Assembly: GCF_016406125.1 (NCBI RefSeq)
Contig: NZ_CP066339.1
Span: 868,001 to 932,000 of the forward strand
Reading direction: 5' to 3'
From: Alicyclobacillus sp. SO9
Lineage (GTDB): Bacteria > Bacillota > Bacilli > Alicyclobacillales > Alicyclobacillaceae
Length of the DNA stretch: 64,000 bases
Every line of letters begins with the position of its first letter. Position 1 is the first letter of the stretch. This document shows, piece after piece, positions 1 through 64,000 of this stretch. The position numbers and the translations under genes were made by a program. Under the pieces are notes generated by a model. The model worked only from the letters and a program-made list of their open reading frames with translations, ran no database searches and had not been told where the DNA came from.

Positions 1-266
1 ATTCTAACGGCAATTCACATTAATGGACTCTCGAATGGATACTCCTGTTACATTTATTTCTGAAACTTTAAGTGTGCTACCAACAAGAAGAAGAGATACT
101 CAGAGAAGCTTAGGATAAGTTCCTAAGCCTTTGCCTGCATTCTCAATTCACGAAAGACATTTCTAATCCGACAATCCAAATTTAAGGATATTACCGTGTT
201 ATACTCCTTTTCCATTAACGACAGGGCGTTATGTCACTCTTGCCCCCCGTTACTTGAAGAACGAAT

Positions 267-1238
267 CTATGATGATTGATGAACACGGAGTATCAGGTCA
301 TCTGCGACTCTGCAGAGCTTACGTATTGAAGATGAATCCAAGCTCACGAAGCCAGCTCTCTCTAAATCTATTGCCAACGGCTTCGGCAGTTTCTCGATAT
401 ATTCGTCAAGTGGCAAGCCGTTAGCAGTCTCAAGATAAAGCCAGAATGCCTCTCCTGAAAACTGCCACGCTAAACTTGCTAATTGCCCCGTTTTTACCAA
501 GCGTTGAGCCTTCTTTGCATTCAAAGCATCTTGAATCGGTGAAAGGACAAAATCATGTGCCCTATCTGGATACTGCTTCCGTAAAAACTCTCTAAACCGT
601 TCTATAGCTCGTACAATCCGTCTTACGTCTGCTTCGGATACGTTGAGCCATTTGCATAGATCCTCAATGATTTGGAAATCAAAATTGGTCTTCATCCAAG
701 GAATTAGCATGCCTGTGGAACAAGAACCAGTATCAAAGAACATCGCCATGAAGGCAGCATCCGTCCAAGCGGCTTCACCAGCGACGGTAGCCGAATACAG
801 GGTATTCTGCTCCATACTGTTTACCGCCCAATGCTTTCTTTGCTCAACAACATTAGTCCATTTAGCGAACGTCTGGGTCTGTCCAATAGTCGAAGCAAAG
901 TATTGGCGTGCTTCGCCTTGAACGGCTTCGAAATTGCCAAGAGGATCGTACAATGCCTTAGATTCAAGCAGATGTCTGTAGTCCAATGGGTTCTCCATAA
1001 TCGCATCCAGAGTGATGGGAGAAATGAAGTCCACCTGGACGAATTCGCCTTCATAAATGAGGTTTTGCGTTTCGAACGATGCCGACTCTTCTACACAAAT
1101 TGTGATGTCAACATCACTGAATTCGTCAGCATCCCCACGTCCCACTGAACCGCCTAAAAAGGCGTACTTCATGTTGGGCAGGTTTAATTCCTTGAGGCAC
1201 CTTCGTCCCAAGTCCATGAGAACATCATTACGTGTCAT
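267..1238 (-). CDS. Pol-beta-type nucleotidyltransferase, possible aminoglycoside/small-molecule modifier
   Basis: A 323-aa protein of the nucleotidyltransferase superfamily. Residues 30-46 contain the family core: GS at 30-31, then DVD at 42-44, which would bind the metal ions, with a further candidate carboxylate in VQVD at residue 70. Proteins of this layout (N-terminal nucleotidyltransferase, helical C-terminal half) move a nucleotide from NTP to a small molecule or protein; the acceptor cannot be read from sequence. The ATG at 1238 is preceded by AAAGGAGTG at good spacing. It lies on the minus strand with acetyltransferase and Nudix genes, a loose group of small-molecule-modifying enzymes. 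Whether it acts on an antibiotic is unknown. Confidence 0.8.
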   Translation of the reverse strand: MTRNDVLMDLGRRCLKELNLPNMKYAFLGGSVGRGDADEFSDVDITICVEESASFETQNLIYEGEFVQVDFISPITLDAIMENPLDYRHLLESKALYDPLGNFEAVQGEARQYFASTIGQTQTFAKWTNVVEQRKHWAVNSMEQNTLYSATVAGEAAWTDAAFMAMFFDTGSCSTGMLIPWMKTNFDFQIIEDLCKWLNVSEADVRRIVRAIERFREFLRKQYPDRAHDFVLSPIQDALNAKKAQRLVKTGQLASLAWQFSGEAFWLYLETANGLPLDEYIEKLPKPLAIDLERAGFVSLDSSSIRKLCRVADDLILRVHQSS

Positions 1239-1338
1239 GACATCACTCCTTTGTCGAATTTCTTGTGGGGCTAAACTGCCCGCTAATTCAGCAAATGTAG
1301 TGTAGACAACAGTGTATATTCATTCAATTCTTTAGAAC

Positions 1339-1812
1339 TTAAAAGTATTGTACGGGTCTACTATGCACAACAGTCTCACTGTATTTCCCGCCAGTAACCT
1401 CGTGGATAACTTTGCGCCAGAATACTTGAGAAGGAAGGTTTTCGGGAAGTTCGGAGACCTCCCAGCCTCCTGAGAAGGTCTTGAATATCTTTTGCGCTGC
1501 CTGGTTCCCAACGCCTAACTTCCGATACTTCTTCATCACAAAGAACTCAGAAATTACGTTGCGGTTTTCTTCAAGTAAATCATATTTATGGACAAGAACG
1601 AATCCAGCGGTACTTTTGTTCACTACGATGAAAAACGGATGGCAAGAGTCGTCATACCAATACTGGTCCAGCCTCCGATATTCAAAGAACCCATGTGCAT
1701 TCACGTCAGTACCCTTAAATTCGCTCAAATCATATAGATAAAGATTCAAGAGATTCCTTAGAACTAGCTTGTCGTTCTCCGATACCGGCGACACATCAAC
1801 ATCTAAATCCAC
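1339..1812 (-). CDS. GNAT-family N-acetyltransferase
   Basis: A 157-aa protein with a single GNAT fold. The acetyl-CoA pyrophosphate-binding motif A is visible near residues 88-105: a beta strand (ISEFFVM) followed by KKYRKLGVG, which matches RxxGxG, then a helix. It should transfer an acetyl group from acetyl-CoA to an amine, but the substrate cannot be told. It sits between the nucleotidyltransferase and the Nudix gene on the same strand, with about 70 bp to the Nudix gene, so co-transcription is possible. Length is normal for the family. Confidence 0.8.
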   Translation of the reverse strand: MDLDVDVSPVSENDKLVLRNLLNLYLYDLSEFKGTDVNAHGFFEYRRLDQYWYDDSCHPFFIVVNKSTAGFVLVHKYDLLEENRNVISEFFVMKKYRKLGVGNQAAQKIFKTFSGGWEVSELPENLPSQVFWRKVIHEVTGGKYSETVVHSRPVQYF

Positions 1813-1881
1813 AAGTCATCCTCCAGACGCTACCCATAGCGTAACCACGCTCACCTGGTTTGGCTTTCGTTCCATCATCCA

Positions 1882-2349
1882 TTATTGAAAATATGTCCGT
1901 TCTGACGAAGAGGGAAAGAAAATCTCCTCTGGGTACGGAATAGCCAAGGGTGGCATAGAAGACACAGGGAAATACTTCAATTCAGCCGATTCTCCGTCCA
2001 CAGCTTCTAATTCTCCACCTTCCACAATGCACTCAAAGACGAATATCAAATACTCAACTTGATTGCCGTCGGGATACGTGAATCTGAAATCCTCACCGCC
2101 AAAGACCCCGACCAACTTGTTAGGAGTTACGTATAATCCTGTTTCTTCATAGACTTCCCGTTTGATCGCATCTGCTGGCGTTTCACCAAGCTCAATCGCC
2201 CCTGCAGGCAAACTCCATATGTCACTATCAAGAGAGGGGTGTTGAAAAAGTATCTCGCCGTTTTCATTTCGGATAATAGCAGCAGCACTCGGATTAAAGA
2301 TAAGTTGAGTACCAATCTTCTGTCGAAGTTGTTTGTAGTAATCTGACAT
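1882..2349 (-). CDS. Nudix hydrolase
   Basis: The Nudix box is complete: G(x5)E(x7)REVYEETGL, beginning GAIELGE. This is the Mg-binding catalytic loop that cleaves nucleoside diphosphates linked to another group. I chose the ATG at 2349 (MSDYYKQL..., 155 aa) because relatives begin at this DYY-helix and GAGGTG lies upstream. An in-frame ATG at 2388 adds 13 residues, has its own AGGAGTG, and cannot be excluded. The substrate (NTP, ADP-ribose, CoA and so on) is not readable. It is probably the first gene of the small minus-strand group that continues with the GNAT gene. Confidence 0.85.
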   Translation of the reverse strand: MSDYYKQLRQKIGTQLIFNPSAAAIIRNENGEILFQHPSLDSDIWSLPAGAIELGETPADAIKREVYEETGLYVTPNKLVGVFGGEDFRFTYPDGNQVEYLIFVFECIVEGGELEAVDGESAELKYFPVSSMPPLAIPYPEEIFFPSSSERTYFQ

Positions 2350-2568
2350 CGCCAGCACAATCACCTCTATCGATAAATTTGGTGGCATCGCTATGTCACA
2401 CTCCTGCCCGGGAGTTGAGTAAGCATCACAGTGCCTCGATGAATCTTTATACAGTCCTCATGAATCGCTGCATACTGCATCCACTAACTTGAAACATGCG
2501 CATTAAACCAGACATCTAAGTCAGGCAACCCAATTCCTGCTAAATGGCATTGCCGAAGGAGGTGCATT

Positions 2569-3009
2569 CTAGACAAAAAAGCGAACAATATAGTGACTGA
2601 CAAATATCGAAAGATAAATGAGAGAAATCCACGGCTGATAGTCTACGTAGAATTCTTTCAAGGTAAAACGAAACGGATGAGGGATCACGATCCAACTGAT
2701 AAAATCGATTATCATAGACACACCTGTCCAAGTGATGGCGATATGCAACAGCGCATGGGTAGTGTTTGTCGTACCGAACCCCTTCAAACAAATCCAGATG
2801 AACAGCGGAAACAAGATGATATTGTATATGGGTTGATAAGGCTTGGTTTTTGCGTAAGCAGGCGCCTTCATAAATGGTACGCCAGCTTCTCTAGTCCCGG
2901 GGACGTCAAAGACTTTGTTCAAGACCATGACATGAATAAGCCCCACGAGCGTGACAACGGAATAGGCAACAATCAACCAGAGCAATTCCCAACCAAAATG
3001 TTCGAACAT
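2569..3009 (-). CDS. Uncharacterised four-helix membrane protein
   Basis: A 146-aa hydrophobic protein with four predicted membrane segments, near residues 7-29, 62-80, 84-106 and 126-145. A polar stretch rich in Lys and Pro lies between the first and second (about 31-58). I do not recognise the family. Two GXX-type helix motifs and an N-terminal WELLWLI segment suggest an integral membrane protein without a signal peptide. It is separated from the Nudix gene by about 180 bp and probably has its own promoter. Coding potential rests on length, hydrophobic pattern and an aromatic-rich composition typical of real membrane proteins. Confidence 0.6.
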   Translation of the reverse strand: MFEHFGWELLWLIVAYSVVTLVGLIHVMVLNKVFDVPGTREAGVPFMKAPAYAKTKPYQPIYNIILFPLFIWICLKGFGTTNTTHALLHIAITWTGVSMIIDFISWIVIPHPFRFTLKEFYVDYQPWISLIYLSIFVSHYIVRFFV

Positions 3010-3570
3010 TATATCCCCCCACTAAAGCCCCTGTGACCGAAAATGGGTTCTAGTCTGAATCGCCCCTTCACTCACGTCGCTTACCGTTATTACACATTTA
3101 TTTGCGTGTATCGCTATTCAGCATAACTGCCCGTTAACTACATTTCCATTTTATAGAATAGAAGAATAAATATCCATAGATAACTCAAGGTCTGCGCTAG
3201 TCTAGAAAGGAATGTCGGATATTCAGGTGTCTTAAAAAGAGGGCCGGGGGCACAGCCTTGTACCATGGAGTCAAACTGTTACCAACTTCGTTGTCTAGTT
3301 ATCATCCTTATTGTTCGTGATTCCTTGATAAAGTCTAGATGAGGTTGAAATGTTTCAAGTTTCTTCCTGAACAGTTCAGCGCCTGTCTGTCGAGGAGCTG
3401 GCGTCGGGTGTATTCGTTAAATAGTGGTTGAGACGTAAGGACTGCCTGGCACTATTCCTGTGTCGAGGTGAATCTGAAATCATCATGTTGACGCCAAGAA
3501 TAGTGAAGAGAGTGCGGTGTCACTCTATTCAATAGACCATAATCAGTTGTTGAATCAAGAGATGGGACCA
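3010..3570. other. Non-coding stretch upstream of the WxL operon
   Basis: About 560 bases with no supportable gene on either strand. Short ORFs here lack ribosome binding sites and recognisable content. The right end carries the first copy of the TTGTCATGC element (see 3571). Confidence 0.5.
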
Positions 3571-3616
3571 TTTTGTCATGCACCCCTTCATAAATGGAGG
3601 AGGTGTATTTTATTTT
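3571..3616 (+). promoter_or_regulatory. TTGTCATGC-hairpin element, copy 1
   Basis: TTTTGTCATGCA is followed by CACCCCTTC, a short A/T-rich loop and GGAGGAGGTG, then a T-rich run. The C-rich and G-rich arms can pair imperfectly. The same layout recurs at 7678, 16554, 21937, 22916 and 58423, each time on the plus strand ahead of an accessory gene. Here it lies about 60 bases before the first WxL-like gene. It could be a terminator-like attenuator or a regulator site; the conserved 5' TTGTCATGC is not explained by a plain terminator. Confidence 0.55.
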
Positions 3617-3676
3617 ACTTGAAAAGTTGTTGACCTTGACGACTTTAGGGGAATGAAATGGAAAGGAGAGCAGTGG

Positions 3677-4312
3677 ATGAAATCCATCAGCAAGGGCACT
3701 ATTGCGGCACTGAGTGCAGCTGGAATGCTTGCACTTAGTATTGTTCCAGCGTTCGCATCTACGACGGGTACAACAGTGACACTGAACCCAGGTTCGTTAA
3801 CTGTATCGTCACCCTCTTTCGTGACGGAGTTTCCGGCTGTCACCCTAAACGGGCAACCGCAACAGGTGACCGCCACTTTAGGGGCGTGGACAGTTGTTGA
3901 CGCCACCGGATCCGGGAATGGATGGAAAGTGGACCTGACCGCGAGCCAGCTGACAGAAGTCCAGCCCAGCTCCGGCTGGGCCAGTGGGACCAGTGCTAAG
4001 AAACTTCCGCTCGGTAGCCTCAGTCTATCGGGTCAACGGTCTATTGTTACTGGTACTGGGTCTACACCTGTGAGTTCGACCAACGGACCGGTGCTGCAAA
4101 ACCAGAGTGCCGCGATAGACACGGGAACGCCTGTTACCCTCATTGATACGCAGCCAAACTACGGAATGGGTACGTATACCATTCAGGAACCGAAGGCTGG
4201 ACTAACGTTATCTCTGAGTCCAAAGACAGCCTACACCGATCCAAAGAACTATCCGAGTTCCCCCACTGTGTATGCAACGAATCTTCAGTACACGGTGAGT
4301 TCTGGTCCGTAA
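3677..4312 (+). CDS. Secreted WxL-like surface protein
   Basis: A 211-aa exported protein. The ATG at 3677 has AAAGGAGAG at good spacing, which makes it better than the in-frame ATG at 3653. A signal peptide (Lys-Ser-Lys, hydrophobic core, AFA-S cleavage near residue 28) is followed by a WxL-like domain over the rest of the protein. The first motif AWTVVDATGSGNGW resembles the W-x-L-x-V-x-D-x-R-G-x-G-W pattern of WxL proteins, and the protein ends in YTVSSGP where canonical members have WxL and a terminal Pro. WxL domains bind the cell wall non-covalently and work with DUF916 partners, and the next gene encodes one. Aromatic substitutions (Tyr for Trp) make this a divergent member. Confidence 0.75.
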   Translation: MKSISKGTIAALSAAGMLALSIVPAFASTTGTTVTLNPGSLTVSSPSFVTEFPAVTLNGQPQQVTATLGAWTVVDATGSGNGWKVDLTASQLTEVQPSSGWASGTSAKKLPLGSLSLSGQRSIVTGTGSTPVSSTNGPVLQNQSAAIDTGTPVTLIDTQPNYGMGTYTIQEPKAGLTLSLSPKTAYTDPKNYPSSPTVYATNLQYTVSSGP

Positions 4313-4395
4313 TGGAATAGGCAGGTTCTTCTATATCGTTTCTGGTGCCCTCTACGAGGTTGTAGGGGGCAAACCGGAAAGGAGGGAATGAAGCA

Positions 4396-5442
4396 ATGAC
4401 AGTTGGGAAGGTCGGGAAGTGGGTTTCACTCGTTGCTTCTGGTGTCACGACGGTTGTATTTGCTGGTGCAACGGCCTTGGCATCCAGTAGTACAACACTT
4501 AGGACGGGATCGTCCATGAACTTTACAGCGAATCCCACGAATCATAGTCAAGTAGATCCTACCATCAGCACGTATTTCTTAGACAAGGGTTCACAGGGGA
4601 AAGTTCTTCACGAATCTCTCCAGTTGGCCAGTCACTCGAGTAAGACCATTCAAGTCCATTTGTTCGCCACCACGGCATCCAACGGATTAAACGGGAACAT
4701 CGTCTATGGATTATCTCCTAAACATACATGGATAAAGAAGTTGCCAGGCGTCGTTACGCTGCGTGCTGACCAAACCAAACAGATTTCGTTTGAGGTCGCA
4801 GTTCCGCAAGGCACAACGTCAGGTGATCATTTATTCTCTATATCCTGCAGCGACGGCCAGCATCAGCAGCGCATTCGGAATACAGGTAAGTCTGGGATTG
4901 AACTCGGTATCAATGAATCTGTACGGCGTGTTGTGGCAGTTGAGGTTGAAGTTCCCGGCGTTCAGAAAGTTGCATTGGACCTGAAACATGTCAAAGTAGG
5001 GACCTACCCGTCTGGTCAGTACTATGAAGTCAGTGGTGCTGATCAAAGCAATATCATTTTGAAAAACATCAGTGGGTCCATGACCTTATACAAAGGGACG
5101 CGGCAGGTCCTGACTCGAACCTTGACCGGCCTTAGTTTTGCGCCGAACGAGCCGATCACGTTTGAGGACCGATGGGTGAAAGGTGCGGCCCCCATCGGAA
5201 CCTACCATGTGCAGATTGTGCTGCGTGGCAAGGGGCTGGGGAAGTATACGAAAAACCTCACTTTCAAAATCACCCCTCCAGCCATTCGTCACTATGACCA
5301 ACTGACAGGCCATAAAGGCGTGCAGTTTGTTGTTGCGGATTGGGCGTGGTGGGTCCTGGGAGGACTAGGGCTGTTGACCATGGGGATGGTGGGATATGTA
5401 GTTGTGCTGAGGCGACGACGGTGGAAAGGGGAATCGTCATGA
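4396..5442 (+). CDS. DUF916-type WxL-interacting, membrane-anchored protein
   Basis: A 348-aa protein with a signal peptide (cleavage near ALAS, residues 27-30), two beta-rich domains resembling the peptidoglycan-binding and host-binding domains of WxL-interacting proteins (about 35-170 and 170-300), one membrane helix (about 315-338) and a short Arg-rich cytoplasmic tail. This layout is the hallmark of the WxLIP family, which anchors WxL proteins at the surface. The ATG at 4396 has GGAGG upstream. It is flanked on both sides by WxL-like genes and overlaps the next by 4 bases (ATGA), so the three form one operon. Confidence 0.8.
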   Translation: MTVGKVGKWVSLVASGVTTVVFAGATALASSSTTLRTGSSMNFTANPTNHSQVDPTISTYFLDKGSQGKVLHESLQLASHSSKTIQVHLFATTASNGLNGNIVYGLSPKHTWIKKLPGVVTLRADQTKQISFEVAVPQGTTSGDHLFSISCSDGQHQQRIRNTGKSGIELGINESVRRVVAVEVEVPGVQKVALDLKHVKVGTYPSGQYYEVSGADQSNIILKNISGSMTLYKGTRQVLTRTLTGLSFAPNEPITFEDRWVKGAAPIGTYHVQIVLRGKGLGKYTKNLTFKITPPAIRHYDQLTGHKGVQFVVADWAWWVLGGLGLLTMGMVGYVVVLRRRRWKGESS

Positions 5443-7583
5443 AGATGAGACGACGAGTAATGAAGGTGATCGGTCTGTCGACCCTTATTAGCGGGGCGTT
5501 ATCCACACAGATTGCGTACGCGGGAACGCTAAGTGTACAAGGTGCATCGACGGTTACTTTTCCCCCAACGACTTTGAAGGGAATACCGCAATCAGTGACA
5601 GCAAACATGCCACCTTTGACGGTTGGAGATACCAGGGGGAGCGGAAATGGCTATCACATCACGGTGCAAGGTAGCCAATTGAAAGAGGTTGGCGGAAGAG
5701 GGCACACCTTACCGGCGGGTAGTTTACAATTGGCTGCTCCGAGCAAAGTAGTGGAATCTGCACAAGATGGAGTCAATTTGATTCCCAATGCTGGCTTTGA
5801 GTCCTATAGTAGCGGACCAACTGCAAATGGCTGGGCTATTTATGGCTCAGGAGGGTCATCTTCGGCGCAGGTCGTTACTTCACCGGTTCATTCAGGGAAT
5901 CATGCTCAGAAGTTTGTTGGGTCTGGAATCCCTCAATCCACTGGACAACAGTTATATCACGATATCCCGAGTGTCACACCAGGAGCTTCCTTTCAAGCCG
6001 GAATCTATCTGGATATTACCGCTATATCTGGCGCGACAGTAAACGTAGGAATAAACTGGTTTTCTAGTTCTGGGGCATATTTGTCCACGTCCAGCGCCAC
6101 AAAGAAGTTTACTGCGTCTAACAATACGTATGAATTGACGTCTCTTACAGGTACGGTGCCACAGAACGCCACTTCGGCCCGGATGAACATTACCATTGGT
6201 AGTATCTCCTCAAGCGGGTCTGCAACGCTATTCGCCGATGATGCTTACTACCAATCGAACCATGTCACAGTACCACAGGGCAGCAGCAATATTGTTCTTA
6301 ATAGTGGATTCGAACAGAAAGCGAGCGGAACGTCCACGCTTTTTAGCACGAATTTAACAAGCGGGCAGCCGTGGAATGTTACCACCGGTGCGGAATCGTT
6401 TGCTTCAAACGGTGCTACCAATACTGGAAGTGGAAATACCTTGGTACAGACTAAGACAGGGGGATGGACGCCAAGTAGCACACCAGCGGGCACTAGCTTA
6501 CCATTAACGGAGCAGGTTACTTTTACTACCCCATCCACCGTACCAGCGTCCGTTGGAGTCGATTTCCTGCAGGGAAATGGGTATTACTACCGAGCCGTAT
6601 GGCAAGGGGGAGACAACAACTTCGTTATTTATAAGGAAGCTCCTCCAGGTCGCCATGAGCCACCCAGTTACATTCCACTTGCATCAACAGGGACGGGATC
6701 TAATATTGTTAGGCAAGTTGCGAATACTCAGTACACCATGACTTTTTCCATCGATAGCTCCGGGAAACTTGTCGCATCCATCTACGGTGGCCGTGGCACA
6801 GGGGGATATAAGCTAACAACCATCAGTGCCTCCGACACTTCACTATCGGGGCCGTTTCAAATGGAGTTATACTCTGGTCCAGGTATGCGCTACACAAGTG
6901 CCCAACTAACGGGTCTGTGGCCCAACGGATGGAGTGTATATACAGGAGGAACAGTCGGGACATATGCTACTTCGTGGATTGCTGCACCGGTGTTTGCTGG
7001 GCAACGAGCGTTGAAAGTCTCTGCTTATAACGAACAACCCGGGGGTGCTCAATTCTGGCTTCACAACATTACTGTAACGGGGGGAAGACCGTTTACGGCC
7101 ACTGTGATGGTGAACCCTCAAGTGTTGAGTGGAGTAGCAGCAGTATTTCAAATTGATTGGTTTAATTCTAATGGATCATCTATTGGAGGAACCGGTTCAA
7201 TTCTAAATAAGGTGACAGAGGGATATGTACCGATGCAGATAACTGGTACCGTACCTAGTAGTGCTACGAGCGCTCATATTGATGTCATATTGAGAGACAC
7301 AACAAGTGGTGGATATGGAACCATGCTGGCTGATGATGTTAGATTTCAATATGGGCAAACTGGAGTACCTTTAATTCCAAAGGGACCTTGGACGGGAGAT
7401 AATAATACTGCTTCAACAGTTCTTTCGTCTCAAACGTGGGACGGGATGGGCAGGTATATTGTAGAATGGCCATCTCAATCATTTACTTTGAAACTAGAGC
7501 CAAAGAGTACCTATACCGATCCTTCCTCCAGTTCCATCACTTATCAATCACAGCTCACCTACAGCATCGTCTCAGGTCCGTAG
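5439..7583 (+). CDS. Large WxL-like protein with inserted carbohydrate-binding-like modules
   Basis: A 714-aa exported protein. The ATG at 5439 overlaps the upstream stop (ATGA) and has GGAAAGGGG before it. After the signal peptide comes the first half of a WxL-like domain (LTVGDTRGSGNGYHI, about residues 60-75). From about 120 to 640 lie modules beginning NLIPNAGFES and NIVLNSGFEQ, with W, G and S/T-rich beta strands and DDAYYQ / DDVRFQ ends. They look like jelly-roll carbohydrate-binding modules, probably three units, the middle one more divergent. The WxL-like C-terminal half then resumes (MGRYIVEW ... YSIVSGP) and closely matches the end of the protein encoded at 3677-4312. So the wall-binding domain seems split by a nested adhesin-like insertion. 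Glycan specificity is unknown. Confidence 0.75.
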   Translation: MKMRRRVMKVIGLSTLISGALSTQIAYAGTLSVQGASTVTFPPTTLKGIPQSVTANMPPLTVGDTRGSGNGYHITVQGSQLKEVGGRGHTLPAGSLQLAAPSKVVESAQDGVNLIPNAGFESYSSGPTANGWAIYGSGGSSSAQVVTSPVHSGNHAQKFVGSGIPQSTGQQLYHDIPSVTPGASFQAGIYLDITAISGATVNVGINWFSSSGAYLSTSSATKKFTASNNTYELTSLTGTVPQNATSARMNITIGSISSSGSATLFADDAYYQSNHVTVPQGSSNIVLNSGFEQKASGTSTLFSTNLTSGQPWNVTTGAESFASNGATNTGSGNTLVQTKTGGWTPSSTPAGTSLPLTEQVTFTTPSTVPASVGVDFLQGNGYYYRAVWQGGDNNFVIYKEAPPGRHEPPSYIPLASTGTGSNIVRQVANTQYTMTFSIDSSGKLVASIYGGRGTGGYKLTTISASDTSLSGPFQMELYSGPGMRYTSAQLTGLWPNGWSVYTGGTVGTYATSWIAAPVFAGQRALKVSAYNEQPGGAQFWLHNITVTGGRPFTATVMVNPQVLSGVAAVFQIDWFNSNGSSIGGTGSILNKVTEGYVPMQITGTVPSSATSAHIDVILRDTTSGGYGTMLADDVRFQYGQTGVPLIPKGPWTGDNNTASTVLSSQTWDGMGRYIVEWPSQSFTLKLEPKSTYTDPSSSSITYQSQLTYSIVSGP

Positions 7584-7677
7584 TCGCCATCGAATCCTCT
7601 TCATTGTTTCATGCACCTGCCACAGACTTGATTTCGTCCGGGTCTCCTAGACTGTAATGCTCATAAAACATACGGGG

Positions 7678-7716
7678 TTTTGTCATGCTGCCCTCCTTAT
7701 ACAGGAGGGATAACGT
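7678..7716 (+). promoter_or_regulatory. TTGTCATGC-hairpin element, copy 2, sequestering a ribosome binding site
   Basis: TTTTGTCATGCTG is followed by a perfect stem: CCCTCCT, loop TATAC, AGGAGGG. The 3' arm is the Shine-Dalgarno sequence of the ATG at 7717, with about 8 bases between. Folding would hide the ribosome binding site. This is the copy where a translational role is easiest to argue. Confidence 0.65.
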
Positions 7717-9351
7717 ATGCCAGTAACTTGTATTGTTTGTAACAGACCACTTCGGGCACCGAGAAGTGTCATGCAGCAAGTGGGACCCGTTTGCGCAAAG
7801 CGTGTGCGCGAATTGGGTGCACAAATTCAGGCGCAAATGCGAAATGAAGGGACGTGGACAGATTCTGCAGCGTCTAGCTTTCGACCGGGGCAAGACGGAT
7901 GGCTTGCTTTGGCGCAGCAAGCGCATGAAGGATATGTCCACACACGCGCCGCGAGAAGAGCAGCAAGAATCCGAGCCAGGCAACAGGCGCAGGGAACTCC
8001 GCAGCCCGAGCCAAGGACAGAAATCGTCCCTCATGTTTGGTCTGCGACACAACAGGACTACGGAGACCTGGAGTATGTATATCTCAGTGCTGACCAGGCT
8101 GAATGTCATTCCAGTTCCGGAAATACCTACTTTGTGACAGAAAACTCCTGTACGTGTCCGCATCATGACCATAGGGGTGCAGTCTGTCGCCATATTCAAG
8201 GGTTCCGCCAGTTACAAGGGATTCCTGCAGAACCTGAGACGGTCTCTGATCCCGTTCCTCGTTCCATGGTTCAGTCTGAACCCGACTTGTCTGCCTTCGA
8301 TTCACCAGAAGAGGCGTACCGTGAACAACAACTGAATGTCTGGCGCAGCTATTCAGGACAACCGACCCTGTGGATGTCTCAGGATGACCAGGCTTGGGAA
8401 GCCCTTCGTGACGAGGCTAGGGGAGACTTATCTTATGCTTACGAGGGGGTTTTGGGAGGTACGGACAACACCTTTGGCTTGGAGATCGAGTTTGAAGATG
8501 GCGATACGGATTCTATCGGCAGAGAACTGTACGGGGACGGTTTGTTGCTCTCCCCTCAACGCAGCGGATACCATGGCCGGACTGCGGAAGGAAAGTGGAA
8601 ATTTGAATATGACGCGTCTGTCTCCAGGGGAGAGCGTGGGGGAGAACTCGTCTCTCCGGTATTTGTTGACTCCCGAGAGAGTTGGGCACAAATCCAACGC
8701 GTGGCCGAAGTGGTCCATCGACATGGGGGCCGGGTGACCGTCAGTACGGGTGGGCATGTACATATCGGCATGGATCCGTTAGATGACCGAGCGTACCGTT
8801 GGCAGCGTCTTGCTCGTATCGGATTGGGCTACGAGAAGGCACTGTATCGGATGGGGGCAGCGGATGACGCCGCTTTTCAACGCGGGGACGCTGGGCGTCA
8901 TAGAGGCGCTCATTATGCCAACCCGATCCCCGATTCGGCCCGAAGAATGTACGGGACCTCTTTAACAGCCGACCAGGCGAGACGGTTGCTTGTCAACCAC
9001 TCTGGGAGAGGGCATGGTGCGCGATACACGGCGTTCAATACCATGGGCTATATTGAACGGGGCATCCCAACCGTCGAGTTTCGCTATCCCAATAGTTCAC
9101 TGGATCCCCGCTCCCTGCAAGCGCAGGTTCGTGTGACCAACGCATTGGTCCATCAGTCTGCCATCCTGAGACAGGCTACAGACCAGGGGCAGCTGCTGCC
9201 AGGACTGTCTCAAACCCGTGAGCAATGTCGTGTCAGTCAGCGTGTTTCGGAAGAACAAGAAACACAGAACTTCCGCAAGTTCCTGGACGTGCTTGGGAAT
9301 CGGGAGGTTCAATTGGCCGCAACATGGCTGTGGTTGCGAGGACGAGCATGA
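7717..9351 (+). CDS. Zinc-finger/SWIM/amidoligase fusion protein
   Basis: A 544-aa protein with three parts. Residues 5-26 (CIVCNRPL...GPVC) look like a DUF6011-type zinc ribbon. Residues 145-159 (CTCPHHDHRGAVCRH) match the SWIM finger CxC...CxH. From about residue 253 a glutamine-synthetase-like amidoligase domain begins (FGLEIEFE), with GGELVSP, a GGHVHIG motif and a late EFRYPNSSLDP motif, all features of the Amidoligase_2 family. Such enzymes are predicted to form amide or isopeptide bonds using ATP. It heads an operon that ends in a gamma-glutamylcyclotransferase-like gene, a pairing known for amidoligases. The zinc parts suggest nucleic acid or protein binding. Substrate unknown. Confidence 0.8.
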   Translation: MPVTCIVCNRPLRAPRSVMQQVGPVCAKRVRELGAQIQAQMRNEGTWTDSAASSFRPGQDGWLALAQQAHEGYVHTRAARRAARIRARQQAQGTPQPEPRTEIVPHVWSATQQDYGDLEYVYLSADQAECHSSSGNTYFVTENSCTCPHHDHRGAVCRHIQGFRQLQGIPAEPETVSDPVPRSMVQSEPDLSAFDSPEEAYREQQLNVWRSYSGQPTLWMSQDDQAWEALRDEARGDLSYAYEGVLGGTDNTFGLEIEFEDGDTDSIGRELYGDGLLLSPQRSGYHGRTAEGKWKFEYDASVSRGERGGELVSPVFVDSRESWAQIQRVAEVVHRHGGRVTVSTGGHVHIGMDPLDDRAYRWQRLARIGLGYEKALYRMGAADDAAFQRGDAGRHRGAHYANPIPDSARRMYGTSLTADQARRLLVNHSGRGHGARYTAFNTMGYIERGIPTVEFRYPNSSLDPRSLQAQVRVTNALVHQSAILRQATDQGQLLPGLSQTREQCRVSQRVSEEQETQNFRKFLDVLGNREVQLAATWLWLRGRA

Positions 9352-9421
9352 TGGACTCATTGACACAGTCTGACACGTAATGTATCATATACGAAACAAA
9401 GATGAGACCGGAGGAGTTTAT

Positions 9422-10132
9422 ATGAAACGTATTGATGAGAACAGCGAACTGACCGCAGCCTTCGTCGTGAGCTATGAAGGCAGGATGTTTGAGGCGGACA
9501 CCCCGAGCCAAATCCTGACGGAGATAACCGGGGTCTTTTTCCCGGATGAAGAGCCGATTACAAGATGGCTGGTGCGTGGGAAGTATGCAAGACAATGGCT
9601 CAACACCTTTGCAGCAGAGTCCAGAAAAGCTGAAATCGTGAGTGGTGACCGGAAGGTGGAAGCCAACTTTATCAATCGGTACAGCAAGGATGAATCTGAG
9701 AATGAGGAATTCAGTTCTATGGAGTGGAGTGACGAGCCGGTAGCAGTGATCAATATTCTAACGGATCGGACGCTGTTTCAATCGTTGTTGGAACTAGACC
9801 TCCTATCGGTGATGGAAAGAGAGGACGTATTCTACTTCCGGAACGGGGGTCCCTGGGCCGCATCGTACGAGGCCGGGCAAACCTCCTGTCAGTTGTGCCG
9901 GTATTTTCGTTCATTTCCGGATGGCAGCACACGATGTGTGGATCAAGCGGTGGATCTACAACATGGTGAGCGGGTCAGTCCAGATGCGCCTGTGGGGTGG
10001 TTCTGCCAAGCCTTTGCGCCCTTACATGACAATGACGGGCTGGATGAACGGGTTGGGGGAAAGTATGTCCCGATATCTCCAGACATGGTGCATCTCCCCG
10101 AATGGCAGGTCAACTATGTCAGCGAAGAATAG
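9422..10132 (+). CDS. Uncharacterised protein with a four-cysteine C-terminal motif
   Basis: A 236-aa acidic soluble protein. The ATG at 9422 has GGAGG, which makes it better than an upstream in-frame ATG at 9380. I do not recognise the family. The last third contains CQLCRYF, a Cys about 15 residues later (TRCVDQ), and a fourth in GWFCQAFAP. This resembles a metal- or Fe-S-binding site, like the small Cys-rich domains that follow many phage and plasmid proteins. It lies between the amidoligase and the XRE regulator and overlaps the latter by 17 bases, so it belongs to the same operon. It could be a substrate, a partner of the amidoligase, or an independent accessory protein. Confidence 0.7.
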   Translation: MKRIDENSELTAAFVVSYEGRMFEADTPSQILTEITGVFFPDEEPITRWLVRGKYARQWLNTFAAESRKAEIVSGDRKVEANFINRYSKDESENEEFSSMEWSDEPVAVINILTDRTLFQSLLELDLLSVMEREDVFYFRNGGPWAASYEAGQTSCQLCRYFRSFPDGSTRCVDQAVDLQHGERVSPDAPVGWFCQAFAPLHDNDGLDERVGGKYVPISPDMVHLPEWQVNYVSEE

Positions 10133-10481
10133 AGTTGGAGGGAGAATCCAAGCTCTTCGAAAGGCCCAGACGATGTCTTTACGTCGTCTGGGTGAGCTTT
10201 CAGGTGTAAGTGCATCCCAGCTGTCCAAGATTGAGGCAGGTACACATGATACGACGGTGGGTACCCTGGAGAACATTGCACAGGCATTAGGATGTACAGC
10301 GGCTGAACTTCTCAGTGACAGCATGGATGGTGTCATGGATTTGGAGATGCTCTGTTACACGTCTGCGGCGTGGCGTACGACAGCAGGAGTCCTGTATCCG
10401 ACCGACGAGGAGAGAAAGCTGATGGCGCAACAGATTCGGATGGTTCAAACGTATTTGTCATCTGGAGGAGGCGAAAAGTGA
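10116..10481 (+). CDS. XRE-family HTH regulator
   Basis: A 121-aa DNA-binding protein. The N-terminal helix-turn-helix (about residues 10-65) has the standard XRE pattern: IQALRKAQTMSLRRLGELSG, then SASQLSKIEAG, then TLENIAQALGC. The C-terminal half is short and shows no ligand domain. The start overlaps the previous gene, and its stop codon (TGATG) overlaps the start of the next gene, so it is translated as part of the amidoligase operon. It probably controls this operon or the wider accessory block; its target is not visible. Confidence 0.85.
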   Translation: MSAKNRVGGRIQALRKAQTMSLRRLGELSGVSASQLSKIEAGTHDTTVGTLENIAQALGCTAAELLSDSMDGVMDLEMLCYTSAAWRTTAGVLYPTDEERKLMAQQIRMVQTYLSSGGGEK

Positions 10482-10858
10482 TGTGGGTGTTCGTATATGG
10501 CACGCTGCGTTCCGGTGAATCCAATCACCACGTCATTCAAGAAGACATTGTCGAGTTAGAGCCAGGAAAAGTGGCAGGCGTGCTGCACGACGCCGGTCAC
10601 TTTCCTTATCTGGTTACCGGTGATTCGGGTTGTGGATATGTCACAGGGGACTGGCTACGAATTGAAAATGATACGGCGCTCGTGAAACTGGACAGTCTGG
10701 AAGGATTCAAGGAAGCTGGCTATGAGTTCAACCATTATGATCGTGTGGTATTGAAGGATGTCAATTCGGGCCGAACTGGGTGGGTGTACATAGCGGGGCC
10801 AAGGATTCGAACTGAGATCTATTCAGTCATCAGTTCGGGAGACTGGAAAGTAAGATAG
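10481..10858 (+). CDS. Gamma-glutamylcyclotransferase-like (GGCT/AIG2) protein
   Basis: A 125-aa protein with the GGCT fold. The N-terminal substrate loop VYGTLRSG (residues 4-11) and the later DSLEGF, with the usual catalytic Glu, are both present, followed by YDRVVLKD and a final WVYI strand. The ATG overlaps the XRE stop (TGATG), with GGAGGAGG upstream. Family members cyclise gamma-glutamyl amines and so reverse gamma-glutamyl amide bonds. Next to an amidoligase, the natural reading is that one enzyme makes, and the other trims or removes, a glutamyl-type amide. The substrate is not known. Confidence 0.85.
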   Translation: MWVFVYGTLRSGESNHHVIQEDIVELEPGKVAGVLHDAGHFPYLVTGDSGCGYVTGDWLRIENDTALVKLDSLEGFKEAGYEFNHYDRVVLKDVNSGRTGWVYIAGPRIRTEIYSVISSGDWKVR

Positions 10859-11349
10859 AAGGTATGGTTAAGGATGAAAATTCTCACTCTTTTCGACCGG
10901 CAAACTTATGCGTCTTTAATGTGTCCTGATGAACTATACTCTAAATTAACATCAAGGTTGTTAGTATTTCACGTCAAAATAGGGTGTTCTTTTGTGTTTA
11001 TCAACAGTGTCGTGTATGAGCCATAGGGTTGTTTTGACGTTCACTATAAATTGAACGAACTATCCGGTGCGCATCTAAGCTCGCCGTTGTGAATTACCGC
11101 CGCTCATAGTCCTAGTCTCTTGCTCACGAATGTAACCTTCCACTTTAATTTAGCTATTCTCATTATCATAGGTTTTTGATGGTTGTGATGCACCTCGGAG
11201 CCCCGATTAAGTGCTCTCTTGGCACGACTTCAAGAGCGTTAATAATACGGGGAATCACTTGAGCATGATTCTGCAGACTGCGTTGACATTTAGGGGCTCA
11301 CATCTTCGCAACTAGACTGTAAACCGGAAAACATGATTTTCCGAACCCG
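10859..11349. other. Non-coding gap between convergent amidoligase and ger operons
   Basis: About 490 bases. No gene is supportable. Near 11321-11345 a short inverted repeat (GGAAAAcatgaTTTTCC) lies just past the end of gerB and may act in termination, though it has no T-run. Confidence 0.4.
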
Positions 11350-12441
11350 TCACTCAGTTTGAATACGTTTCCTCAGCATGGCGATTAACAATCCCAACAC
11401 TGGAAGTCCAATATTTAGTACAGGCAAAACAAATGGTTCAACAATTTGGGTAGGGTAATGTTTGGTACTAACCACAATAGAAGACGGTAACAAGGATATT
11501 ACGAAGGCACAGATGGAGATGAACACCGTAGTCAAACGAACATTTACACCAATAAGATCTGTGGTGACTTGAGACGCAACCCAAGCATACACTGCGATGC
11601 GAATGAATGCACTGAAAAACCAAATCACTACAATAATCGAATCTACGTTCTGAATAAAGTTGGCAATGGAAATGAAGCGCATCAACATGAAGAATGGATT
11701 CCACATTCTTGAGGGGAGCGTGGGGCCAAAAATAGACGTGGTCTCTATTGTAGCAAGCATTAGAATGACTCCGGCAATCCCCGTTCCCCATACGCCGGCT
11801 AGACGTGATTTCTGGTCTGAAAGATAGGGATACATGACCATGACCACGGTGCCTTGGGTAAGAAACGAAGCAGCAGGTATAGCCCCAGATATCAATGACT
11901 GTGCCAGGTGGGGCCGTAGGATTGGCAGCAGATTGTCTAGCGGCTGAACACGGAAGGATATTACCAACGCCAGAGTGAGCGTACCTAGTACCAGAGGGGT
12001 GATGATTTCACTGCTTCGTCCTAATGATTCGATGCCGCCTGCTAGGATCGCATATGCGGATAGTGCAAGGATACAGAGGATTACGAATTGAAATGGAGTG
12101 TTGTAAAGTTGCAATGTAGGCATAGCGAAATCAACGATTTGGCGTACTGCCATTCCGGTTACCACGGTCCACTGTATGGCATAAATGGCGACGATAGGTA
12201 TACCAAGGATGGGACCAAACACGCCCTTGAAGCAGCCGGCGAAAGATCTTTCTGGATATAGGCTACTAAGCTGTACTGCGAGATAGGTAAATAGCATGCT
12301 GGCAACAGTCGCTATGATTATCGAAATCCACGCATCCTGGTGCACTTTCTGTACAGTGGGCGTAATCATAGCCATTAAGGACATGCCGACGTCAAACGTG
12401 GTCATCAAGAAAAGCGTTTGAATACCAGATATTTTCTGCAC
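11350..12441 (-). CDS. Spore germination receptor subunit B (GerAB/GerKB type permease)
   Basis: A 363-aa integral membrane protein of the APC-superfamily endospore germination permeases. It starts QKISGIQTLFLMTTFD and shows about ten hydrophobic segments, the usual length and layout for GerB subunits. This subunit binds the germinant in GerA-type receptors of the inner spore membrane. It is the third gene of a minus-strand gerA-gerC-gerB operon, 9 bases after gerC. In forespores such operons are usually made under sigma-G; I could not pin the promoter here. The germinant cannot be predicted. Confidence 0.88.
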   Translation of the reverse strand: MQKISGIQTLFLMTTFDVGMSLMAMITPTVQKVHQDAWISIIIATVASMLFTYLAVQLSSLYPERSFAGCFKGVFGPILGIPIVAIYAIQWTVVTGMAVRQIVDFAMPTLQLYNTPFQFVILCILALSAYAILAGGIESLGRSSEIITPLVLGTLTLALVISFRVQPLDNLLPILRPHLAQSLISGAIPAASFLTQGTVVMVMYPYLSDQKSRLAGVWGTGIAGVILMLATIETTSIFGPTLPSRMWNPFFMLMRFISIANFIQNVDSIIVVIWFFSAFIRIAVYAWVASQVTTDLIGVNVRLTTVFISICAFVISLLPSSIVVSTKHYPTQIVEPFVLPVLNIGLPVLGLLIAMLRKRIQTE

Positions 12442-12450
12442 TGTAAGACC

Positions 12451-13629
12451 TCACATCTGAACATGTTGGTGAAGTGCTGTACCCATTTCACCAATTGTTT
12501 TGATTGGGATATGCGCGTACACGTGAACGGTGGCATGACTGAAAATTTCGGGCCATTGATCTGTGACTTTACTCCATTCGAGTGGATAGTTCTTTTGGCA
12601 TGTGCGATCGAAACGAAAAATATCTGTGTGATAGTCCTGCTGTACTCTCTGGATTAGTTGTAGCAGGCCGCTCTGGATTTGCTGTTCTAAAGCTGTTTGG
12701 ACTTTATCAATATTGGATTGTTTTTGTAAACTAAGGCTTGTGTTGTTTTCAGTAATACGCCCATCCCCGTAAAGAAACACCGCTACGTCAAGGTGGCGTT
12801 TTTTCAGCCTTACCTTCAGTTTCGACTTTAAATGATTCGTGTAAACGCTCATTGATTGGCCCGTGTTTGGGATCTTCACGGCAAAGGTCTGATGTGTCAG
12901 GTGGCCGACCTCCCAAAATCGATAGACTGTTTCCGTATAGTCAATTTGCCCTACCATGCGCAGCTTCTTGTCGAACACGGCTCGGCCAGCGAATCGAAGT
13001 TGATGACTACCAGCGTCAGCCATATAGTCACTCGGGTGGCTTTCGATCTTCACAAGCGGCAACGTAGGACAAGTGGTTTTGCTTGCTGCAGCTCTCAAGA
13101 ACTCGACATATGTTGTACCTGGCGGGCCCCCTCCGACCACAGATCTTGACTTTAAGGCTGCAATGCTTGGCAACTTCTCTACTACTGAAGGAATCTTGAG
13201 TACATTACCTGCGTTGGCACCTTGAACAATGGACATATCTGTACGAATCCTCGAATCTGGAGACCGAGTAAACTCGTCAATAATCTCATTGAGACCATTT
13301 TTAGCGGTCTGTTGACCAATAAAGATGTTTCTTCGATGACCAACAAAGATGTTTCTGGATAAGCGTAGTTGTAGTAGTTGAGCCGCTTGAAGAACCGTAT
13401 CCCCCTTGGAGCTCATGGAATAGAAGCGCTCGTTAGGACTCTCGACATTGTGTCCCAGAGCACTTGGATTCGCAAACTGATCGGTAAGTAGAATGTGCCC
13501 GTCGTCGGTTGTATCAATGGCTGAACTAATGACAATGGCACGATCGTTTAATTCCTTCATGTCCCAACATCCTGTGGTAAGAAAGACACATGCTAGTCCG
13601 GAAATGAGTGTGATCCACACCTTATTCAC
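12451..13629 (-). CDS. Spore germination receptor lipoprotein subunit C (Ger(x)C)
   Basis: A 392-aa lipoprotein. The signal peptide ends in a lipobox (LTTGC, Cys at residue 21), followed directly by the family hallmark WDMKELNDRAIV. The remainder has the three-domain alpha/beta pattern of GerAC proteins, including the RNIFVGHRRNIFIG segment. It is lipidated and sits on the outer face of the spore inner membrane as part of the germinant receptor. The start overlaps the gerA stop by 4 bases, and gerB follows after 9 bases, so the three are one operon. Confidence 0.9.
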   Translation of the reverse strand: MNKVWITLISGLACVFLTTGCWDMKELNDRAIVISSAIDTTDDGHILLTDQFANPSALGHNVESPNERFYSMSSKGDTVLQAAQLLQLRLSRNIFVGHRRNIFIGQQTAKNGLNEIIDEFTRSPDSRIRTDMSIVQGANAGNVLKIPSVVEKLPSIAALKSRSVVGGGPPGTTYVEFLRAAASKTTCPTLPLVKIESHPSDYMADAGSHQLRFAGRAVFDKKLRMVGQIDYTETVYRFWEVGHLTHQTFAVKIPNTGQSMSVYTNHLKSKLKVRLKKRHLDVAVFLYGDGRITENNTSLSLQKQSNIDKVQTALEQQIQSGLLQLIQRVQQDYHTDIFRFDRTCQKNYPLEWSKVTDQWPEIFSHATVHVYAHIPIKTIGEMGTALHQHVQM

Positions 13630-15161
13630 TTTGAATCACGATTAGGACCTGGTTTCTGACCAGATGGAATCCTCTTCTTGTTTGACCCGGTGACAAGTAC
13701 TGGACGCTCGCGTAACATCCATCTTGGAAGTCGCAACAACGCGTCTTGAATAGACGGCCGAACAATCGGGGCAACCGGAGTCATGTAAGGAACCCCAAAG
13801 GATCGTAAATTCACCTGATGGATTAATAGGGTAAGTACTGCAAAAGCGATGCCCAACAGTCCCAACATACCTGCCATGAGCAACACTACAAATCGCAGTA
13901 GTCGAAATGAAAATCCAAAATTGTAACGCGGGGTTGCAAAGGATGCAATGCCACCAGTGGCTACCATAATCACGACTGGTGCATCCACAAGACCTGCTTC
14001 AACTGCGGTCTGACCCAAAACCAGAGCACCAACAATACTGATTGCTGAACCTACGGACTTGGGCAAACGTATACCGGCTTCCCGTAACGCTTCAAAGACA
14101 ATTTCCATTAAAAATGCCTCAATGACAGTTGGAAATGGGCTCGGTTCCCTTGCAGCGGCAAAACTGAGTATCAGATTTGTCGGTAGCATTTGAGGTTCGT
14201 AGGTGGACAACGCGACATAAGTCGGAGTTAGAAAAATAGAAAGATTCAGCAATCCGAATCTCAGCCAACGAACGACAGTCGTATAGATAAATCGCTCATA
14301 GTAATCCTCAGCAGCTTGAAAACCACTCCAAAATGTCATGGGAACAATTAGGACGAAGGGGTCTCCATCAATTAGGATGGCACACTTCCCTTCGATGAGG
14401 CAGGAGACAACGACATCTGGTCTTTCTGTATTTTGAACCTGCGGATAAGGCGAAAAAGGACTGTCTTCAATAAATTCCTCAATGTAATGGGAAGAGATTA
14501 TCGCATCGATGTCAATGTCTGAAATACGGGAGCGTACTTCCCGTAACACGTCAGGGTTGACAATACCATCTATGTAACCGAGAACAACGTCGGTCTGTGA
14601 CAATTGCCCAATGACGAAAGGTTCAAGCTTAAAGTCTTTGGACTTGATTTTTCGACGTAAGATGGCCGTGTTTGTTTGTAGTGTTTCAACGAAGCCCTCT
14701 CTTGGGCCACGAATGACTGACTCAGACATTGGTTCTTCGACAGCCCGTGATTCCCGATTTGTGATATCTACGACGAAGGCTTTAGAGCAACCATCGGCAA
14801 ACAGTACAAGCTTCGCTGTCAACACTGCTTCTTGCACTACAGACCATTTTTCGGTGATGAATGTCCTGCCGCCGGCAGCACATATTCTGAACAACGTCTT
14901 CTCCAAGTCTCTGTTGTTTTTAAGGTTCGGTTGCAGTAGAGATTTCAAAATCACTTCGTCCAAGAGTTGACGATCAGTCAAGCCATTGATGTAAACTAAC
15001 AAGCACTCCACGTCAGAACCGGCATAGACCCTCCGTATGTTGATGTCGGATGACTGTTGAAAAAAGGTTTGAATAGCTTGTTCATTGGTCGCGACGCGAC
15101 TACTTACCCTTCGGTTCTCATGAGTCTTACGATGCGGTTCATCTGATTTCCGAAACAACAT
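13626..15161 (-). CDS. Spore germination receptor subunit A (GerA family)
   Basis: A GerA-family protein of about 511 aa from the ATG at 15161, which has GGAG 9 bases upstream. In-frame starts further up (ATG 15227, TTG 15233) lack a good site. It has a hydrophilic N-terminal domain (about residues 30-270), the strongly conserved EEFIEDSPFSPYPQVQNTER segment, and a C-terminal membrane half with about five helices. It forms the germinant receptor with GerB and GerC and is thought to take part in ion release. A divergent small membrane protein gene (15369) shares the upstream region. Confidence 0.88.
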   Translation of the reverse strand: MLFRKSDEPHRKTHENRRVSSRVATNEQAIQTFFQQSSDINIRRVYAGSDVECLLVYINGLTDRQLLDEVILKSLLQPNLKNNRDLEKTLFRICAAGGRTFITEKWSVVQEAVLTAKLVLFADGCSKAFVVDITNRESRAVEEPMSESVIRGPREGFVETLQTNTAILRRKIKSKDFKLEPFVIGQLSQTDVVLGYIDGIVNPDVLREVRSRISDIDIDAIISSHYIEEFIEDSPFSPYPQVQNTERPDVVVSCLIEGKCAILIDGDPFVLIVPMTFWSGFQAAEDYYERFIYTTVVRWLRFGLLNLSIFLTPTYVALSTYEPQMLPTNLILSFAAAREPSPFPTVIEAFLMEIVFEALREAGIRLPKSVGSAISIVGALVLGQTAVEAGLVDAPVVIMVATGGIASFATPRYNFGFSFRLLRFVVLLMAGMLGLLGIAFAVLTLLIHQVNLRSFGVPYMTPVAPIVRPSIQDALLRLPRWMLRERPVLVTGSNKKRIPSGQKPGPNRDSK

Positions 15162-15368
15162 TGAATTATGCTCCATCCTTTCAAGTGGTAGACCCTTACA
15201 TAATGCCGGATGTGTAACGTTTAACATGCCCAAAAATTCTTGCTAAAATGCGAAGAATTGTGAGACGACATTCGTATTTTCCTGCGTATGTGTCGTGCAA
15301 TATGTAGCCGCGTCGCATGTCCCTGATTTGGCATATTCATAAATAAACAGACAGAGGGGGAGAACAAT

Positions 15369-15803
15369 GTGGCAAGAAAAGGACTTCACCATCGTACGCA
15401 GACAAGGAATGGATTAGTGGCATTGCAATATTCCATTGATTTTTTCATTGCCATATTGCTATTAACAGGGGCCATATCCACCTCCGGAATCTTTGTTGTA
15501 CCTGAAGGGTTTTTTCTAGCTGCTACAGGTCCAGTATTTGGAAGCGATTTATTTGAAGGAAAGTCCGCTGAAACATCGATTGGGTTGAGAGCCGTGAACG
15601 TGATTGTTGCAATCTTGTTGATTTTGAATGTAATACGAGTGACGGGCCCATATATTACAAGTCAGCGTGCCATAATTGTGTTTAGTGGCGAGATATTTGG
15701 TATTAACGAGATTGCGGAAGTGGTAGGGCTAGATGAGATGGACAGAGATGTTGCATTTGAACTACGTCAATATGTTCGGTCTCAATTACTGCACGAACAT
15801 TGA
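15369..15803 (+). CDS. Ger-linked small membrane protein, copy 1 (unrecognised family)
   Basis: A 144-aa protein starting at GTG 15369 with GAGGGGGAG upstream; the overlapping ATG at 15367 runs into a stop after 16 codons. Two hydrophobic segments (about residues 20-45 and 75-95) flank a loop with FVVPEGFF and LFEGKS, and a hydrophilic tail follows. I do not recognise the family. A clear paralogue lies at 53867-54274, again divergent from a gerA gene. Identical runs include RNGLVALQYSIDF and ILLILNVIRVTG. The repeated divergent pairing suggests a role with the germinant receptor in the spore membrane. This is inference. Confidence 0.75.
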   Translation: MARKGLHHRTQTRNGLVALQYSIDFFIAILLLTGAISTSGIFVVPEGFFLAATGPVFGSDLFEGKSAETSIGLRAVNVIVAILLILNVIRVTGPYITSQRAIIVFSGEIFGINEIAEVVGLDEMDRDVAFELRQYVRSQLLHEH

Positions 15804-16553
15804 CTTAGGACAAGACAATGTAAGGGTGGTCTTTGCTCAAGGACAACAATAGACTTCTGGTTCGTTGGTGTTCGGTTTTACTTGGGTGACGCTCGGCACT
15901 TGATTCAGTCTGTAAATCCGATTGAGGTCGGTCAGGTTTGTCGACTGCAGTAGTGCAGGCAACAATTAATCAGTCGTGCGTGATCCTATCACTGAACAAT
16001 TTCCCATACGATTGTCACTGTCGCGTGATTGGCACAAGGTGAATATGGCTGGCATCCAATGACCAGATATCTGCCTCTTGACGACATTTTATAAAATGTG
16101 ATTCCATGATACATTCTTGAGTGGGTTAAATATGTAAGATTACAATGAATAAAAGGTGTGAGTTGTGGAACGGAAAGAATATTGAATATTCAGTTTATAA
16201 ATCTAAGGATAACCTCTCCCTAAGGTTATCAAAAAAGCTGCGCCAAGTTTTGGGTGCGTACCTCAAAAAGCGAGAACACTGGTTTCAAAACGAGAGCGCA
16301 AAATGTGTTCAGTAGTAATACAGTCGCCGTGGCCTTGTGCAAAATTCCCAGATGGTTTAGTTATGACTTTGGCCCAAATGTAATTGATGCTTTTATTCTA
16401 ATGCATTATTTAGTAAAGGTAGTGGTGTTTAGGGAAAAGCAACCTCATTGGTAGCGCTGCGTATTCTTTGTTGCCATAGGTCCCAAATCCACTAGGTAAC
16501 AATTTGGTCTATCTCCACATCGTCATGTCACACTATCTCTTCTCTCTACTCTT
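15804..16553. other. Non-coding stretch with one strong hairpin
   Basis: About 750 bases with no supportable gene. A short ORF at 16254-16454 has no ribosome binding site or recognisable content. The inverted repeat GATAACCT / AGGTTATC at 16208-16230 can form an 8-bp stem. It has A-run on the plus side, so on the minus strand it could act as a terminator-like hairpin in reverse, but no gene points at it. Confidence 0.4.
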
Positions 16554-16597
16554 CTTTGTCATACACCTCTCCATCTTATAGGGGAGGTTCTTTATTT
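16554..16597 (+). promoter_or_regulatory. TTGTCATGC-hairpin element, copy 3
   Basis: CTTTGTCATACA is followed by an 8-bp stem ACCTCTCC / GGGGAGGT (one T-G pair) around loop ATCTTATA, then TTCTTTATTT. One base of the core differs (TCATA for TCATG). It lies about 80 bases before the serine resolvase start. Confidence 0.55.
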
Positions 16598-16674
16598 GCT
16601 CAGAAAGCAGGTGGAAATCTCGGTGACCAAGCATGTCATCGGTAAATCAACCGTCATGCAAGGAGGCGCGCTTC

Positions 16675-17229
16675 ATGAAGGGGCAGAGAATCGGATATGT
16701 ACGTGTAAGTACAGTGGAGCAACATCCAGAGCGACAACTGGACGCGATACACCTGGATCGGGTGTTTACGGATAAAGTGTCCGGTAAGACCGTTCATCGA
16801 CCCCAACTTCAGGCATTGTTGGAGTTCGTGAGAGAAGGGGATATTGTCGTCGTTGACAGTATGGATCGCTTGGCTCGGAACTTGGATGACCTGCGCAGCA
16901 TTGTACGTCGTCTAACAGAACGCGGCATACAGGTGGGGTTTATCAAGGAACAGCTCACGTTCTCGGGTGAAGATTCTCCCATGGCAACGTTGCTGCTTTC
17001 GGTGATGGGAGCTTTCGCAGAGTTTGAACGTGCCTTAATTCGAGAACGTCAGCGGGAAGGGATTGAACTGGCGAAACAACATGGCGCATACCGTGGCCGC
17101 AAGAAGTCGCTAACCGATAAACAGGTTATAGAATTGCGCACAGGAGCGCGTTTAGGAGAGAGAAAATCTGAACTGGCTCGTGTGTTTGGGGTCAGCCGGG
17201 GAACGGTGAATGAATACTTGAAGGAGTAA
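16675..17229 (+). CDS. Small serine recombinase (resolvase/invertase type)
   Basis: A 184-aa serine recombinase. The ATG at 16675 has GGAGG upstream. The catalytic domain shows YVRVSTVEQ (nucleophile Ser near residue 10), DSMDRLARN, and the long E-helix FAEFERALIRERQREG. A C-terminal helix-turn-helix follows (KSELARVFGVSRGTVNEYL, about 160-182). Such enzymes resolve plasmid or transposon multimers or invert DNA. Length and order are complete. No res or crossover site was recognised nearby. It carries the accessory-block TTGTCATGC element upstream, so it probably belongs with the mobile gene set. Confidence 0.88.
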   Translation: MKGQRIGYVRVSTVEQHPERQLDAIHLDRVFTDKVSGKTVHRPQLQALLEFVREGDIVVVDSMDRLARNLDDLRSIVRRLTERGIQVGFIKEQLTFSGEDSPMATLLLSVMGAFAEFERALIRERQREGIELAKQHGAYRGRKKSLTDKQVIELRTGARLGERKSELARVFGVSRGTVNEYLKE

Positions 17230-17540
17230 CCTCAGTATGCAAGAAGAACGAAGTATAGATTCCTCTGTGGGTACTACTGGGGTAGAGCTGACATTTAAGC
17301 AGAAATATACGGCAAGACAGATTATGAAAGGCCAAACGGTGGTCTTCATGATCTTGATCACGTTGAAGTCTAAGGTCTGAGAGGATATGTTGAGCTTTCT
17401 CTCAGGCAATTCATATTTTGCATTTTCGTTCTAAACTCCAGGGTGTTTTCTTGAATCCCGATCCCTTTGTTCGTCTAACTAGCAACATTTTATGAGTTTT
17501 TCATTTATAACAGAGGAAACCAAGGTCAAAGGCACAGAAT

Positions 17541-17581
17541 GAGCACCTAGTCATAAGTGTAAATGCCTTGACTAGGTGCTC
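17541..17581 (-). terminator. Hairpin downstream of 77-aa gene, copy 1
   Basis: Perfect 13-bp inverted repeat GAGCACCTAGTCA / TGACTAGGTGCTC with a 15-base loop. The same stem occurs at 20407-20445 with a diverged loop. It lies about 85 bases past the stop codon of the 77-aa gene on minus. No U-run follows, so it may protect or process the RNA rather than terminate it. Confidence 0.45.
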
Positions 17582-17667
17582 ACGATTTATGCCTTACTTT
17601 CTTTGGAATTGGACGCAAGGTTGTCGCGGGATAGGTTACATCATATGGTGATGGTTGAGATACCTGA

Positions 17668-17901
17668 TTATGCACTCATGATATTACGTGTTCCAATAGT
17701 GGCTTGTATTTTCTTCCTCAATTCATCTTTGTCAAGCAAATTTCTGTAATTTTGTATTGCTTGATAAAATTGAAAATCATTTAATCTGCCTCGTGCATGA
17801 AGTCCTGCTAAATATGAATATCCGATAGCAGATGTGTCGACGTACATAATTACCGAGGCATTACCGCTCCGTTTAATTGTCGCAGTATTGCTGGGCTTCA
17901 A
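17668..17901 (-). CDS. Uncharacterised 77-aa protein, copy 1
   Basis: A 77-aa protein starting at TTG 17901, preceded by GGGAGGTGAA at 8 bases. The twin copy at 20532-20765 differs by a single residue (Arg versus Ile near position 39). I do not recognise the family. An N-terminal KPSNTATIKRSG segment is followed by a compact helical region rich in Tyr, Gln and Asn. In the original arrangement it lies downstream of the 54-aa gene on minus. In this copy the IS110 element separates the two, so the gene may have lost its promoter. A spore-component role is only a guess from size and host. Confidence 0.65.
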   Translation of the reverse strand: MKPSNTATIKRSGNASVIMYVDTSAIGYSYLAGLHARGRLNDFQFYQAIQNYRNLLDKDELRKKIQATIGTRNIMSA

Positions 17902-17915
17902 CGCAGTTCACCTCC

Positions 17916-19729
17916 CACTATAAATTAATGTTTTCTCCTATTTACTCTCTTATTCTCACGATTACGCACCTTGACTATTTGAGAGAGATTACCAGAATGC
18001 TAGATGAGCGAATTTTCAAACGGGTACTCCGTAGCAGGAACAGAGATTGGTGCTGTTTTACCAATACATGGAACATAAATCTGTTCGCACATTTGGATGT
18101 CCACACGTTCCCTTGCGGTTTACCCTCCCATGTCACACTGGGTCTATGCCCTCACATTCCTTCGTACTACCTCTCAAGGGGTGGATGCCGTTTCTTGCTC
18201 CTTTACTGGGTCGTTGCCCTTATGGTGTGGATACTACGGCTTATCCGTGCTTCTGTTTGTCTTGGCGATTCATCGTGTACAAGCGAGTAAATCGAACTGA
18301 CGAGTTTGATTCAAATCGGTTAAGCTGCCACCTGTAGTTGGGACCTCCGAAGTGGCCCCAGTAAATCCTCAGCGTTGTACTGAACTTGCTTTGTCCCCAA
18401 TGTGTGTAGAACACGAATGAGTTTTCCACATAGTGCAATGAGCGACTGTTTCTTCTTCAAGGGATTATGTGCCCGTGTCGTGTAATACTCGTGCAGTGCC
18501 TTGAATTCAGCGTTCTTAGCTACCATCGGTAATATTGCCCGAAATAGTAATGCCCTCAGCCGAGAACGACCTCGTTTGGTAATGCCTGTTTTTCCTTTTC
18601 TTACCCCAGAACTGTTCTCTTTGAGATTCAGTCCAGCAAGCCGAATGATCTGTTGTCCATGCTCATATCCCTGTAGCTCACCGACTTCAGCCAAGAATCC
18701 AGCAAGTGTCGTAAAACCCATTCCTGGCACACTGAGCATTTCTTCTGTGCCTGGAATTTGGTTCAGTAGTTGCTCTACCTGAGCCATGATTTCATCACGC
18801 TGCCGTGTGAACATGTCGTACTGTTCCAGCAAAGCTTTCATCTCTATCCTGGCAGCTGTGAGCCCCTCTTTCAGACCAATGGACCTTTCAGCGGTACTGA
18901 CAAGCCGTATGGCTCGCTTCATACCGACAGCCCGCTTCACACCATCCTTTTTCCACTGCCTCACAACCTCACTGGCGCCTAGCGAGAGTATGTCCTGCGG
19001 AAACGGAGACGTACGCAGTGTAATGAGTGACGCCTTGCCTTCCCAGTCCTTAAACACCTGGGTGTATTCCGGAAAGAAGCGATCAAGCCAGTTCTGAATC
19101 CGCATTTGCACTTGCCCCAAATTCACCATGACCTTCTCTCTGAGGTTCATGAGGATTCTTAAATCCGCATAAACACCAGTCGGGAGTTTGGGCTCGGTGT
19201 ACTTGCCGTCTTTCACGAGATTGGCAATGACCTTAGCATCCTTGTAGTCGTTTTTCGTCGGTGAGTTATCCTCTAAATCTTTGCTCTTGTTGACGTGATG
19301 TGGGTTCACAAGCACGAATCGAACATTCAAGTCTTGTATGAAGGCACCTAACGGGAACCAGTAGTGTCCGGTCGGCTCGACGCCAAACACAACATCGGTT
19401 TTGCTGTGCAGTTGTTGCAACTCCTTCATCCACGTTACAAGTTTCGTTAGGCCCTCATCATCGTTACTGAACACACATTCTTTACCAAGCTCAATTCCAC
19501 GAAAGTCAATGGCTCTTGCAACATGGGTGTGCTTTGCAATATCAGCACCCACAATGATGGTACAATCGGTAATTTGTTGAATTCGTTGATTTTGTTTCTG
19601 CTGCATCTTATACTTCATGTTGAGCGTCCTCCTCAATTAGGGAATGAATGTCCTGCATTCGGAACCCAGCATACAGGAGGCGCTCTTTTTTGTTCAAACC
19701 CGAAATTAATTCATTACAGGAATAGCTCC
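17916..19729 (-). mobile_element. Complete IS110-family insertion sequence (1,814 bp)
   Basis: Borders come from comparing the interrupted copy with the uninterrupted twin: left match ends at 17915 and right match resumes at 19730, with CTCC present at both junctions, so the ends are fixed to within 4 bases. A target core containing CT fits known IS110-family recombination. The element holds one transposase gene (18320-19618), about 110 bases of 5' leader and about 400 bases of 3' non-coding DNA (17916-18319). The long 3' non-coding part is where IS1111-group members keep their guide (bridge/seek) RNA. Confidence 0.85.
18320..19618 (-). CDS. IS110-family transposase (DEDD recombinase)
   Basis: A 432-aa transposase. 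The ATG at 19618 has GAGGAGG 7 bases upstream; an in-frame start at 19636 has none. The N-terminal RuvC-like DEDD domain shows GADIAKHTHVA, FGVEPTGHYW and NDYKDAKVIA. The C-terminal Transposase_20 domain shows IPGTEEMLSVPGMG...AEVG and AGLNLKENSSG, with the catalytic Ser region near SGVRKGK. It appears intact. Family members recombine DNA using a guide RNA encoded in the element. It is unrelated in detail to the truncated IS110 gene at 29324. Confidence 0.92.
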   Translation of the reverse strand: MKYKMQQKQNQRIQQITDCTIIVGADIAKHTHVARAIDFRGIELGKECVFSNDDEGLTKLVTWMKELQQLHSKTDVVFGVEPTGHYWFPLGAFIQDLNVRFVLVNPHHVNKSKDLEDNSPTKNDYKDAKVIANLVKDGKYTEPKLPTGVYADLRILMNLREKVMVNLGQVQMRIQNWLDRFFPEYTQVFKDWEGKASLITLRTSPFPQDILSLGASEVVRQWKKDGVKRAVGMKRAIRLVSTAERSIGLKEGLTAARIEMKALLEQYDMFTRQRDEIMAQVEQLLNQIPGTEEMLSVPGMGFTTLAGFLAEVGELQGYEHGQQIIRLAGLNLKENSSGVRKGKTGITKRGRSRLRALLFRAILPMVAKNAEFKALHEYYTTRAHNPLKKKQSLIALCGKLIRVLHTLGTKQVQYNAEDLLGPLRRSQLQVAA

Positions 19730-19772
19730 TTTTAAATCAAAGGGGGAAATCCCCCCCTTGTGATTTAAAAGC
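19730..19772 (-). repeat. Intergenic hairpin between 54-aa and 77-aa genes, copy 1
   Basis: Near-perfect inverted repeat CTTTTAAATCAAAGGGGG / CCCCCCCTTGTGATTTAAAAG around a 4-base loop. It begins in the stop codon of the 54-aa gene. In the intact copy its far end abuts the ribosome binding site of the 77-aa gene, so it could attenuate or protect the transcript. Confidence 0.55.
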
Positions 19773-19929
19773 GAATATTACGAGATTGTACCGCATTCAG
19801 AAGGGCCTGAAGCTGGGCCTGAAGCTGAGCTTGATTTTGAGAATCAGTAGTTGTAACCGTTGAATTTCCACTGTTGTAAACAAATGCGACATTTTGACCA
19901 CGACGATGACGAAAATGTTTAGTTTGCAT
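19765..19929 (-). CDS. Uncharacterised 54-aa protein, copy 1
   Basis: A 54-aa protein starting at ATG 19929, with GAGGAGG 8 bases upstream; a longer in-frame reading to 19986 has no site. It has a basic N-terminus (KHFRHRRGQ), a short hydrophobic strand, and a Gln/Leu/Ala helical tail with the repeat AQLQAQLQA. The twin at 20815-20979 is identical. I do not recognise it. It is the first gene of the duplicated small operon, and a strong hairpin follows its stop. Confidence 0.6.
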   Translation of the reverse strand: MQTKHFRHRRGQNVAFVYNSGNSTVTTTDSQNQAQLQAQLQALLNAVQSRNIRF

Positions 19930-19986
19930 TTTTTTACCTCCTCGCTGTGGCTGGTTTCCGATTTCCTCGATACTTTTGTACCACAA

Positions 19987-20281
19987 ACAAAAGCTAATAA
20001 ATATTATGTTTAACTGTAATAAAGTGATAGGGCTAGTATATAGAGATTTACTGGTCAGACCCCTAATTTACAATTACAAAAAGAGAGCTACGCCTTGTTT
20101 TCACTTACGTAGTAACATTCCATGACACTTACACTAGCAATTTAGTCTACCCCTTTTTTCAAAGAACGAATAATATATCTCATGGCAGCAAAGTTCCATG
20201 TTTTTCTCACTCCCTGTTTAAAGCATGTATAGCTGCCTGAGAAAGCGGGGTATTATGCCTCGCTCTCTTTTTTTGTTAACA
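19987..20281. other. Upstream region of 54-aa gene, copy 1, with plus-strand terminator-like hairpin
   Basis: About 295 bases conserved in both copies (second copy 21037-21331). It should hold the minus-strand promoter. Near the outer end, GAGAAAGCGGGG pairs with CCTCGCTCTC, followed by TTTTTTT on plus, a terminator-like signal facing the plus strand even though no plus-strand gene is seen. A small untranslated RNA is possible. Confidence 0.4.
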
Positions 20282-20406
20282 ATACGATTGCGTACTCACA
20301 AAAGGTCTAGTGTAAACTGAGAAGCTCCTTACCGTCTCATAATCATAAGAACATTTATGTAGTTTTTCATTTGTAACAGAGGAAACCAAGGTCAAAGGCA
20401 CAGAAT

Positions 20407-20445
20407 GAGCACCTAGTCAAGGGTAAGTGTTCTGACTAGATGCTC
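20407..20445 (-). terminator. Hairpin downstream of 77-aa gene, copy 2
   Basis: GAGCACCTAGTCA pairs with TGACTAGATGCTC (one G-to-A difference from copy 1). The loop sequence differs from copy 1 while the stem is kept, which supports a structural role. Confidence 0.45.
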
Positions 20446-20531
20446 ACGATTTATGCCTTACTTTCGTTGGAATTGGATGCGAGGTTGTCGCGGGATACAT
20501 TACATTATATGGTGATGGTTGAGATACCTGA

Positions 20532-20765
20532 TTATGCACTCATGATATTACGTGTCCCAATAGTGGCTTGTATTTTCTTCCTCAATTCATCTTTGTCAAG
20601 CAAATTTCTGTAATTTTGTATTGCTTGATAAAATTGAAAATCATTTAATATGCCTCGTGCATGAAGTCCTGCTAAATATGAATATCCGATAGCAGATGTG
20701 TCGACGTACATAATTACCGAGGCATTACCGCTCCGTTTAATTGTCGCAGTATTGCTGGGCTTCAA
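20532..20765 (-). CDS. Uncharacterised 77-aa protein, copy 2
   Basis: Twin of the gene at 17668-17901, with the same TTG start (20765) and AAAGGAGGTGA ribosome site. The only clear protein difference is Ile for Arg near residue 39. This copy keeps its natural position: 49 bases after the stop of the 54-aa gene and behind the intergenic hairpin, so it is the copy likely to be co-expressed. No function can be assigned. Confidence 0.65.
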   Translation of the reverse strand: MKPSNTATIKRSGNASVIMYVDTSAIGYSYLAGLHARGILNDFQFYQAIQNYRNLLDKDELRKKIQATIGTRNIMSA

Positions 20766-20778
20766 CGCAGTTCACCTC

Positions 20779-20822
20779 CTTTTAAATCAAAGGGGGAAAT
20801 CCCCCCCTTGTGATTTAAAAGC
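20779..20822 (-). repeat. Intergenic hairpin between 54-aa and 77-aa genes, copy 2
   Basis: Same inverted repeat as at 19730-19772. Here it connects the two genes directly, and its 3' arm runs into GGAGGTGA of the 77-aa gene. Confidence 0.55.
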
Positions 20823-20979
20823 GAATATTACGAGATTGTACCGCATTCAGAAGGGCCTGAAGCTGGGCCTGAAGCTGAGCTTGATTTTGAGAATCAGTAG
20901 TTGTAACCGTTGAATTTCCACTGTTGTAAACAAATGCGACATTTTGACCACGACGATGACGAAAATGTTTAGTTTGCAT
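20815..20979 (-). CDS. Uncharacterised 54-aa protein, copy 2
   Basis: Identical in sequence to the 54-aa protein encoded at 19765-19929, with the same GAGGAGG site and ATG start (20979). First gene of the intact small operon. The protein is basic at the N-terminus with a Gln/Leu-rich helical end. No family recognised. Confidence 0.6.
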   Translation of the reverse strand: MQTKHFRHRRGQNVAFVYNSGNSTVTTTDSQNQAQLQAQLQALLNAVQSRNIRF

Positions 20980-21506
20980 TTTTTTACCTCCTCGCTGTGG
21001 CTGGTTTCCGATTTCCTCGATACTTTTGTGCCACAAACAAAAGCTAATAGATATTATGTTTAACTGTAATAAAGTGATAGGGCTAGTATATAGAGATTTA
21101 CTGGTCAGACCCCTAATTTACAATTACAAAAAGAGAGCTACGCCTTGTTTTCACTTACGTAGTAACATTCCATGATACTTACACTAGCAATTTAGTCTAC
21201 CCCTTTTTTCAAAGAACGAATAATATATCTCATGGCAGCAAAGTTCCATGTTTTTCTCACTCCCTGTTTAAAGCATGTATAGCTGCCTAAGAAAGCGGGG
21301 CATTATGCCTCGCTCTCTTTTTTTGTTAACATAACAACCGCGTATTGCGAAGAACATATTAATAAGTAGGCCTATATAAAACATCTAAGAAATTAATGCT
21401 TTTATCAGATTGGTATTCCATTACAAAGAACTATTCTTTGAATATCTTAAGAGCAGAAATTGAAACTGCATCATCTCCTTAGGCCCGACGACTGCTGGCG
21501 CCGTGT

Positions 21507-21548
21507 CAAAATATGAGAGGTATGTAATTACACGCCTCTCATATTTTG
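21507..21548. repeat. 42-base near-perfect palindrome
   Basis: CAAAATATGAGAGG pairs with CCTCTCATATTTTG, and the centre TGTAATTACA is itself palindromic, leaving one mismatch and one G-T pair in 21 pairs. Too long and symmetric for a usual terminator. Could be an operator, a cruciform, or part of a transfer origin. Confidence 0.75.
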
Positions 21549-21646
21549 TCCCTTCTCGCTCGTTTGAGTGGGGTATCGCCCACCTTTTTAGGAGACTATA
21601 CGCTGACCTTTTATTTGATTTGAAAGTTGCATGAGGCACAGCAAGA

Positions 21647-21671
21647 GATAGGGCTTTAAACAAGCCCTATC
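21647..21671. repeat. Perfect 10-bp inverted repeat
   Basis: GATAGGGCTT / AAGCCCTATC around loop TAAAC. No T-run follows directly on either strand. Confidence 0.6.
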
Positions 21672-21936
21672 AGTGTTGCTAAAGCAGCACGTCGTGTTTA
21701 AGGTTTTGTGGCTGATAGGAACTCTTATATAGTGTCTGCTCGCAGCGTAGTAGGACACATTTGCGTTTACTTTCGACTGTGTCTTCTTTTGCTATATGGG
21801 GAAATATTCTTGTGAGGAAGTCTAATCAAGACGGAGATACATTTTCGAAATGGAAGTTCATACTGAATATCAACGTCAAACGCAAATAAAATGATTGGAC
21901 CAGGTTTCTCTGCACGTACTGCTCTATCCCAGCAAT

Positions 21937-21978
21937 CTTGTCATGCACTCCCTTATCCATAGAGGGGGTGCTTTTTTG
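21937..21978 (+). promoter_or_regulatory. TTGTCATGC-hairpin element, copy 4
   Basis: TCTTGTCATGCA leads into GCACTCCCTT, loop, GAGGGGGTGC, then TTTTTT. On its own the hairpin looks like a rho-independent terminator, yet no plus-strand gene lies within several kb upstream. It stands about 95 bases before the TcpC-like gene, so an attenuator at the head of the secretion operon is likely. Confidence 0.6.
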
Positions 21979-22071
21979 TGTGGATATTACAAGTCGTTGG
22001 CAGTGTTGTTGTCCTAGGCGCTGTTACCCGGTATGTGATTGGACGACCTTGGACGAAGGGAGGGCAGAGCC

Positions 22072-22899
22072 ATGAAGTTACGTAAAACCGTGCGCGTCCT
22101 TATGTTCATACTTGTCAGTCTGGGGGCCATCGGGGGTGTAGGAACGCTCATTCCCCATCATACGGCAGCTGTAAAGAAAGCGCCGAAGTCTATCCAATAC
22201 GCCGGAGAGCGGGCGTTTGCCGCAGCCTTTGCGAAAGCGTACCTGACGTTTCAACCTTCAGATTCATCGAGTACAAGGGAACAGGAAATGGCCTCCTTCG
22301 CCGGAAATGCCAGTTGGTTAGGCTCAGATCCGGCTGTGACCTCTCCAGGGAAGAAACCGCAAACGGTGGGTCAAGTGCTGGCAGGCCGGGTTGCAAAACT
22401 GGATGCGTCCCATGTCACGGTGAATGTGCTGGTGTATCTGAGTACACCAAAGGCGCGTTGGGTGAAGTTGGTGGTCCCGGTTGGCCTCTCTGGAGCACAC
22501 TATGACGTCTATGCGCCGCCTACAATCACAAGCGCCTTTACAGGGGTCGCCAATGTAAAGGACAAAACCTGGTCGGGGAACGCGGCACCGGTAGCAGTCG
22601 TCACGAAAGTGCAAAATGTGCTCCAAGGGTTTCTCCCCCTGTACTTTCAATCCAGCGGGGTTACACCGCTGCAGCCGTATTTAAACTCGGCTGCCCATGT
22701 GCAACCGGGGGATGGGCTGGTGAAGTTTGTGAAGATCGATACGCTAAATGTCTACGGTGCGAAGAAGGGGCCATGGATTGCCGTGGCAGACGTCCAGGTC
22801 AGCGATCCGGTGACAAAGATTCACTATGAAGAAGAGTTCGCCATTGGGCTGGAAAGTCAGGCCGGGCATGATATCATCACGGGGATCGTCGTGAATTGA
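22072..22899 (+). CDS. TcpC-like (VirB8-type) conjugation protein
   Basis: A 275-aa protein with one N-terminal membrane helix (about residues 8-28) and an extracytoplasmic region of two NTF2-like halves (about 40-150 and 165-275). This matches the TcpC / ConB / Tn916 Orf13 family, which forms the inner scaffold of Gram-positive conjugation machines, the role of VirB8. The ATG at 22072 has GGGAGGG upstream. It is the first gene of the secretion operon, followed by TcpE, VirB4 and VirB6, the order seen in ICEBs1 and Tn916-like elements. Assignment rests on layout and position more than on a sequence motif. Confidence 0.7.
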   Translation: MKLRKTVRVLMFILVSLGAIGGVGTLIPHHTAAVKKAPKSIQYAGERAFAAAFAKAYLTFQPSDSSSTREQEMASFAGNASWLGSDPAVTSPGKKPQTVGQVLAGRVAKLDASHVTVNVLVYLSTPKARWVKLVVPVGLSGAHYDVYAPPTITSAFTGVANVKDKTWSGNAAPVAVVTKVQNVLQGFLPLYFQSSGVTPLQPYLNSAAHVQPGDGLVKFVKIDTLNVYGAKKGPWIAVADVQVSDPVTKIHYEEEFAIGLESQAGHDIITGIVVN

Positions 22900-22915
22900 A
22901 TCATCAAACCACAGA

Positions 22916-22953
22916 TTTGTCATGCAACCCCTCTTCGGTAGAGGGGTTCTTTG
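22916..22953 (+). promoter_or_regulatory. TTGTCATGC-hairpin element, copy 5
   Basis: ATTTGTCATGCA then AACCCCTC, loop TTCGGTA, GAGGGGTT, CTTT. It sits 17 bases after the TcpC stop and directly before the ribosome site of the next gene, inside what should be one operon. It may lower read-through or set expression ratios. Confidence 0.6.
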
Positions 22954-22962
22954 GAGGTGAGG

Positions 22963-23547
22963 GTGCTGAATTTCAAGACCCATGAAATGGTGGGGGCTTT
23001 GTCGATGGAGATGGTCCTGGTAGAGACTCACGCTGGGTTGCATTGGTGGACCCCCGTCCTGGTGGTGGCAGCGGGCCTTGCGGCTCCGGTACCAGATATT
23101 GACCAGCCAGAGAGCTGGATTGCCCACAAGATTCCCCTGGGGCAGGTTGTCGGTCGGTTTGTTCGGCACAGAACCGTCACCCACAGTTTGTTATTCCTGG
23201 CACTCTTGTGGGTGGTTCTGCTGAGAGTGGTGCAGATTCCGCTGCCACTGGGGCTTTCCTGGCACAGTGTCGCCTGGGCTTTGTGGATTGGGTATGCTTC
23301 TCATCCCCTGGCAGATTTATTGAACCCACAGGGCGTGCAGCTGCTTTGGCCGTTGCCATGGTGGGTGAAGGTGCTACCAGAGCCCATTGCCATCCCTGTG
23401 GAGTCCGGACGAGAGGCACTCTTGCACGCCATCTTGACGTTGCTGGTAGTCCTCATCGCTGCTGCCTTTGCAGTTGCCCACTTACCGGGCCACGTCCCGT
23501 TTGTTACGTCGCTCTCGCATCACATTCTCAGCATCATCACGTTTTAG
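22963..23547 (+). CDS. YdjM-like membrane-bound metal-dependent hydrolase
   Basis: A 194-aa membrane protein of the YdjM family. It shows the N-terminal KTHEMVGA motif, PVPDIDQPES, and the diagnostic HRTVTHSL near residue 71, plus several membrane helices and a SHPLADLLNPQG motif. These His and Asp residues are thought to bind metal; the substrate of the family is unknown. The GTG at 22963 keeps the TH motif close to the N-terminus and has GGAGG 5 bases upstream. Other in-frame starts are TTG 22951 and ATG 22987. Finding it inside a conjugation operon between TcpC and the small membrane protein is unusual. Confidence 0.78.
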   Translation: MLNFKTHEMVGALSMEMVLVETHAGLHWWTPVLVVAAGLAAPVPDIDQPESWIAHKIPLGQVVGRFVRHRTVTHSLLFLALLWVVLLRVVQIPLPLGLSWHSVAWALWIGYASHPLADLLNPQGVQLLWPLPWWVKVLPEPIAIPVESGREALLHAILTLLVVLIAAAFAVAHLPGHVPFVTSLSHHILSIITF

Positions 23548-23579
23548 ATTCCTGTACAGGGAGAGAGGAGAAATGAAAC

Positions 23580-23942
23580 ATGTTCCAGTTTGGAAGGAAA
23601 CTCAAAAAAGGATTCATCGGTCTCATGGCAGGGCTTATATCGAGCGTGGCCAGTGTGGTGACGGTATTGGCCAATTCAAATCCTCTCAGTGGTATTTCCA
23701 GGCCTTCCGTCTCCAGTTCCAGCGGTCCGGGTGCAGGCATGTATCAATACCTCATGCCGCAAATTGTACCCATCTTTTTATTAGCACTGGGGGCGATGGC
23801 GGTTTGGTACTTTGTCCGTCACCAGCATACGAAACTTGTGACCTTGGTAATGACAGCGACCATCGTGTTGGTCATTCTCACAGAACCCACGGCGCTGGGA
23901 ACGTTTGTGTCTTGGGTAGGCGGTTTATTCAAGCAACTGTAA
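23580..23942 (+). CDS. Small two-helix membrane protein of the secretion operon (ConC/VirB2-like position)
   Basis: A 120-aa protein: a basic N-terminus with a hydrophobic segment (about 10-32), a Ser/Gly/Pro linker (about 35-52) and two further hydrophobic segments (about 58-80 and 85-105). It has ribosome site AGAGGAG before ATG 23580. It sits where small membrane proteins such as ConC of ICEBs1 lie in related loci. VirB2-type pilins also have a leader plus two helices, so a pilin-like role is possible. Sequence alone does not decide. Confidence 0.6.
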   Translation: MFQFGRKLKKGFIGLMAGLISSVASVVTVLANSNPLSGISRPSVSSSSGPGAGMYQYLMPQIVPIFLLALGAMAVWYFVRHQHTKLVTLVMTATIVLVILTEPTALGTFVSWVGGLFKQL

Positions 23943-23955
23943 GGAGAGGGCAGGC

Positions 23956-24639
23956 ATGAACAGAACCTATCGGAAGTTGTTTCACCAACGCCCGACCCTG
24001 ACGAGCCTGGGGGACTTCAAGTTCCCTGCGGGCATCAGTGTGCCCTTGGATGGGCTGTTGGCGTTTGTCATTTGCCTCTTGCCCGCCATGGCTGTGGCAC
24101 CTGTGTTGCACTGGACGCTGGGGATCAGTCGTCTCATCGCAACGCCCATCCTGGCGTTTGCCGGAGCGTGGCTGGCGACACGGATGGATATGCAGGGGAA
24201 ACCCTTTCCGGTGTGGGTGATGAATCTAGCTGCCTATTTCTTTCGTGCCCATCACAGCAACGGCTGGGACCCCGTCAAGGCAGCGGGGTGCATTCCTGGG
24301 GGACTGCAGGTCGATGTGGGCTGGTTGTCTTCCAAGGGTAACCAGGTGCAGTCTGGTGCGCTGCCGGTCGAAGTGAGATCCATTCAAGGCGATCCCGTTG
24401 AGCTCCAGACCCACGTGCCCGTGGATGTGAGAAAGCTGGAAAGACGCAAATACATCATCCATCGTGCTGTTTCTTCTGCCACACCCCGTCATACCAAGAA
24501 AGCCACTACCGGGTTGCAGCCGGGGCAGTTGTCCTTGACGGGCACGGAGGTGAAGTGGCGGGCACTCACATCGGTACCGACATTCCAAGCAGGGCAGAAG
24601 GCGTCGAAGGCCGTACGGGATCATCAAATTCGGTTTTAG
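23956..24639 (+). CDS. TcpE-family conjugation membrane protein
   Basis: A 227-aa protein. The first part fits the TcpE/ConD family: R-x-Y near the start, then FKFPAGISVPLDGLL, two membrane helices (about 34-75) and the cytoplasmic-side motif MDMQGKPFPVWVMNLAAYFF. The C-terminal half is hydrophilic and longer than usual. TcpE is a membrane part of Gram-positive type IV secretion. The ATG has AAGGAGAGGG upstream and begins 14 bases after the previous stop, with VirB4 starting 4-10 bases after its own stop. Confidence 0.75.
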   Translation: MNRTYRKLFHQRPTLTSLGDFKFPAGISVPLDGLLAFVICLLPAMAVAPVLHWTLGISRLIATPILAFAGAWLATRMDMQGKPFPVWVMNLAAYFFRAHHSNGWDPVKAAGCIPGGLQVDVGWLSSKGNQVQSGALPVEVRSIQGDPVELQTHVPVDVRKLERRKYIIHRAVSSATPRHTKKATTGLQPGQLSLTGTEVKWRALTSVPTFQAGQKASKAVRDHQIRF

Positions 24640-24643
24640 GGGG

Positions 24644-27205
24644 ATGAAGGTGGCGCACAAACTGTTTCCTGCAATGTATTGGGAAGACAATCGCATTTTT
24701 GATGTGGAGGGACAAGCCTGGGGGGTGTACAAGTTGCCCCAGTTCCCCTATGAGTTTCGGGCAGAAACGGAGCGCTTGGCCGTGTCCGACCGCTTTGAAC
24801 GGTTTCTGCACAACTACACGGGGAAGGGCATGCTGCTCAGCTTGAGCAAGCAGTTGTCTCGGCAGCAATTGGAGCAGCAAATGCGGGCGAGATCGTCGCA
24901 TCCGGTTTGGCAGGAACATGTCGATGCGGCGATGACAGAGCTAAAGTATCGCTTGGCCTATGAGCGCAGAGTCTATTTGATTCTACCTCTGCGTACATCC
25001 ACCGCCAATCTGCGGTTGGACCAATTGTTGACCGACAGCAACGCGTGGAAAGAGACCTTAAAAAAAGCGGGACGGCAGGTCATGAACGGCATTATGGACG
25101 TCGGTCAAAGTGCGCTGGACGCGTTCTTGCGACAAGGGACACAAAAGGAACTGTCGGAGGAGTTGCTGCAGGCTGCGTACAGTGTGGACCGTCAATTGAT
25201 GGCCAAGCTGAACGGGGCCATGAGCGGCAAGGTGGAGCGGGCCACGCCGGCAGAGCTGGAGTGGTTACATCGCAAACCGTACTTTCGAGGGATTGAAGAG
25301 CCGCAAAGCGTCCTCCCGGAACAGCTCCCCGTCTTGGTGTCCACGAAGCAGAACACAACGGTGATTCGTCCGCTTCGTACTTCCATGCTGCAAATTGCCG
25401 AAGCCGATGTGGTGGAGGACCTGTTTCGGATCCGGGTCCAGCACCCCAACCAACAGACCAGCTACCAGTCTGTCATGGCCCTGTCCAACTTTGCGGAGGG
25501 CATCGAGGACCTAGGGAACGAATGGCTGTACGAACCGCTGGAGAAACTGGACTTTCCGGTGGATGCGTGTATCCATTTTGAAGTGATTCCAGGACATGTT
25601 GCCAGAGCGAAGGTCCACCGCAAGAAAGGAGCTGCGGAAGACCAGTGGGACGAGCTGGCCAAAGACGGAGACGTGGAACTGGACGTGGAGGATGGATTGG
25701 CTGATGCCCCCATATCCGCCAAGCTGAAGGAAGGGATGCCCCTGGTGGAATTTCAGTCTTTTATGGCCATTGGGGCAGACAATGAACACAAGCTCCTGGA
25801 ACGGGAGGAACAACTCATCAACCAGATGGATGGGTATGCCCGTCTGGTCCATCCACAAGGAGATGCGAGAGCGTTGTTGCAGGCCTTCTTTCCATGTTTC
25901 ACGGGAGGGGTTCATTCGACCTGGAAGGTACCCGCTGAACCTCGGGTGGTGGCCTGTGCCGCTCCGCTTGGAACCAGTACCTTGGGTGACCCCTCCGGAT
26001 TTCTCTTTGGTCACCTGATTCACAGCGGGAAGCCTGTGTTTATGGATCCGGAACGACCCATGAGGGTGCTGAATCACTCCGGTTCCATGGCCTTGATTGG
26101 AGTGACCGGCTCCGGGAAGTCCATGACCATGAAGAATATTACGGATAAGCTGCTGGCCTTGAGCGGGATTGGGTATGTGCTTGACCCCAAGAAAGACGAG
26201 TACTTTAGTCTCTACCAGAGATGGGAGAAAGACGCTTATTGGTTGCGCTACGGCCGGGAGGCAGAGGCCGCGTTTACGCCCTTTCACCTAGCGACAGACG
26301 CTCGAGATGCCAGGGCCATTGCCCAGGGCTGGTTGGGGATTTTACTCAATATCTCCGGGTCCCGAGAGGATCGGTACGCGGCTATTGTCGTCAACGCTGC
26401 GCTGAATAAGTTGTACCAGACGCAGTCTTGGGATATGGAATCTTTTCTGGCCTGTGTGGCACGAGTGGGTGAAGAAGGGGAGAACGAGAAAGAGCGGCAG
26501 ACCGCTGCCTTGATTCGTCGAATCTTGGACCAGTTCCGTCATGATCCGGTAGCGCAGTGTGTCTTTGGTCAGGACGAGGCGAATCACACGTTGGCGGAGG
26601 CCAAACTGGTGGTGCAAAGTTTGCGGAATCTGGAGTTTCCGGACCGGAGCATGCCGGATCCAGACAAGTGGCGGGAGCCGCAGCGTTTCGCTGTTTCGAT
26701 GTTGTATCTGTCGACACAGATTGGCCTGCGCAAACTCATGGAAGCTGACTCTGTGATCCCAAAGTTCTTCCTCATCGACGAGGCATGGATTTTGCGGTCC
26801 ATCCCCGAAGGTCGGGAACTCATCAACCGTATTCTGTTGCTGGGGCGGGCCTTGAACCTGATTCTCGTTCTGGGCATTCAGAACCCGGATGTGCTGCTGC
26901 CAAAGCATGAAAACGACGACTTGACCGCCAATCTCGGCTGGCTCATGTTTTTTACGCTGGAATCCAATGTCCAGGTCCGGCACGCAGTCCAGATTTTACA
27001 TCTCCCGGATGATGAGGATTGGCAAAAAGTATTTTCCGAGTTTGGGAACGGGCATGGATTGGTGAGGAACCCGGAAGGGCACGTCGGGGAGCTGCAAGTG
27101 GATTTACTTCCGGAAACCCTGAAAGAGGCGTTTTCCACCACGCCAGGTGGTACAGAGACAGAGGGAAAGACGAGACAACGAAAGGTGCGTCTACAACGAG
27201 CATGA
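24644..27205 (+). CDS. VirB4-family conjugation ATPase (TcpF/ConE type)
   Basis: An 853-aa ATPase. An N-terminal VirB4-specific domain (about 10-430) is followed by a RecA-like motor: Walker A GVTGSGKS at about 486-493, Walker B FFLIDEAW at about 706-713, and an arginine-bearing LGRALNLILVLGIQNPD segment after it. This motor powers the secretion channel and is the most conserved gene of such systems. ATG 24644 has little room for a ribosome site; GTG 24650, six bases after GGGGG, may be the true start. It overlaps the next gene by 4 bases (ATGA). Confidence 0.93.
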   Translation: MKVAHKLFPAMYWEDNRIFDVEGQAWGVYKLPQFPYEFRAETERLAVSDRFERFLHNYTGKGMLLSLSKQLSRQQLEQQMRARSSHPVWQEHVDAAMTELKYRLAYERRVYLILPLRTSTANLRLDQLLTDSNAWKETLKKAGRQVMNGIMDVGQSALDAFLRQGTQKELSEELLQAAYSVDRQLMAKLNGAMSGKVERATPAELEWLHRKPYFRGIEEPQSVLPEQLPVLVSTKQNTTVIRPLRTSMLQIAEADVVEDLFRIRVQHPNQQTSYQSVMALSNFAEGIEDLGNEWLYEPLEKLDFPVDACIHFEVIPGHVARAKVHRKKGAAEDQWDELAKDGDVELDVEDGLADAPISAKLKEGMPLVEFQSFMAIGADNEHKLLEREEQLINQMDGYARLVHPQGDARALLQAFFPCFTGGVHSTWKVPAEPRVVACAAPLGTSTLGDPSGFLFGHLIHSGKPVFMDPERPMRVLNHSGSMALIGVTGSGKSMTMKNITDKLLALSGIGYVLDPKKDEYFSLYQRWEKDAYWLRYGREAEAAFTPFHLATDARDARAIAQGWLGILLNISGSREDRYAAIVVNAALNKLYQTQSWDMESFLACVARVGEEGENEKERQTAALIRRILDQFRHDPVAQCVFGQDEANHTLAEAKLVVQSLRNLEFPDRSMPDPDKWREPQRFAVSMLYLSTQIGLRKLMEADSVIPKFFLIDEAWILRSIPEGRELINRILLLGRALNLILVLGIQNPDVLLPKHENDDLTANLGWLMFFTLESNVQVRHAVQILHLPDDEDWQKVFSEFGNGHGLVRNPEGHVGELQVDLLPETLKEAFSTTPGGTETEGKTRQRKVRLQRA

Positions 27206-27543
27206 GGAGAGGATGGGAGATGCACAAGCGTGGGCGATTCCTTCTCTCTGGCATCCTGACGTCGGTCCTCACCTGGGTCGTTGCCGGGCCTTCTGTCTTT
27301 GCTGCGACAGCCGGGATGGCGAGTCCTGTCGGGTGGAAAAAGTACCCCTTTGGCAACTACGTCTGGGACTATTTCATCAAGAGCGGAATTCACTTTAATC
27401 CGCTCCATGGTACGGTTCCTACAACGATGAACCAAATTGCTAATTTGTTGGAACCAAATGAAGGTCCACATCATGTACCTGATGCTGGCGTTTCTGGATT
27501 TTGCGATTCACCCGAAACAGATTACAGGACCGATTGTGCATGA
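27202..27543 (+). pseudogene. VirB6-like protein, N-terminal fragment (first part of split gene)
   Basis: A 113-aa reading frame starting at the ATGA overlap with virB4 (27202) or at ATG 27220 with GGGAG upstream. It encodes a signal peptide (cleavage near FAATA) and then KKYPFGNYVWDYF, which resembles the YPxxNYxxD segment after the signal peptide in full-length mobilome VirB6 proteins. After about codon 80 the product loses hydrophobic pattern, while the next frame takes up a membrane helix. So 27202-29191 was probably one gene, broken by a one-base shift near 27437-27470. Alternatives are ribosomal frameshifting, a sequencing error, or two coupled genes. Confidence 0.6.
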
Positions 27544-29191
27544 ATTGTCGCATGTGTTGGCCGCTGGATATACGACCTTTTATACGCGATTGTTGCCAGG
27601 GGCTTTTGCCATTATGGCGCTGTTCTTGTTGTATCGGTTCGCGCGCAGTCACCATGCTTCGATTTTGCAGATTCTCCTAATGTTTGTGCTCGTTTCCGGG
27701 TTCGCCGTGGCGTTCTATACCCATTTCAGCGGCCTCATTGATGGCGTGACGAATTTCGATGATGCAGCGTCCTCGTATTTTCTGAACGTCGCCTCTGAAC
27801 TGGGACAAACCTATCAAGGGAATGACGGGAAGACAAAGCACATCCAGCCCGGCCAAAATTGGGTCTCGTTGATGCTCTCGACGAACGGTGGAGGACAGGG
27901 GAGAACCGAACTCGCCAAAGTGTTGTACAGTGCCCACATTCCAAGAGGTCATTTTTATCAATATGCCTCAGAGGACAGTCCCCAGAGCAGCCCCATGACA
28001 CGGTTGCAAATGGCCGCTTTCAATTTGGCGTTTCCTTTAGTCAGTCTGGTACCCGCCGTGTTTTTCGCATGGATGGGCGCGTTGTTGTTTGCCCTGACGT
28101 TCGGGTTCTTACTGACCGTCGTGGAGTGTGCCGTGCTCCTGCCTTTGACCGTCATCCCGGATTACGGATGGAACAAGCTGCTGCAACTGCTAAAGCGCGC
28201 TGCCGGACAGCTCATCATGAAGACGCTTAATGCGTTGTATCTGGGCCTCAGTCTCTTTGTCATGAACCTCATCTCCAATGGATTGTCCGGCTCAACGGTA
28301 GGACAGGAACTGAGCCTCATCATTATTAGTGTGGTGCTCTTGATCCTCTTGTTTTTCCGGGGGCGTTTTCTGCGAGAATTGACGACTAAATTACCCGATG
28401 ACTATCGCTGGACATGGCGGGACCGGGCTCGGGATGTGCGGCAGGAGGCGCGGCAGAAAACAACCCTGTTGAGAAGCAGATTACAGCGGACACCAGGAAG
28501 CAGACGGGATCGCAGCACAGACAGTGATAACTCCGCTTCAGGAGGGGCAGGCGGAAGTAGCGGGCGGAGTCCCAGACGTTCCACTGGGTTCAACAACGGT
28601 GCAGGGGGTGGAACCCGTTCCAGTACAGGTTGGAGTGGAACTAACAAAGTGAGTAGCAGTCATAGAGCCGATACAAACACAAGCAGCAGGTCCCCAAAAC
28701 GCCGTATCTCTGCGCAACTGCGAGGGGCAAAGGAAACGTTCATGGAAGCTTCTGTAGGGAAATGGACGAAAGGATTGCCAAGCTCCCTCAAAGCCAAGCG
28801 CGCGTATCAAGGAACAGGGAGGAAATATCGCCTGTCGCAAGGGAAGCGTTCAGAGACACCTCGTGTTGATGGAACATCCAGCCGGACAACGCCTCTGACA
28901 TCGACTGAAGGGCACGTTCCCACAGCACAATCTGTGAATGAATCTGCCAAGGTGTCAAGGGATGGACGCAGTTCAACGGTGAAGGACCGGTCTCCACATG
29001 CCGCACATCGTGTATCACAGAAGAGACCCACGAAAGTCCGGAGGTTTCGCAGAAATGTTAATGGGATACAAAACAGGACACGTCCTCTGACACCTTCTGA
29101 GCGGCGCGTTCCACCAGCGCAATTCGTGAATGCATCTCCCAAGGCGTCAACGGATGGATTTATTCGCATGTTCTATAAAATGGAAATGTAG
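27473..29191 (+). CDS. VirB6-like polytopic conjugation protein, main part
   Basis: About 572 aa from ATG 27473 (AAGG upstream); in-frame starts at ATG 27458 and TTG 27437 also exist and overlap the previous frame. It has about six membrane helices, including blocks near residues 1-15, 45-100, 190-260 and 270-310, and then a long hydrophilic tail rich in Arg, Ser, Gly and Thr. That layout fits VirB6/TcpH/ConG, the channel-forming inner membrane part. The tail contains two similar stretches (around RTTPLTSTEGHVPTAQSVN and RTRPLTPSERRVPPAQFVN), a recent internal duplication. The signal peptide seems to lie in the preceding frame. Confidence 0.7.
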   Translation: MYLMLAFLDFAIHPKQITGPIVHELSHVLAAGYTTFYTRLLPGAFAIMALFLLYRFARSHHASILQILLMFVLVSGFAVAFYTHFSGLIDGVTNFDDAASSYFLNVASELGQTYQGNDGKTKHIQPGQNWVSLMLSTNGGGQGRTELAKVLYSAHIPRGHFYQYASEDSPQSSPMTRLQMAAFNLAFPLVSLVPAVFFAWMGALLFALTFGFLLTVVECAVLLPLTVIPDYGWNKLLQLLKRAAGQLIMKTLNALYLGLSLFVMNLISNGLSGSTVGQELSLIIISVVLLILLFFRGRFLRELTTKLPDDYRWTWRDRARDVRQEARQKTTLLRSRLQRTPGSRRDRSTDSDNSASGGAGGSSGRSPRRSTGFNNGAGGGTRSSTGWSGTNKVSSSHRADTNTSSRSPKRRISAQLRGAKETFMEASVGKWTKGLPSSLKAKRAYQGTGRKYRLSQGKRSETPRVDGTSSRTTPLTSTEGHVPTAQSVNESAKVSRDGRSSTVKDRSPHAAHRVSQKRPTKVRRFRRNVNGIQNRTRPLTPSERRVPPAQFVNASPKASTDGFIRMFYKMEM

Positions 29192-29323
29192 CTAAACCAG
29201 CTAATAGTTTGTCAAGATTTCCAAGCAATAAGTTAGAATAAATATGTTACAGTTTAGAGGGCATCACAAATAACCTTCCGATTCATCATGGAGGGTATTT
29301 CCTGTCGGGCGTGGATTTGATGG

Positions 29324-30315
29324 TTAAGCCATGTCTAAGAAAAGTTCTTTGTTCGTCAGTAACGCGTAAATCCAGTGAATCAACTTGTTTACGCATGCGA
29401 CGACAATGACCTTATATGGCTTCCCTTTGTCTTTTTTCTTGTCGTAATAAGCCTTGAGCTTGTTGCAACCTGTTTTTCGCAATCCACATGAAACGCCTTC
29501 GTATAGCGCATGTCTCAGCCTACTTGAACCGCGCTTGCTAATGCGGTTAGAGGTTGCCGAATGGACACTTGGGTCAACACCAGCGAAAGCCACAAGTTTT
29601 CTAGGATGATTCAACTGGTCTATTTCCCCGATTTCAGAGATAATCGTTGCAGCGATCTTCTGTCCAATACCGGGTATAGACTGGATAATCTGATACTCTT
29701 CAATATCTTGAGCAAGGGCATCTATCTGTCTTTTGAGTTGGGATAGGTGCCCTTTGTATTGAAGGATGATCTTGATATACATCTCAAGACTGAACAAGTG
29801 ACTTTGGACCAGTGCGCTACGGAACGGGTTGCGAGAGGCTGCCATCGTGAGTTGCTCAGCCCTTTCCCGCGCCCAGCGCTTGGACGGACTTGGACAACGT
29901 GTCGCAATCTGGTCGGCTAGGTCCGTCTTGGACGTAGCTGACACGGATTCAGCCGTTGGGAAGTCAAGCAAGGTTTGCATCGAAACGAAAGAATACAGTT
30001 CTCCAAAGACCCCGACATACTCCGGGAATATCTGATCCAACAACGCCTGGAACTGCAATTTTGTTTGTACCAACAACTTTGTGATGGCATCGTGTTGTCT
30101 GCTCACGTTTCGCAAGTTTAGAAGCTTCTCACCTCGTTTCTTAAGTGGTTCAAGTTCTTCCTTGTAGTAGAGTTCACACAATCGATATGCATCCAACGCA
30201 TCGGTTTTGACTTTGCGCAGACTCGATGTCTTCGCCTGGTGGGCAATCAATGGATTGACCGAGATATACAAGAAGTTTTGGTCATCTAGAAACTGACACT
30301 TTTTGCCGCATTAGG
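29324..30315 (-). pseudogene. Truncated IS110-family transposase relic
   Basis: The frame reads the C-terminal part of an IS110 transposase: LYISVNPLIAHQ, KVKTDALDAYRLCEL, then IPGIGQKIAATIISEIG and AGVDPSVHSATSN. About the first 90-100 residues with the first catalytic acidic residues are missing. The frame runs upstream through FLDDQNF and meets the stop codon of the GH13 gene at 30316, so the break lies exactly at the end of that gene. It belongs to a different IS110 branch from the complete element at 17916. Without its N-terminus it cannot be active. Confidence 0.88.
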
Positions 30316-32007
30316 TTAAAAGAACTTCAACCATAGCACTTGATACGCACCTAATGGTATCTCCATTGTTTCATCATGATTTTCATGTACATTTTGCGTA
30401 ATTAGGTCAACGGCACTGGTCATTTGTGCAAGACCAATATGTTCCAAGTCAAGGACTGCATTTCTAGACTGAGACGTTATGTTCGTGATGCATAAGACAT
30501 TGTCTCGTAAAACAGTGAACAATGAGTCGTTCAATTCAACAATACGTTGTGATGAATTAGGATGGAATGCCCGCTCCTGTCGGCGTACATTAAGCATCGA
30601 TACGTATTGCGTGAATATTTGAGATTCAGTTGAGGAACTGTCTTCAAGTAACGCTTCCAAATCGCCAAGTTGGAATTTTTTCCGATTAATACTTCGGAGA
30701 TGATTGGAATTGCTGAGTGAGCTCGTATCATTTGCAGAACCAAACAAGCTATGAATATAAATTCCTGGCACCCCTTGTAAGCACAAAAGAATTGCCTGAG
30801 AGGCTATAAATCGTTTAACACTTAATTTTTGATTTTCTTGCGGGATGCTCAGAGCGCTGTACCAAGTAATATTCAGTTCATATGGACTTTTTGTTCGGTC
30901 TCCGTTATCCCTGTATGATATTTCTCCGCCCCGTCGCATACATTCATTTACAATATGTTGAATTTCACTTTCCGGCAGGAGTTCTTTCGCTGGCATCAAT
31001 CCTATGCCATCATGAGAAGCCATGAAGTTAAAAAATGTTGTATTCGGCGATGGAGTTTCTAAGCTCTTTGCCCACTGTGACAGATAATGACTTGAGCCTC
31101 GATAAAACGCATGGAGTGTAAGCGGAGGCAGCGCAAACTGGTAAATCAATTGTGCCTCATTGTACCCGTCTCCAAAATAAGTAATGTTATCTCTATGAGG
31201 AACATTTGATTCTGTAATCAGAATCGTCCCAGGTGCAACGCTATCGACGATACTCCGGAAAATTTGAACAACCGCATGTGTTTTTCTTAGATTTACGCAA
31301 CTAGTCCCCGGTTTTTTCCATATATAAGGAACTGCATCCATTCTAATAATTTGTGCGCCCCTTGAAATATAAAACAGTAACACATCGACTATTTCTAGGA
31401 ACACTTTGCTGCTCTTGTAGTTCAAATCGATTTGGTCGGAACTAAAAGTGGTCCACAGATGCTTCGTACCCAGGTGTGTTTCATATTGAGAAAACAAGGA
31501 GGAACTGCGCGGACGCGCTACGTTTGAATAGTTTTTCTGAAAATCCCTTTCAATAAAGAAATCGCTGTATTGAGGGTCCCCTGCGAGATATTTCTTAAAC
31601 CAATTGCTTTGCGACGAAACATGGTTAACCACCGCATCGAACATCAACCGATAATCTTGAGATAACGCTTCAATATCGCTCCAATCCCCCAGTGAGGGAT
31701 CTACCCTTCTATAATCAATCACCGAAAAACCATCATCCGATGAATATGGATAGAACGGCAAGATATGAACGGATGAAAAACTATCTTTTAGATGTCTGTT
31801 TAAGAACTTGCGAAGCGTATGGAGGGGAGCTTCATTGTCTTCCTTGAACTGATCGCCATATGTGATTAAAACTGCATCTTTTTCGCTCAACCACTTACTT
31901 TTTCGAACAGAATGAGTGGTCTTATAAGTGGATATACGCGCATTTATCTTTTCCCGTAAGAGTTCACCCATTTTTGAACCATATACCATGTGTAATTGCT
32001 CCAGCAT
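30316..32007 (-). CDS. GH13_18 alpha-glucoside phosphorylase, probable glucosylglycerate phosphorylase
   Basis: A 563-aa enzyme of the sucrose phosphorylase family (GH13 subfamily 18). Visible parts are LPFYPYSSDDGFSVIDY, the Asp nucleophile in IIRMDAV (residue 224), the acid/base Glu in TESNVPH (266) and the transition-state HD in ASHDGIG (332-333). The family splits glucosides with phosphate into glucose 1-phosphate and an acceptor. Neighbours include a glycerate kinase, a LacI regulator and a sugar ABC importer, so the best substrate guess is 2-O-alpha-glucosylglycerate. Sucrose 6-phosphate or glucosylglycerol are alternatives. The start ATG 32007 has GGAGG. Transcribed divergently from the LacI gene. 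Confidence 0.85.
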   Translation of the reverse strand: MLEQLHMVYGSKMGELLREKINARISTYKTTHSVRKSKWLSEKDAVLITYGDQFKEDNEAPLHTLRKFLNRHLKDSFSSVHILPFYPYSSDDGFSVIDYRRVDPSLGDWSDIEALSQDYRLMFDAVVNHVSSQSNWFKKYLAGDPQYSDFFIERDFQKNYSNVARPRSSSLFSQYETHLGTKHLWTTFSSDQIDLNYKSSKVFLEIVDVLLFYISRGAQIIRMDAVPYIWKKPGTSCVNLRKTHAVVQIFRSIVDSVAPGTILITESNVPHRDNITYFGDGYNEAQLIYQFALPPLTLHAFYRGSSHYLSQWAKSLETPSPNTTFFNFMASHDGIGLMPAKELLPESEIQHIVNECMRRGGEISYRDNGDRTKSPYELNITWYSALSIPQENQKLSVKRFIASQAILLCLQGVPGIYIHSLFGSANDTSSLSNSNHLRSINRKKFQLGDLEALLEDSSSTESQIFTQYVSMLNVRRQERAFHPNSSQRIVELNDSLFTVLRDNVLCITNITSQSRNAVLDLEHIGLAQMTSAVDLITQNVHENHDETMEIPLGAYQVLWLKFF

Positions 32008-32186
32008 TGTTCATACCTCCTGAAAATTGCCATAATCTACGGATGCAGTCCAGAACATTCGTTCACTCCCAAGTTTGCATGGGCAACTCTGGGGCAGAAT
32101 GACCCAGTTTCACCACCCAGCAAAAAATCACGACTCACCTAGGAATGGATACCGTGACGGAGTTCTGAATATTAAACGACGTTCAG

Positions 32187-32214
32187 TTGACAGATACAAA
32201 TGGTATTATATAAT
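32187..32214 (+). promoter_or_regulatory. Sigma-A promoter of the LacI/sugar-import operon
   Basis: TTGACA at 32187-32192, 16 bases, then TATAAT at 32209-32214. It is a near-consensus vegetative promoter 56 bases before the LacI ATG. AACGACGTT just upstream (about 32175-32183) is a short palindrome and a possible LacI-type operator. Confidence 0.7.
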
Positions 32215-32269
32215 ATGAATTAAATTTCAGAAAGTATTTTCAAAAATAAATTCATTTGGGGGTGTATGA

Positions 32270-33292
32270 ATGAAAATTACGATTGAGACAGTGGCACAAG
32301 CCGCTGGGGTCTCTGTGTCGACGGTCTCACGTGTCTTAAACTCTCCAGAACTTGTTACGGAGAAGACACGAAATAAAGTCCTAAAAGTTCTACAAGATAT
32401 GGATTTTCAACCGAATCAAAACGGACGGGTGATTGGCACACAACGTTCCAAAACCATTGGGATTGTTGTCCCCGGAATTGAAAAGCAATTCTTTACTGAG
32501 TTACAACGAGGCATTCATAAGGCAGCTTTTTCGAATGACGTGAACATTTTGCTTTATGACGCAGGCGACGGCAATTTTGAAGAGTCTATGAAAGGGGTTT
32601 CTTTTTTAAAGAGTCGGCAATGCGATGCGATTTTATATTGCAGCCTCCCTGTCCATCAGGAAGATGTAGAAGTACTAGAGAGACTTGACATACCTGTGGC
32701 ATTCGCACTCACGGGGTCGTCAGCACACATTCCTGCTTTCAAAGTGGATGACGTTGCAGCAGCTTATGATGCTACAGCTCATTTAGCGACAAGAGGGCAT
32801 CAGCACATCGCCATGATTTCAGGCGGTTTAACGAATGAAGTTGCGGGTCAGACCCGCTATGATGGCTATCGATTGGCAATCAAAGAGTATAATTTACCTT
32901 TTTCAGATGAATATGTCGCATATGGTGACTTTCGGTTTGACGGCGGATATGAAGCAATGGGTCGCATATTAGAGAATAGAATTGAGATCCCAATTACAGC
33001 TGTGTTCGCTGCGAGTGATGAGATGGCACTGGGAGCCATGAGAAGAATACATGAGGCGGGCCTTCGAGTACCTGACGATATTTCCGTCATGGGCTTTGAT
33101 AACCTTTCAATATCAACCATGGTTACCCCTCAACTAACAACAGTGGCACAACCCTTTTCAGACATAGGAGAATCTAGTATCGCATTTTTAGCGCGGCAAA
33201 TTAAAGATGGCCGCAGTCATACCGATAAGGGAATCTATTATTTTTCTCATCGGATTGTAAGTCGGGAATCTGTGAAAATTCACGGTAGATAA
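32270..33292 (+). CDS. LacI-family transcription regulator
   Basis: A 340-aa repressor. The N-terminal HTH (TIETVAQAAGVSVSTVSRVLN) is canonical, followed by the hinge helix and a periplasmic-binding-protein-like effector domain (about 60-335) with DDVAAAYDATAHLATRGH and the late VMGFDNLSISTMVTPQLTTV. GGGGGTG precedes the ATG. It heads the import operon and is divergent from the phosphorylase, so it probably represses both in the absence of the glucoside or a breakdown product. Confidence 0.93.
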   Translation: MKITIETVAQAAGVSVSTVSRVLNSPELVTEKTRNKVLKVLQDMDFQPNQNGRVIGTQRSKTIGIVVPGIEKQFFTELQRGIHKAAFSNDVNILLYDAGDGNFEESMKGVSFLKSRQCDAILYCSLPVHQEDVEVLERLDIPVAFALTGSSAHIPAFKVDDVAAAYDATAHLATRGHQHIAMISGGLTNEVAGQTRYDGYRLAIKEYNLPFSDEYVAYGDFRFDGGYEAMGRILENRIEIPITAVFAASDEMALGAMRRIHEAGLRVPDDISVMGFDNLSISTMVTPQLTTVAQPFSDIGESSIAFLARQIKDGRSHTDKGIYYFSHRIVSRESVKIHGR

Positions 33293-33323
33293 TTGGATGA
33301 AAGAATAGGAAGGTAGTGTTCGG

Positions 33324-34667
33324 ATGACAAATAAAAAGCGGAATATGTTCGTCGGAATGTCCGTTTTATCGTTAGTGGGATTATTAGCTGGCTGCGGGAC
33401 AACAGGTGGGAACAAGACGAATTCTTCAGCGAGCGCAAATAGTACTACCAGTGGGAGTAAGACTCCTGACTATGCCAAGGCAACGGGCACCATTGTATGG
33501 GCGGCTCCGCCTATTACTCATACTGGCGTTCGCAAGACTCTCATCAAAAAATTCGAAGCCAAGTACCCTAATATTAAAATCACGTTGCAAAACCAGAGTT
33601 TCAATACAGACACGGACAAGGCGAGTTTAACGACACAGATTGAGGGTGGGTCTTCTAGCCCTGATGTTTATATGGGTGACGTGGTTTGGCCGGCCCAAAT
33701 GGCAAAGAACAACATGGCCGTAGCGTTAGACACAAAGCTGCCCAAATCCTTTTGGACACGTTTTGCTTCTGGATTAGTGAAAGGTGCCACATACAAGGGA
33801 CACGTCTATGCAGCGCCCTTTTATGTCGACTCAGGATTTCTCTACTATCGTAAGGACTTGCTCAAAAAAGCTGGAATCTCCTCCCCACCGTCAACATGGT
33901 CACAGTTAAAGAAAGACTCTGAAATTCTACAGAAGAAAGGACTCGTAAAATACGGATTTGTCTGGCAGGGAGCCTCTTATGAGGGACTGACATGTGATTT
34001 TATGGAGTATTTATCAGATGCCGGCGGAAAAGTTTTGACCAACGGGAAACCATCCGTTAACTCTCCACAGGCCCAAAAGGCCTTGACGTTCATGAAAAGT
34101 TTAATTACCAGCGGTGTATCCCCGAAGCCGACAGATACCTTCAAAGAGAGTCAGTCGATGAACGTCTTTAACCAAGGAAATGCAGCTTTTCTGCGAAATT
34201 GGACCTATGCTTGGTCTAACTCTCAAACGTCAAAGAACTCCAAAGTCGTCGGAAAAGTAGGCGTCACCGTGCTGCCAACGTTTAAGGGGGCCAGTAAGCA
34301 TTACAGCACCATTGGCGGGTGGAATTTGTACGTTAATCCGCACAGCAAGAACATGTTGGCAGACTTGGCGTTTATCAACTGGATGACAGGTACACAAGCA
34401 CAGACTATCCTAGCCACAAAGTTCTCTGAATTACCTACAAATGCCACAGTTGAAAATAACCCTGCTGTAAAGAAAGTCAGCCCCGTATTCAACATTGTAA
34501 GTAAAACTACATTTGTTTCGAGGCCCAGTCAAAACCCGAGTTATGCTGCCATTTCGCAGGCCATTTACCAAAATGTGAACAGTGCATTGTCAGGCGGAAC
34601 GACTGTTAAGGCTGCCCTCAAAAAGGTACAGAGCCAGATTAAGAACACTCTCGGCGGCGGTCTATAA
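33324..34667 (+). CDS. Sugar ABC transporter substrate-binding lipoprotein
   Basis: A 447-aa family-1 solute-binding protein. Its signal peptide ends in the lipobox LLAGC (Cys near residue 24), then a Ser/Thr/Asn-rich linker precedes the binding domain (TGTIVWAAPP..., PFYVDSGFLYYRKDLLKKAG). It would be tethered to the outer membrane face and deliver the sugar to the two permeases that follow. No ATPase gene is next to it, so the importer probably shares an MsmX-type ATPase encoded elsewhere, as is common in Bacillota. Confidence 0.9.
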   Translation: MTNKKRNMFVGMSVLSLVGLLAGCGTTGGNKTNSSASANSTTSGSKTPDYAKATGTIVWAAPPITHTGVRKTLIKKFEAKYPNIKITLQNQSFNTDTDKASLTTQIEGGSSSPDVYMGDVVWPAQMAKNNMAVALDTKLPKSFWTRFASGLVKGATYKGHVYAAPFYVDSGFLYYRKDLLKKAGISSPPSTWSQLKKDSEILQKKGLVKYGFVWQGASYEGLTCDFMEYLSDAGGKVLTNGKPSVNSPQAQKALTFMKSLITSGVSPKPTDTFKESQSMNVFNQGNAAFLRNWTYAWSNSQTSKNSKVVGKVGVTVLPTFKGASKHYSTIGGWNLYVNPHSKNMLADLAFINWMTGTQAQTILATKFSELPTNATVENNPAVKKVSPVFNIVSKTTFVSRPSQNPSYAAISQAIYQNVNSALSGGTTVKAALKKVQSQIKNTLGGGL

Positions 34668-34735
34668 GCGAACAACGGAAGCAGAATTGAGGGGCGTCGT
34701 TCGCGCGCCCCGCTTCCCTTTCTGGAGGTGAAAGC

Positions 34736-35656
34736 ATGAGTCAAGCAGTCGCCGCCCCAAGCGACTTGAAATATACGGATCGCCGGTCAGGATACCTGAT
34801 GTTCCTGCCAGCCGGTTTGATTATAGCCGGTATCACCATCTTTCCAATACTTTATTCTGCCTATATGAGCCTGAATCACATCCAGTTAACACAAGAGGGA
34901 TTGAAGGCGCATCCGGCAGGGCTGTCCAATTACAGCCTATTGGTTCACAGCGGTGTATTCTGGCACAGTGTGTGGTTCACTACGTACTACGCGATGGTAA
35001 CCGTCGTGGTGGAGCTCCTGCTCGGAATGTTGATTGCTTTGGCTATCAACGGGGTTCAGCGCTTGAAGGACGTCTCCCTTGTTGTGATGCTCATCCCGTG
35101 GGCTCTTATCACTGTTATCTCGGCGCAACTGTGGTCCTATATTTACAATGGTGTGTACGGGGTCCTAAATTATATCCTGCAATCCTTGCACCTAATTGGC
35201 GCGCCCGTTACATGGTTGGGCACGTCGACAAGCGCAATTATTGCGATGATGATTGCGGATATCTGGAAGACAACGCCTTTCGTGGTCATAATCTTGCTGG
35301 GCGGACTGCAGATGATCCCGGTAGAATTCTTCGAAGCAGCCCATATCGACGGTGCGAATCGTTGGCAGATTTTCTGGTCCATAACGTTTCCGGCTTTACG
35401 CGGCAGCATCGCCCTTGCTGGACTGTTCCGTATCTTGCAGGCCTTTGGAGTCTTCGACCTTCCCTTTGTCTTGACTGGAGGCGGCCCCGGTACAGCGACT
35501 CAATCATTGGCGATTCTTGGTGAACAGGAACTGTTCAGTCATTTTCGCTTTGGCGTCGGATCGGCCATAGCTGTCAGCACTGTTATCCTTGTCTTGCTCT
35601 TGTCCCTAATCTTCCTGTCAGCGTTTCGTTCGCTCGTAGAGGAGGATGCCGTATAA
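34736..35656 (+). CDS. Sugar ABC transporter permease (MalF/UgpA type)
   Basis: A 306-aa membrane protein with six helices and the EAA loop that contacts the ATPase (EFFEAAHIDGANRWQIFWSI). GGAGGTG precedes the ATG. It forms the channel together with the next gene product. Its end overlaps the probable start of the second permease. Confidence 0.92.
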   Translation: MSQAVAAPSDLKYTDRRSGYLMFLPAGLIIAGITIFPILYSAYMSLNHIQLTQEGLKAHPAGLSNYSLLVHSGVFWHSVWFTTYYAMVTVVVELLLGMLIALAINGVQRLKDVSLVVMLIPWALITVISAQLWSYIYNGVYGVLNYILQSLHLIGAPVTWLGTSTSAIIAMMIADIWKTTPFVVIILLGGLQMIPVEFFEAAHIDGANRWQIFWSITFPALRGSIALAGLFRILQAFGVFDLPFVLTGGGPGTATQSLAILGEQELFSHFRFGVGSAIAVSTVILVLLLSLIFLSAFRSLVEEDAV

Positions 35657-36483
35657 TACAGAGCAAAACTCAACGCGTAGTCGGTTATGCCGTTTTAATT
35701 TTCTTTTTGATAATCATTTTGTCGCCGTTTTACTGGATGATCATCACTTCGTTTAAGCCAATCAATAGTATCAGTGCTTATCCGCCGACTCTGTTTCCCC
35801 AGCACTGGACCTTTAGCCATTACACTCAAGCTTTCGGGGAATTTCACTTTACGCACTACATCGTTAACAGTGTCGTTGTGGCAGTAGCCACAACCTTTCT
35901 GGTATTGATGTTCGCGAGTATGGGCGGATTTGCAATCGCTCGCCTTCCTGTTCGGGGGAAGACACCGGCTTTAATCACACTTCTCGTGATTTCTATGTTT
36001 CCCCCGATTGCTATCGTTACGCCGCTTTATGCGATGATGCGAGGGCTGAACTGGCTCAACTCTTATCAGGCCTTGATTATTCCCTATACGGCATTTAATC
36101 TGCCCTTTGCTATTTGGATTCTGCGCAATTACTTTCTTCAAGTACCTGGTGCATTGTACGAAGCTGCGAAGATGGACGGAGCCAATGCATTTCAAACCTA
36201 CTACCGCATTTTCCTGCCGGTGACGACACCGGGGATGTTCACGGCAGCCGTGTTCACCTTTGTAGCCGCCTGGACAGAGTTCTTCATGGCGCTCGTCTTC
36301 AATCCTTCGGATTCTATGCGTACAATTCCGGTAGGAATCGCACTGTTCAGCGGCCAGTACAATGTGCCTTACGGAACGATCTTCGCAGGCTCGGTAGTGT
36401 CTGTCATCCCTATCATTATATTGGTTATTATATTTAGAAAATGGATTGTTTCAGGCTTGATGGCCGGATCTGTAAAGGGATAA
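35656..36483 (+). CDS. Sugar ABC transporter permease (MalG/UgpE type), unusual start
   Basis: A six-helix permease with the EAA loop ALYEAAKMDGANAFQTYYRI. The conserved N-terminal helix (VVGYAVLIFFLIIIL) lies upstream of the first standard in-frame start (TTG 35707), which would cut into it. The frame stays open back through IQSKTQRVVGYAV to an ATA at 35656 that overlaps the previous stop and has AGAGGAGG about 10 bases upstream. So either ATA is used, or an ATG was mutated, or translation begins at TTG 35707 with a shortened first helix. The partner of the MalF-type gene, it completes the importer. Confidence 0.85.
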   Translation: MQSKTQRVVGYAVLIFFLIIILSPFYWMIITSFKPINSISAYPPTLFPQHWTFSHYTQAFGEFHFTHYIVNSVVVAVATTFLVLMFASMGGFAIARLPVRGKTPALITLLVISMFPPIAIVTPLYAMMRGLNWLNSYQALIIPYTAFNLPFAIWILRNYFLQVPGALYEAAKMDGANAFQTYYRIFLPVTTPGMFTAAVFTFVAAWTEFFMALVFNPSDSMRTIPVGIALFSGQYNVPYGTIFAGSVVSVIPIIILVIIFRKWIVSGLMAGSVKG

Positions 36484-36548
36484 TGCGAATGACAAATTAC
36501 GTTTTTCAAATTGGGACAGCAGTTTGTGAGCAGTTATGGACTGAATCG

Positions 36549-36595
36549 GTACCCTCTCTTCACGAATACTGAAGAGAGGGTACGAGATTATTTTT
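36549..36595 (+). terminator. Rho-independent terminator after the importer genes
   Basis: Perfect 13-bp stem TACCCTCTCTTCA / TGAAGAGAGGGTA around an 8-base loop, followed within a few bases by ATTATTTTT. It separates the importer genes from glycerate kinase. Confidence 0.7.
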
Positions 36596-36653
36596 CACCT
36601 CGACAGATGAGATTCTAAACCGTACCGAAAAACTGTATGAAGAAGGGGAATCT

Positions 36654-37772
36654 ATGAAAGTTGTTGTTGCTTTGGATTCATACAAGGGAAGTTTGACCGC
36701 TGTGGAAACCTGTAATATCGTTGCCCAGGCTGTTTCGGAAGCGATACCGGAAGTTGAAGTCATCAAAGTTCCAATGGCTGATGGAGGTGAAGGGACACTA
36801 AGCGCACTGGTTCAAGCTTCAGATGGTTTCAAAGTTCCTTTGAAAATCCTTGGACCTCTCCTGCAGCCAGTAGACACATATTACGGTGTTCTAGGTGATA
36901 ACAAGACAGTTGTCATTGAGGCAGCAAGTATTGTTGGGTTGACGATGATTGAAGAAAGTCAACGTGATGTGATGAGAGCATCCACCTACGGTATGGGGCA
37001 GACCCTGAAATCTGCCTTGGATGACGGGTATCAAAAGTTTATATTTGCGCTTGGTGGAAGCGTGACCAACGACGGCGGGTTTGGATTTCTACAAGCACTT
37101 GGGGCGAAATTTCATAATGCCTCCGGTAGAGAACTAGAACCCATTGGAGCGTCTTTACCCGAAATCTCCAGCATCGATTTGATTGAATTAGACAAACGTC
37201 TCTCTGATTGTGAAATTCATGTTGCGAGTGATGTGGATAATCCTCTGTGCGGAAAACACGGAGCTTCTGCGGTCTTCGGTACTCAAAAAGGCGCCACAAA
37301 AGAAATGATAACATTCTTAGACAACGGGCTGGCCAACTATGCATCATTATTAGAAACCGCTTTGGATAAAACCCTTCAAAACAACCCTGGTGCAGGTGCC
37401 GCCGGTGGTTTAGGTTTTGCCCTCATGGCAGTAGGCGGCAGGGTCCAATCCGGTGCTAGGTTAGTCGCTAACGCTACGTCTTTAGGAGACCAACTAGAGG
37501 GTGCGGATTACGTTATCACTGGTGAAGGTCGTACTGATGAACAAACACAGTTTGGTAAAGTTCCAGTTGTAGTCGCTCAGATGGCTCATGAACATGGCGT
37601 AAAACCAATCTTACTTTCAGGGAGCTTGGATGGACACTTGGAAAGTTTGCAGTCTCATTTTGTAGGTCTTTATTCTATTATTTCTAGACCTATGACGACC
37701 TTTGAAGCGATGTCCAATGCAAGTTCACTCCTTCACTTTGCAGCACGAAATCTCGCTACGCTATTGCGTTGA
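36654..37772 (+). CDS. Glycerate kinase (GlxK/GarK family)
   Basis: A 372-aa enzyme that phosphorylates D-glycerate, generally to 2-phosphoglycerate in this family. Hallmarks are DSYKGSLTA near the start, MADGGEGT (about 41-48), ALGGSVTNDGG and GAGAAGGLGFAL, and a late TGEGRTD. The ATG has GAAGGGGAA upstream. Next to the phosphorylase and importer it gives a route for the glycerate half of glucosylglycerate into glycolysis, while glucose 1-phosphate covers the sugar half. It is separated from the permeases by a terminator but may still receive read-through. Confidence 0.92.
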   Translation: MKVVVALDSYKGSLTAVETCNIVAQAVSEAIPEVEVIKVPMADGGEGTLSALVQASDGFKVPLKILGPLLQPVDTYYGVLGDNKTVVIEAASIVGLTMIEESQRDVMRASTYGMGQTLKSALDDGYQKFIFALGGSVTNDGGFGFLQALGAKFHNASGRELEPIGASLPEISSIDLIELDKRLSDCEIHVASDVDNPLCGKHGASAVFGTQKGATKEMITFLDNGLANYASLLETALDKTLQNNPGAGAAGGLGFALMAVGGRVQSGARLVANATSLGDQLEGADYVITGEGRTDEQTQFGKVPVVVAQMAHEHGVKPILLSGSLDGHLESLQSHFVGLYSIISRPMTTFEAMSNASSLLHFAARNLATLLR

Positions 37773-38029
37773 CAATACCCATGACAGACATCCTCGTAAG
37801 GATAGAGCTATGCATTTATTTCAAAATGGTCTATCCATCTTGCTTTGTTAAGGAAACCGTGAGAGGGAAAGGTCGTGCTTTTTAGGAATCGAGATCATTA
37901 TGAGCGTACAGATTAAAGGGAATGGATGGGTTAACTGTTCATCTATTATCTACATTGTGATTACAAACGTGGTATACTAACAGCGATGGCGACAGTCATT
38001 GTATACATCGACTAGACTATAAGCTTGAA
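37773..38029. other. Intergenic region before the first cobalamin riboswitch
   Basis: About 260 bases with no gene. It should contain the promoter of the cobalamin operon; a candidate is TTGTGATTAC...GTGGTATACTAAC around 37955-37985. Confidence 0.4.
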
Positions 38030-38035
38030 GTGAAA

Positions 38036-38200
38036 AGATTCAAAAGGTTCTCATCAGATGGATGAGAGTAAAGAGGGAAACCGGTGCAAATCCGGTGCGG
38101 TCCCGCCACTGTAAAGGGAAGTCCTGATAAAAAGCCACTGAGCGCAAGCTTGGGAAGGAAACCAGGATGATGAACCTGAGCCAGGAGACCTGCCTTTTGA
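38036..38200 (+). ncRNA. Cobalamin (AdoCbl) riboswitch upstream of cbiA
   Basis: Contains GGGAAACCGGTG, the paired GTGCAAATCCGGTGCGGT, the B12-box core CCCGCCACTGTAA, and closes with GAGCCAGGAGACCTGCC. These are the conserved blocks of class-I cobalamin riboswitches in the right order. It should shut off the downstream operon (cbiA onward) when cobalamin is plentiful, through the terminator at 38273. Confidence 0.95.
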
Positions 38201-38272
38201 AAAACACCATGTACCTACGGTCGATAGGGGGGTGTTGGGCGAGCCTTTGTATTAGGCATCATTGCAAGACGC

Positions 38273-38297
38273 ACAACTCCTCATTTGAGGAGTTTTT
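38273..38297 (+). terminator. Expression-platform terminator of the first cobalamin riboswitch
   Basis: AACTCCTC / GAGGAGTT stem with loop ATTT, then TTTATTTTT. Intrinsic terminator between the riboswitch and cbiA. Confidence 0.8.
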
Positions 38298-38366
38298 ATT
38301 TTTATATGGCTTCGTATAACTCATAACTCGCGAAATTGAAAGTTTACGGTGGAGAGGAGAATACCA

Positions 38367-39827
38367 TTGAACCGAACGGACAGGCGACCGCGAATTGTTA
38401 TAGCGGGCAGTCATAGCGGGACAGGAAAGACCACTCTGTCCATTGGCCTGATGGCCGCTTTTTATCTGCGCGGATTTGTTGTGCAAGGCTACAAAGTTGG
38501 GCCGGATTTTATAGACCCGAGCTATCACACAGGAGTAACGGGCCGTCCATCCAGAAACTTGGATGCGTACATGTGTGCTCGTACTGTGGTTGAGGAAATT
38601 TTTTATCGAGGCAGCAACGATGCAGACATCTCTGTTATCGAAGGTGTGATGGGGCTCTATGATGGGAAAAGCTCTATGACGGAGACAGGGAGTACGGCGG
38701 AGTTAAGTAAATGGATTGATGCCCCCGTCGTTCTATGTATCGATGTTTCGGGCATGGCCCGTAGTGCTGCGGCCACCGTATTGGGATATCAAAAGTTTGA
38801 TTCCGCCGTCAATATCGTGGGAGTGATTGCGAATTATGTCGGGAGTGCAGAACACTTCGGGCTAGTTCAAGAGGCAATTGAAGAGAGCTGTGATGTACCA
38901 GTGTTAGGTTATCTTCCGAAAGTAGCGGAAATCGAGTTACCCGAACGACACTTGGGATTAATTCCGGCTGTTGAACGAGGTGAACTTGATTCATTGTTTG
39001 ACCGGTTGGCAAGTCAGATAGAAAAGACCGTCGATTTAGATGCAGTTCTTACAATCGCTGGAGCAGCCTCTCCAATGTCTCAGCCTACGAGCTCTATTTT
39101 TAACGAATCCGTCCAATCACGCTCTTCAATAAGTAGTGAGACCAGCGTCGGTAAAGAAACTTTAGGCAAGGTAGTCATTGCTGTAGCCAAAGATGCAGCT
39201 TTTAATTTCTACTATCCGGAAAATGTTGAATTACTGGAATCCCATGGGGCGGGCATTGTGTACTTTAGCCCATTGAATGGAGAACCAATTCCAGACGAGG
39301 CGAGGGGTCTATATGTTGGCGGAGGATTCCCAGAAGAGTTCGCACAAGAACTTGCTCATCAGACTTCGGTATTCGAGAATTTCAGAGACCAAATTCTGGA
39401 ACACGAGCTTCCTACTTTTGCAGAATGTGGTGGATATATGTTTTTGTGCAACACTGTCACGACGCACGACGGAAGGACTTATCCGATGGTTGGCATTATT
39501 CCGGCAGATATCTCGATGGAAGGGAAGTTGGTAGGGTTTGGTTACAGAGAGGTAACGGCGATTCAAGACACCGTCTTGCTGCGAAAAAATGAAACCGCAC
39601 GAGGTCATGAGTTTCATTATTCCTCCATCCGTTTTCGTGACGAAGTTCATGCTGAAATACACGTCGCATATAAGACTCTCGGATTCCGTGCTTCTACCTA
39701 TGAAGGGTATGCTAATGGCAATTTGACAGCTGGCTATACCCATCTACACTTTGCCTCCAATCCACACATAGCAAAGAGATTTGTAATGACTTGCCGCAAA
39801 TTTAAAAAATCTCCTCGGTTCAGTTAG
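38367..39827 (+). CDS. cbiA: Cobyrinate a,c-diamide synthase
   Basis: A 486-aa glutamine-dependent amidotransferase of cobalamin synthesis. The N-terminal ATP-binding half starts RIVIAGSHSGTGKTTLSIGL with the P-loop GTGKT, then GYKVGPDFIDPSYH. The C-terminal glutaminase half has the triad Cys in FAECGGYMFL and His in the late GYTHLHF. It amidates the a and c side chains of cobyrinate. The TTG start at 38367 sits 7 bases after GAGAGGAG; a GTG at 38349 overlaps that site and is less likely. First gene of the riboswitch-controlled operon. Confidence 0.92.
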   Translation: MNRTDRRPRIVIAGSHSGTGKTTLSIGLMAAFYLRGFVVQGYKVGPDFIDPSYHTGVTGRPSRNLDAYMCARTVVEEIFYRGSNDADISVIEGVMGLYDGKSSMTETGSTAELSKWIDAPVVLCIDVSGMARSAAATVLGYQKFDSAVNIVGVIANYVGSAEHFGLVQEAIEESCDVPVLGYLPKVAEIELPERHLGLIPAVERGELDSLFDRLASQIEKTVDLDAVLTIAGAASPMSQPTSSIFNESVQSRSSISSETSVGKETLGKVVIAVAKDAAFNFYYPENVELLESHGAGIVYFSPLNGEPIPDEARGLYVGGGFPEEFAQELAHQTSVFENFRDQILEHELPTFAECGGYMFLCNTVTTHDGRTYPMVGIIPADISMEGKLVGFGYREVTAIQDTVLLRKNETARGHEFHYSSIRFRDEVHAEIHVAYKTLGFRASTYEGYANGNLTAGYTHLHFASNPHIAKRFVMTCRKFKKSPRFS

Positions 39828-39890
39828 AGGTCGGAGGGTTAAGTCCGCACACAGTGGCATTTTAGTCAAAGATGGAGAGGAAGATAAGGA

Positions 39891-41447
39891 TTGCGGAGCT
39901 TGATGATTGTCGGCACAGCGTCGAATGTAGGGAAAAGTATTATCTGTACGGCCCTGTGTCGGATTTTCACACAGGATGGACTTCAAACAGCTCCGTTTAA
40001 AGCACAGAATATGTCGCTCAATTCCGCAGTAACACCTTCCGGGCGTGAGATCGGCAGAGCACAGGCTGTACAGGCGGAGGCTGCTGGGATTTTACCGAAT
40101 GAGCATATGAACCCGGTCTTGTTAAAGCCAACAGGACATAGGACTCAGGTTGTTGTTCAAGGGCAAGTCTATGACACCGTTTCTGCGCAGCGATATTTCA
40201 GTAGTAACAAGGCCCGCCTGTGGGATGCTGTCGTAGAGTCATATCACTTTCTTTCTAAGCGCTATGATCTCATTATTATGGAGGGTGCCGGAAGTCCAGT
40301 TGAAATGAATTTAAAAGAGCGGGATATTGCCAATCTCAAAGCAGCAGAACTGGCAGACGCCTGTGTAGTGTTAGTTGCAGATATTGATAGAGGAGGTGTG
40401 TTTGCATCGGTCGTTGGGACGCTCCAGCTCATGACTGAAGAGGAACGACAGCGCGTAAAGGGAGTAATTATCAACCGATTTCGAGGAGATCCCGAACTTT
40501 TTGATGATGGGGTTAGACTGCTGGAAAGTTATACAGGGATTCCTGTTATCGGCGTCATTCCGTACGTTGCCAACATTGGTATTGAAGAAGAGGACTCGAT
40601 GGGGTTGGAAAGGTTCCGTGAGTCAACAGAGCGGCAGACAAATGACCACAGGTTGCGAATTGGAATTATAAAACTTCCTCATATCTCAAATTTTACGGAT
40701 TTCGATCCATTGTTCCTAGAGCCTGATGTGGATGCATCTTTTGTCACTTCGCCCCACCAACTCAGTGATGTTGATGTCGTTGTCTTGCCCGGAACAAAGA
40801 ACACAATGTCGGATTTGTTGTGGCTTTGGGAATCCGGATTAGCGGAATTTCTTCAAGGGATGGATGAGAGTAAACAATTTCTCTTAGGAATCTGCGGCGG
40901 CTATCAGATGATGGGAGAACGAATTCGTGATCCCTATCATCAAGAAGAGGAGGATATCGATGAAGCTGTTGCACTAGGTCTGTTTCCGTTTGAAACAGTG
41001 CTTACAAAGGAAAAGCAAACCGTGCTCGTTGAAGGTGATCTGTCGAAAATCTATGCCGGAATCAAAGTCACGGGTTATGAACTGCACATGGGGAGGACAA
41101 CTCATCTCCAGTCTTTAAGGCCGTTTGCCCGTATCAGACCGGCTCAGCACTCGGACAATGGACAGGTAGAAATTACACAGGGGGACACACTGCAGACGCG
41201 TCAGGGTGGTGCTGTAGATGGGGTAGTATCTGAGAATGGAAAGACAATAGGGACGTACCTCCATGGAATTTTACATAACGACGAATTTCGAATGAGCTGG
41301 CTAAACCGGGTCCGAGCGAGCAGAGGACTCCCACCCAGGTCACAATCAATTTTGGTTTCGCAGTCAAGGGAAGCTGCCTATAACAGTCTGGCGAATACAG
41401 TTCGCCAACACCTGAACTTCTCTTTGTTGTATGAGTTTCTCCGGTAG
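39891..41447 (+). CDS. cobQ: Cobyric acid synthase
   Basis: A 518-aa amidotransferase that adds the b, d, e and g amides to adenosylcobyrinate diamide. It shows MIVGTASNVGKS (P-loop-like), APFKAQNMSLNS, MEGAGSPVEMNL and, in the glutaminase half, the Cys in LLGICGGYQMMG and His in GTYLHGILHN. TTG 39891 is used as start, with GGAGAGG about 10 bases upstream; ATG 39903 is an alternative. It lies 63 bases after cbiA. Confidence 0.95.
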   Translation: MRSLMIVGTASNVGKSIICTALCRIFTQDGLQTAPFKAQNMSLNSAVTPSGREIGRAQAVQAEAAGILPNEHMNPVLLKPTGHRTQVVVQGQVYDTVSAQRYFSSNKARLWDAVVESYHFLSKRYDLIIMEGAGSPVEMNLKERDIANLKAAELADACVVLVADIDRGGVFASVVGTLQLMTEEERQRVKGVIINRFRGDPELFDDGVRLLESYTGIPVIGVIPYVANIGIEEEDSMGLERFRESTERQTNDHRLRIGIIKLPHISNFTDFDPLFLEPDVDASFVTSPHQLSDVDVVVLPGTKNTMSDLLWLWESGLAEFLQGMDESKQFLLGICGGYQMMGERIRDPYHQEEEDIDEAVALGLFPFETVLTKEKQTVLVEGDLSKIYAGIKVTGYELHMGRTTHLQSLRPFARIRPAQHSDNGQVEITQGDTLQTRQGGAVDGVVSENGKTIGTYLHGILHNDEFRMSWLNRVRASRGLPPRSQSILVSQSREAAYNSLANTVRQHLNFSLLYEFLR

Positions 41448-41481
41448 TTTAATAGAAAAATAATTGAGATAAGGTGGTGTA

Positions 41482-42291
41482 TTGTTGCCAAATTGGAGTG
41501 AATTCTATCAACAGCTACAACAGCGTCAGAGTGTCAGCACCTATTTGATACGTTACCGTGATTTAACGTGTCTTCGGGTAGATGAGGGATACTTCCTCGT
41601 CATTGCCAATGATTCGTTGGGGGGCATTGGCGCTAAGCCGCTTGATTCTGTTCAAGCTTCCCCTGAGATAGTTGGATACTTTGCGCTTCGGGTCCCGCTC
41701 ATCGAACTTCTGGCTGTAGGCGCATTGCCCTTTCTCATCATTGACAATTTAAGTGTAGAGGCAAACCCGTATGGGGCGGCTATTCTTACAGAGATTCGCC
41801 GCGTCGCAGCAACCTTGGGACTGGAGGATGCAGTCCACTTTAATGGCAGTACTGAGGAGAATGTAGTCGTAGCGCAGACGGGTGTCGGTATCACGGTGAT
41901 GGGGATTGTGGAAGCCTTACAGTTAAAGGAACGAGCGTCCAGAGCCGGGGATCTCCTTGTCATTGCCGGACTTCCTAAAAGCGCCCCGCACCATGATGTG
42001 AATCCAAGAGACCGTGAAATTCTTTCGTTTCAGGATCTCGAAACACTTCGAGCAGAACCAAAAGTTATCGACATCGTTCCTGTGGGATCAAAAGGTATTT
42101 CGCATGAAGTTGGGGAGTTGGCTCGTTCAGCAAAATTGCGAGCACAACTAGACATTGATGTGGGTATTTCGCTTCACGCCTCAGGCGGTCCAAGTACTTG
42201 TGTCGTGTTTTCTTGGCGTGGCCTTGATGTTGAGGAGTTGGTTTCGAAAATTGGAGCTCCATTAACGGTGATTGGACGGTTAATAGACTGA
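41482..42291 (+). CDS. cblS: PurM/ThiL-like kinase, probable alpha-ribazole kinase
   Basis: A 269-aa protein of the AIR-synthase (PurM/ThiL/HypE) superfamily: the N-terminal half has FLVIANDSLGGIGAKPLD and a metal-binding-like acidic pattern, and the C-terminal half ends DIDVGISLHASGGPSTCVVF. The known family member in Bacillota cobalamin loci is CblS, which phosphorylates alpha-ribazole and lets cells bypass CobT. No cobT gene is in this window, and a permease that could supply the substrate follows directly. The CblS assignment rests on this context. Start TTG 41482 or 41485, with AAGGTGG upstream. Confidence 0.7.
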   Translation: MLPNWSEFYQQLQQRQSVSTYLIRYRDLTCLRVDEGYFLVIANDSLGGIGAKPLDSVQASPEIVGYFALRVPLIELLAVGALPFLIIDNLSVEANPYGAAILTEIRRVAATLGLEDAVHFNGSTEENVVVAQTGVGITVMGIVEALQLKERASRAGDLLVIAGLPKSAPHHDVNPRDREILSFQDLETLRAEPKVIDIVPVGSKGISHEVGELARSAKLRAQLDIDVGISLHASGGPSTCVVFSWRGLDVEELVSKIGAPLTVIGRLID

Positions 42292-42362
42292 TGAGATTTT
42301 CGATTGTAAATACTGCAGTCAACTGTAAAGACTCGTATAAAGAAGGGAGTTGAGGACCAGAC

Positions 42363-43784
42363 GTGAAGCAAAATCAGCTTTGGAAATCAGAATTGAACGG
42401 TGTGAATGTGATTCAAGACGACGAAAAGACGGCTACGCCACGCGATTTATTTTGGATCTGGTTCGGTGCCAATATTGGGATTTTAGGTATTTTATACGGT
42501 GGGATAATCGTTGGATTTAAGCTGAGTTTTTTGCAATCGATTCTGGCTGCGGCCATGGGAGCCTTGTCTTTCGCCCTCGTAGGACTCTTAAGTCTCTCTG
42601 GAAGAGATGAGAGCGTCCCAATGTTTGTATTGTCCAGAAGGGTCTTTGGACATCGCGGGAATTGGGGACCTGGTGTGGTGAACTGGATCAATCTGCTTGG
42701 CTGGGAGTCTGTGACGGTGGTTACAGGTACTCTGACACTCCAGGCGTTGATTTCTGATGTCTTTCGCGTGCCTACTACTTTGTTCACCGGAATCGTCAGC
42801 TTGGTGGTATTTATCGGCTTAGTGATCTCATTTAGTTTGTTTGGGTATATGACATTACTTTTCATCCAAAAAGTCGCCTCATGGGGATTTGGTACATTAA
42901 CTTTGTTTGTTATTTTTCTTCTTTTGCGCCATGCAACTTGGACGGGTGCGGTCTTTACGTCTTCTGGACAGTGGGTCACAGGATTTCTTCCTGCAGTTTC
43001 GATTATCGTTGCAGGGACAGGAATTAGCTGGGCTCCTGCAGCTGCGGATTATAGTCGCTATGTTTCGCGGAGTGCAAAATCGGGACGTTTAGGATGGGCT
43101 GTCACCTTAGGCGGCGCAATACCTCTGTTCGTTTTGATGTTGACGGGCATTTTAATTGCACATCACGTTCTCAATTTGGTCTCATCACCCAACCCAATCC
43201 TGACAATTGGCAGTGCCTTACCGGGATGGATGAGCCCTGTGTATCTTGTTACGGTCATTGGTGGTCTGCTCGCAGAGGCGGATTTGAGCTTATATTCCTC
43301 TGGCCTCAATTTAATGGGAATTGGGATTCAACTGCCGCGTAAGAAGACGATTTGGATTGATGCTGTGATTACCATCGTCGTTACAGTCTTCGTGATTTTT
43401 ATCCGTAAGAATTTCTTTTCTCCGTTTGAAGCGTTTCTGACATTGATGGGTGTCAGTCTGGCCGCGTGGTCCGGTGTATTTCTGGGCCGGTGGATGAACA
43501 GGCACAGATTTAACCGGGACTTCTTCCAGCATCATGAAACTGGACAACCAACGAACTGGTATGCTCTCGGAAGCTGGGGCATTAGCGTTGTTGTTGGGCT
43601 ACTTTTCACAACTACGTCAATTTATACCGGTCCACTGGCGAAAGGTGTCTTTTCGGTGAGTAATCTAGGTATTGTCCTCGCTTTCCTTGTAGGTATATTT
43701 CTGCAGAGTGTTAGGGAGCGATTGTTCGGCGGACCTTCTGAATACACTTCTTTCAGTGAACCAAGAGATGAGAAATCAGGATGA
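42363..43784 (+). CDS. NCS1-family permease in the cobalamin operon
   Basis: A 473-aa membrane protein with about twelve helices. It resembles nucleobase:cation symporter-1 permeases (cytosine, allantoin, thiamin-precursor types): DLFWIWFGANIGILGILYG in helix 1, NWINLLGWESV in helix 3, SWAPAAADYSRYV in helix 6. The GTG start has GAGG 8 bases upstream. It lies 71 bases after the CblS-like kinase and overlaps the phosphatase start by 4 bases. NCS1 carriers take up planar heterocycles, so uptake of a lower-ligand base or of alpha-ribazole is a fair inference. Confidence 0.85.
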   Translation: MKQNQLWKSELNGVNVIQDDEKTATPRDLFWIWFGANIGILGILYGGIIVGFKLSFLQSILAAAMGALSFALVGLLSLSGRDESVPMFVLSRRVFGHRGNWGPGVVNWINLLGWESVTVVTGTLTLQALISDVFRVPTTLFTGIVSLVVFIGLVISFSLFGYMTLLFIQKVASWGFGTLTLFVIFLLLRHATWTGAVFTSSGQWVTGFLPAVSIIVAGTGISWAPAAADYSRYVSRSAKSGRLGWAVTLGGAIPLFVLMLTGILIAHHVLNLVSSPNPILTIGSALPGWMSPVYLVTVIGGLLAEADLSLYSSGLNLMGIGIQLPRKKTIWIDAVITIVVTVFVIFIRKNFFSPFEAFLTLMGVSLAAWSGVFLGRWMNRHRFNRDFFQHHETGQPTNWYALGSWGISVVVGLLFTTTSIYTGPLAKGVFSVSNLGIVLAFLVGIFLQSVRERLFGGPSEYTSFSEPRDEKSG

Positions 43785-44374
43785 ACATTCATATACTGCG
43801 CCACGGTGAAACAAATTGGAACGTCGAAGGTCGGATTCAAGGACAGCAGAATATTGGCCTCAACAATACGGGAAGACGGCAAATAGAGGCATTTTGTCAC
43901 TACGTTATTGCCAAAAAAGTTGACGATAGACACGGGAATAGGTCATCTTTTCGCTACACTATCGTACTCACAAGTTCTCTGCGGCGAGCCTATGAATCCG
44001 CAGAAATTTGTTCACAGAGGCTAGAACTCCCGATGAAGATTATCCCAGAGTTTGCCGAACGATGTTTTGGACCCTTAGAGGGGATGAAGAAAGAAACACT
44101 CGTAAAGGAGTTTGGAATTGAGGATGTAGAAGCAATTGAAGATAGGTTTCATATTGAATCTCAGCAGAGATTTCTAAATCGACTGAACGGAGGTTTACGG
44201 AGAATCAAAGTGGCTTATGGGAAAGATCACGTCTTGCTCGTAAGTCACGGCAGTGTGATTCGCACCCTTGGGCTTCACAATCTGATGGATAACATGGAAA
44301 ATCTCACAATTCAGCAACCAGTGAACCAAGAAATCATTCCAAATGGGCATGTTGTTCAACTTGAAAACTTTTAA
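43781..44374 (+). CDS. Histidine phosphatase, probable alpha-ribazole/adenosylcobalamin 5'-phosphatase (CobC-like)
   Basis: A 197-aa phosphoglycerate-mutase-like phosphatase. The catalytic motif LRHGETNWN is at residues 6-14 and the second His lies in LLVSHGSVIRTLG near the C-terminus. In cobalamin operons such enzymes remove the phosphate from adenosylcobalamin phosphate or alpha-ribazole phosphate. The start overlaps the permease stop (ATGA). A second member of the family lies at 51555. Which one serves as CobC is not decidable from sequence. Confidence 0.8.
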   Translation: MNIHILRHGETNWNVEGRIQGQQNIGLNNTGRRQIEAFCHYVIAKKVDDRHGNRSSFRYTIVLTSSLRRAYESAEICSQRLELPMKIIPEFAERCFGPLEGMKKETLVKEFGIEDVEAIEDRFHIESQQRFLNRLNGGLRRIKVAYGKDHVLLVSHGSVIRTLGLHNLMDNMENLTIQQPVNQEIIPNGHVVQLENF

Positions 44375-44389
44375 TGGGAGTTTTGTAGA

Positions 44390-45187
44390 ATGTCGTATCC
44401 CGAACGAATTGTCTGCTTGGCAGCTGAAGTACCCGAGATTTTCTTTCAACTCGGTGCGCTTGACAAAGTCGTTGGTATTTCAGCCTATACGACACGGCCG
44501 GCCGAGGCCATGCAGATTCCAAAAGTCAGTGGATTTAAGTTTGGAAATATGAAGCGAGTTTTGTCTTTCAAGCCGGACGTCGTGATTTTGACTTCGGATG
44601 TTCAAAAAGACTTGGCAGCTGAACTTGTGTCAACTGGGGTTACGATTGTTCATTTTAATCCCCATCGACTTGATGAGTTGTTCAAGAATATCACCCTTCT
44701 CGGCAATCTTGTGAATGAATCTGAGAAAGCTGAGCAATTAAATGTGCGACTGCATAAGGAGCTAAATGACATTCAAACGATCGTTCAAGACAATCCCAAT
44801 TCGCCACGGGTATATTTTGAAGAATGGATGGACCCTCTTATCTGTGGCACGGGGTGGGTAAGTGACTTGATTACAGCAGCCGGAGGACAGGATATTTTCC
44901 GTGAGAAATCCATAGAGGGTAGAAAAGCTGCCGAGCGCGTTGTGACAAATGATGAAGTACTGCAGGCGGACCCCGATATCATTTTTGCTTCGTGGTGCGG
45001 AAAGCCTTTCGATAGGTCAGAATTTGAGTCAAGGCCTGGATATAAAACTTTACCTGCTGTACAAAATGGACGTGTGTATGAGTTGAACAGTGAAATTCTC
45101 CAGTTCGGTCCGATGCTTTTTGACAGGTTGCATGAGCTCTCAAAAATCATTCAAACGGTTGCCGGATCTGATGTGAATTGGGGTTGA
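44390..45187 (+). CDS. Leaderless BtuF-like corrinoid-binding protein
   Basis: A 265-aa protein with the helical-backbone fold of vitamin B12 binding proteins: RIVCLAAEVPEIFFQLGALDKVVGIS at the start, KPDVVILTSD, and WCGKPFDRSE. It has no signal peptide or lipobox, so it should stay in the cytoplasm, unlike the lipoprotein at 46989. It may bind or hand over corrinoids inside the cell. It lies 15 bases after the phosphatase and 45 bases before the adenosyltransferase. Confidence 0.8.
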   Translation: MSYPERIVCLAAEVPEIFFQLGALDKVVGISAYTTRPAEAMQIPKVSGFKFGNMKRVLSFKPDVVILTSDVQKDLAAELVSTGVTIVHFNPHRLDELFKNITLLGNLVNESEKAEQLNVRLHKELNDIQTIVQDNPNSPRVYFEEWMDPLICGTGWVSDLITAAGGQDIFREKSIEGRKAAERVVTNDEVLQADPDIIFASWCGKPFDRSEFESRPGYKTLPAVQNGRVYELNSEILQFGPMLFDRLHELSKIIQTVAGSDVNWG

Positions 45188-45232
45188 AAGTGTGAAATAT
45201 AACTCTATTACTGTGAATGGAGGTATGGACGA

Positions 45233-45802
45233 ATGAAAATTTATACTCGAGGCGGCGACAAGGGCAAGACGATGTTAATTGGGAGAGAACGCAGGTGGAA
45301 ACATGACCTGCGAATAGAGTCTTACGGAACAGTGGATGAGGCGGGAGCTTTTATTGGGTTGGCGATGAGTGAATTGGATATCGAACGCGATCGCGATATC
45401 CTTGACGTACTCTCTGATGTGCAGCAGACTTTATGGGATGTGGGGGCAGATTTGGCTGCGTCGCCGCAGGCTGGAGATTATGCATTTCGGACTTCAGATA
45501 TGGCCGCAGCAACACTAGAACCGCACATCGATCGGTTTAAAGAGGAAGCAGATGCAGTTACCAAGTTCATTGTGCGGGGTGGGGTACGAGCTTCAGCCGC
45601 ACTTCATGTGGCCTGTACCGTTGTCCGTAGAGCCGAGAGACGAGTGGTGGATTTGATGCAGGTAGAGTCGATTCACGAACCAACGCTACAGTACCTGAAC
45701 CGTTTGTCTGATTTGTTATTTGTCCTGGCACGTACGGCAAATGCCAGGGTTCATCAGTCCGACGTGCCTTATGAGAATAGCACAGACGTGTTTCGTGGTT
45801 GA
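45233..45802 (+). CDS. ATP:cob(I)alamin adenosyltransferase (PduO type)
   Basis: A 189-aa enzyme that attaches the adenosyl group to cob(I)alamin or cobinamide. The family signatures are clear: KIYTRGGDKGKT at the N-terminus, SYGTVDEAGAFIG, VVRRAERRVV and YLNRLSDLLFVLAR. GGAGGT precedes the ATG. It is followed after 3 bases by cbiZ, so the two are translated together. Adenosylation is needed before CbiZ and CobU act. Confidence 0.93.
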   Translation: MKIYTRGGDKGKTMLIGRERRWKHDLRIESYGTVDEAGAFIGLAMSELDIERDRDILDVLSDVQQTLWDVGADLAASPQAGDYAFRTSDMAAATLEPHIDRFKEEADAVTKFIVRGGVRASAALHVACTVVRRAERRVVDLMQVESIHEPTLQYLNRLSDLLFVLARTANARVHQSDVPYENSTDVFRG

Positions 45803-45805
45803 GGA

Positions 45806-46579
45806 ATGAAAACTCCAGTATTGGACGTCGATACACAAGGGTCATTGCTTTCTCCAACTTCCTATTGGGAGGCAGGAGAAGTTATTATTCGTTCTCTGCC
45901 TCGTGCAATTTCTATGCAAGGAGACCGTGGTTTTCGTAGTATCAGTTCATGTATCTATGGTGGGGGTCTACAAACGACGCAATACATTGGGAACTTTCAA
46001 GTTGAAAGATCTTATCGTTCTATGGAGCCAGAAAAGGATTTGCAAGACCGATTCAAAGAAGTGGGCGTACCTGAAGAGAAAATGCCCCTTGCAGCCGGGT
46101 TTCTTACTGCCGCATCTGTTCTCGATGCTGGCTGGGAAGTAAGAACAGGAGAACAGTGGGAGCTGCTTACCTGTGTATCTGTCGGTACGGCCAATAGTGT
46201 CAGAATACCGATGGCGGCAAGTGACGACCTGAACCGGTCTTACAGTCCTGGGACTATCAATATAATTACACTGATTGCAGGGGTCGTACGACCTGAGGCT
46301 TTGGTGGGAGGCGTTATCACAGCCACTGAAGCAAAGACCGCAGCACTCTATGATTTGAATATCCGAGTATCTGATGGAAGACACGCGACGGGGACATCTA
46401 CAGATGCAATTCTCTTAGGAAGTACACAGCGGGCACTAGTTCGTCATCGTTCTCTAGATGATGAGAAGCCGATGAATGAAATTCAGTATGCAGGACTGGC
46501 AACAACGTTTGGGCAAGCCTTAGGAAGTGCAGTATACAATGCGGTTCTGCATGCTGGTACTCGTTACTTACGGCGGTGA
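45806..46579 (+). CDS. cbiZ: Adenosylcobinamide amidohydrolase
   Basis: A 257-aa member of the CbiZ family. It shows LTCVSVGTANSVRIP, SPGTINIITLI and ATEAKTAALYDL with the final ATGTSTDAILLG segment. CbiZ cleaves the aminopropanol side chain from adenosylcobinamide to give adenosylcobyrate, which can re-enter the pathway through CbiB. Its presence points to salvage of external cobinamide or foreign corrinoids. It is the last gene before the second riboswitch. Confidence 0.92.
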   Translation: MKTPVLDVDTQGSLLSPTSYWEAGEVIIRSLPRAISMQGDRGFRSISSCIYGGGLQTTQYIGNFQVERSYRSMEPEKDLQDRFKEVGVPEEKMPLAAGFLTAASVLDAGWEVRTGEQWELLTCVSVGTANSVRIPMAASDDLNRSYSPGTINIITLIAGVVRPEALVGGVITATEAKTAALYDLNIRVSDGRHATGTSTDAILLGSTQRALVRHRSLDDEKPMNEIQYAGLATTFGQALGSAVYNAVLHAGTRYLRR

Positions 46580-46654
46580 GAGACCAAGGTTCATTGAGCA
46601 AACTGTAAATTGACAACTACTATTGATTGCAATAGGATAAAAATAACTTGATAA

Positions 46655-46826
46655 CATACTTTTCAGGTGCTCCAATGAAGTGGAGATAATAGGGAAACCG
46701 GTGAGAATCCGGTACGGTCCCGCCACTGTAATCAGCACGAAAGCAGCTCGATAACACTGTCCTTTGAGGATGGGAAGGTATCGATATTGTCTGCGCTGAG
46801 AGTCAGGAAACCTGCCTGGGAAGTCA
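46655..46826 (+). ncRNA. Cobalamin riboswitch upstream of the btuF-cobU operon
   Basis: Has GGGAAACCGGTG, GAGAATCCGGTACGGT, the B12-box core CCCGCCACTGTAA and the closing GAGTCAGGAAACCTGCC. It has the same block order as at 38036 with a different peripheral stem, so it is an independent switch rather than a copy. Confidence 0.95.
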
Positions 46827-46917
46827 ACCAAGACCCTTCGCGGAGAGGCGTCGGTTGTGTACGAGGCAGCGTCCCAATCACCTCTATACTGCTGCTTTAG
46901 TAGAACATAACCAACGG

Positions 46918-46947
46918 ATGCTCTGTCGGCAGACAGAGCATTTTCTT
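46918..46947 (+). terminator. Expression-platform terminator of the second cobalamin riboswitch
   Basis: Perfect 10-bp stem ATGCTCTGTC / GACAGAGCAT, loop GGCA, then TTTCTT. It lies between the riboswitch and btuF. Confidence 0.78.
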
Positions 46948-46988
46948 CGCAGGGAAATTGGCATCACATTTCTCTGGGAGGAAGGAAC

Positions 46989-47990
46989 ATGAACGAAATT
47001 CGCAAGTGGACAGTAGGCTCAATCGTAGTTTTTGGAACAACAGCTTTAGTAGTAGGTTGCGGCACGCCCCCCAAACGCTCGGCAAATGCAACTGCCAATA
47101 CCACCGGTCAATCCACGCCATCAGCCAACGTAAAGAACACCACTTATCCCCTCACCATCAAGGACGAGGCAGGGCACACGAGGACAATCCCGAAACAGCC
47201 TCACCACATTGCCTCAACAACAGAGGGAACGGATGAGATTCTATCGGCACTGGTTCCCAAAAAAGATGTCGCGATGGTTACAACTTATGCAACAAATCCG
47301 GCATATTCCAATGTCATCCATTGGGCCAAAGGAATCACGGCCATTCAAAAAGCAAACGCCAGCCAAATTCTAGCCGTTCATCCCGATCTCGTTTTGGCAG
47401 CTTCGTATACGAAGGCGGGTGTGGTGAGCCAGCTGACACAGGCTGGTGTTCCCGTCTTTGAATTTACGCAGTTTCATTCCATATCCGGTATTGAAAAAAA
47501 TATCAAACTGACCGGCAAGCTTGTAGGGGCACAGCCGAGGGCTCAGAGACTTGTGGCGAAAATGAATACGGATTTGGCGAAGATTCAAACAGCAGTAAAA
47601 AGGAAAGAGAAGCCAACAGTTTTAGACTATAGTTCGTATGGCTTCGCTGCCGGAAAAGGGACGACCGTGAACAGTATCATTGTGGATGCGGGCGGTGTGA
47701 ACGCTGCAGCAAAGGTCAAAGGATGGAATAAAATCACGGATGAAGAGATTATCAAGATGAATCCGCAAGTGATTATTACGGCTAACAGTGACAAGAGATT
47801 TGCGAACAAACTTCTTCACGATTCAAAGCTTCAGACAGTGCGTGCTGTGAAAAATCATCGCGTGTATGCGGTGAGTGGTGCCAGTCTTTCGTCGGTGTCT
47901 CAATATATTATCAAGGGAGTAAAGGATGTCGCTCATGTTCTTCATCCATCAGTTTCGTTGCCTACAATTACATTTACGAAAAATGAGTAA
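46989..47990 (+). CDS. btuF: Corrinoid ABC transporter substrate-binding lipoprotein (BtuF-like)
   Basis: A 333-aa lipoprotein: signal peptide with lipobox VVGC (Cys near residue 19), Thr/Asn-rich linker, then the two-lobed binding fold (TIPKQPHHIASTTEGTDEIL, HPDLVLAASYTKAG, NPQVIITANSDKRF). Regulation by a cobalamin riboswitch supports a corrinoid ligand. GGGAGGAAGG precedes the ATG. Unusually, no BtuC permease or BtuD ATPase gene follows; cobU is next. The missing subunits must lie elsewhere, or the protein pairs with another importer. Confidence 0.85.
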   Translation: MNEIRKWTVGSIVVFGTTALVVGCGTPPKRSANATANTTGQSTPSANVKNTTYPLTIKDEAGHTRTIPKQPHHIASTTEGTDEILSALVPKKDVAMVTTYATNPAYSNVIHWAKGITAIQKANASQILAVHPDLVLAASYTKAGVVSQLTQAGVPVFEFTQFHSISGIEKNIKLTGKLVGAQPRAQRLVAKMNTDLAKIQTAVKRKEKPTVLDYSSYGFAAGKGTTVNSIIVDAGGVNAAAKVKGWNKITDEEIIKMNPQVIITANSDKRFANKLLHDSKLQTVRAVKNHRVYAVSGASLSSVSQYIIKGVKDVAHVLHPSVSLPTITFTKNE

Positions 47991-48034
47991 GGAAAGAATC
48001 ACCTGTTCAATGCAATTGGAAAAGGAGGTATACT

Positions 48035-48658
48035 GTGCCAGTCACGCTTATCATCGGGGGCGCACGCAGTGGGAAAAGTTCTTTTGCAGAGCGCTATGTT
48101 CAGAGATTATCCACCACGGAGAATCGTTCCGTTACGTACATTGCAACAGCGCAGGCGCTGGACGACGAAATGGCAGCACGGATTGCACAACATCAGTCAC
48201 GGCGCCCTTCACACTGGATGACCATTGAAGAACCGCTGAACGTACCACCTGTACTGGGTGAGCGACAAAGTTCGATTATTCTCATAGATTGCCTGTCATT
48301 GTTGCTTAATAACTGGATGTTTCTTGGCTCGCAGAGCAGAGATGAAGGGGATTTCTGTTTGGATGGTACCTCTCGTCCGGGATTGGTCAAGGCGTCTTAC
48401 GGTGATGGGGATGCAGGGGTAGCATCCTTCAAACAGCGAACTGAGGACCTTGTTCATGCGCTACAAGAACATCCACGTCAGGTCGTGGTGGTCAGCAATG
48501 AGGTTGGCGAGGGAATTGTTCCAGTGGATGCGATGACCCGTCTTTACCGTGATAGGCTGGGGGTGCTCAATCAATCTGTTGCTGCCGTTGCGGATGTTGT
48601 CTATCTGATGGTAGCGGGTATTGCGGTAGACGTTCGGAAGTTGGGAACCCCGTGGTAA
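48035..48658 (+). CDS. cobU: Adenosylcobinamide kinase / adenosylcobinamide-phosphate guanylyltransferase
   Basis: A 207-aa bifunctional enzyme of the nucleotide-loop pathway. It has the P-loop GGARSGKSSFAE at residues 8-19, YIATAQALDDEMAARIAQHQ with the guanylylated His region, and VVVSNEVGEGIVP. It is longer than usual in the middle (about 100-130), with an extra segment after LLLNNWMF. GTG start with GGAGGT upstream; the stop overlaps the cbiB start. Confidence 0.93.
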   Translation: MPVTLIIGGARSGKSSFAERYVQRLSTTENRSVTYIATAQALDDEMAARIAQHQSRRPSHWMTIEEPLNVPPVLGERQSSIILIDCLSLLLNNWMFLGSQSRDEGDFCLDGTSRPGLVKASYGDGDAGVASFKQRTEDLVHALQEHPRQVVVVSNEVGEGIVPVDAMTRLYRDRLGVLNQSVAAVADVVYLMVAGIAVDVRKLGTPW

Positions 48659-49638
48659 ATCATTTTATGGTAGTCTTGATAGCAATGTTTGTGGACAAGG
48701 TAGTAGGTGACCCTCAGGGGTTGCCTCACCCTGTTATTTTCATTGGGCGCTGGATTTCATACTGGGAACGAAAGTGGAACCTCGCTCCCTACAGTAGTCA
48801 TCCACGCACCCGGCTAGCATTAGGTGCATGTCTAACTTTTTTGACGGTTGGATTATCATGGTTCATTCCTTTTCTGGTATTACATTGGATTTATCATATC
48901 CAACGAATCGTATGGATGATACTGAATATTTGGCTCATTTCAACAACCATTGCGTGGAAAGGGCTCGCGGATGCAGGGAAGTCTGTTTATCACGCCTTGA
49001 CACAACAGGGACTAGAAGCTGCTCGTATAGAAGTTGCAATGATTGTTGGACGAGATACTGAGCACCTTTCCGAGAGTGAAGTAATTCGTGCCACAGTCGA
49101 AACTGTGGCAGAAAACATTGTTGATGCGATTGTATCTCCTGTGTTTTTTGGTGTACTTGGAGGTGCACCTTTGGCTCTGGCTTTCAGAGCCGCGAATACC
49201 CTGGATTCTATGGTTGGATATCGAAATGAACGCTATTTCTACTTTGGACGCGCGTCTGCCAGACTAGATGATGTGCTGAACTACCTACCGGCGCGTTTGA
49301 CCATCATTCTCTTATCTGCCGCCGTCTACGTTTCTCGTCTTTCCTTAAAGGGGGCTTGGAACATGCTCCGCAGAGATTCGCCTCATCACCCAAGTCCGAA
49401 CGCAGGCATACCCGAGAGCATGGTAGCCGGTGCTTTATCTGTCCGACTGGGCGGCACGAATTTCTACCAGGGCGTTGTAAGTGAACGTGCAACAATGGGA
49501 GATAGCGTCCGTCCTTTGTCCTCGATGGATATCCTCACTACGATGACACTGATGCACCGCGTGTCCTGGTATATCGTCATTCTGATAGGACTTATGATTG
49601 GGGGTGGGCTGTTGTGTCAAAATGGATGTCATTTTTGA
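48652..49638 (+). CDS. cbiB: Adenosylcobinamide-phosphate synthase
   Basis: A 328-aa membrane enzyme that joins cobyric acid to aminopropanol (phosphate). Family marks are DKVVGDPQGLPHPVIFIGRWI, VGRDTEHLSESEVIRATVETVAENIVDAIVSP, and the late RDSPHHPSPNAGIPESMVAGAL. It has about four to five helices. GTG 48652 overlaps the cobU stop; ATG 48667 is an alternative start. The stop overlaps cobS by 25 bases. Confidence 0.93.
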   Translation: MVNHFMVVLIAMFVDKVVGDPQGLPHPVIFIGRWISYWERKWNLAPYSSHPRTRLALGACLTFLTVGLSWFIPFLVLHWIYHIQRIVWMILNIWLISTTIAWKGLADAGKSVYHALTQQGLEAARIEVAMIVGRDTEHLSESEVIRATVETVAENIVDAIVSPVFFGVLGGAPLALAFRAANTLDSMVGYRNERYFYFGRASARLDDVLNYLPARLTIILLSAAVYVSRLSLKGAWNMLRRDSPHHPSPNAGIPESMVAGALSVRLGGTNFYQGVVSERATMGDSVRPLSSMDILTTMTLMHRVSWYIVILIGLMIGGGLLCQNGCHF

Positions 49639-50405
49639 TAACGCTTCCTTTGCAAACCGGGAAAAGAATCCTGCTCGCAGTCCAATTCCTAACGATTATC
49701 CCAGTTCCTCATTTCAGAAACGTGTCCGAAAAAGATATACGTGAGACAGCACCTTTCTTTCCTTTGGTAGGAGCATTGTTAGGCTTAATATTGTGGGGAA
49801 TACAGGACACCCTTCGCCTTAGTTTTCCAAATATCATCAGCACGACTTTGTCTTTGATGGTGTATACGTTTCTCACGGGAGCTCTTCATCTGGATGGTCT
49901 CATGGATACCTTCGATGCGCTAGGTAGTCGTAAGTCGACGGATAAGGCACTGGAAATCATGAAGGACAGCCGTGTAGGAGCCATGGGCGCAATCAGTGCC
50001 ATTGTTGTCTATCTAGGAAAGGCAGCAGTACTCTATTCGCTTCCGGGCAATGCTTGGGGTGTTGTTATCGTCGTGCCAGTGTTATCCCGGTTCGGCATGG
50101 TAGTCGCGATGGCAATCGCTCCATCTGCACGCGGGAAAGATGGACTAGCTGGAATGTTTGCACAAAAAATTTCCTATCAGTCCCTCGCGTATTCAATCGC
50201 GATTACTGGCTTGCTCTCAATTGGACTGAATTCAGTCTTCTTAGGTCTTGGGTTAATGCTTGGACTGATTGTGCTGTCAATCCTCATTACGGTCTACTTA
50301 AGCCATCGATTTGGCGGAATGACCGGAGACACTTATGGTGCGTTAAATGAAATTTTAGAATGGTTGGGCTGGGTTTGGGGTTTCTACATATTTTTTCATG
50401 GCTGA
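49614..50405 (+). CDS. cobS: Adenosylcobinamide-GDP ribazoletransferase (cobalamin synthase)
   Basis: A 263-aa polytopic membrane enzyme that joins the nucleotide loop base to adenosylcobinamide-GDP. It shows AVQFLTIIPVP, GALHLDGLMDTFDALGSR, MKDSRVGAMGA and FGGMTGDTYGALNE, all standard for CobS. GTG start inside the end of cbiB; its stop overlaps the ribosome site of the next gene. Confidence 0.95.
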   Translation: MSKWMSFLITLPLQTGKRILLAVQFLTIIPVPHFRNVSEKDIRETAPFFPLVGALLGLILWGIQDTLRLSFPNIISTTLSLMVYTFLTGALHLDGLMDTFDALGSRKSTDKALEIMKDSRVGAMGAISAIVVYLGKAAVLYSLPGNAWGVVIVVPVLSRFGMVVAMAIAPSARGKDGLAGMFAQKISYQSLAYSIAITGLLSIGLNSVFLGLGLMLGLIVLSILITVYLSHRFGGMTGDTYGALNEILEWLGWVWGFYIFFHG

Positions 50406-50418
50406 GGAGAGCAAGTTT

Positions 50419-51576
50419 ATGACTGAAGAATCGTTCAATCACGGTGGAATGATTTATCATCAAGCAAAGCAAATGGGGGTTCATCCCACCAACGTCTTGG
50501 ACTTTAGTGCGAATATTAACCCTCTCGGACCACCAGTTTCCGTTACAACTGCGATCCAACGTGCGCTTCCAATGATAGTTCACTATCCGGATTCAACCCA
50601 AAGTGAAGTAAAGAATACTTTAGCAGATTACTTTGGTCTCAGGAGTTCACATTTCTTAATAGGCAACGGCGCGAGTGAGATCATTGATTTGTTGTTCAAA
50701 GCGTTGAATCCAAAACGTATTGTTGTTTTTGAACCGGCTTTCTCGGAATATAAAAGAGCAGCAAAAAGGCATGGGATTCCTGTGTTGCAAGTTCCTTTAT
50801 GGAAGACCCAAGACAACCTCTGGCGAGTACAGGGCAAATCCGCACCAAATCCTACTGAACTTTATAATTACGAAATGCTGAAACAATCACTTAGACGCTA
50901 CACGTTGGTTTTGCGTACAGGGGATGTAGTGGTGTTGAATATACCCCATAATCCAACGGGTCTTTGCTTTCACTTAGATAGTTGGTACCTGTTGGCTCAA
51001 GAATGGATGCAACAGGGGGTTCGTGTCATTGTAGATGAGTCTTTTCTCGATTTTCTATCCGATGAAACAAGGTATACAGCTATACCGAAAGCGACTGATT
51101 CTGAATCGCTATTTGTTGTTCGTTCTGCAACAAAATTCTACGCTATACCAGGACTTCGTTTTGGTTTTGCTATTGGCTCATCGACGTTGTTTCAGAAAAT
51201 AGAACGGTATCGTGACGGGTGGAGTGTAAACCAGTTGGCCCAGGTTGCTGCTTCTGCTGCATATAAAGATAGAGAATTTCAAAGACAAACACATCAATGG
51301 CTTGAGACAGAACGGGCACATGTTGTACGACTATGGGAAGCCCATCCGAAACTGACCTTATATATGGGTAAAGTCAACTTCTTCTTACTCCACTTCAAGA
51401 ATACTGAACTGGGAAGTCAAGTAGAAGAGTTTCTGAGAACCAGAAACATTATGATCCGAAATTGTAGGAATTTCGAAGGACTCGGTGCCAGTTTCTATCG
51501 GGTTGCAATTCGAACTCATAATGAGAATGAAATATTATACAAAGCGATTACTGACTATTTGGACGGCTGCAAGTGA
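50419..51576 (+). CDS. cobD: Threonine-phosphate decarboxylase / CobD-type aminotransferase
   Basis: A 385-aa PLP enzyme of the class-I/II aminotransferase fold. Signatures are NHGGMIYHQAKQ at the start, LDFSANINPLGPP, NIPHNPTGLC, and the PLP lysine in RSATKFYAIPGLRFGFAIG. It makes (R)-1-amino-2-propanol phosphate for CbiB. The ATG at 50419 has GAGGAG; an earlier in-frame ATG (50398) overlaps cobS. Its stop overlaps the 3' end of the convergent phosphatase gene by 22 bases. Confidence 0.9.
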   Translation: MTEESFNHGGMIYHQAKQMGVHPTNVLDFSANINPLGPPVSVTTAIQRALPMIVHYPDSTQSEVKNTLADYFGLRSSHFLIGNGASEIIDLLFKALNPKRIVVFEPAFSEYKRAAKRHGIPVLQVPLWKTQDNLWRVQGKSAPNPTELYNYEMLKQSLRRYTLVLRTGDVVVLNIPHNPTGLCFHLDSWYLLAQEWMQQGVRVIVDESFLDFLSDETRYTAIPKATDSESLFVVRSATKFYAIPGLRFGFAIGSSTLFQKIERYRDGWSVNQLAQVAASAAYKDREFQRQTHQWLETERAHVVRLWEAHPKLTLYMGKVNFFLLHFKNTELGSQVEEFLRTRNIMIRNCRNFEGLGASFYRVAIRTHNENEILYKAITDYLDGCK

Positions 51577-52241
51577 CTGGTATCGTCAAATATCTCAATG
51601 GTGACATGGACAGATTGACCTTTACCATGGACTTCCTGTTTCCTCTCGTCGTTCTGATTTTGGAGAATAGATTGTAACGATACTTGAACTTTGCTAATGG
51701 AAGCGTGACTGGGTTGGTATTGGCGAAAAGCTCCCAACGGTTTACCGTAAACGGATGCTAGCCAACTTCCAATTACAGCGCCATGGCTGACGATGCATAT
51801 CTCATCATGAGGATGTGAAGATGCAACAGACAAGATGACGTTTTGAAAACGTACCGCTGCCGTAGAGCGGAGTTCTCCTCCTGGAAAAGAAAAATCATCG
51901 AGCGAAGGGGCAAGTGCTTTATCCATGAGTTCGCGGTGTTGTTCGTAAGCTGCAAATGAAGAAACATCCTCAAATTCACCTAGGTGAATTTCCTGTAGGT
52001 CTTCATGAAATATGACTGTCGGGTGATACATATTTTCCTCTGATACAGCTTCAGCAGTTTCCTTGGCTCTCGATAGCGGACTCGAATAGATTACTTTAAA
52101 AGGAGTCTCTCTTAACCGAACAGCAACTGCCGTAGCCTGGCTGCGTCCGATGTTTCCCAGAGAACTGTCTGTTTGACCAATCATGTAGTAATCTAAATTT
52201 TTGTCCGTTGTTCCGTGGCGAACTATCCAAATTGACGTCAT
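51555..52241 (-). CDS. Histidine phosphatase family protein, second cluster member
   Basis: A 228-aa phosphatase of the phosphoglycerate-mutase-like superfamily: IVRHGTTDKN at residues 5-14 with the catalytic His, YSSPLSRAKETAEAV, and CIVSHGAVIGSWL. It is on the opposite strand to the cobalamin genes and convergent with cobD, but its place at the cluster end suggests a CobC-type role, shared with the enzyme at 43781. A hydrophilic C-terminal extension of about 40 residues is not typical. Confidence 0.8.
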   Translation of the reverse strand: MTSIWIVRHGTTDKNLDYYMIGQTDSSLGNIGRSQATAVAVRLRETPFKVIYSSPLSRAKETAEAVSEENMYHPTVIFHEDLQEIHLGEFEDVSSFAAYEQHRELMDKALAPSLDDFSFPGGELRSTAAVRFQNVILSVASSHPHDEICIVSHGAVIGSWLASVYGKPLGAFRQYQPSHASISKVQVSLQSILQNQNDERKQEVHGKGQSVHVTIEIFDDTSHLQPSK

Positions 52242-52643
52242 ATTGCTCGTCCTTTACCTACTGTTGCATTGAGGTTCATCCTTATATCAGTATATATTGT
52301 TCGAGAGAGTGAAACCATATTAGGTACAGGATGGGGAGGCCACTTACTTAGTCTACCGATAATTGATATCGTCAGTAAACGCAAGTATTACGAACTCGGA
52401 TTTGTGGAATAATCTGGGGATATGCATTTCCATTATGTATACATTTTTATCTTCAAATTGCAATTATTTCAAGAAGAATTATTTTTATCAGCATGCCCTA
52501 ACTAAATTATTCATAAAGCATACTCTTTTAGTACAATGTAATAAAGTTCATGCCAATAAGGTTGGTGTTTTGGCTGTAAAGAGAATGTTCAAATTGACTA
52601 CTCTTTGTATATTAACAGTATACTGGGAGGCTTTTAAACGAAT
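52242..52643. other. Intergenic gap before the decay zone
   Basis: About 400 AT-rich bases. No gene is supported; the long open frame at 52363-52713 has atypical composition and no ribosome site. Confidence 0.4.
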
Positions 52644-52895
52644 TTGGACAAGGTCTATCAAGATATTGAAGATCTCCGTGCACAGTTGCTCGACTTATTG
52701 GCAAAATTGGTAGCTTTTCAAACAGAAAGTCCTCCAGCAAGAAATTCGATGGCTGCTCAGCAGTTTATTCAGTTATATCTTGAGAATCTCGGCTTTGAGA
52801 CCGATCTGTGGGACGTCTATCCAAATGACCCCAACCTGGTTGGAACATTGTCTGGTATTGACAGCGATAGACATCAAGGTTTGACGCTCGTTTAG
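52644..52895 (+). pseudogene. M20-family peptidase/deacetylase, N-terminal fragment
   Basis: 83 codons matching the first part of ArgE/DapE/CPG2-type metallopeptidases: LLDLLAKLVAFQTESPPARN and YLENLGFETDLWDVYPNDPNLVGTLSG. Family members are about 370-430 aa and continue with the first metal ligand (GHxD) right where this frame ends at a TAG. The remainder is absent. A remnant. Confidence 0.8.
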
Positions 52896-52976
52896 GTGAA
52901 GGGCAGTACATTAACCCCTTTAAGGGGGAAATCGGTGGTAGAAACGTAGGAACTCACATTCCATTGGGGTGATTTA

Positions 52977-53271
52977 GTGGATACAAAGCAAGAATTGATA
53001 AGGCGTCTTCTCGACAAAACAGCTAACGACTCGGATCGTGACGATGCTGCTATTGATCTCGCGGCATATGACGATGTCATAAGCGTTGGTTTCTGTTGCG
53101 GAAGATCCGAATACTGACGAAATGATTTGTTCTACGTGTGGGGAGTCACTAGGTACCATCTGGTTGAGAAAAGGCTCTGTAGACGAAGATTTATTAGACA
53201 AAATCCGACCGGAGGCACAGAGAGAAGTCATGGGTTTGATTGAACCGACCTCAAGGGACGCTGGTAGGTAA
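52977..53271 (+). pseudogene. Frameshifted small soluble protein gene (HEAT-like)
   Basis: A GTG start with GGGGTGA upstream opens a frame (DTKQELIRRLLDKT...DDAAIDLAAYDD) that ends early, while the +1 frame continues ALVSVAEDPNTDEMICSTCG...IWLRKGSVDEDLL. Joined near 53080 they give a coherent protein of about 97 aa with a helical-repeat look. One base is missing or extra near 53075-53085. No function is assigned. Confidence 0.6.
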
Positions 53272-53386
53272 CCGAATTTCAAGTGCTGTAACCGAAGGGA
53301 GTCGACCTCGTTAATTCGGGGTCTGGCTTCCTTCTCTTTCTTCACTTGGTCATTCGGTCTTAGTATGGTCACGAGGTGAATCAGCA

Positions 53387-53700
53387 ATGACCAAAGCAGT
53401 CGGATACATACGGGCACAAGGTGGTGCGTGAAGGGTCTAGCCTTGCGTACCAGCGTGATGAAATCATGCGTTGTTGCGCCGACAACGACATCGAACCTTA
53501 TGTACATGCGACGAAGACAAAGGAATTAGTGATTCCAAGGTAGATGAAGAGAAAGTGACTGTCGAACGCGAAGGCTTGCAGTCAATGCTTACCGACCTTT
53601 CATCTGATGCTCTTGACTGGCGTTGTCATCCTGACCACGTATATATCCTGAAACTCAGGATACAGTCGTATGTTGGAGACGAGTACCTTACGTGAATTCT
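53387..53700 (+). pseudogene. Degraded serine-recombinase remnant
   Basis: MTKAVGYIRAQGGA opens like a site-specific serine recombinase, but stops and frameshifts follow. Parts in other frames read AYQRDEIMRCCADNDIEP, EDKGISDSKVDEEK and EREGLQSMLTDL, in the order found in such enzymes. It is a heavily decayed recombinase, unrelated in detail to the intact one at 16675. Confidence 0.6.
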
Positions 53701-53866
53701 GTCCATGGTCGTTGGTGCTTTTAATCCTGGAGCATAAGACACAGCAACGAGTGGTTGGGGCAGCAACGTAGACGCATCGTGTCTCAATCGAGCGCTTCGC
53801 GCAAATTTTAGGACATCTGCAACTCCTCCCTATTTGTTCTCAAAGGTACGTGAGTGGTTGACAGGT

Positions 53867-54274
53867 TTAGTGAAGGAAAAATAGAAAATAACAAGAAATG
53901 CGACCGCATTGAATCGAAATCCATACTCCAGCAATGTCTTTAATACCAATGATCTCACCGCTGAACCCAATGATTTGACGACCGCTCGAGACGTACGTAC
54001 CTGTGACTCTGATGACATTCAGAATCAGTAAGATGGCCGTAATGACATTGACTACCCGCATCCTCAGTTGCATTTCTTCTGATTTCCCCTCGAACAAGTC
54101 GCCGCCATAAATGGGAACAGTTGCACCTAGAAAGAAACCCTCAGGTACAACGAAAATTCCAGAAGTCGTTATTCGTCCGATCAACAGTAGAATAGCCATG
54201 ACAAAGTCAATGGAATATTGCAGTGCGACAAGTCCATTCCGGGAAGAGTGCGTTCGCTGCTCCTTGTTTGCCAC
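53867..54274 (-). pseudogene. Ger-linked small membrane protein, copy 2 (C-terminus frameshifted)
   Basis: A 135-aa frame from GTG 54274, with GGGAGGGAAA upstream. It matches the protein at 15369-15803 through RNGLVALQYSID, TSGIFVVPEGFFLGAT, LFEGKS and ILLILNVIRVTG. After FSGEIIGIKDIAGV it diverges; in the neighbouring frame a run ending NAVAFLVIF resumes some likeness to RDVAFELRQ in copy 1, so a frameshift has replaced the tail. It is divergent from gerA at 54436, the same arrangement as copy 1. It may still make a membrane-inserted product. Confidence 0.7.
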
Positions 54275-54435
54275 AACTTTCCCTCCCAGCCAGGCCGTTT
54301 CTTTATCCTTATTTCGAAATGAATGTTCAAGGGTGATGGAAATACCACGATGTGGGTATAGTATATACATCTCAGGAATCTGTGGACCGCAAACCATTCC
54401 TGACAAGTCCCTAGGTTGTCATATAGGAGATGCTT

Positions 54436-56016
54436 ATGAGTTACGGAAGCTTTTTCAATTTTTTCAGCCATCAAAAGCATCGACATCGCAGATTGGAGCC
54501 GCAACGCGAAGACCTATCCGCTGTACTGGACAAGAATATCGATTTGACTGAAAAAAAAGTGCGAAACACGTTAGGAGATTCCGCCGATCTCGTCTTTCGA
54601 AAAGTGAATTTACCCAAAAATCAGCAGCTTCTCATTATCTATGTGATTGGACTTGTGGACACAAAGACATTGAATGAAACCCTGTTGAAGGCTCTAGTGA
54701 TTGATGCCCCATCAGAGGCACGCGGTAGATGGCTGCCTCATGGTGTTTTGGAGTTCGTCTCCAAACAACTCATTCCAGTTGCCAACGTAAAAAATGTTCG
54801 TACACTTGGAGAAGTGATTGACGGACTATTAGCAGGGAATGTTGCAGTAATTGGAACTGGAACTCGCTTCGCATTGCTGGCTGAAATGGCTGGCTGGCCA
54901 GTCCGACAGATTGAGGAATCGCAGTCCGAGCCCTCGGTGCAAGGACCTCATGAAGCCTTTAACGAAGTGTTGAGAGATACGACGGCATTGATTCGAAGGC
55001 GATTGCGCGACACTCGACTTAGAACCGAAGCTATGATTATCGGGGAGAGCTCCAAGACGGATGTTGCCATCATGTATTTGAGCGGTGTTGTGAATGTGTC
55101 AGTACTTGAAGAAGTACATCGGCGGTTGCAGAACATCCACCTTTCTTCTGTCTTGGATGCCCATTACATTGAAGAGTTCCTTGAGGACTCTCCGTTGTCT
55201 CCCTACCCTCAAGTTCAGAATACAGAACGTCCTGATGTGGTGGCTGCCGCACTGCTTGAAGGAAAGATTGCCATCGTGGTTGACGGAACTCCAACCGTAC
55301 TGCTTGTGCCCATGACCTTTTGGAACGGATTTCAGGCGCCTGACGACTATTATCAACGTTCAGTCTACGTAACGCTGGTTCGATGGATTCGTTTTATGAT
55401 GCTGAATCTTTCAATTTTTCTTACACCCGTTTATGTAGCTCTGACCAGTTTCCATCCACAAATGCTGCCGACCAATTTACTCATTACTTTTGCAGCATCT
55501 CACAATGGCAGTCCCTTTCCCGTCGTCCTGGAAGCCTTCATGATGGAGATTATCTTTGAAGGCCTGCGTGAAGCTGGTGTTCGTCTTCCAAAAGCTGTGG
55601 GTTCTGCCGTGAGTATCGTCGGCGGTTTAGTTGTTGGACAAGCCGCCGTAGAGGCAGGCATTGTTTCGGCGCCAACCGTTATTGTCGTAGCGATGTCTGG
55701 CATTGCGTCCTTTACAATTCCTAGATACAATTTTGGATTTTCATACAGAATTCTTCGGTTTTTTGTATTGCTCTTAGCTGGAACGGTCGGGTTGTACGGA
55801 ATTACGCTCAGTTTTATTGTCATTCTCACGCATCAATTGAACCTGCGTTCATTCGGTGTTCCATACATGTCTCCACTATCTCCGCGAAATCCCAGGCAGT
55901 TACTCGATGTCTTGGTACGAGCACCGCGCAGGTACTTGCCGCAGAGAAGCCGCCCTCATCAGGATAATCCGCGTGCCAAAGGCCATCCTGAAAAATCGGG
56001 AGCGAACTCAACATGA
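54436..56016 (+). CDS. Spore germination receptor subunit A, second locus
   Basis: A 526-aa GerA-family protein. ATG 54436 has AGGAG 6 bases upstream. It has the hydrophilic N-terminal region, EEFLEDSPLSPYPQVQNTER, and the membrane half with LPTNLLITFAASHNGSPFP and GVRLPKAVGSAVSIVGGLV. It is closely related in layout to the gerA product at 13626 but clearly diverged, so it is an older paralogue rather than a recent copy. The stop overlaps gerC by 4 bases. It is intact, but its partner gerB is broken. Confidence 0.88.
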   Translation: MSYGSFFNFFSHQKHRHRRLEPQREDLSAVLDKNIDLTEKKVRNTLGDSADLVFRKVNLPKNQQLLIIYVIGLVDTKTLNETLLKALVIDAPSEARGRWLPHGVLEFVSKQLIPVANVKNVRTLGEVIDGLLAGNVAVIGTGTRFALLAEMAGWPVRQIEESQSEPSVQGPHEAFNEVLRDTTALIRRRLRDTRLRTEAMIIGESSKTDVAIMYLSGVVNVSVLEEVHRRLQNIHLSSVLDAHYIEEFLEDSPLSPYPQVQNTERPDVVAAALLEGKIAIVVDGTPTVLLVPMTFWNGFQAPDDYYQRSVYVTLVRWIRFMMLNLSIFLTPVYVALTSFHPQMLPTNLLITFAASHNGSPFPVVLEAFMMEIIFEGLREAGVRLPKAVGSAVSIVGGLVVGQAAVEAGIVSAPTVIVVAMSGIASFTIPRYNFGFSYRILRFFVLLLAGTVGLYGITLSFIVILTHQLNLRSFGVPYMSPLSPRNPRQLLDVLVRAPRRYLPQRSRPHQDNPRAKGHPEKSGANST

Positions 56017-57212
56017 AGATGCTGCACTTCGGAAACATCATTGTTCTCATTGCAATGAGTTTTCTCACTAGTGGCTGCTGGGATCGGATTGAACTGAACA
56101 ATAGAGCGCTGGTGATGGCGTCCGGTATTGATTTGAAGGACGATGGTAGCCTATTGTTAACCGACCAGGTCATTCTCCCCATTAACTTGTCCAAGGGACT
56201 TGGGACACTGCGCCAGCAATTTATTACTGTCTCGGCTACAGGACGTAACATCCTTGATGCAGGACAAAACATGCAAGCAAAACTGTCGAGAAAATATTTC
56301 CTCGGTCACCGCAGAATCATCTTCATTGGTGAAAAACTGGCCAAACACGGACTCAGCGGCATCATGGATGAATTCACGAGAAATCCAGATGTCAGGCTGC
56401 GCAGTGATGTTTTTGTTGTCGAAAATGGCACTGCGGAACATGCACTTCACATCCGGTCTCCACTAGAGCAGTACCCTTCGTTGGCCATTATGAAGAGTCG
56501 GAAATTTGTCGGCGGGGATATCGGAACCACACTGCTCCCGTTTTTGATGGCTTCCGTACATCCTACAAGCAGTCCAACCTTTCCGGTGATGAAAATCGTA
56601 CCCGAGTCTCCGCACTCGAACAAAACAACATTCCAGTTCATGGGTAGAGCTGTTTTTAACAAGCAATTGAAGCTAATCGGTTACTTGAATTACTCAGAGG
56701 CAGCCTATCGCCTTTGGGTACTCAATACACTAAGTACATACCAGGCGACGTTTAAGTTGAATACAGATAAAGATAGTGCAAAGGGCAAAGGATATGCCAC
56801 CATTGACTTTTCTAAGTTCCACAGTCGCATTAATCCAGTATTTCAGAACGGACGTTTGCATTACGTTGTCAATCTCACCGGAAAAGGAATACTGCGTGAA
56901 TCTGAAAACAACATCAAGTTCAAGTCCCCTGAAGACATAAATCTGGTTGAGAAGAAGGCAGAAAAGGAAGTCAAATGGCGCGTAAATGACCTTATCGCGA
57001 AGGTACAGCATCAATATCATACCGATATTTTTGGATTCGATCTTGCCTTGGCAAGAAAGTATCCTCGTCAGTGGAAAACAGCAAAGCGACACTGGACAGA
57101 GATCTTTTCCGATGTTCCAGTTCAGGTAAACACCCGAATAAAGATACAGGCTGTCGGACAAACATCCGAAAGCATTGTATCACCGAAAGAAGCAGAAAGG
57201 GGCCAGTGGTAA
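56013..57212 (+). CDS. Spore germination receptor lipoprotein subunit C, second locus
   Basis: A 399-aa Ger(x)C lipoprotein. The signal peptide ends in LTSGC (lipid Cys near residue 22) followed by WDRIELNNRALV. RKYFLGHRRIIFIG and the late YHTDIFGFDLALARKYP are family hallmarks and match the paralogue at 12451. It overlaps gerA by 4 bases and is intact. Without a functional GerB it may have no receptor to join, unless the operon at 11350-15161 supplies one. Confidence 0.9.
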   Translation: MKMLHFGNIIVLIAMSFLTSGCWDRIELNNRALVMASGIDLKDDGSLLLTDQVILPINLSKGLGTLRQQFITVSATGRNILDAGQNMQAKLSRKYFLGHRRIIFIGEKLAKHGLSGIMDEFTRNPDVRLRSDVFVVENGTAEHALHIRSPLEQYPSLAIMKSRKFVGGDIGTTLLPFLMASVHPTSSPTFPVMKIVPESPHSNKTTFQFMGRAVFNKQLKLIGYLNYSEAAYRLWVLNTLSTYQATFKLNTDKDSAKGKGYATIDFSKFHSRINPVFQNGRLHYVVNLTGKGILRESENNIKFKSPEDINLVEKKAEKEVKWRVNDLIAKVQHQYHTDIFGFDLALARKYPRQWKTAKRHWTEIFSDVPVQVNTRIKIQAVGQTSESIVSPKEAERGQW

Positions 57213-57214
57213 CC

Positions 57215-57942
57215 GTGAAATCACGAATGCCAATTACGGGCGGTCAATTGTTCTGGATTACCTGCATGTTTGACTTAGGTATGGCGGCTTTTGTCATGAT
57301 TTCTCCAACGATTCAACGTGTCCAAAATGACGCATGGATCTCACTGGCCATCAGCGGCCTTTTAAGCATGACCGCTGCTTGGATTGAAATTCGTTTGAGT
57401 CTGTACTATCCCGACAAGACATTTGTTGAGTACGTGAACGACATTGTGGGCAGCTGGATAGGCAAGGCTCTATTGGCATCTTGTATGTCGTAAACTGGAT
57501 TGTTGTAACCGGATTTGTCCTTCGTCAGATTACGGACATTTTAATTACCTCTCAATTCCACAAAACGCCTACATACCTTTTCATCATTTCCATGTCGTTG
57601 ACTGCGGTTTACATGCTGTACAAGAATGGCATTCAATCCATTGGCCGCACGACAGAAGTCATAGGCCTTCTTGTGGTCTCCATCGTAATTTTCACTTTTG
57701 CCTTTGTGCCGTTCCATAGACCGACAAGAACAAAAACAACGCTAATCGAATGAACGCGGTCAGAAACCATATTAGGGAGGGTTACAGCGGCCTGCATTCT
57801 GATTGCTATGAGCCCTCGGAGCATGATTGACTCAAGCATTGTCTATCCAAAATCTGTTGTTCAACCCTTTGTCTTTCCCATTTTGTTGTTTGCCATTCCT
57901 GCGCTGTTGTGGCTCATTGCATTTTTTCGAAGAATGATTTGA
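57215..57942 (+). pseudogene. Broken gerB (germination permease), second locus
   Basis: The first frame (PITGGQLFWITCMFDLGMAAFVMISPTIQRV...) covers the N-terminal three helices and stops at about 57493. A shifted frame from about 57481 (VVNWIVVTGFVLRQITDILIT...) continues to about 57750. After that, roughly 130 codons are missing and a third frame gives only the C-terminal helix (SVVQPFVFPILLFAIPAL) ending at 57942. A frameshift plus an internal deletion make this a pseudogene. Confidence 0.88.
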
Positions 57943-58003
57943 AACCGATTTGATATGTTTCGTCAAAGTTGAAGAACAGGTGTTTTATTAATTCGTAAAG
58001 TGA

Positions 58004-58246
58004 TCACATTCCTTCACACACTGGATTTCTTTCTGGAAGTGTATTCTTCTCGTCACAGTCTAAGACTCTCTCAATCTGGGTTGTGTTGAGTCTAAATCGA
58101 ATAGCTTTCACTCGTTCTACTGCAATCTCATCAAACATTCTGTACCCGTTTTCTAAGCGCTGAGGGGTTATCAAATTCTCTTGTTCGTAGTAACGCAAAG
58201 AGCTCACGCTAACTCCAGTTCTTCGTGACAGTTCAGAGATCTGCAC
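58004..58246 (-). pseudogene. MerR-family regulator, truncated by a stop codon
   Basis: 80 codons with a clean MerR winged helix: QISELSRRTGVSVSSLRYYE, then the wing NGYRMFDE, then FRLNTTQIERVL. Family members are longer, with a dimerisation helix. Past the TGA the same frame reads SLYELIKHL, which fits the next part (CEGMxSLYE...), so a nonsense mutation has probably cut the gene. The N-terminal DNA-binding part could still be made. Confidence 0.65.
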
Positions 58247-58422
58247 AGTTGGTCGCCTTCCTTCAGATGCTCACATGGTAAACCACCACATCGGTGTCAT
58301 AGTCAAACTCTAGGAACTAACTGGGTCAACGAAAAAGACCAGGATAGGTGATAAGAAACTCTCCTTACAGCCTGTTGCACTCTGACATAGAACATCAGTT
58401 ACCAATTTCATTGTTCATGCCC

Positions 58423-58455
58423 TTTTGTCATGCAGCGAGACATCGGTAGGAGGTG
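58423..58455 (+). promoter_or_regulatory. TTGTCATGC element, copy 6 (weak hairpin)
   Basis: CTTTTGTCATGCA is followed by GCGAGACATCGGT and AGGAGG. The 5' core is exact and the spacing to the G-rich ribosome site is as in the other copies, but the C-rich arm is lost, so little pairing remains. It lies directly before the pilus-like operon. Confidence 0.5.
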
Positions 58456-58461
58456 GTATTG

Positions 58462-58929
58462 GTGTGGATGCAACTGGGGGCGTCCTGGGCAGTTCTACTG
58501 GTGGTTTTAACTGCGGCCAGCTGGGCAGACATCCGTACACAAAGGATTCCCAATCTGCTGTTTGCTACAGGGGCCGTCGTGGGCTTTGTACTGCGTGTTG
58601 GATTTGGGGGAGCACATGGGTTTCTTGAAGCATTATTGGGTTTTGGCGTAGGGATGTTGGTCGGGTTACTCGGAGAACGGTTGCCTATCGGAATGAGTCG
58701 CTGGGGGATGGGAGATGCCAAGACCCTGGCTGTGATGGGGGTCTGTTTGGGGTGGTTTGGCGTCGTGATCACGGTCTTTGGCGCTGGCATCCTGTTAGCC
58801 GTCATTCGTCTGACGTCCCTGACCTTGCATAAGCCGATGCGGACATTGGCATTTGTACCTGTGTTGGCGGTCTCTGCCTCCATCACCATGGGCGTGGAAT
58901 TCGGGGTGTTTCAATGGCTGCGAATGTAG
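58462..58929 (+). CDS. A24-type prepilin peptidase (CpaA/TadV-like)
   Basis: A 155-aa membrane aspartyl protease that lacks the N-terminal methylase domain of PilD, as in CpaA/TadV. The two active Asp motifs are present: SWADIRTQRIPN near residue 23 and RWGMGDAK (GxGD) near residue 85. It has five to six helices. GTG 58462 is 8 bases after AGGAGG; GTG 58453 and TTG 58459 overlap the site. It would cut the leader of pilin-like proteins. No obvious pilin is seen in the window. First gene of the plus-strand block. Confidence 0.85.
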   Translation: MWMQLGASWAVLLVVLTAASWADIRTQRIPNLLFATGAVVGFVLRVGFGGAHGFLEALLGFGVGMLVGLLGERLPIGMSRWGMGDAKTLAVMGVCLGWFGVVITVFGAGILLAVIRLTSLTLHKPMRTLAFVPVLAVSASITMGVEFGVFQWLRM

Positions 58930-59300
58930 CGATGTGGGGCATCTTCGCCTTCCTGGTGGGTGTGGCCGTTCATGAGAGTGGCCATGCAGTGGCACGAAGT
59001 TGGTTGGGACTGCGTTTTTGTATTGCGCTGGGACGGGGACCCTGTCTGCTGAAGTCCAAGTATTTTGTTTTGCGGTTACTCCCTGTGAGCGCACGAACAA
59101 AGGGAGACAAACCTATTTCAGTGGTAGTCCCCCTTGCAGGCCCGGTCTTTCAATTGGCGTTCGCGCTGTGCCTGCTGCCATGGAGTCCGTGGATAGCCCT
59201 TCTTGGTGGCTTGGGTGCACTGACGATATTGCCCTATCGCGTTTATGGACAAGCGTCAGACGGGTTACTGGCGTTACAGATTGTTTTGAAAGGAGCATAA
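58914..59300 (+). CDS. Small site-2-protease-like membrane metalloprotease
   Basis: A 128-aa membrane protein. Helix 1 carries HESGH (residues 20-24), the HExxH zinc motif of M50 proteases, and a later helix end has ASDGLLALQ, which resembles the N-P/A-DG motif that gives the third ligand. Three to four helices. It is far smaller than usual M50 enzymes. It overlaps the prepilin peptidase by 16 bases. A role in processing pilin-like or regulator proteins is possible but not shown. Confidence 0.7.
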   Translation: MAANVAMWGIFAFLVGVAVHESGHAVARSWLGLRFCIALGRGPCLLKSKYFVLRLLPVSARTKGDKPISVVVPLAGPVFQLAFALCLLPWSPWIALLGGLGALTILPYRVYGQASDGLLALQIVLKGA

Positions 59301-59303
59301 AGC

Positions 59304-60446
59304 ATGGTGAATTTGGAACGGAAGACCCCCATTCTGGCACTGGCCGTAGAGAATCCGCCGGCAGAAGAATGGCTGCGCGGGGAGTTGGGCCAGTTCATGG
59401 AGGTGGCGTCGGAGGGGATACGGTCACCTGACGACGTTCTTGGGGTCGACGTAGACCTGGTTCTGGTGGCCAGACGGGCAGCTGGCTCGGATGTAGGGAT
59501 TGAAGCATTTGGAGAGACGCTTGAGGCAGCAGCAGCTGGTGGGACAGATGTGATTGCGATTGTTGGCAACCTGGATGAAGAAGGGCATGAGGCGGTGGAG
59601 GTGGCAAGAACGCATCACGCCTGGGCTGTGTTAACCAGTGATGGAGAGGGTGTTGGCGGAGAAGAAGTCTTGGAAAAGGTCGTGGCGTATTTCGATGACT
59701 GGGTGAACCGAAAGGCCAAATTACAGCAGTCGAAAGTCAAGCTGCCGATGAAGGACACTCAGGGGAAACGCCGCAGTCCTTTGTTCGGCGGAAAACCCGC
59801 CATTCCGGACAATCATCTGATTGGTGTGACTTCGTCCGGGGCAGCAGGGGGCAGCTATTTCGCCTGGAACTTTGCCACCGCATTAGCGAAGCAGGGGAAT
59901 CCAGAGGTGGTGTTGATAAATGCAGAGGATACCACACTGGCCGCGTGGACCCATCTGAAGGAGACCCGCAGGATGGTGCTCAAAGGACAGGGAGAAGAAG
60001 CGAGGCACTTTGGTGTCAAAGTGGGGATTGCCACAACGCCCATGTCAGAGGAGGAGTGGGTCCTGGCGGCCCGGATGAGTTTGTCGCAAACGGTCATTGT
60101 GGACCTGACGAAGATGTCCGAGCCGCCATTGGAACGGGTCGAAACATGGATTGATGTACGGGACTGTGACCCAGCGCACAATCAGCGCCTGGATGTAGAT
60201 GCCACGCCGCATTTCGTCGTCATGAACCGAGTGCCAGACGGATTGCCGATTCAGGCCGAAGATGTCCTGATGGCCCCGCCTAACTTGACATTGGCCGACG
60301 CGCCCACGCAACAAGTGCTGTCGATCTGGACAGGGCGACCTATGGTCGTGGATCAGGAGGACTTGGCCCAGGAGATGATGCATTTATACAGTGAACTATC
60401 CAAACAGCGGGAGGGACAACTGTGGAAAGACCAACGTTCATCGTAA
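59304..60446 (+). CDS. TadZ/CpaE-like protein with degenerate P-loop
   Basis: A 380-aa protein. The first part (about 1-130) is an alpha/beta region resembling the atypical receiver domain of CpaE/TadZ. After a Lys-rich linker, about 165-380 looks like a MinD/ParA-type domain: LIGVTSSGAAGGSYFAWNFA stands where the Walker A (KGGxGKT) should be, but lacks both lysines. Further blocks (VVLINAEDTT, QTVIVDLTKM) match the later strands. ATPase activity is doubtful. It overlaps the next, ATP-competent homologue by 25 bases, which suggests a catalytic/non-catalytic pair. Confidence 0.65.
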   Translation: MVNLERKTPILALAVENPPAEEWLRGELGQFMEVASEGIRSPDDVLGVDVDLVLVARRAAGSDVGIEAFGETLEAAAAGGTDVIAIVGNLDEEGHEAVEVARTHHAWAVLTSDGEGVGGEEVLEKVVAYFDDWVNRKAKLQQSKVKLPMKDTQGKRRSPLFGGKPAIPDNHLIGVTSSGAAGGSYFAWNFATALAKQGNPEVVLINAEDTTLAAWTHLKETRRMVLKGQGEEARHFGVKVGIATTPMSEEEWVLAARMSLSQTVIVDLTKMSEPPLERVETWIDVRDCDPAHNQRLDVDATPHFVVMNRVPDGLPIQAEDVLMAPPNLTLADAPTQQVLSIWTGRPMVVDQEDLAQEMMHLYSELSKQREGQLWKDQRSS

Positions 60447-61609
60447 TTGACCCGAATTTGGAACTGGCGAGGGCCACGTGCGAGCTGCTGAGCCCCAAAG
60501 GAGACGCGTTCCCTACAGTTGAATTGAAAGGTGTCCTACGTATCCAGAAACAACAGGGGCATGTGGACGCTATTCTCCTGGATGTGGATGCCACGGAGGA
60601 CCTGTCTGGGACTGTGGAACGGCTTCACCGGGTCTATCCTACGGCACTGCTGTACGTAACAGGGGAACGGATCCCGGTGAGTTTATGGGGCCCGCTCGTC
60701 GAGCTGGGTGTACGGGATTTGGTGTCCCATCCCTTGACGGCACGCAGAATCGCACAACTGGTGGGCTTTGACTTTGAATCGATAAAGCAAGAGGTTACAC
60801 CGCAAACACAAGGGCCCCCGGACACAGCCATGTCTGCCGTTGCTGCACGACGACAATTGGATCACAAACCCACGTATTCCCGTGTCATCTGCGTGACCAG
60901 TCCGAAAGGCGGCGAGGGGCGAACGACCCTCGTCACGCATTTGGCCAGTCACTATGCGAAGCATGGCCCTGTGGTCATTATTGATGCGGATGCGCAGGGG
61001 GACATCGCCAATGCGTTCCGGTTGGATGTATCTCATACCATCGCTGAAATTGATAGCGTGAAATCTGAGAAAGCGTATCTGGATACGCTCCTGGCGATGG
61101 ACAAAGAAACTGGCATTCGAATCCTCCCGAGCCCCGTAGGGGAAAGGATGAATCATATCTCCCGCAAGCAGCTGGAGCGGGCGATCATCGAATACCGTCG
61201 TTTCTATCCGGTCATCCTGATTGATTTGCCGCAAGGGTTCTTGCCCCTGCATCGGACAGCACTGGACTTTGCCACACAGTACATTTGTGTGGTGACCCCG
61301 GATACAAAACGCTATCAGCGCGTTGAAGAATATGTTCGGAAGTTGAGAACAGAAGGGGGAGAGCCAGGTGTGTCTGCTGTGGAATTTGTGCTGAACTATA
61401 ACAAACCCTATAGCAAAATAGAGGACCGGCCTGTACGTGCCTTGTTACAAGGGTATAAGGTGACCGGGTTGCCATACGACAGAAGCCTCATGCAACGGAT
61501 TGTTGGCAAGAAGCTGTTCAAGGCGTGCAAGGTCCTGGAGGATGAGCAGGTCGATGTTGTCTCTCAAGTCGTGCAACCGAAGAAGAAGTGGAGGGGGAAA
61601 CGTGCATAA
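60422..61609 (+). CDS. CpaE/TadZ-like ParA-superfamily ATPase
   Basis: A 395-aa protein. Residues 1-115 form an atypical receiver domain (FIVIDPNLELARATCELL, DAILLDVDATEDLSG), then a linker, then a MinD/ParA ATPase domain with the deviant Walker A SPKGGEGRTTLVTHLA (about 160-175), VVIIDADAQGDIANAF, and YPVILIDLPQGFLPL (Walker B-like). In Tad/Flp pili such proteins place the assembly machine at the membrane or pole. GTG 60422 has GGGAGGG; the stop overlaps the next start (GTGCATAA). Confidence 0.8.
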   Translation: MERPTFIVIDPNLELARATCELLSPKGDAFPTVELKGVLRIQKQQGHVDAILLDVDATEDLSGTVERLHRVYPTALLYVTGERIPVSLWGPLVELGVRDLVSHPLTARRIAQLVGFDFESIKQEVTPQTQGPPDTAMSAVAARRQLDHKPTYSRVICVTSPKGGEGRTTLVTHLASHYAKHGPVVIIDADAQGDIANAFRLDVSHTIAEIDSVKSEKAYLDTLLAMDKETGIRILPSPVGERMNHISRKQLERAIIEYRRFYPVILIDLPQGFLPLHRTALDFATQYICVVTPDTKRYQRVEEYVRKLRTEGGEPGVSAVEFVLNYNKPYSKIEDRPVRALLQGYKVTGLPYDRSLMQRIVGKKLFKACKVLEDEQVDVVSQVVQPKKKWRGKRA

Positions 61610-62197
61610 GACAACAGGTGTTCTCGTCGGGATCATTGGTGTGGTGGGCCTTGGAACGGGTATCTTGGGCAGAGACAGGTTTTCAATGCAAAGCATCTCA
61701 CGCCCGTGGTCGTGGCGGTTCGAAATGTATCGCCGTATCAAAAAATCACCCATGCAGATGTACGGATAGAGAATCGTGCCCTCGTGAACTTGAACACGCG
61801 TCCAGAGACCAAGACAACGAACGTGATTGGACAGTACACCCGTACGGGGTTGGTTGCAGGAGAGATGGTCTTTCCAGGGACGGTATCTCACAAGTCTGTA
61901 TTTATGCGTTTATCTACCAATGAACGAGCTGTTGCCATTGCACTCAATAATTCGGGATTTAGCATCCAAGACCTTCGACCGGGCATGCATGTAGACCTGG
62001 TAGGTGCAACGCAAGGGGCTCATAGTGGCACAAGTGGCGGTATCATTGCCTCTGACGTACGGATCCTGCAAGTGATCACAGCGAATTCTACCGCGCCAAA
62101 CAAGATTATCGTCGCTGTGCCAGTAAGTGATGCGACGGCTGCCTCACAGGCTGCCATAGATGGAAATGTACGTGTGGATGTCGTACCGAAAGGGTAG
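61602..62197 (+). pseudogene. CpaB/RcpC-like pilus protein with a frameshift
   Basis: The gene starts at GTG 61602 (GGAGGGGG upstream), encoding a short leader and membrane helix (TTGVLVGIIGVVGLGTGIL). The frame is lost at 61680-61683, a TTTT run: restoring one T would join GRDRF directly to FNAKHLTPVVVAVRNVSPYQKITHADV in the next frame. That is the SAF-type domain of CpaB, which continues to 62197 (NERAVAIALNN, LRPGMHVDLV, DVRILQVITAN). It is one base short, by mutation, sequencing error, or slippage. Confidence 0.75.
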
Positions 62198-62291
62198 GTG
62201 AGAGGTGACATCTATCATAATTATCTAAAAATAAGAATATGCGGCATTTTAAGTGTGAGAAATTGTAAATTTCGGTAGGGGGCATATTGTC

Positions 62292-63269
62292 ATGAAGCGT
62301 TGGAATGGTGTAGCGGTGGTATTGGGGATTGTGGGTCTGATATCCGGGTGTGGCACGCAGGCAGCATCCAGCCAGGCGAAAAACAATGTGACATCACGTG
62401 CTGCTATCAGTGCTGTGACAAACACTGCTGGTATGCAGAAGACTGAAGACCAGTACTTGCACGGCATGATGTATGCCACGCTCAACAAGGCCACATCTCA
62501 ATCTCAGACAAAGGGCTCGACGAAGTCTACACCCAGCAAATCACCAGCCAAGCCGTCCTCTTCGAAATCTACTGACATGCATACGTCAAGGACAACCACG
62601 ACTGCGCCAGCACAAACGAAAACCAGCAGCTCGTCAAGTTCGGGTCATCATAGCAGTGGTACAAGCACTGCAACGACCAAACCGACGTCACCGTCTTCAA
62701 GCGGGTCCAAGACAGCTACGTCGACACAGAGTACCTCTTCGAGTCCGTCCAATCATACAACATCATCGTCGGGAACGAAGACTACGACGAAGAGTACCAG
62801 TGGGGGAAGTACGTCAAAGACCAGTTCAATGCCGACGAACACGAAGCCCAAGACTTCCGGTGAAGATGTGTGGGCTACGAATTATCTTAATAGCGATCCC
62901 ATGCCTTATTCGGGAAAGAAAATATCTTATTTTGACAATTTAACGTCCGATATGGCTAAAGGTACGAAGTCACAATCAGCAGTGAAAACAGCACTGAATA
63001 GCCTAACTCCTTGGGAAGATACTCTTAGCGGTACAACCCAAAAATGGGCTGTAAGTGAAGAGCGAACATGGGTTAAGAATTTCTCTAGCATACCGAACAC
63101 TCAAGTTGGTATAAACAATTGGTTTTCCAACAGAACACTTCCTGTAGCCACTAATCCAGAATCTTGCTATTGGCATTACTATGTCTGGTATAACGCAACC
63201 ACTAAAAAATATACTCTTGCTTTCTTAGAGATTGGATTAGAAGCACCGAAGGTCTCAACGGGTGCCTAA
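62292..63269 (+). CDS. Ser/Thr-rich lipoprotein of unknown function
   Basis: A 325-aa lipoprotein. A signal peptide ends in the lipobox LISGC (Cys near residue 20). Residues about 70-190 are an extremely Ser/Thr/Lys-rich stalk, followed by a globular C-terminal domain (about 195-325) with SYFDNLTSDMAKG, WVKNFSSIPNTQVGIN and CYWHYYVWYN. Stalk plus domain suggests a surface-exposed lipoprotein reaching through the wall. I do not recognise the domain. It follows the pilus-like genes after about 95 bases; GTAGGGGG lies upstream of the ATG. Confidence 0.75.
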   Translation: MKRWNGVAVVLGIVGLISGCGTQAASSQAKNNVTSRAAISAVTNTAGMQKTEDQYLHGMMYATLNKATSQSQTKGSTKSTPSKSPAKPSSSKSTDMHTSRTTTTAPAQTKTSSSSSSGHHSSGTSTATTKPTSPSSSGSKTATSTQSTSSSPSNHTTSSSGTKTTTKSTSGGSTSKTSSMPTNTKPKTSGEDVWATNYLNSDPMPYSGKKISYFDNLTSDMAKGTKSQSAVKTALNSLTPWEDTLSGTTQKWAVSEERTWVKNFSSIPNTQVGINNWFSNRTLPVATNPESCYWHYYVWYNATTKKYTLAFLEIGLEAPKVSTGA

Positions 63270-63304
63270 TTCACTCCAGAGTCTCTGCGTAAGGGGCGAT
63301 AAAC

Positions 63305-64000
63305 GTGAAATGGTCTCGCATTCTACTGGGAGTATTAAGTTTACCTCTGTCTGTCGTGGCTTTTAGTACACTTCATCCGAATGTGGCACGTGCAGCGAAC
63401 ACGCGCTCAATTAAGGTTGATGAAGGTAGTATTTCAAGAAGTATGACTTACCAAAGCTCTATCACAGATTCCTACTCCACTGCGAGTTGGGGGGAATATT
63501 CATCGACATACAACTACAATCAGGGTGGCTATCAAGGTACTCTACATGCTACATCTGTAACTCTGAAACCAAGGAATGACATCACTAATCGTAGCACTAC
63601 GCTGAGACACACTATTCAGAAAGGACCATATTACTCAGGTACAGATGCTAACTTCCCTGATACTTACGAAATGTCTTATACAGATTCTGCGAGTGGAATG
63701 CATGGCACCTATAGTCTTGGTAAATCTGGTTCTCCGTACAAGGTATCTGGATCTCAATCCGAACAGAAATCTTATTCCTACGGTGCGACGAAGTATGTTG
63801 GTAGTATTGTAAAAGGTAGTAATGGGTATCCGGTAGAGTTGAGCATTTGGGGTTATCCTATCATCGGATGGCTAGCGAACAGTGCTACGTTGTATCGAGG
63901 TGACGGTAGGGGTCCATTTAGGTACAGTAACAGTCCTCAGTGGGTACATGACTACTACGGCCCTAACGGGTCGCCTAATTACTATGGTCAATGGCCTGAC
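63305..64000 (+). CDS. Secreted protein, cut off by the window end
   Basis: An open frame of 232 codons from GTG 63305 (AAGGGGCG upstream) running to the last base. It encodes a signal peptide (KWSRILLGVLSLPLSVVAFS, cleavage near VARAA) and a mature part rich in Ser, Tyr, Thr and Gly (SYSTASWGEYSSTYNY, SYTDSASGMHGTYSLG). No family recognised. It follows the Ser/Thr-rich lipoprotein by 35 bases and probably belongs to the same surface operon. The C-terminus is not visible. Confidence 0.7.
   Translation, partial: MKWSRILLGVLSLPLSVVAFSTLHPNVARAANTRSIKVDEGSISRSMTYQSSITDSYSTASWGEYSSTYNYNQGGYQGTLHATSVTLKPRNDITNRSTTLRHTIQKGPYYSGTDANFPDTYEMSYTDSASGMHGTYSLGKSGSPYKVSGSQSEQKSYSYGATKYVGSIVKGSNGYPVELSIWGYPIIGWLANSATLYRGDGRGPFRYSNSPQWVHDYYGPNGSPNYYGQWPD

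Follow-up and report, generated by a model that had tools for sequence, protein, structure and literature searches.

A conserved pair of amidoligase and four-cysteine protein, often with a cyclotransferase, on conjugative elements of Bacillota: a candidate write/trim module

Amidoligases accompanied by cyclotransferases on mobile elements have been noted for years, and clusters of amidoligase, GATase, ATP-grasp and GGCT genes on phages and plasmids, those of LUZ24-like phages among them, were reportedly predicted by Iyer et al. in 2009. The LUZ24-like phage UFV-P2, as far as the consulted portion of its description goes, carries COOH-NH2 ligase, amidoligase, GATase and ATP-grasp genes; a ligase near an AIG2/GGCT gene on mobile DNA is described, again in partial sources, for Tn6164 (orf22-23), for Arthrobacter cluster AL phages, for C. 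clostridioforme prophages and for phage ZRK32. In the parts of this literature that were consulted, no tested activity is given for such phage or Tn6164 pairs; for the amidoligases of phiEco32 a modification of the envelope has been suggested, a proposal repeated in the consulted parts of PMC10580990 and PMC11318856. The original prediction for the locus described here had seen in its four genes a candidate new peptide-modification system; the pair of amidoligase and GGCT as such, being already published for Tn6164 and for the phages and prophages just named, is not new, and it is the remaining features of the locus that set it apart.

The four genes and their products

Four genes, all on the + strand, occupy positions 7717-10858 of the window (the whole stretch of 64,000 nucleotides analysed) and encode an amidoligase, a four-cysteine protein, an XRE regulator and a GGACT-type cyclotransferase. 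A Pfam search and a reading of the DNA bear out the claim that these are real genes, close-packed and partly overlapping, the overlap being of 17 nt between the Cys and XRE genes and of 1-4 nt between the XRE and GGACT genes. With a second copy of the module in the same genome as reference, dN/dS is 0.044 for the ligase, 0.086 for the Cys protein, 0.27 for the XRE regulator and 0.11 for the GGACT enzyme (from 111 codons, the C-terminus of copy 2 being in a different frame); values this low (0.044-0.27) are those of purifying selection, and the four genes are therefore not chance ORFs. A promoter-like site upstream of the Cys gene (TTGACA-17-TATCAT, 9360-9388, + strand), a consensus match only, at 11 of 12 positions, is one of six such sites in the region, where 4.0 +- 1.8 are expected in shuffles; since it lies inside the gap between the ligase and Cys genes, two transcripts are possible, i.e. 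the module may be transcribed as two units.

The ligase (7717-9351, + strand; 544 aa) is a GS-fold amidoligase in which a DUF6011 finger (aa 2-31; 7720-7809, + strand) and a SWIM-like CxCxnCxH motif (aa 145-159; 8149-8193, + strand) precede the Amidoligase_2 catalytic domain (aa 252-477; 8470-9147, + strand). The catalytic domain scores above the cut-off (PF12224; E 8.6e-16, 59 bits, gathering score 22) and is matched at E <= 0.1 by 17/17 aligned members, the alignment (A2) having taken in 17 of the 22 original loci. The two zinc modules that had been predicted stand at the level of motifs, the SWIM-type ligands C145, C147, C157 and H159 being invariant in 17/17 aligned ligases; as domains they are less clear, since the DUF6011 part, although above its Pfam cut-off (E 4.8e-8), shows just three invariant cysteines (C5, C8 and C26, in 17/17), and the SWIM profile (PF04434) stays below its own (E 0.077, 13 bits versus 19.6 needed), is matched at all by only two of the 17 and passes the cut-off only in the distant G513 relative (20.8 bits). 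The ligases of Desulfovirgula and G513 have no DUF6011 match, and a literature search on DUF6011 found no paper.

Within the catalytic domain E256, E258, E310, H347, N441, E454 and R456 are invariant in 17/17, and all of them except N441 may correspond to metal and ATP ligands of GS; judged by sequence, the Glu, His and Arg shared by all aligned ligases are of active-site type. The structure model (mean pLDDT 69.4, i.e. moderate confidence) suggests a GS-like carboxylate-amine ligase fold, VIA-align giving Z scores of 12.9 and 12.3 for YbdK, 12.3 for plant GCL, about 11 for GS, 11.1 for Dop and 10.4 for PafA. Foldseek gives only low TM scores, 0.31 in the case of YbdK, and the hhalign comparison with GS is weak (probability 0.7 percent, E 0.075), with the GxH and ExRxP motifs paired; the best match of the sequence profile among PDB chains is a capsid protein at E 0.35, and a search of viral contigs with the ligase alignment yielded 23 pattern hits, none of them confirmed. 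The active-site check proposed with the original prediction thus did not go against it, either in the catalytic-type residues of all 17 homologues or in the modelled fold.

The open reading frame of the four-cysteine protein (9422-10132, + strand; 236 aa) opens at 9380; the ATG at 9422 is the likelier start because GGAGGAG precedes it, and the corresponding codon in the second copy is GTG. In the 20 chosen rows of alignment A4, C156, C159, C172 and C195, together with E24 and D42, are invariant. The family has no match in the Pfam, PHROG, NCBIfam or PDB searches made; a similarity to PocR (E 0.05, below cut-off, in 2 of 20 members) was taken as chance, and the model (mean pLDDT 70.7, under 60 in the Cys region) returned no row in VIA-align, which does not in itself show a new fold. 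The C-termini are variable (SEE, SKQ, RQK, KTD and others); a terminal Glu or Gln occurs in 9/27 loci, the frameshifted L039 being set aside, and is therefore not a conserved feature, so that a Pup-like ligation site at this end was rejected as unsupported.

The XRE/HTH_3 regulator (10116-10481, + strand; 121 aa) overlaps both neighbours. Its close relatives are confined to the two module copies of this genome, with only remote XRE matches elsewhere (remote double-HTH proteins lie near L028, L041 and L043); rejected as a core member, it is, on this distribution, a local extra outside the conserved unit.

The cyclotransferase (10481-10858, + strand; 125 aa; ATG 10481, alternative start GTG 10478) matches GGACT (PF06094) above the cut-off (E 9.9e-20, 71.7 bits versus a gathering score of 22.8) and resembles the N-half of YkqA (E 1.3e-6); the Alicyclobacillus-type partner resembles the C-half of YkqA and human GGCT. 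The type has been swapped between loci, the role in the cluster being retained, and in two genomes (G049 and G050) both types are joined in one chain; since YkqA combines the same two halves, this A+B fusion was discarded as a novelty. The Glu of REG in type B aligns with that of QEG in human GGCT. Glu74 (LEG) of the window enzyme is a candidate for the catalytic Glu; in the alignment to the YkqA N-half no Glu stands at this position.

Linkage across genomes and the conjugative element

In the original 22 loci the Cys protein accompanies the ligase on the same strand in 22/22, and the cyclotransferase in 18/22; six added loci (L049, L050, L061, L062, L104, L176) bring the distinct loci to 28, of which 28 have the Cys protein and 19 the cyclotransferase. 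Since the linkage profiles were built from these same loci (22 ligase, 17 Cys and 17 cyclotransferase sequences), the latter are not independent tests, the six added loci lying outside the set; among 14 further loci, 10 were taken as already counted and left out of the totals. Two loci are partial, the ligase being truncated in L044 and interrupted by a contig end in L104, and in L039 the Cys gene is frameshifted.

Two samples of 398 genomes each, one of the class and one of the phylum, were searched for both proteins, the paired searches apparently using the same draws. In the class sample a ligase match at E <= 1e-40, counted as strong, occurs in 15 genomes, every one of which belongs to the 19 that carry the Cys protein (the two fragments in G012 being on different contigs); in the phylum sample ligase and Cys protein occur together only in G000 and G513, and in a further 20 genomes the catalytic domain is present but the Cys protein absent. 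The distances of the two proteins, compared over 21 of the 22 loci (alignment A1), are correlated with r 0.92, a value reached by 0/2000 permutations; on these sequences, the correlation shows co-inheritance only. Cys homologues without the ligase are found in G001, G011, G038 and G039 and as extra copies, several of them partial or at contig ends. A nearby cyclotransferase is absent from nine of the 28 loci, and in G044, G047 and G048 PF06094 is missing genome-wide; the cyclotransferase is therefore not obligatory, and where present its position relative to the Cys protein varies. Of the four-gene order expected elsewhere, the ligase-Cys part reaches other genera, Desulfovirgula and G513 being well outside the family, and the cyclotransferase is common, but the XRE gene is not conserved; the check on gene order outside this strain thus does not go against the original prediction either.

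The module is carried by a Tcp/Tad conjugative-type element present in two collinear copies in this genome. As had been proposed, genes for WxL-type surface proteins (WxL, WxLIP-like, WxL; 3653-7583, + strand) adjoin it, two of their three matches being below cut-off, and are duplicated with it, and conjugation genes (TcpC, YdjM, TcpE, a VirB4-type ATPase and a large membrane protein; 22039-29191, + strand) lie on the same element. In Paenibacillus the module is coupled to a transfer operon, the ligase gene beginning before a transfer-apparatus gene has ended; in P. macquariensis, where this overlap is 4 nt, the order is TcpE, VirB4, membrane protein, ligase, Cys.

A possible write/trim function and its rivals

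The reading we prefer, with a probability of roughly 0.45, is that of a three-gene write/trim module of Bacillota conjugative elements, in which the zinc-module ligase and its Cys partner act on a macromolecule and a YkqA/GGCT-type enzyme removes what has been added. The ligase would be an ATP-dependent carboxylate-amine ligase forming a gamma-glutamyl-type amide or isopeptide bond; its zinc modules and the dedicated four-Cys protein, possibly an adaptor or itself a substrate, would bring it to the target, on this reading a protein rather than a metabolite and perhaps a component of the transfer apparatus or of the mating cell, and the cyclotransferase would trim gamma-glutamyl groups as 5-oxoproline. 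A more specific form is a conjugation-linked tagging of proteins in a Pup-like write/erase cycle belonging to the mobile element: proteins of the transfer apparatus or of the mating cell would receive from the ligase either the Cys protein itself or a gamma-glutamyl unit that the Cys protein guides, and the split YkqA-type enzyme would erase the mark. This form is quite improbable.

YbdK and glutamate-cysteine ligases, which make gamma-glutamylcysteine, are the closest folds of the ligase model, GGCT and GGACT enzymes act on small gamma-glutamyl compounds, and GCS2 (PF04107) was not found in this genome or in 20 relatives (21 genomes searched); all this would suit a small-metabolite pathway, with a free gamma-glutamyl amide (a dipeptide, amine or thiol) made by the ligase and recycled by the cyclotransferase. 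It would be unusual, however, for a metabolite enzyme to have finger motifs fused to it and to be constantly accompanied by a four-Cys protein, and the module sits among conjugation genes, with no recurrent transporter or further metabolic genes beside it in the examined loci, so that this pathway is rather unlikely. Slightly less likely again is an alteration of cell wall, pilus or surface proteins that would help mating or exclude other elements or phages: the WxL neighbours, the tadA/tadB-type genes near the module in Alicyclobacillus loci, the T4SS genes elsewhere and, by analogy, the phiEco32 proposal point to the envelope, but no export signal is seen by eye in any module product and the WxL operon is limited, among the loci compared, to the two copies in this genome.

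A cassette for defence or counter-defence of the element (e.g. abortive infection or anti-restriction) would fit the mobile location and the type III restriction-like pair beside copy 2; it is very doubtful, given that ligase, Cys protein and cyclotransferase have no PADLOC match at E <= 0.1 (the XRE regulator giving generic HTH matches) and that the examined loci show no grouping of the module with other defence genes. The existence of solitary Cys homologues and of type-A GGACT genes alone on elements of the same host (G010), as well as the variable order of cyclotransferase and Cys genes, might even suggest neighbours without joint function; this is hard to square with the 22/22 linkage and its extension to 28/28 across genera, with the phylum-sample co-occurrence, with purifying selection and with a cyclotransferase that changes type and keeps its role, and is extremely improbable.

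Relation to described systems

Like the amidoligase/GATase/ATP-grasp/GGCT clusters, the module combines an Amidoligase_2 enzyme with a GGCT partner on a mobile element; no GATase or ATP-grasp gene is among the four window genes, and two relatives add one or the other, a RimK-like ATP-grasp gene beside that of G513 and a class-II glutamine amidotransferase gene beside that of Desulfovirgula. Unlike these clusters, it has DUF6011 and SWIM-like motifs in the ligase and a dedicated four-Cys partner. Such a partner does not appear in the consulted parts of the published descriptions of the Tn6164 and phage pairs, which are thus set apart by description and not by sequence, and is absent from the generic Bacillota amidoligases of the phylum sample. 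Plasmid clusters of Streptomyces and Nonomuraea contain DUF4417, ParB-N, up to three amidoligases, GATase_6 and GGCT, with GGCT and GATase near the amidoligase in Streptomyces; their amidoligases are distantly homologous to the window ligase (26-30 percent identity), a Cys-protein match is absent in the three stretches examined, and a weak DUF4417 match follows the Cys gene in G513.

With PafA and Dop of pupylation the modelled ligase would have its fold in common, the module differing from PafA/Pup in that its Cys protein has no Pup-like C-terminal GGE/GGQ. With respect to YkqA (PDB 2qik), the window enzyme is like the N-half, other modules have the C-half and two loci have both; unlike YkqA, the halves are split in the modules and adjoin a ligase. 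What is new beyond the known amidoligase and GGCT pairs is therefore the zinc-module ligase, the Cys protein constantly found with it, the split-YkqA cyclotransferase and the association with conjugation genes. The module is a compact form of these systems that has been conserved many times over, available at full length in two copies of one genome and coupled in Paenibacillus to a transfer operon, which makes the question of amidoligase targets testable.

Conservation of the ligase-Cys protein pair

The module of Alicyclobacillus sp. SO9 comprises, on the + strand, the ligase (7717-9351), the four-cysteine protein (hereafter Cys protein; 9422-10132), an XRE regulator (10116-10481) and the cyclotransferase GGACT (10481-10858); the four genes lie as had been predicted, with only small start corrections from reading of the DNA. 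Full-length relatives of the ligase are strong (E <= 1e-40) in 14 of the 101 relatives searched, any match being obtained in 16; at the 22 ligase loci, six-frame profile scans of the neighbourhoods showed that the Cys gene always lies downstream of that of the ligase and on its strand, and that 18 loci also have a cyclotransferase nearby, either last (ligase-Cys-GGCT, 8 loci) or in the middle (ligase-GGCT-Cys, 10 loci). Among named genomes, scanning brought 14 ligase loci to light, all with the Cys protein, four of them new (three from Paenibacillus and one from Desulfovirgula thermocuniculi); named carriers of the module include Alicyclobacillus sendaiensis, A. fructus, A. macrosporangiidus and Sulfoacidibacillus thermotolerans. 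When the four new loci and those of genomes G132 and G513 are added to the 22, the part of the predicted gene order that stands outside this strain is the ligase-Cys pair, present at 28/28 loci, while the cyclotransferase is less constant (19/28) and variable in its position relative to the Cys gene.

A sample of 398 genomes from the class contains 15 with a strong ligase (E <= 1e-40) and 19 with the Cys protein, which include all 15; the others (G001, G011, G038, G039) carry the Cys protein without a strong ligase, some of the matches being partial or at contig ends, and no ligase was seen within the 16-17 kb read around G038, G039 and the second Cys-protein site of G049. The catalytic domain alone, with the Cys protein absent, is found in four genomes of this sample (G059, G088, G158, G284), two more being marginal (G294, G333). 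Among 398 genomes of a phylum sample, strong ligase and Cys protein are both present in G000 and G513 only, and 20 other genomes have the amidoligase catalytic domain without the Cys protein; this pattern of co-occurrence in both samples argues that the Cys protein is tied to this ligase subtype, not to amidoligases generally.

Architecture of the ligase and of the Cys protein

The window ligase (544 aa) contains, according to Pfam, DUF6011 at residues 2-31 and Amidoligase_2 at 252-477, with a CxCxnCxH motif at 145-159. The two zinc modules originally ascribed to it hold at the level of motifs, since DUF6011 is matched by 17/17 aligned ligases and all four CxCxnCxH ligand positions are invariant in the same 17; the Pfam SWIM assignment falls below cut-off in the window protein (any match at all is obtained in just 2/17 members, and the G513 relative exceeds the cut-off), and in the DUF6011 part just three Cys are invariant, so zinc binding is putative. 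DUF6011 has no match in the distant ligases of Desulfovirgula and G513, and no paper on it was found in the literature searched. A DUF6011-like finger also occurs in short ORFs of other proteins of the same hosts (loci L046, L047, L048 and others), some perhaps on the same elements.

The AlphaFold model of the ligase has a mean pLDDT of 69.4, the catalytic domain being partly above 90 and the loops below 60. Foldseek matched it to YbdK with E 3.7e-4 and TM 0.31; re-examination of Foldseek's own match list by VIA-align gave Z scores of 12.9 and 12.3 for YbdK, 12.3 for plant glutamate-cysteine ligase, about 11 for glutamine synthetase (GS), 11.1 for Dop and 10.4 for PafA, over 210-256 residues. 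A weak profile-profile alignment with the GS of these genomes (probability 0.7 percent) sets GGHVH of the window protein opposite GMHTH, and VEFRYPN opposite IEVRSPD. Candidate active-site residues are present: all 17 aligned ligases keep E256, E258, E310, H347, N441, E454 and R456, which, read against the GS structure, are putative Mg/ATP ligands.

In the Cys protein (236 aa), four Cys, Glu24 and Asp42, numbered from the start at 9422, are invariant over 20 aligned rows. It has no Pfam family above cut-off and no PDB sequence match under E 0.5; at E <= 0.1 the members scanned find nothing in PHROGs, NCBIfam and PADLOC, save one marginal PHROG match (E 0.053), and its model, below pLDDT 60 in the Cys region, has no fold match in the PDB. 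Stand-alone relatives that lack a ligase have plasmid-like neighbours, whose labels are by reading: they adjoin CopG-like and replication-relaxation-like genes (loci L100, L101) or lie 3' of tadA/tadB-like genes (L102).

The cyclotransferase partner and a proposed mechanism

The window GGACT matches residues 5-116 of YkqA, its N-half (E 1.3e-6); residues 127-273, the C-half, are matched by the module cyclotransferase of Alicyclobacillus (E 1.5e-7), which also resembles human GGCT (E 6e-6), and the module cyclotransferases of G049 and G050 have both halves; the partner role is thus open to either half or both. Genome G010 has the C-half type inside modules; its four separate N-half genes (L172-L175), near-identical and stand-alone, are at a distance of 40-58 kb from a module. 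By reading, three of these four have a VirB4-type gene no more than about 3 kb away, and Pfam confirms this for one of them. The cyclotransferase is not obligatory for the module; it is not nearby in 9/28 ligase-Cys loci, and no PF06094 was found in the whole genomes of G044, G047 and G048.

The best-supported reading, to which we give a probability of about 0.45, is that the ligase would form amides on a macromolecule at the expense of ATP, that the finger modules and the Cys protein may guide it to this substrate, and that the cyclotransferase would remove gamma-glutamyl; the chemistry class is firmer than the substrate type, protein or metabolite. That the ligase instead makes a free small gamma-glutamyl metabolite seems rather doubtful, and modification of the cell envelope by the module is the least probable of the three.

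The mobile setting and related systems

A second ligase, 98 percent identical, lies about 140 kb away in the same genome. The window unit and this copy 2 are held by two collinear mobile regions (piecewise match, window -8871 to +94808 versus genome 717806 to 787118), which share TcpC, YdjM, TcpE and a VirB4-type ATPase, the copy 2 region having tadA/tadB-type genes, an actin-like ParM relative and a replication-relaxation gene; element ends and an integrase were looked for and not found, so that "conjugative-type element" is suggested by gene content. Between the copies, dN/dS is 0.044 for the ligase, 0.086 for the Cys protein, 0.27 for XRE and 0.11 for GGACT.

The third WxL-operon protein (window 5436-7580; copy 2 locus L023, 9921-12014) is just 45 percent identical between copies, with dS saturated, and what flanks it, the WxL genes on the 5' side and the module on the 3' side, retains 92-98 percent protein identity; it is, as judged by sequence, probably a swapped or diversified surface protein. 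Window stretches 10848-16555, 17232-21900 and 29158-58419 interrupt the element with DNA that lacks a counterpart in copy 2; with labels partly by reading, they include spore-germination-like genes (11350-15803), a cobalamin-type gene block and IS110-type transposase DNA. At 17484-21331, two pairs of direct repeats (433 bp at 96 percent, 556 bp at 99 percent) surround an IS110-type transposase. In copy 2 an N6_N4_Mtase gene and a ResIII gene (L023:2146-6259), which resemble a type III restriction pair, lie directly 5' of the WxL genes; the matching window stretch lacks them.

T2SSE/T2SSF (tadA/tadB-type) genes lie upstream in several Alicyclobacillus loci. In P. macquariensis the ligase and Cys genes follow, in this order, those of TcpE, a VirB4-type ATPase and a large membrane protein. 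The ligase gene, from its ATG, shares 4 nt with the end of the membrane-protein gene, and this membrane protein is 22 percent identical (E 4e-13) to the one after VirB4 in the window element. A RimK-like ATP-grasp gene overlaps the ligase gene start in G513, and a class-II glutamine amidotransferase and GGACT lie 5' of the Desulfovirgula ligase.

The analysis of Iyer et al. in 2009 is said to have founded the study of such amidoligase clusters, and may already list the module architecture. Streptomyces plasmids carry DUF4417, up to three amidoligases, GATase_6 and GGCT; the Cys protein was not found in the three plasmid stretches read, Streptomyces and Nonomuraea included. Published accounts describe amidoligase-GGCT pairs in Tn6164, Arthrobacter phages, prophages and phage ZRK32, and amidoligase/GATase/ATP-grasp/GGCT clusters in phages UFV-P2, TC6 and those of OM43; the ATP-grasp gene of G513, the GATase and GGACT of Desulfovirgula and the Streptomyces plasmid clusters link the module to these phage clusters.
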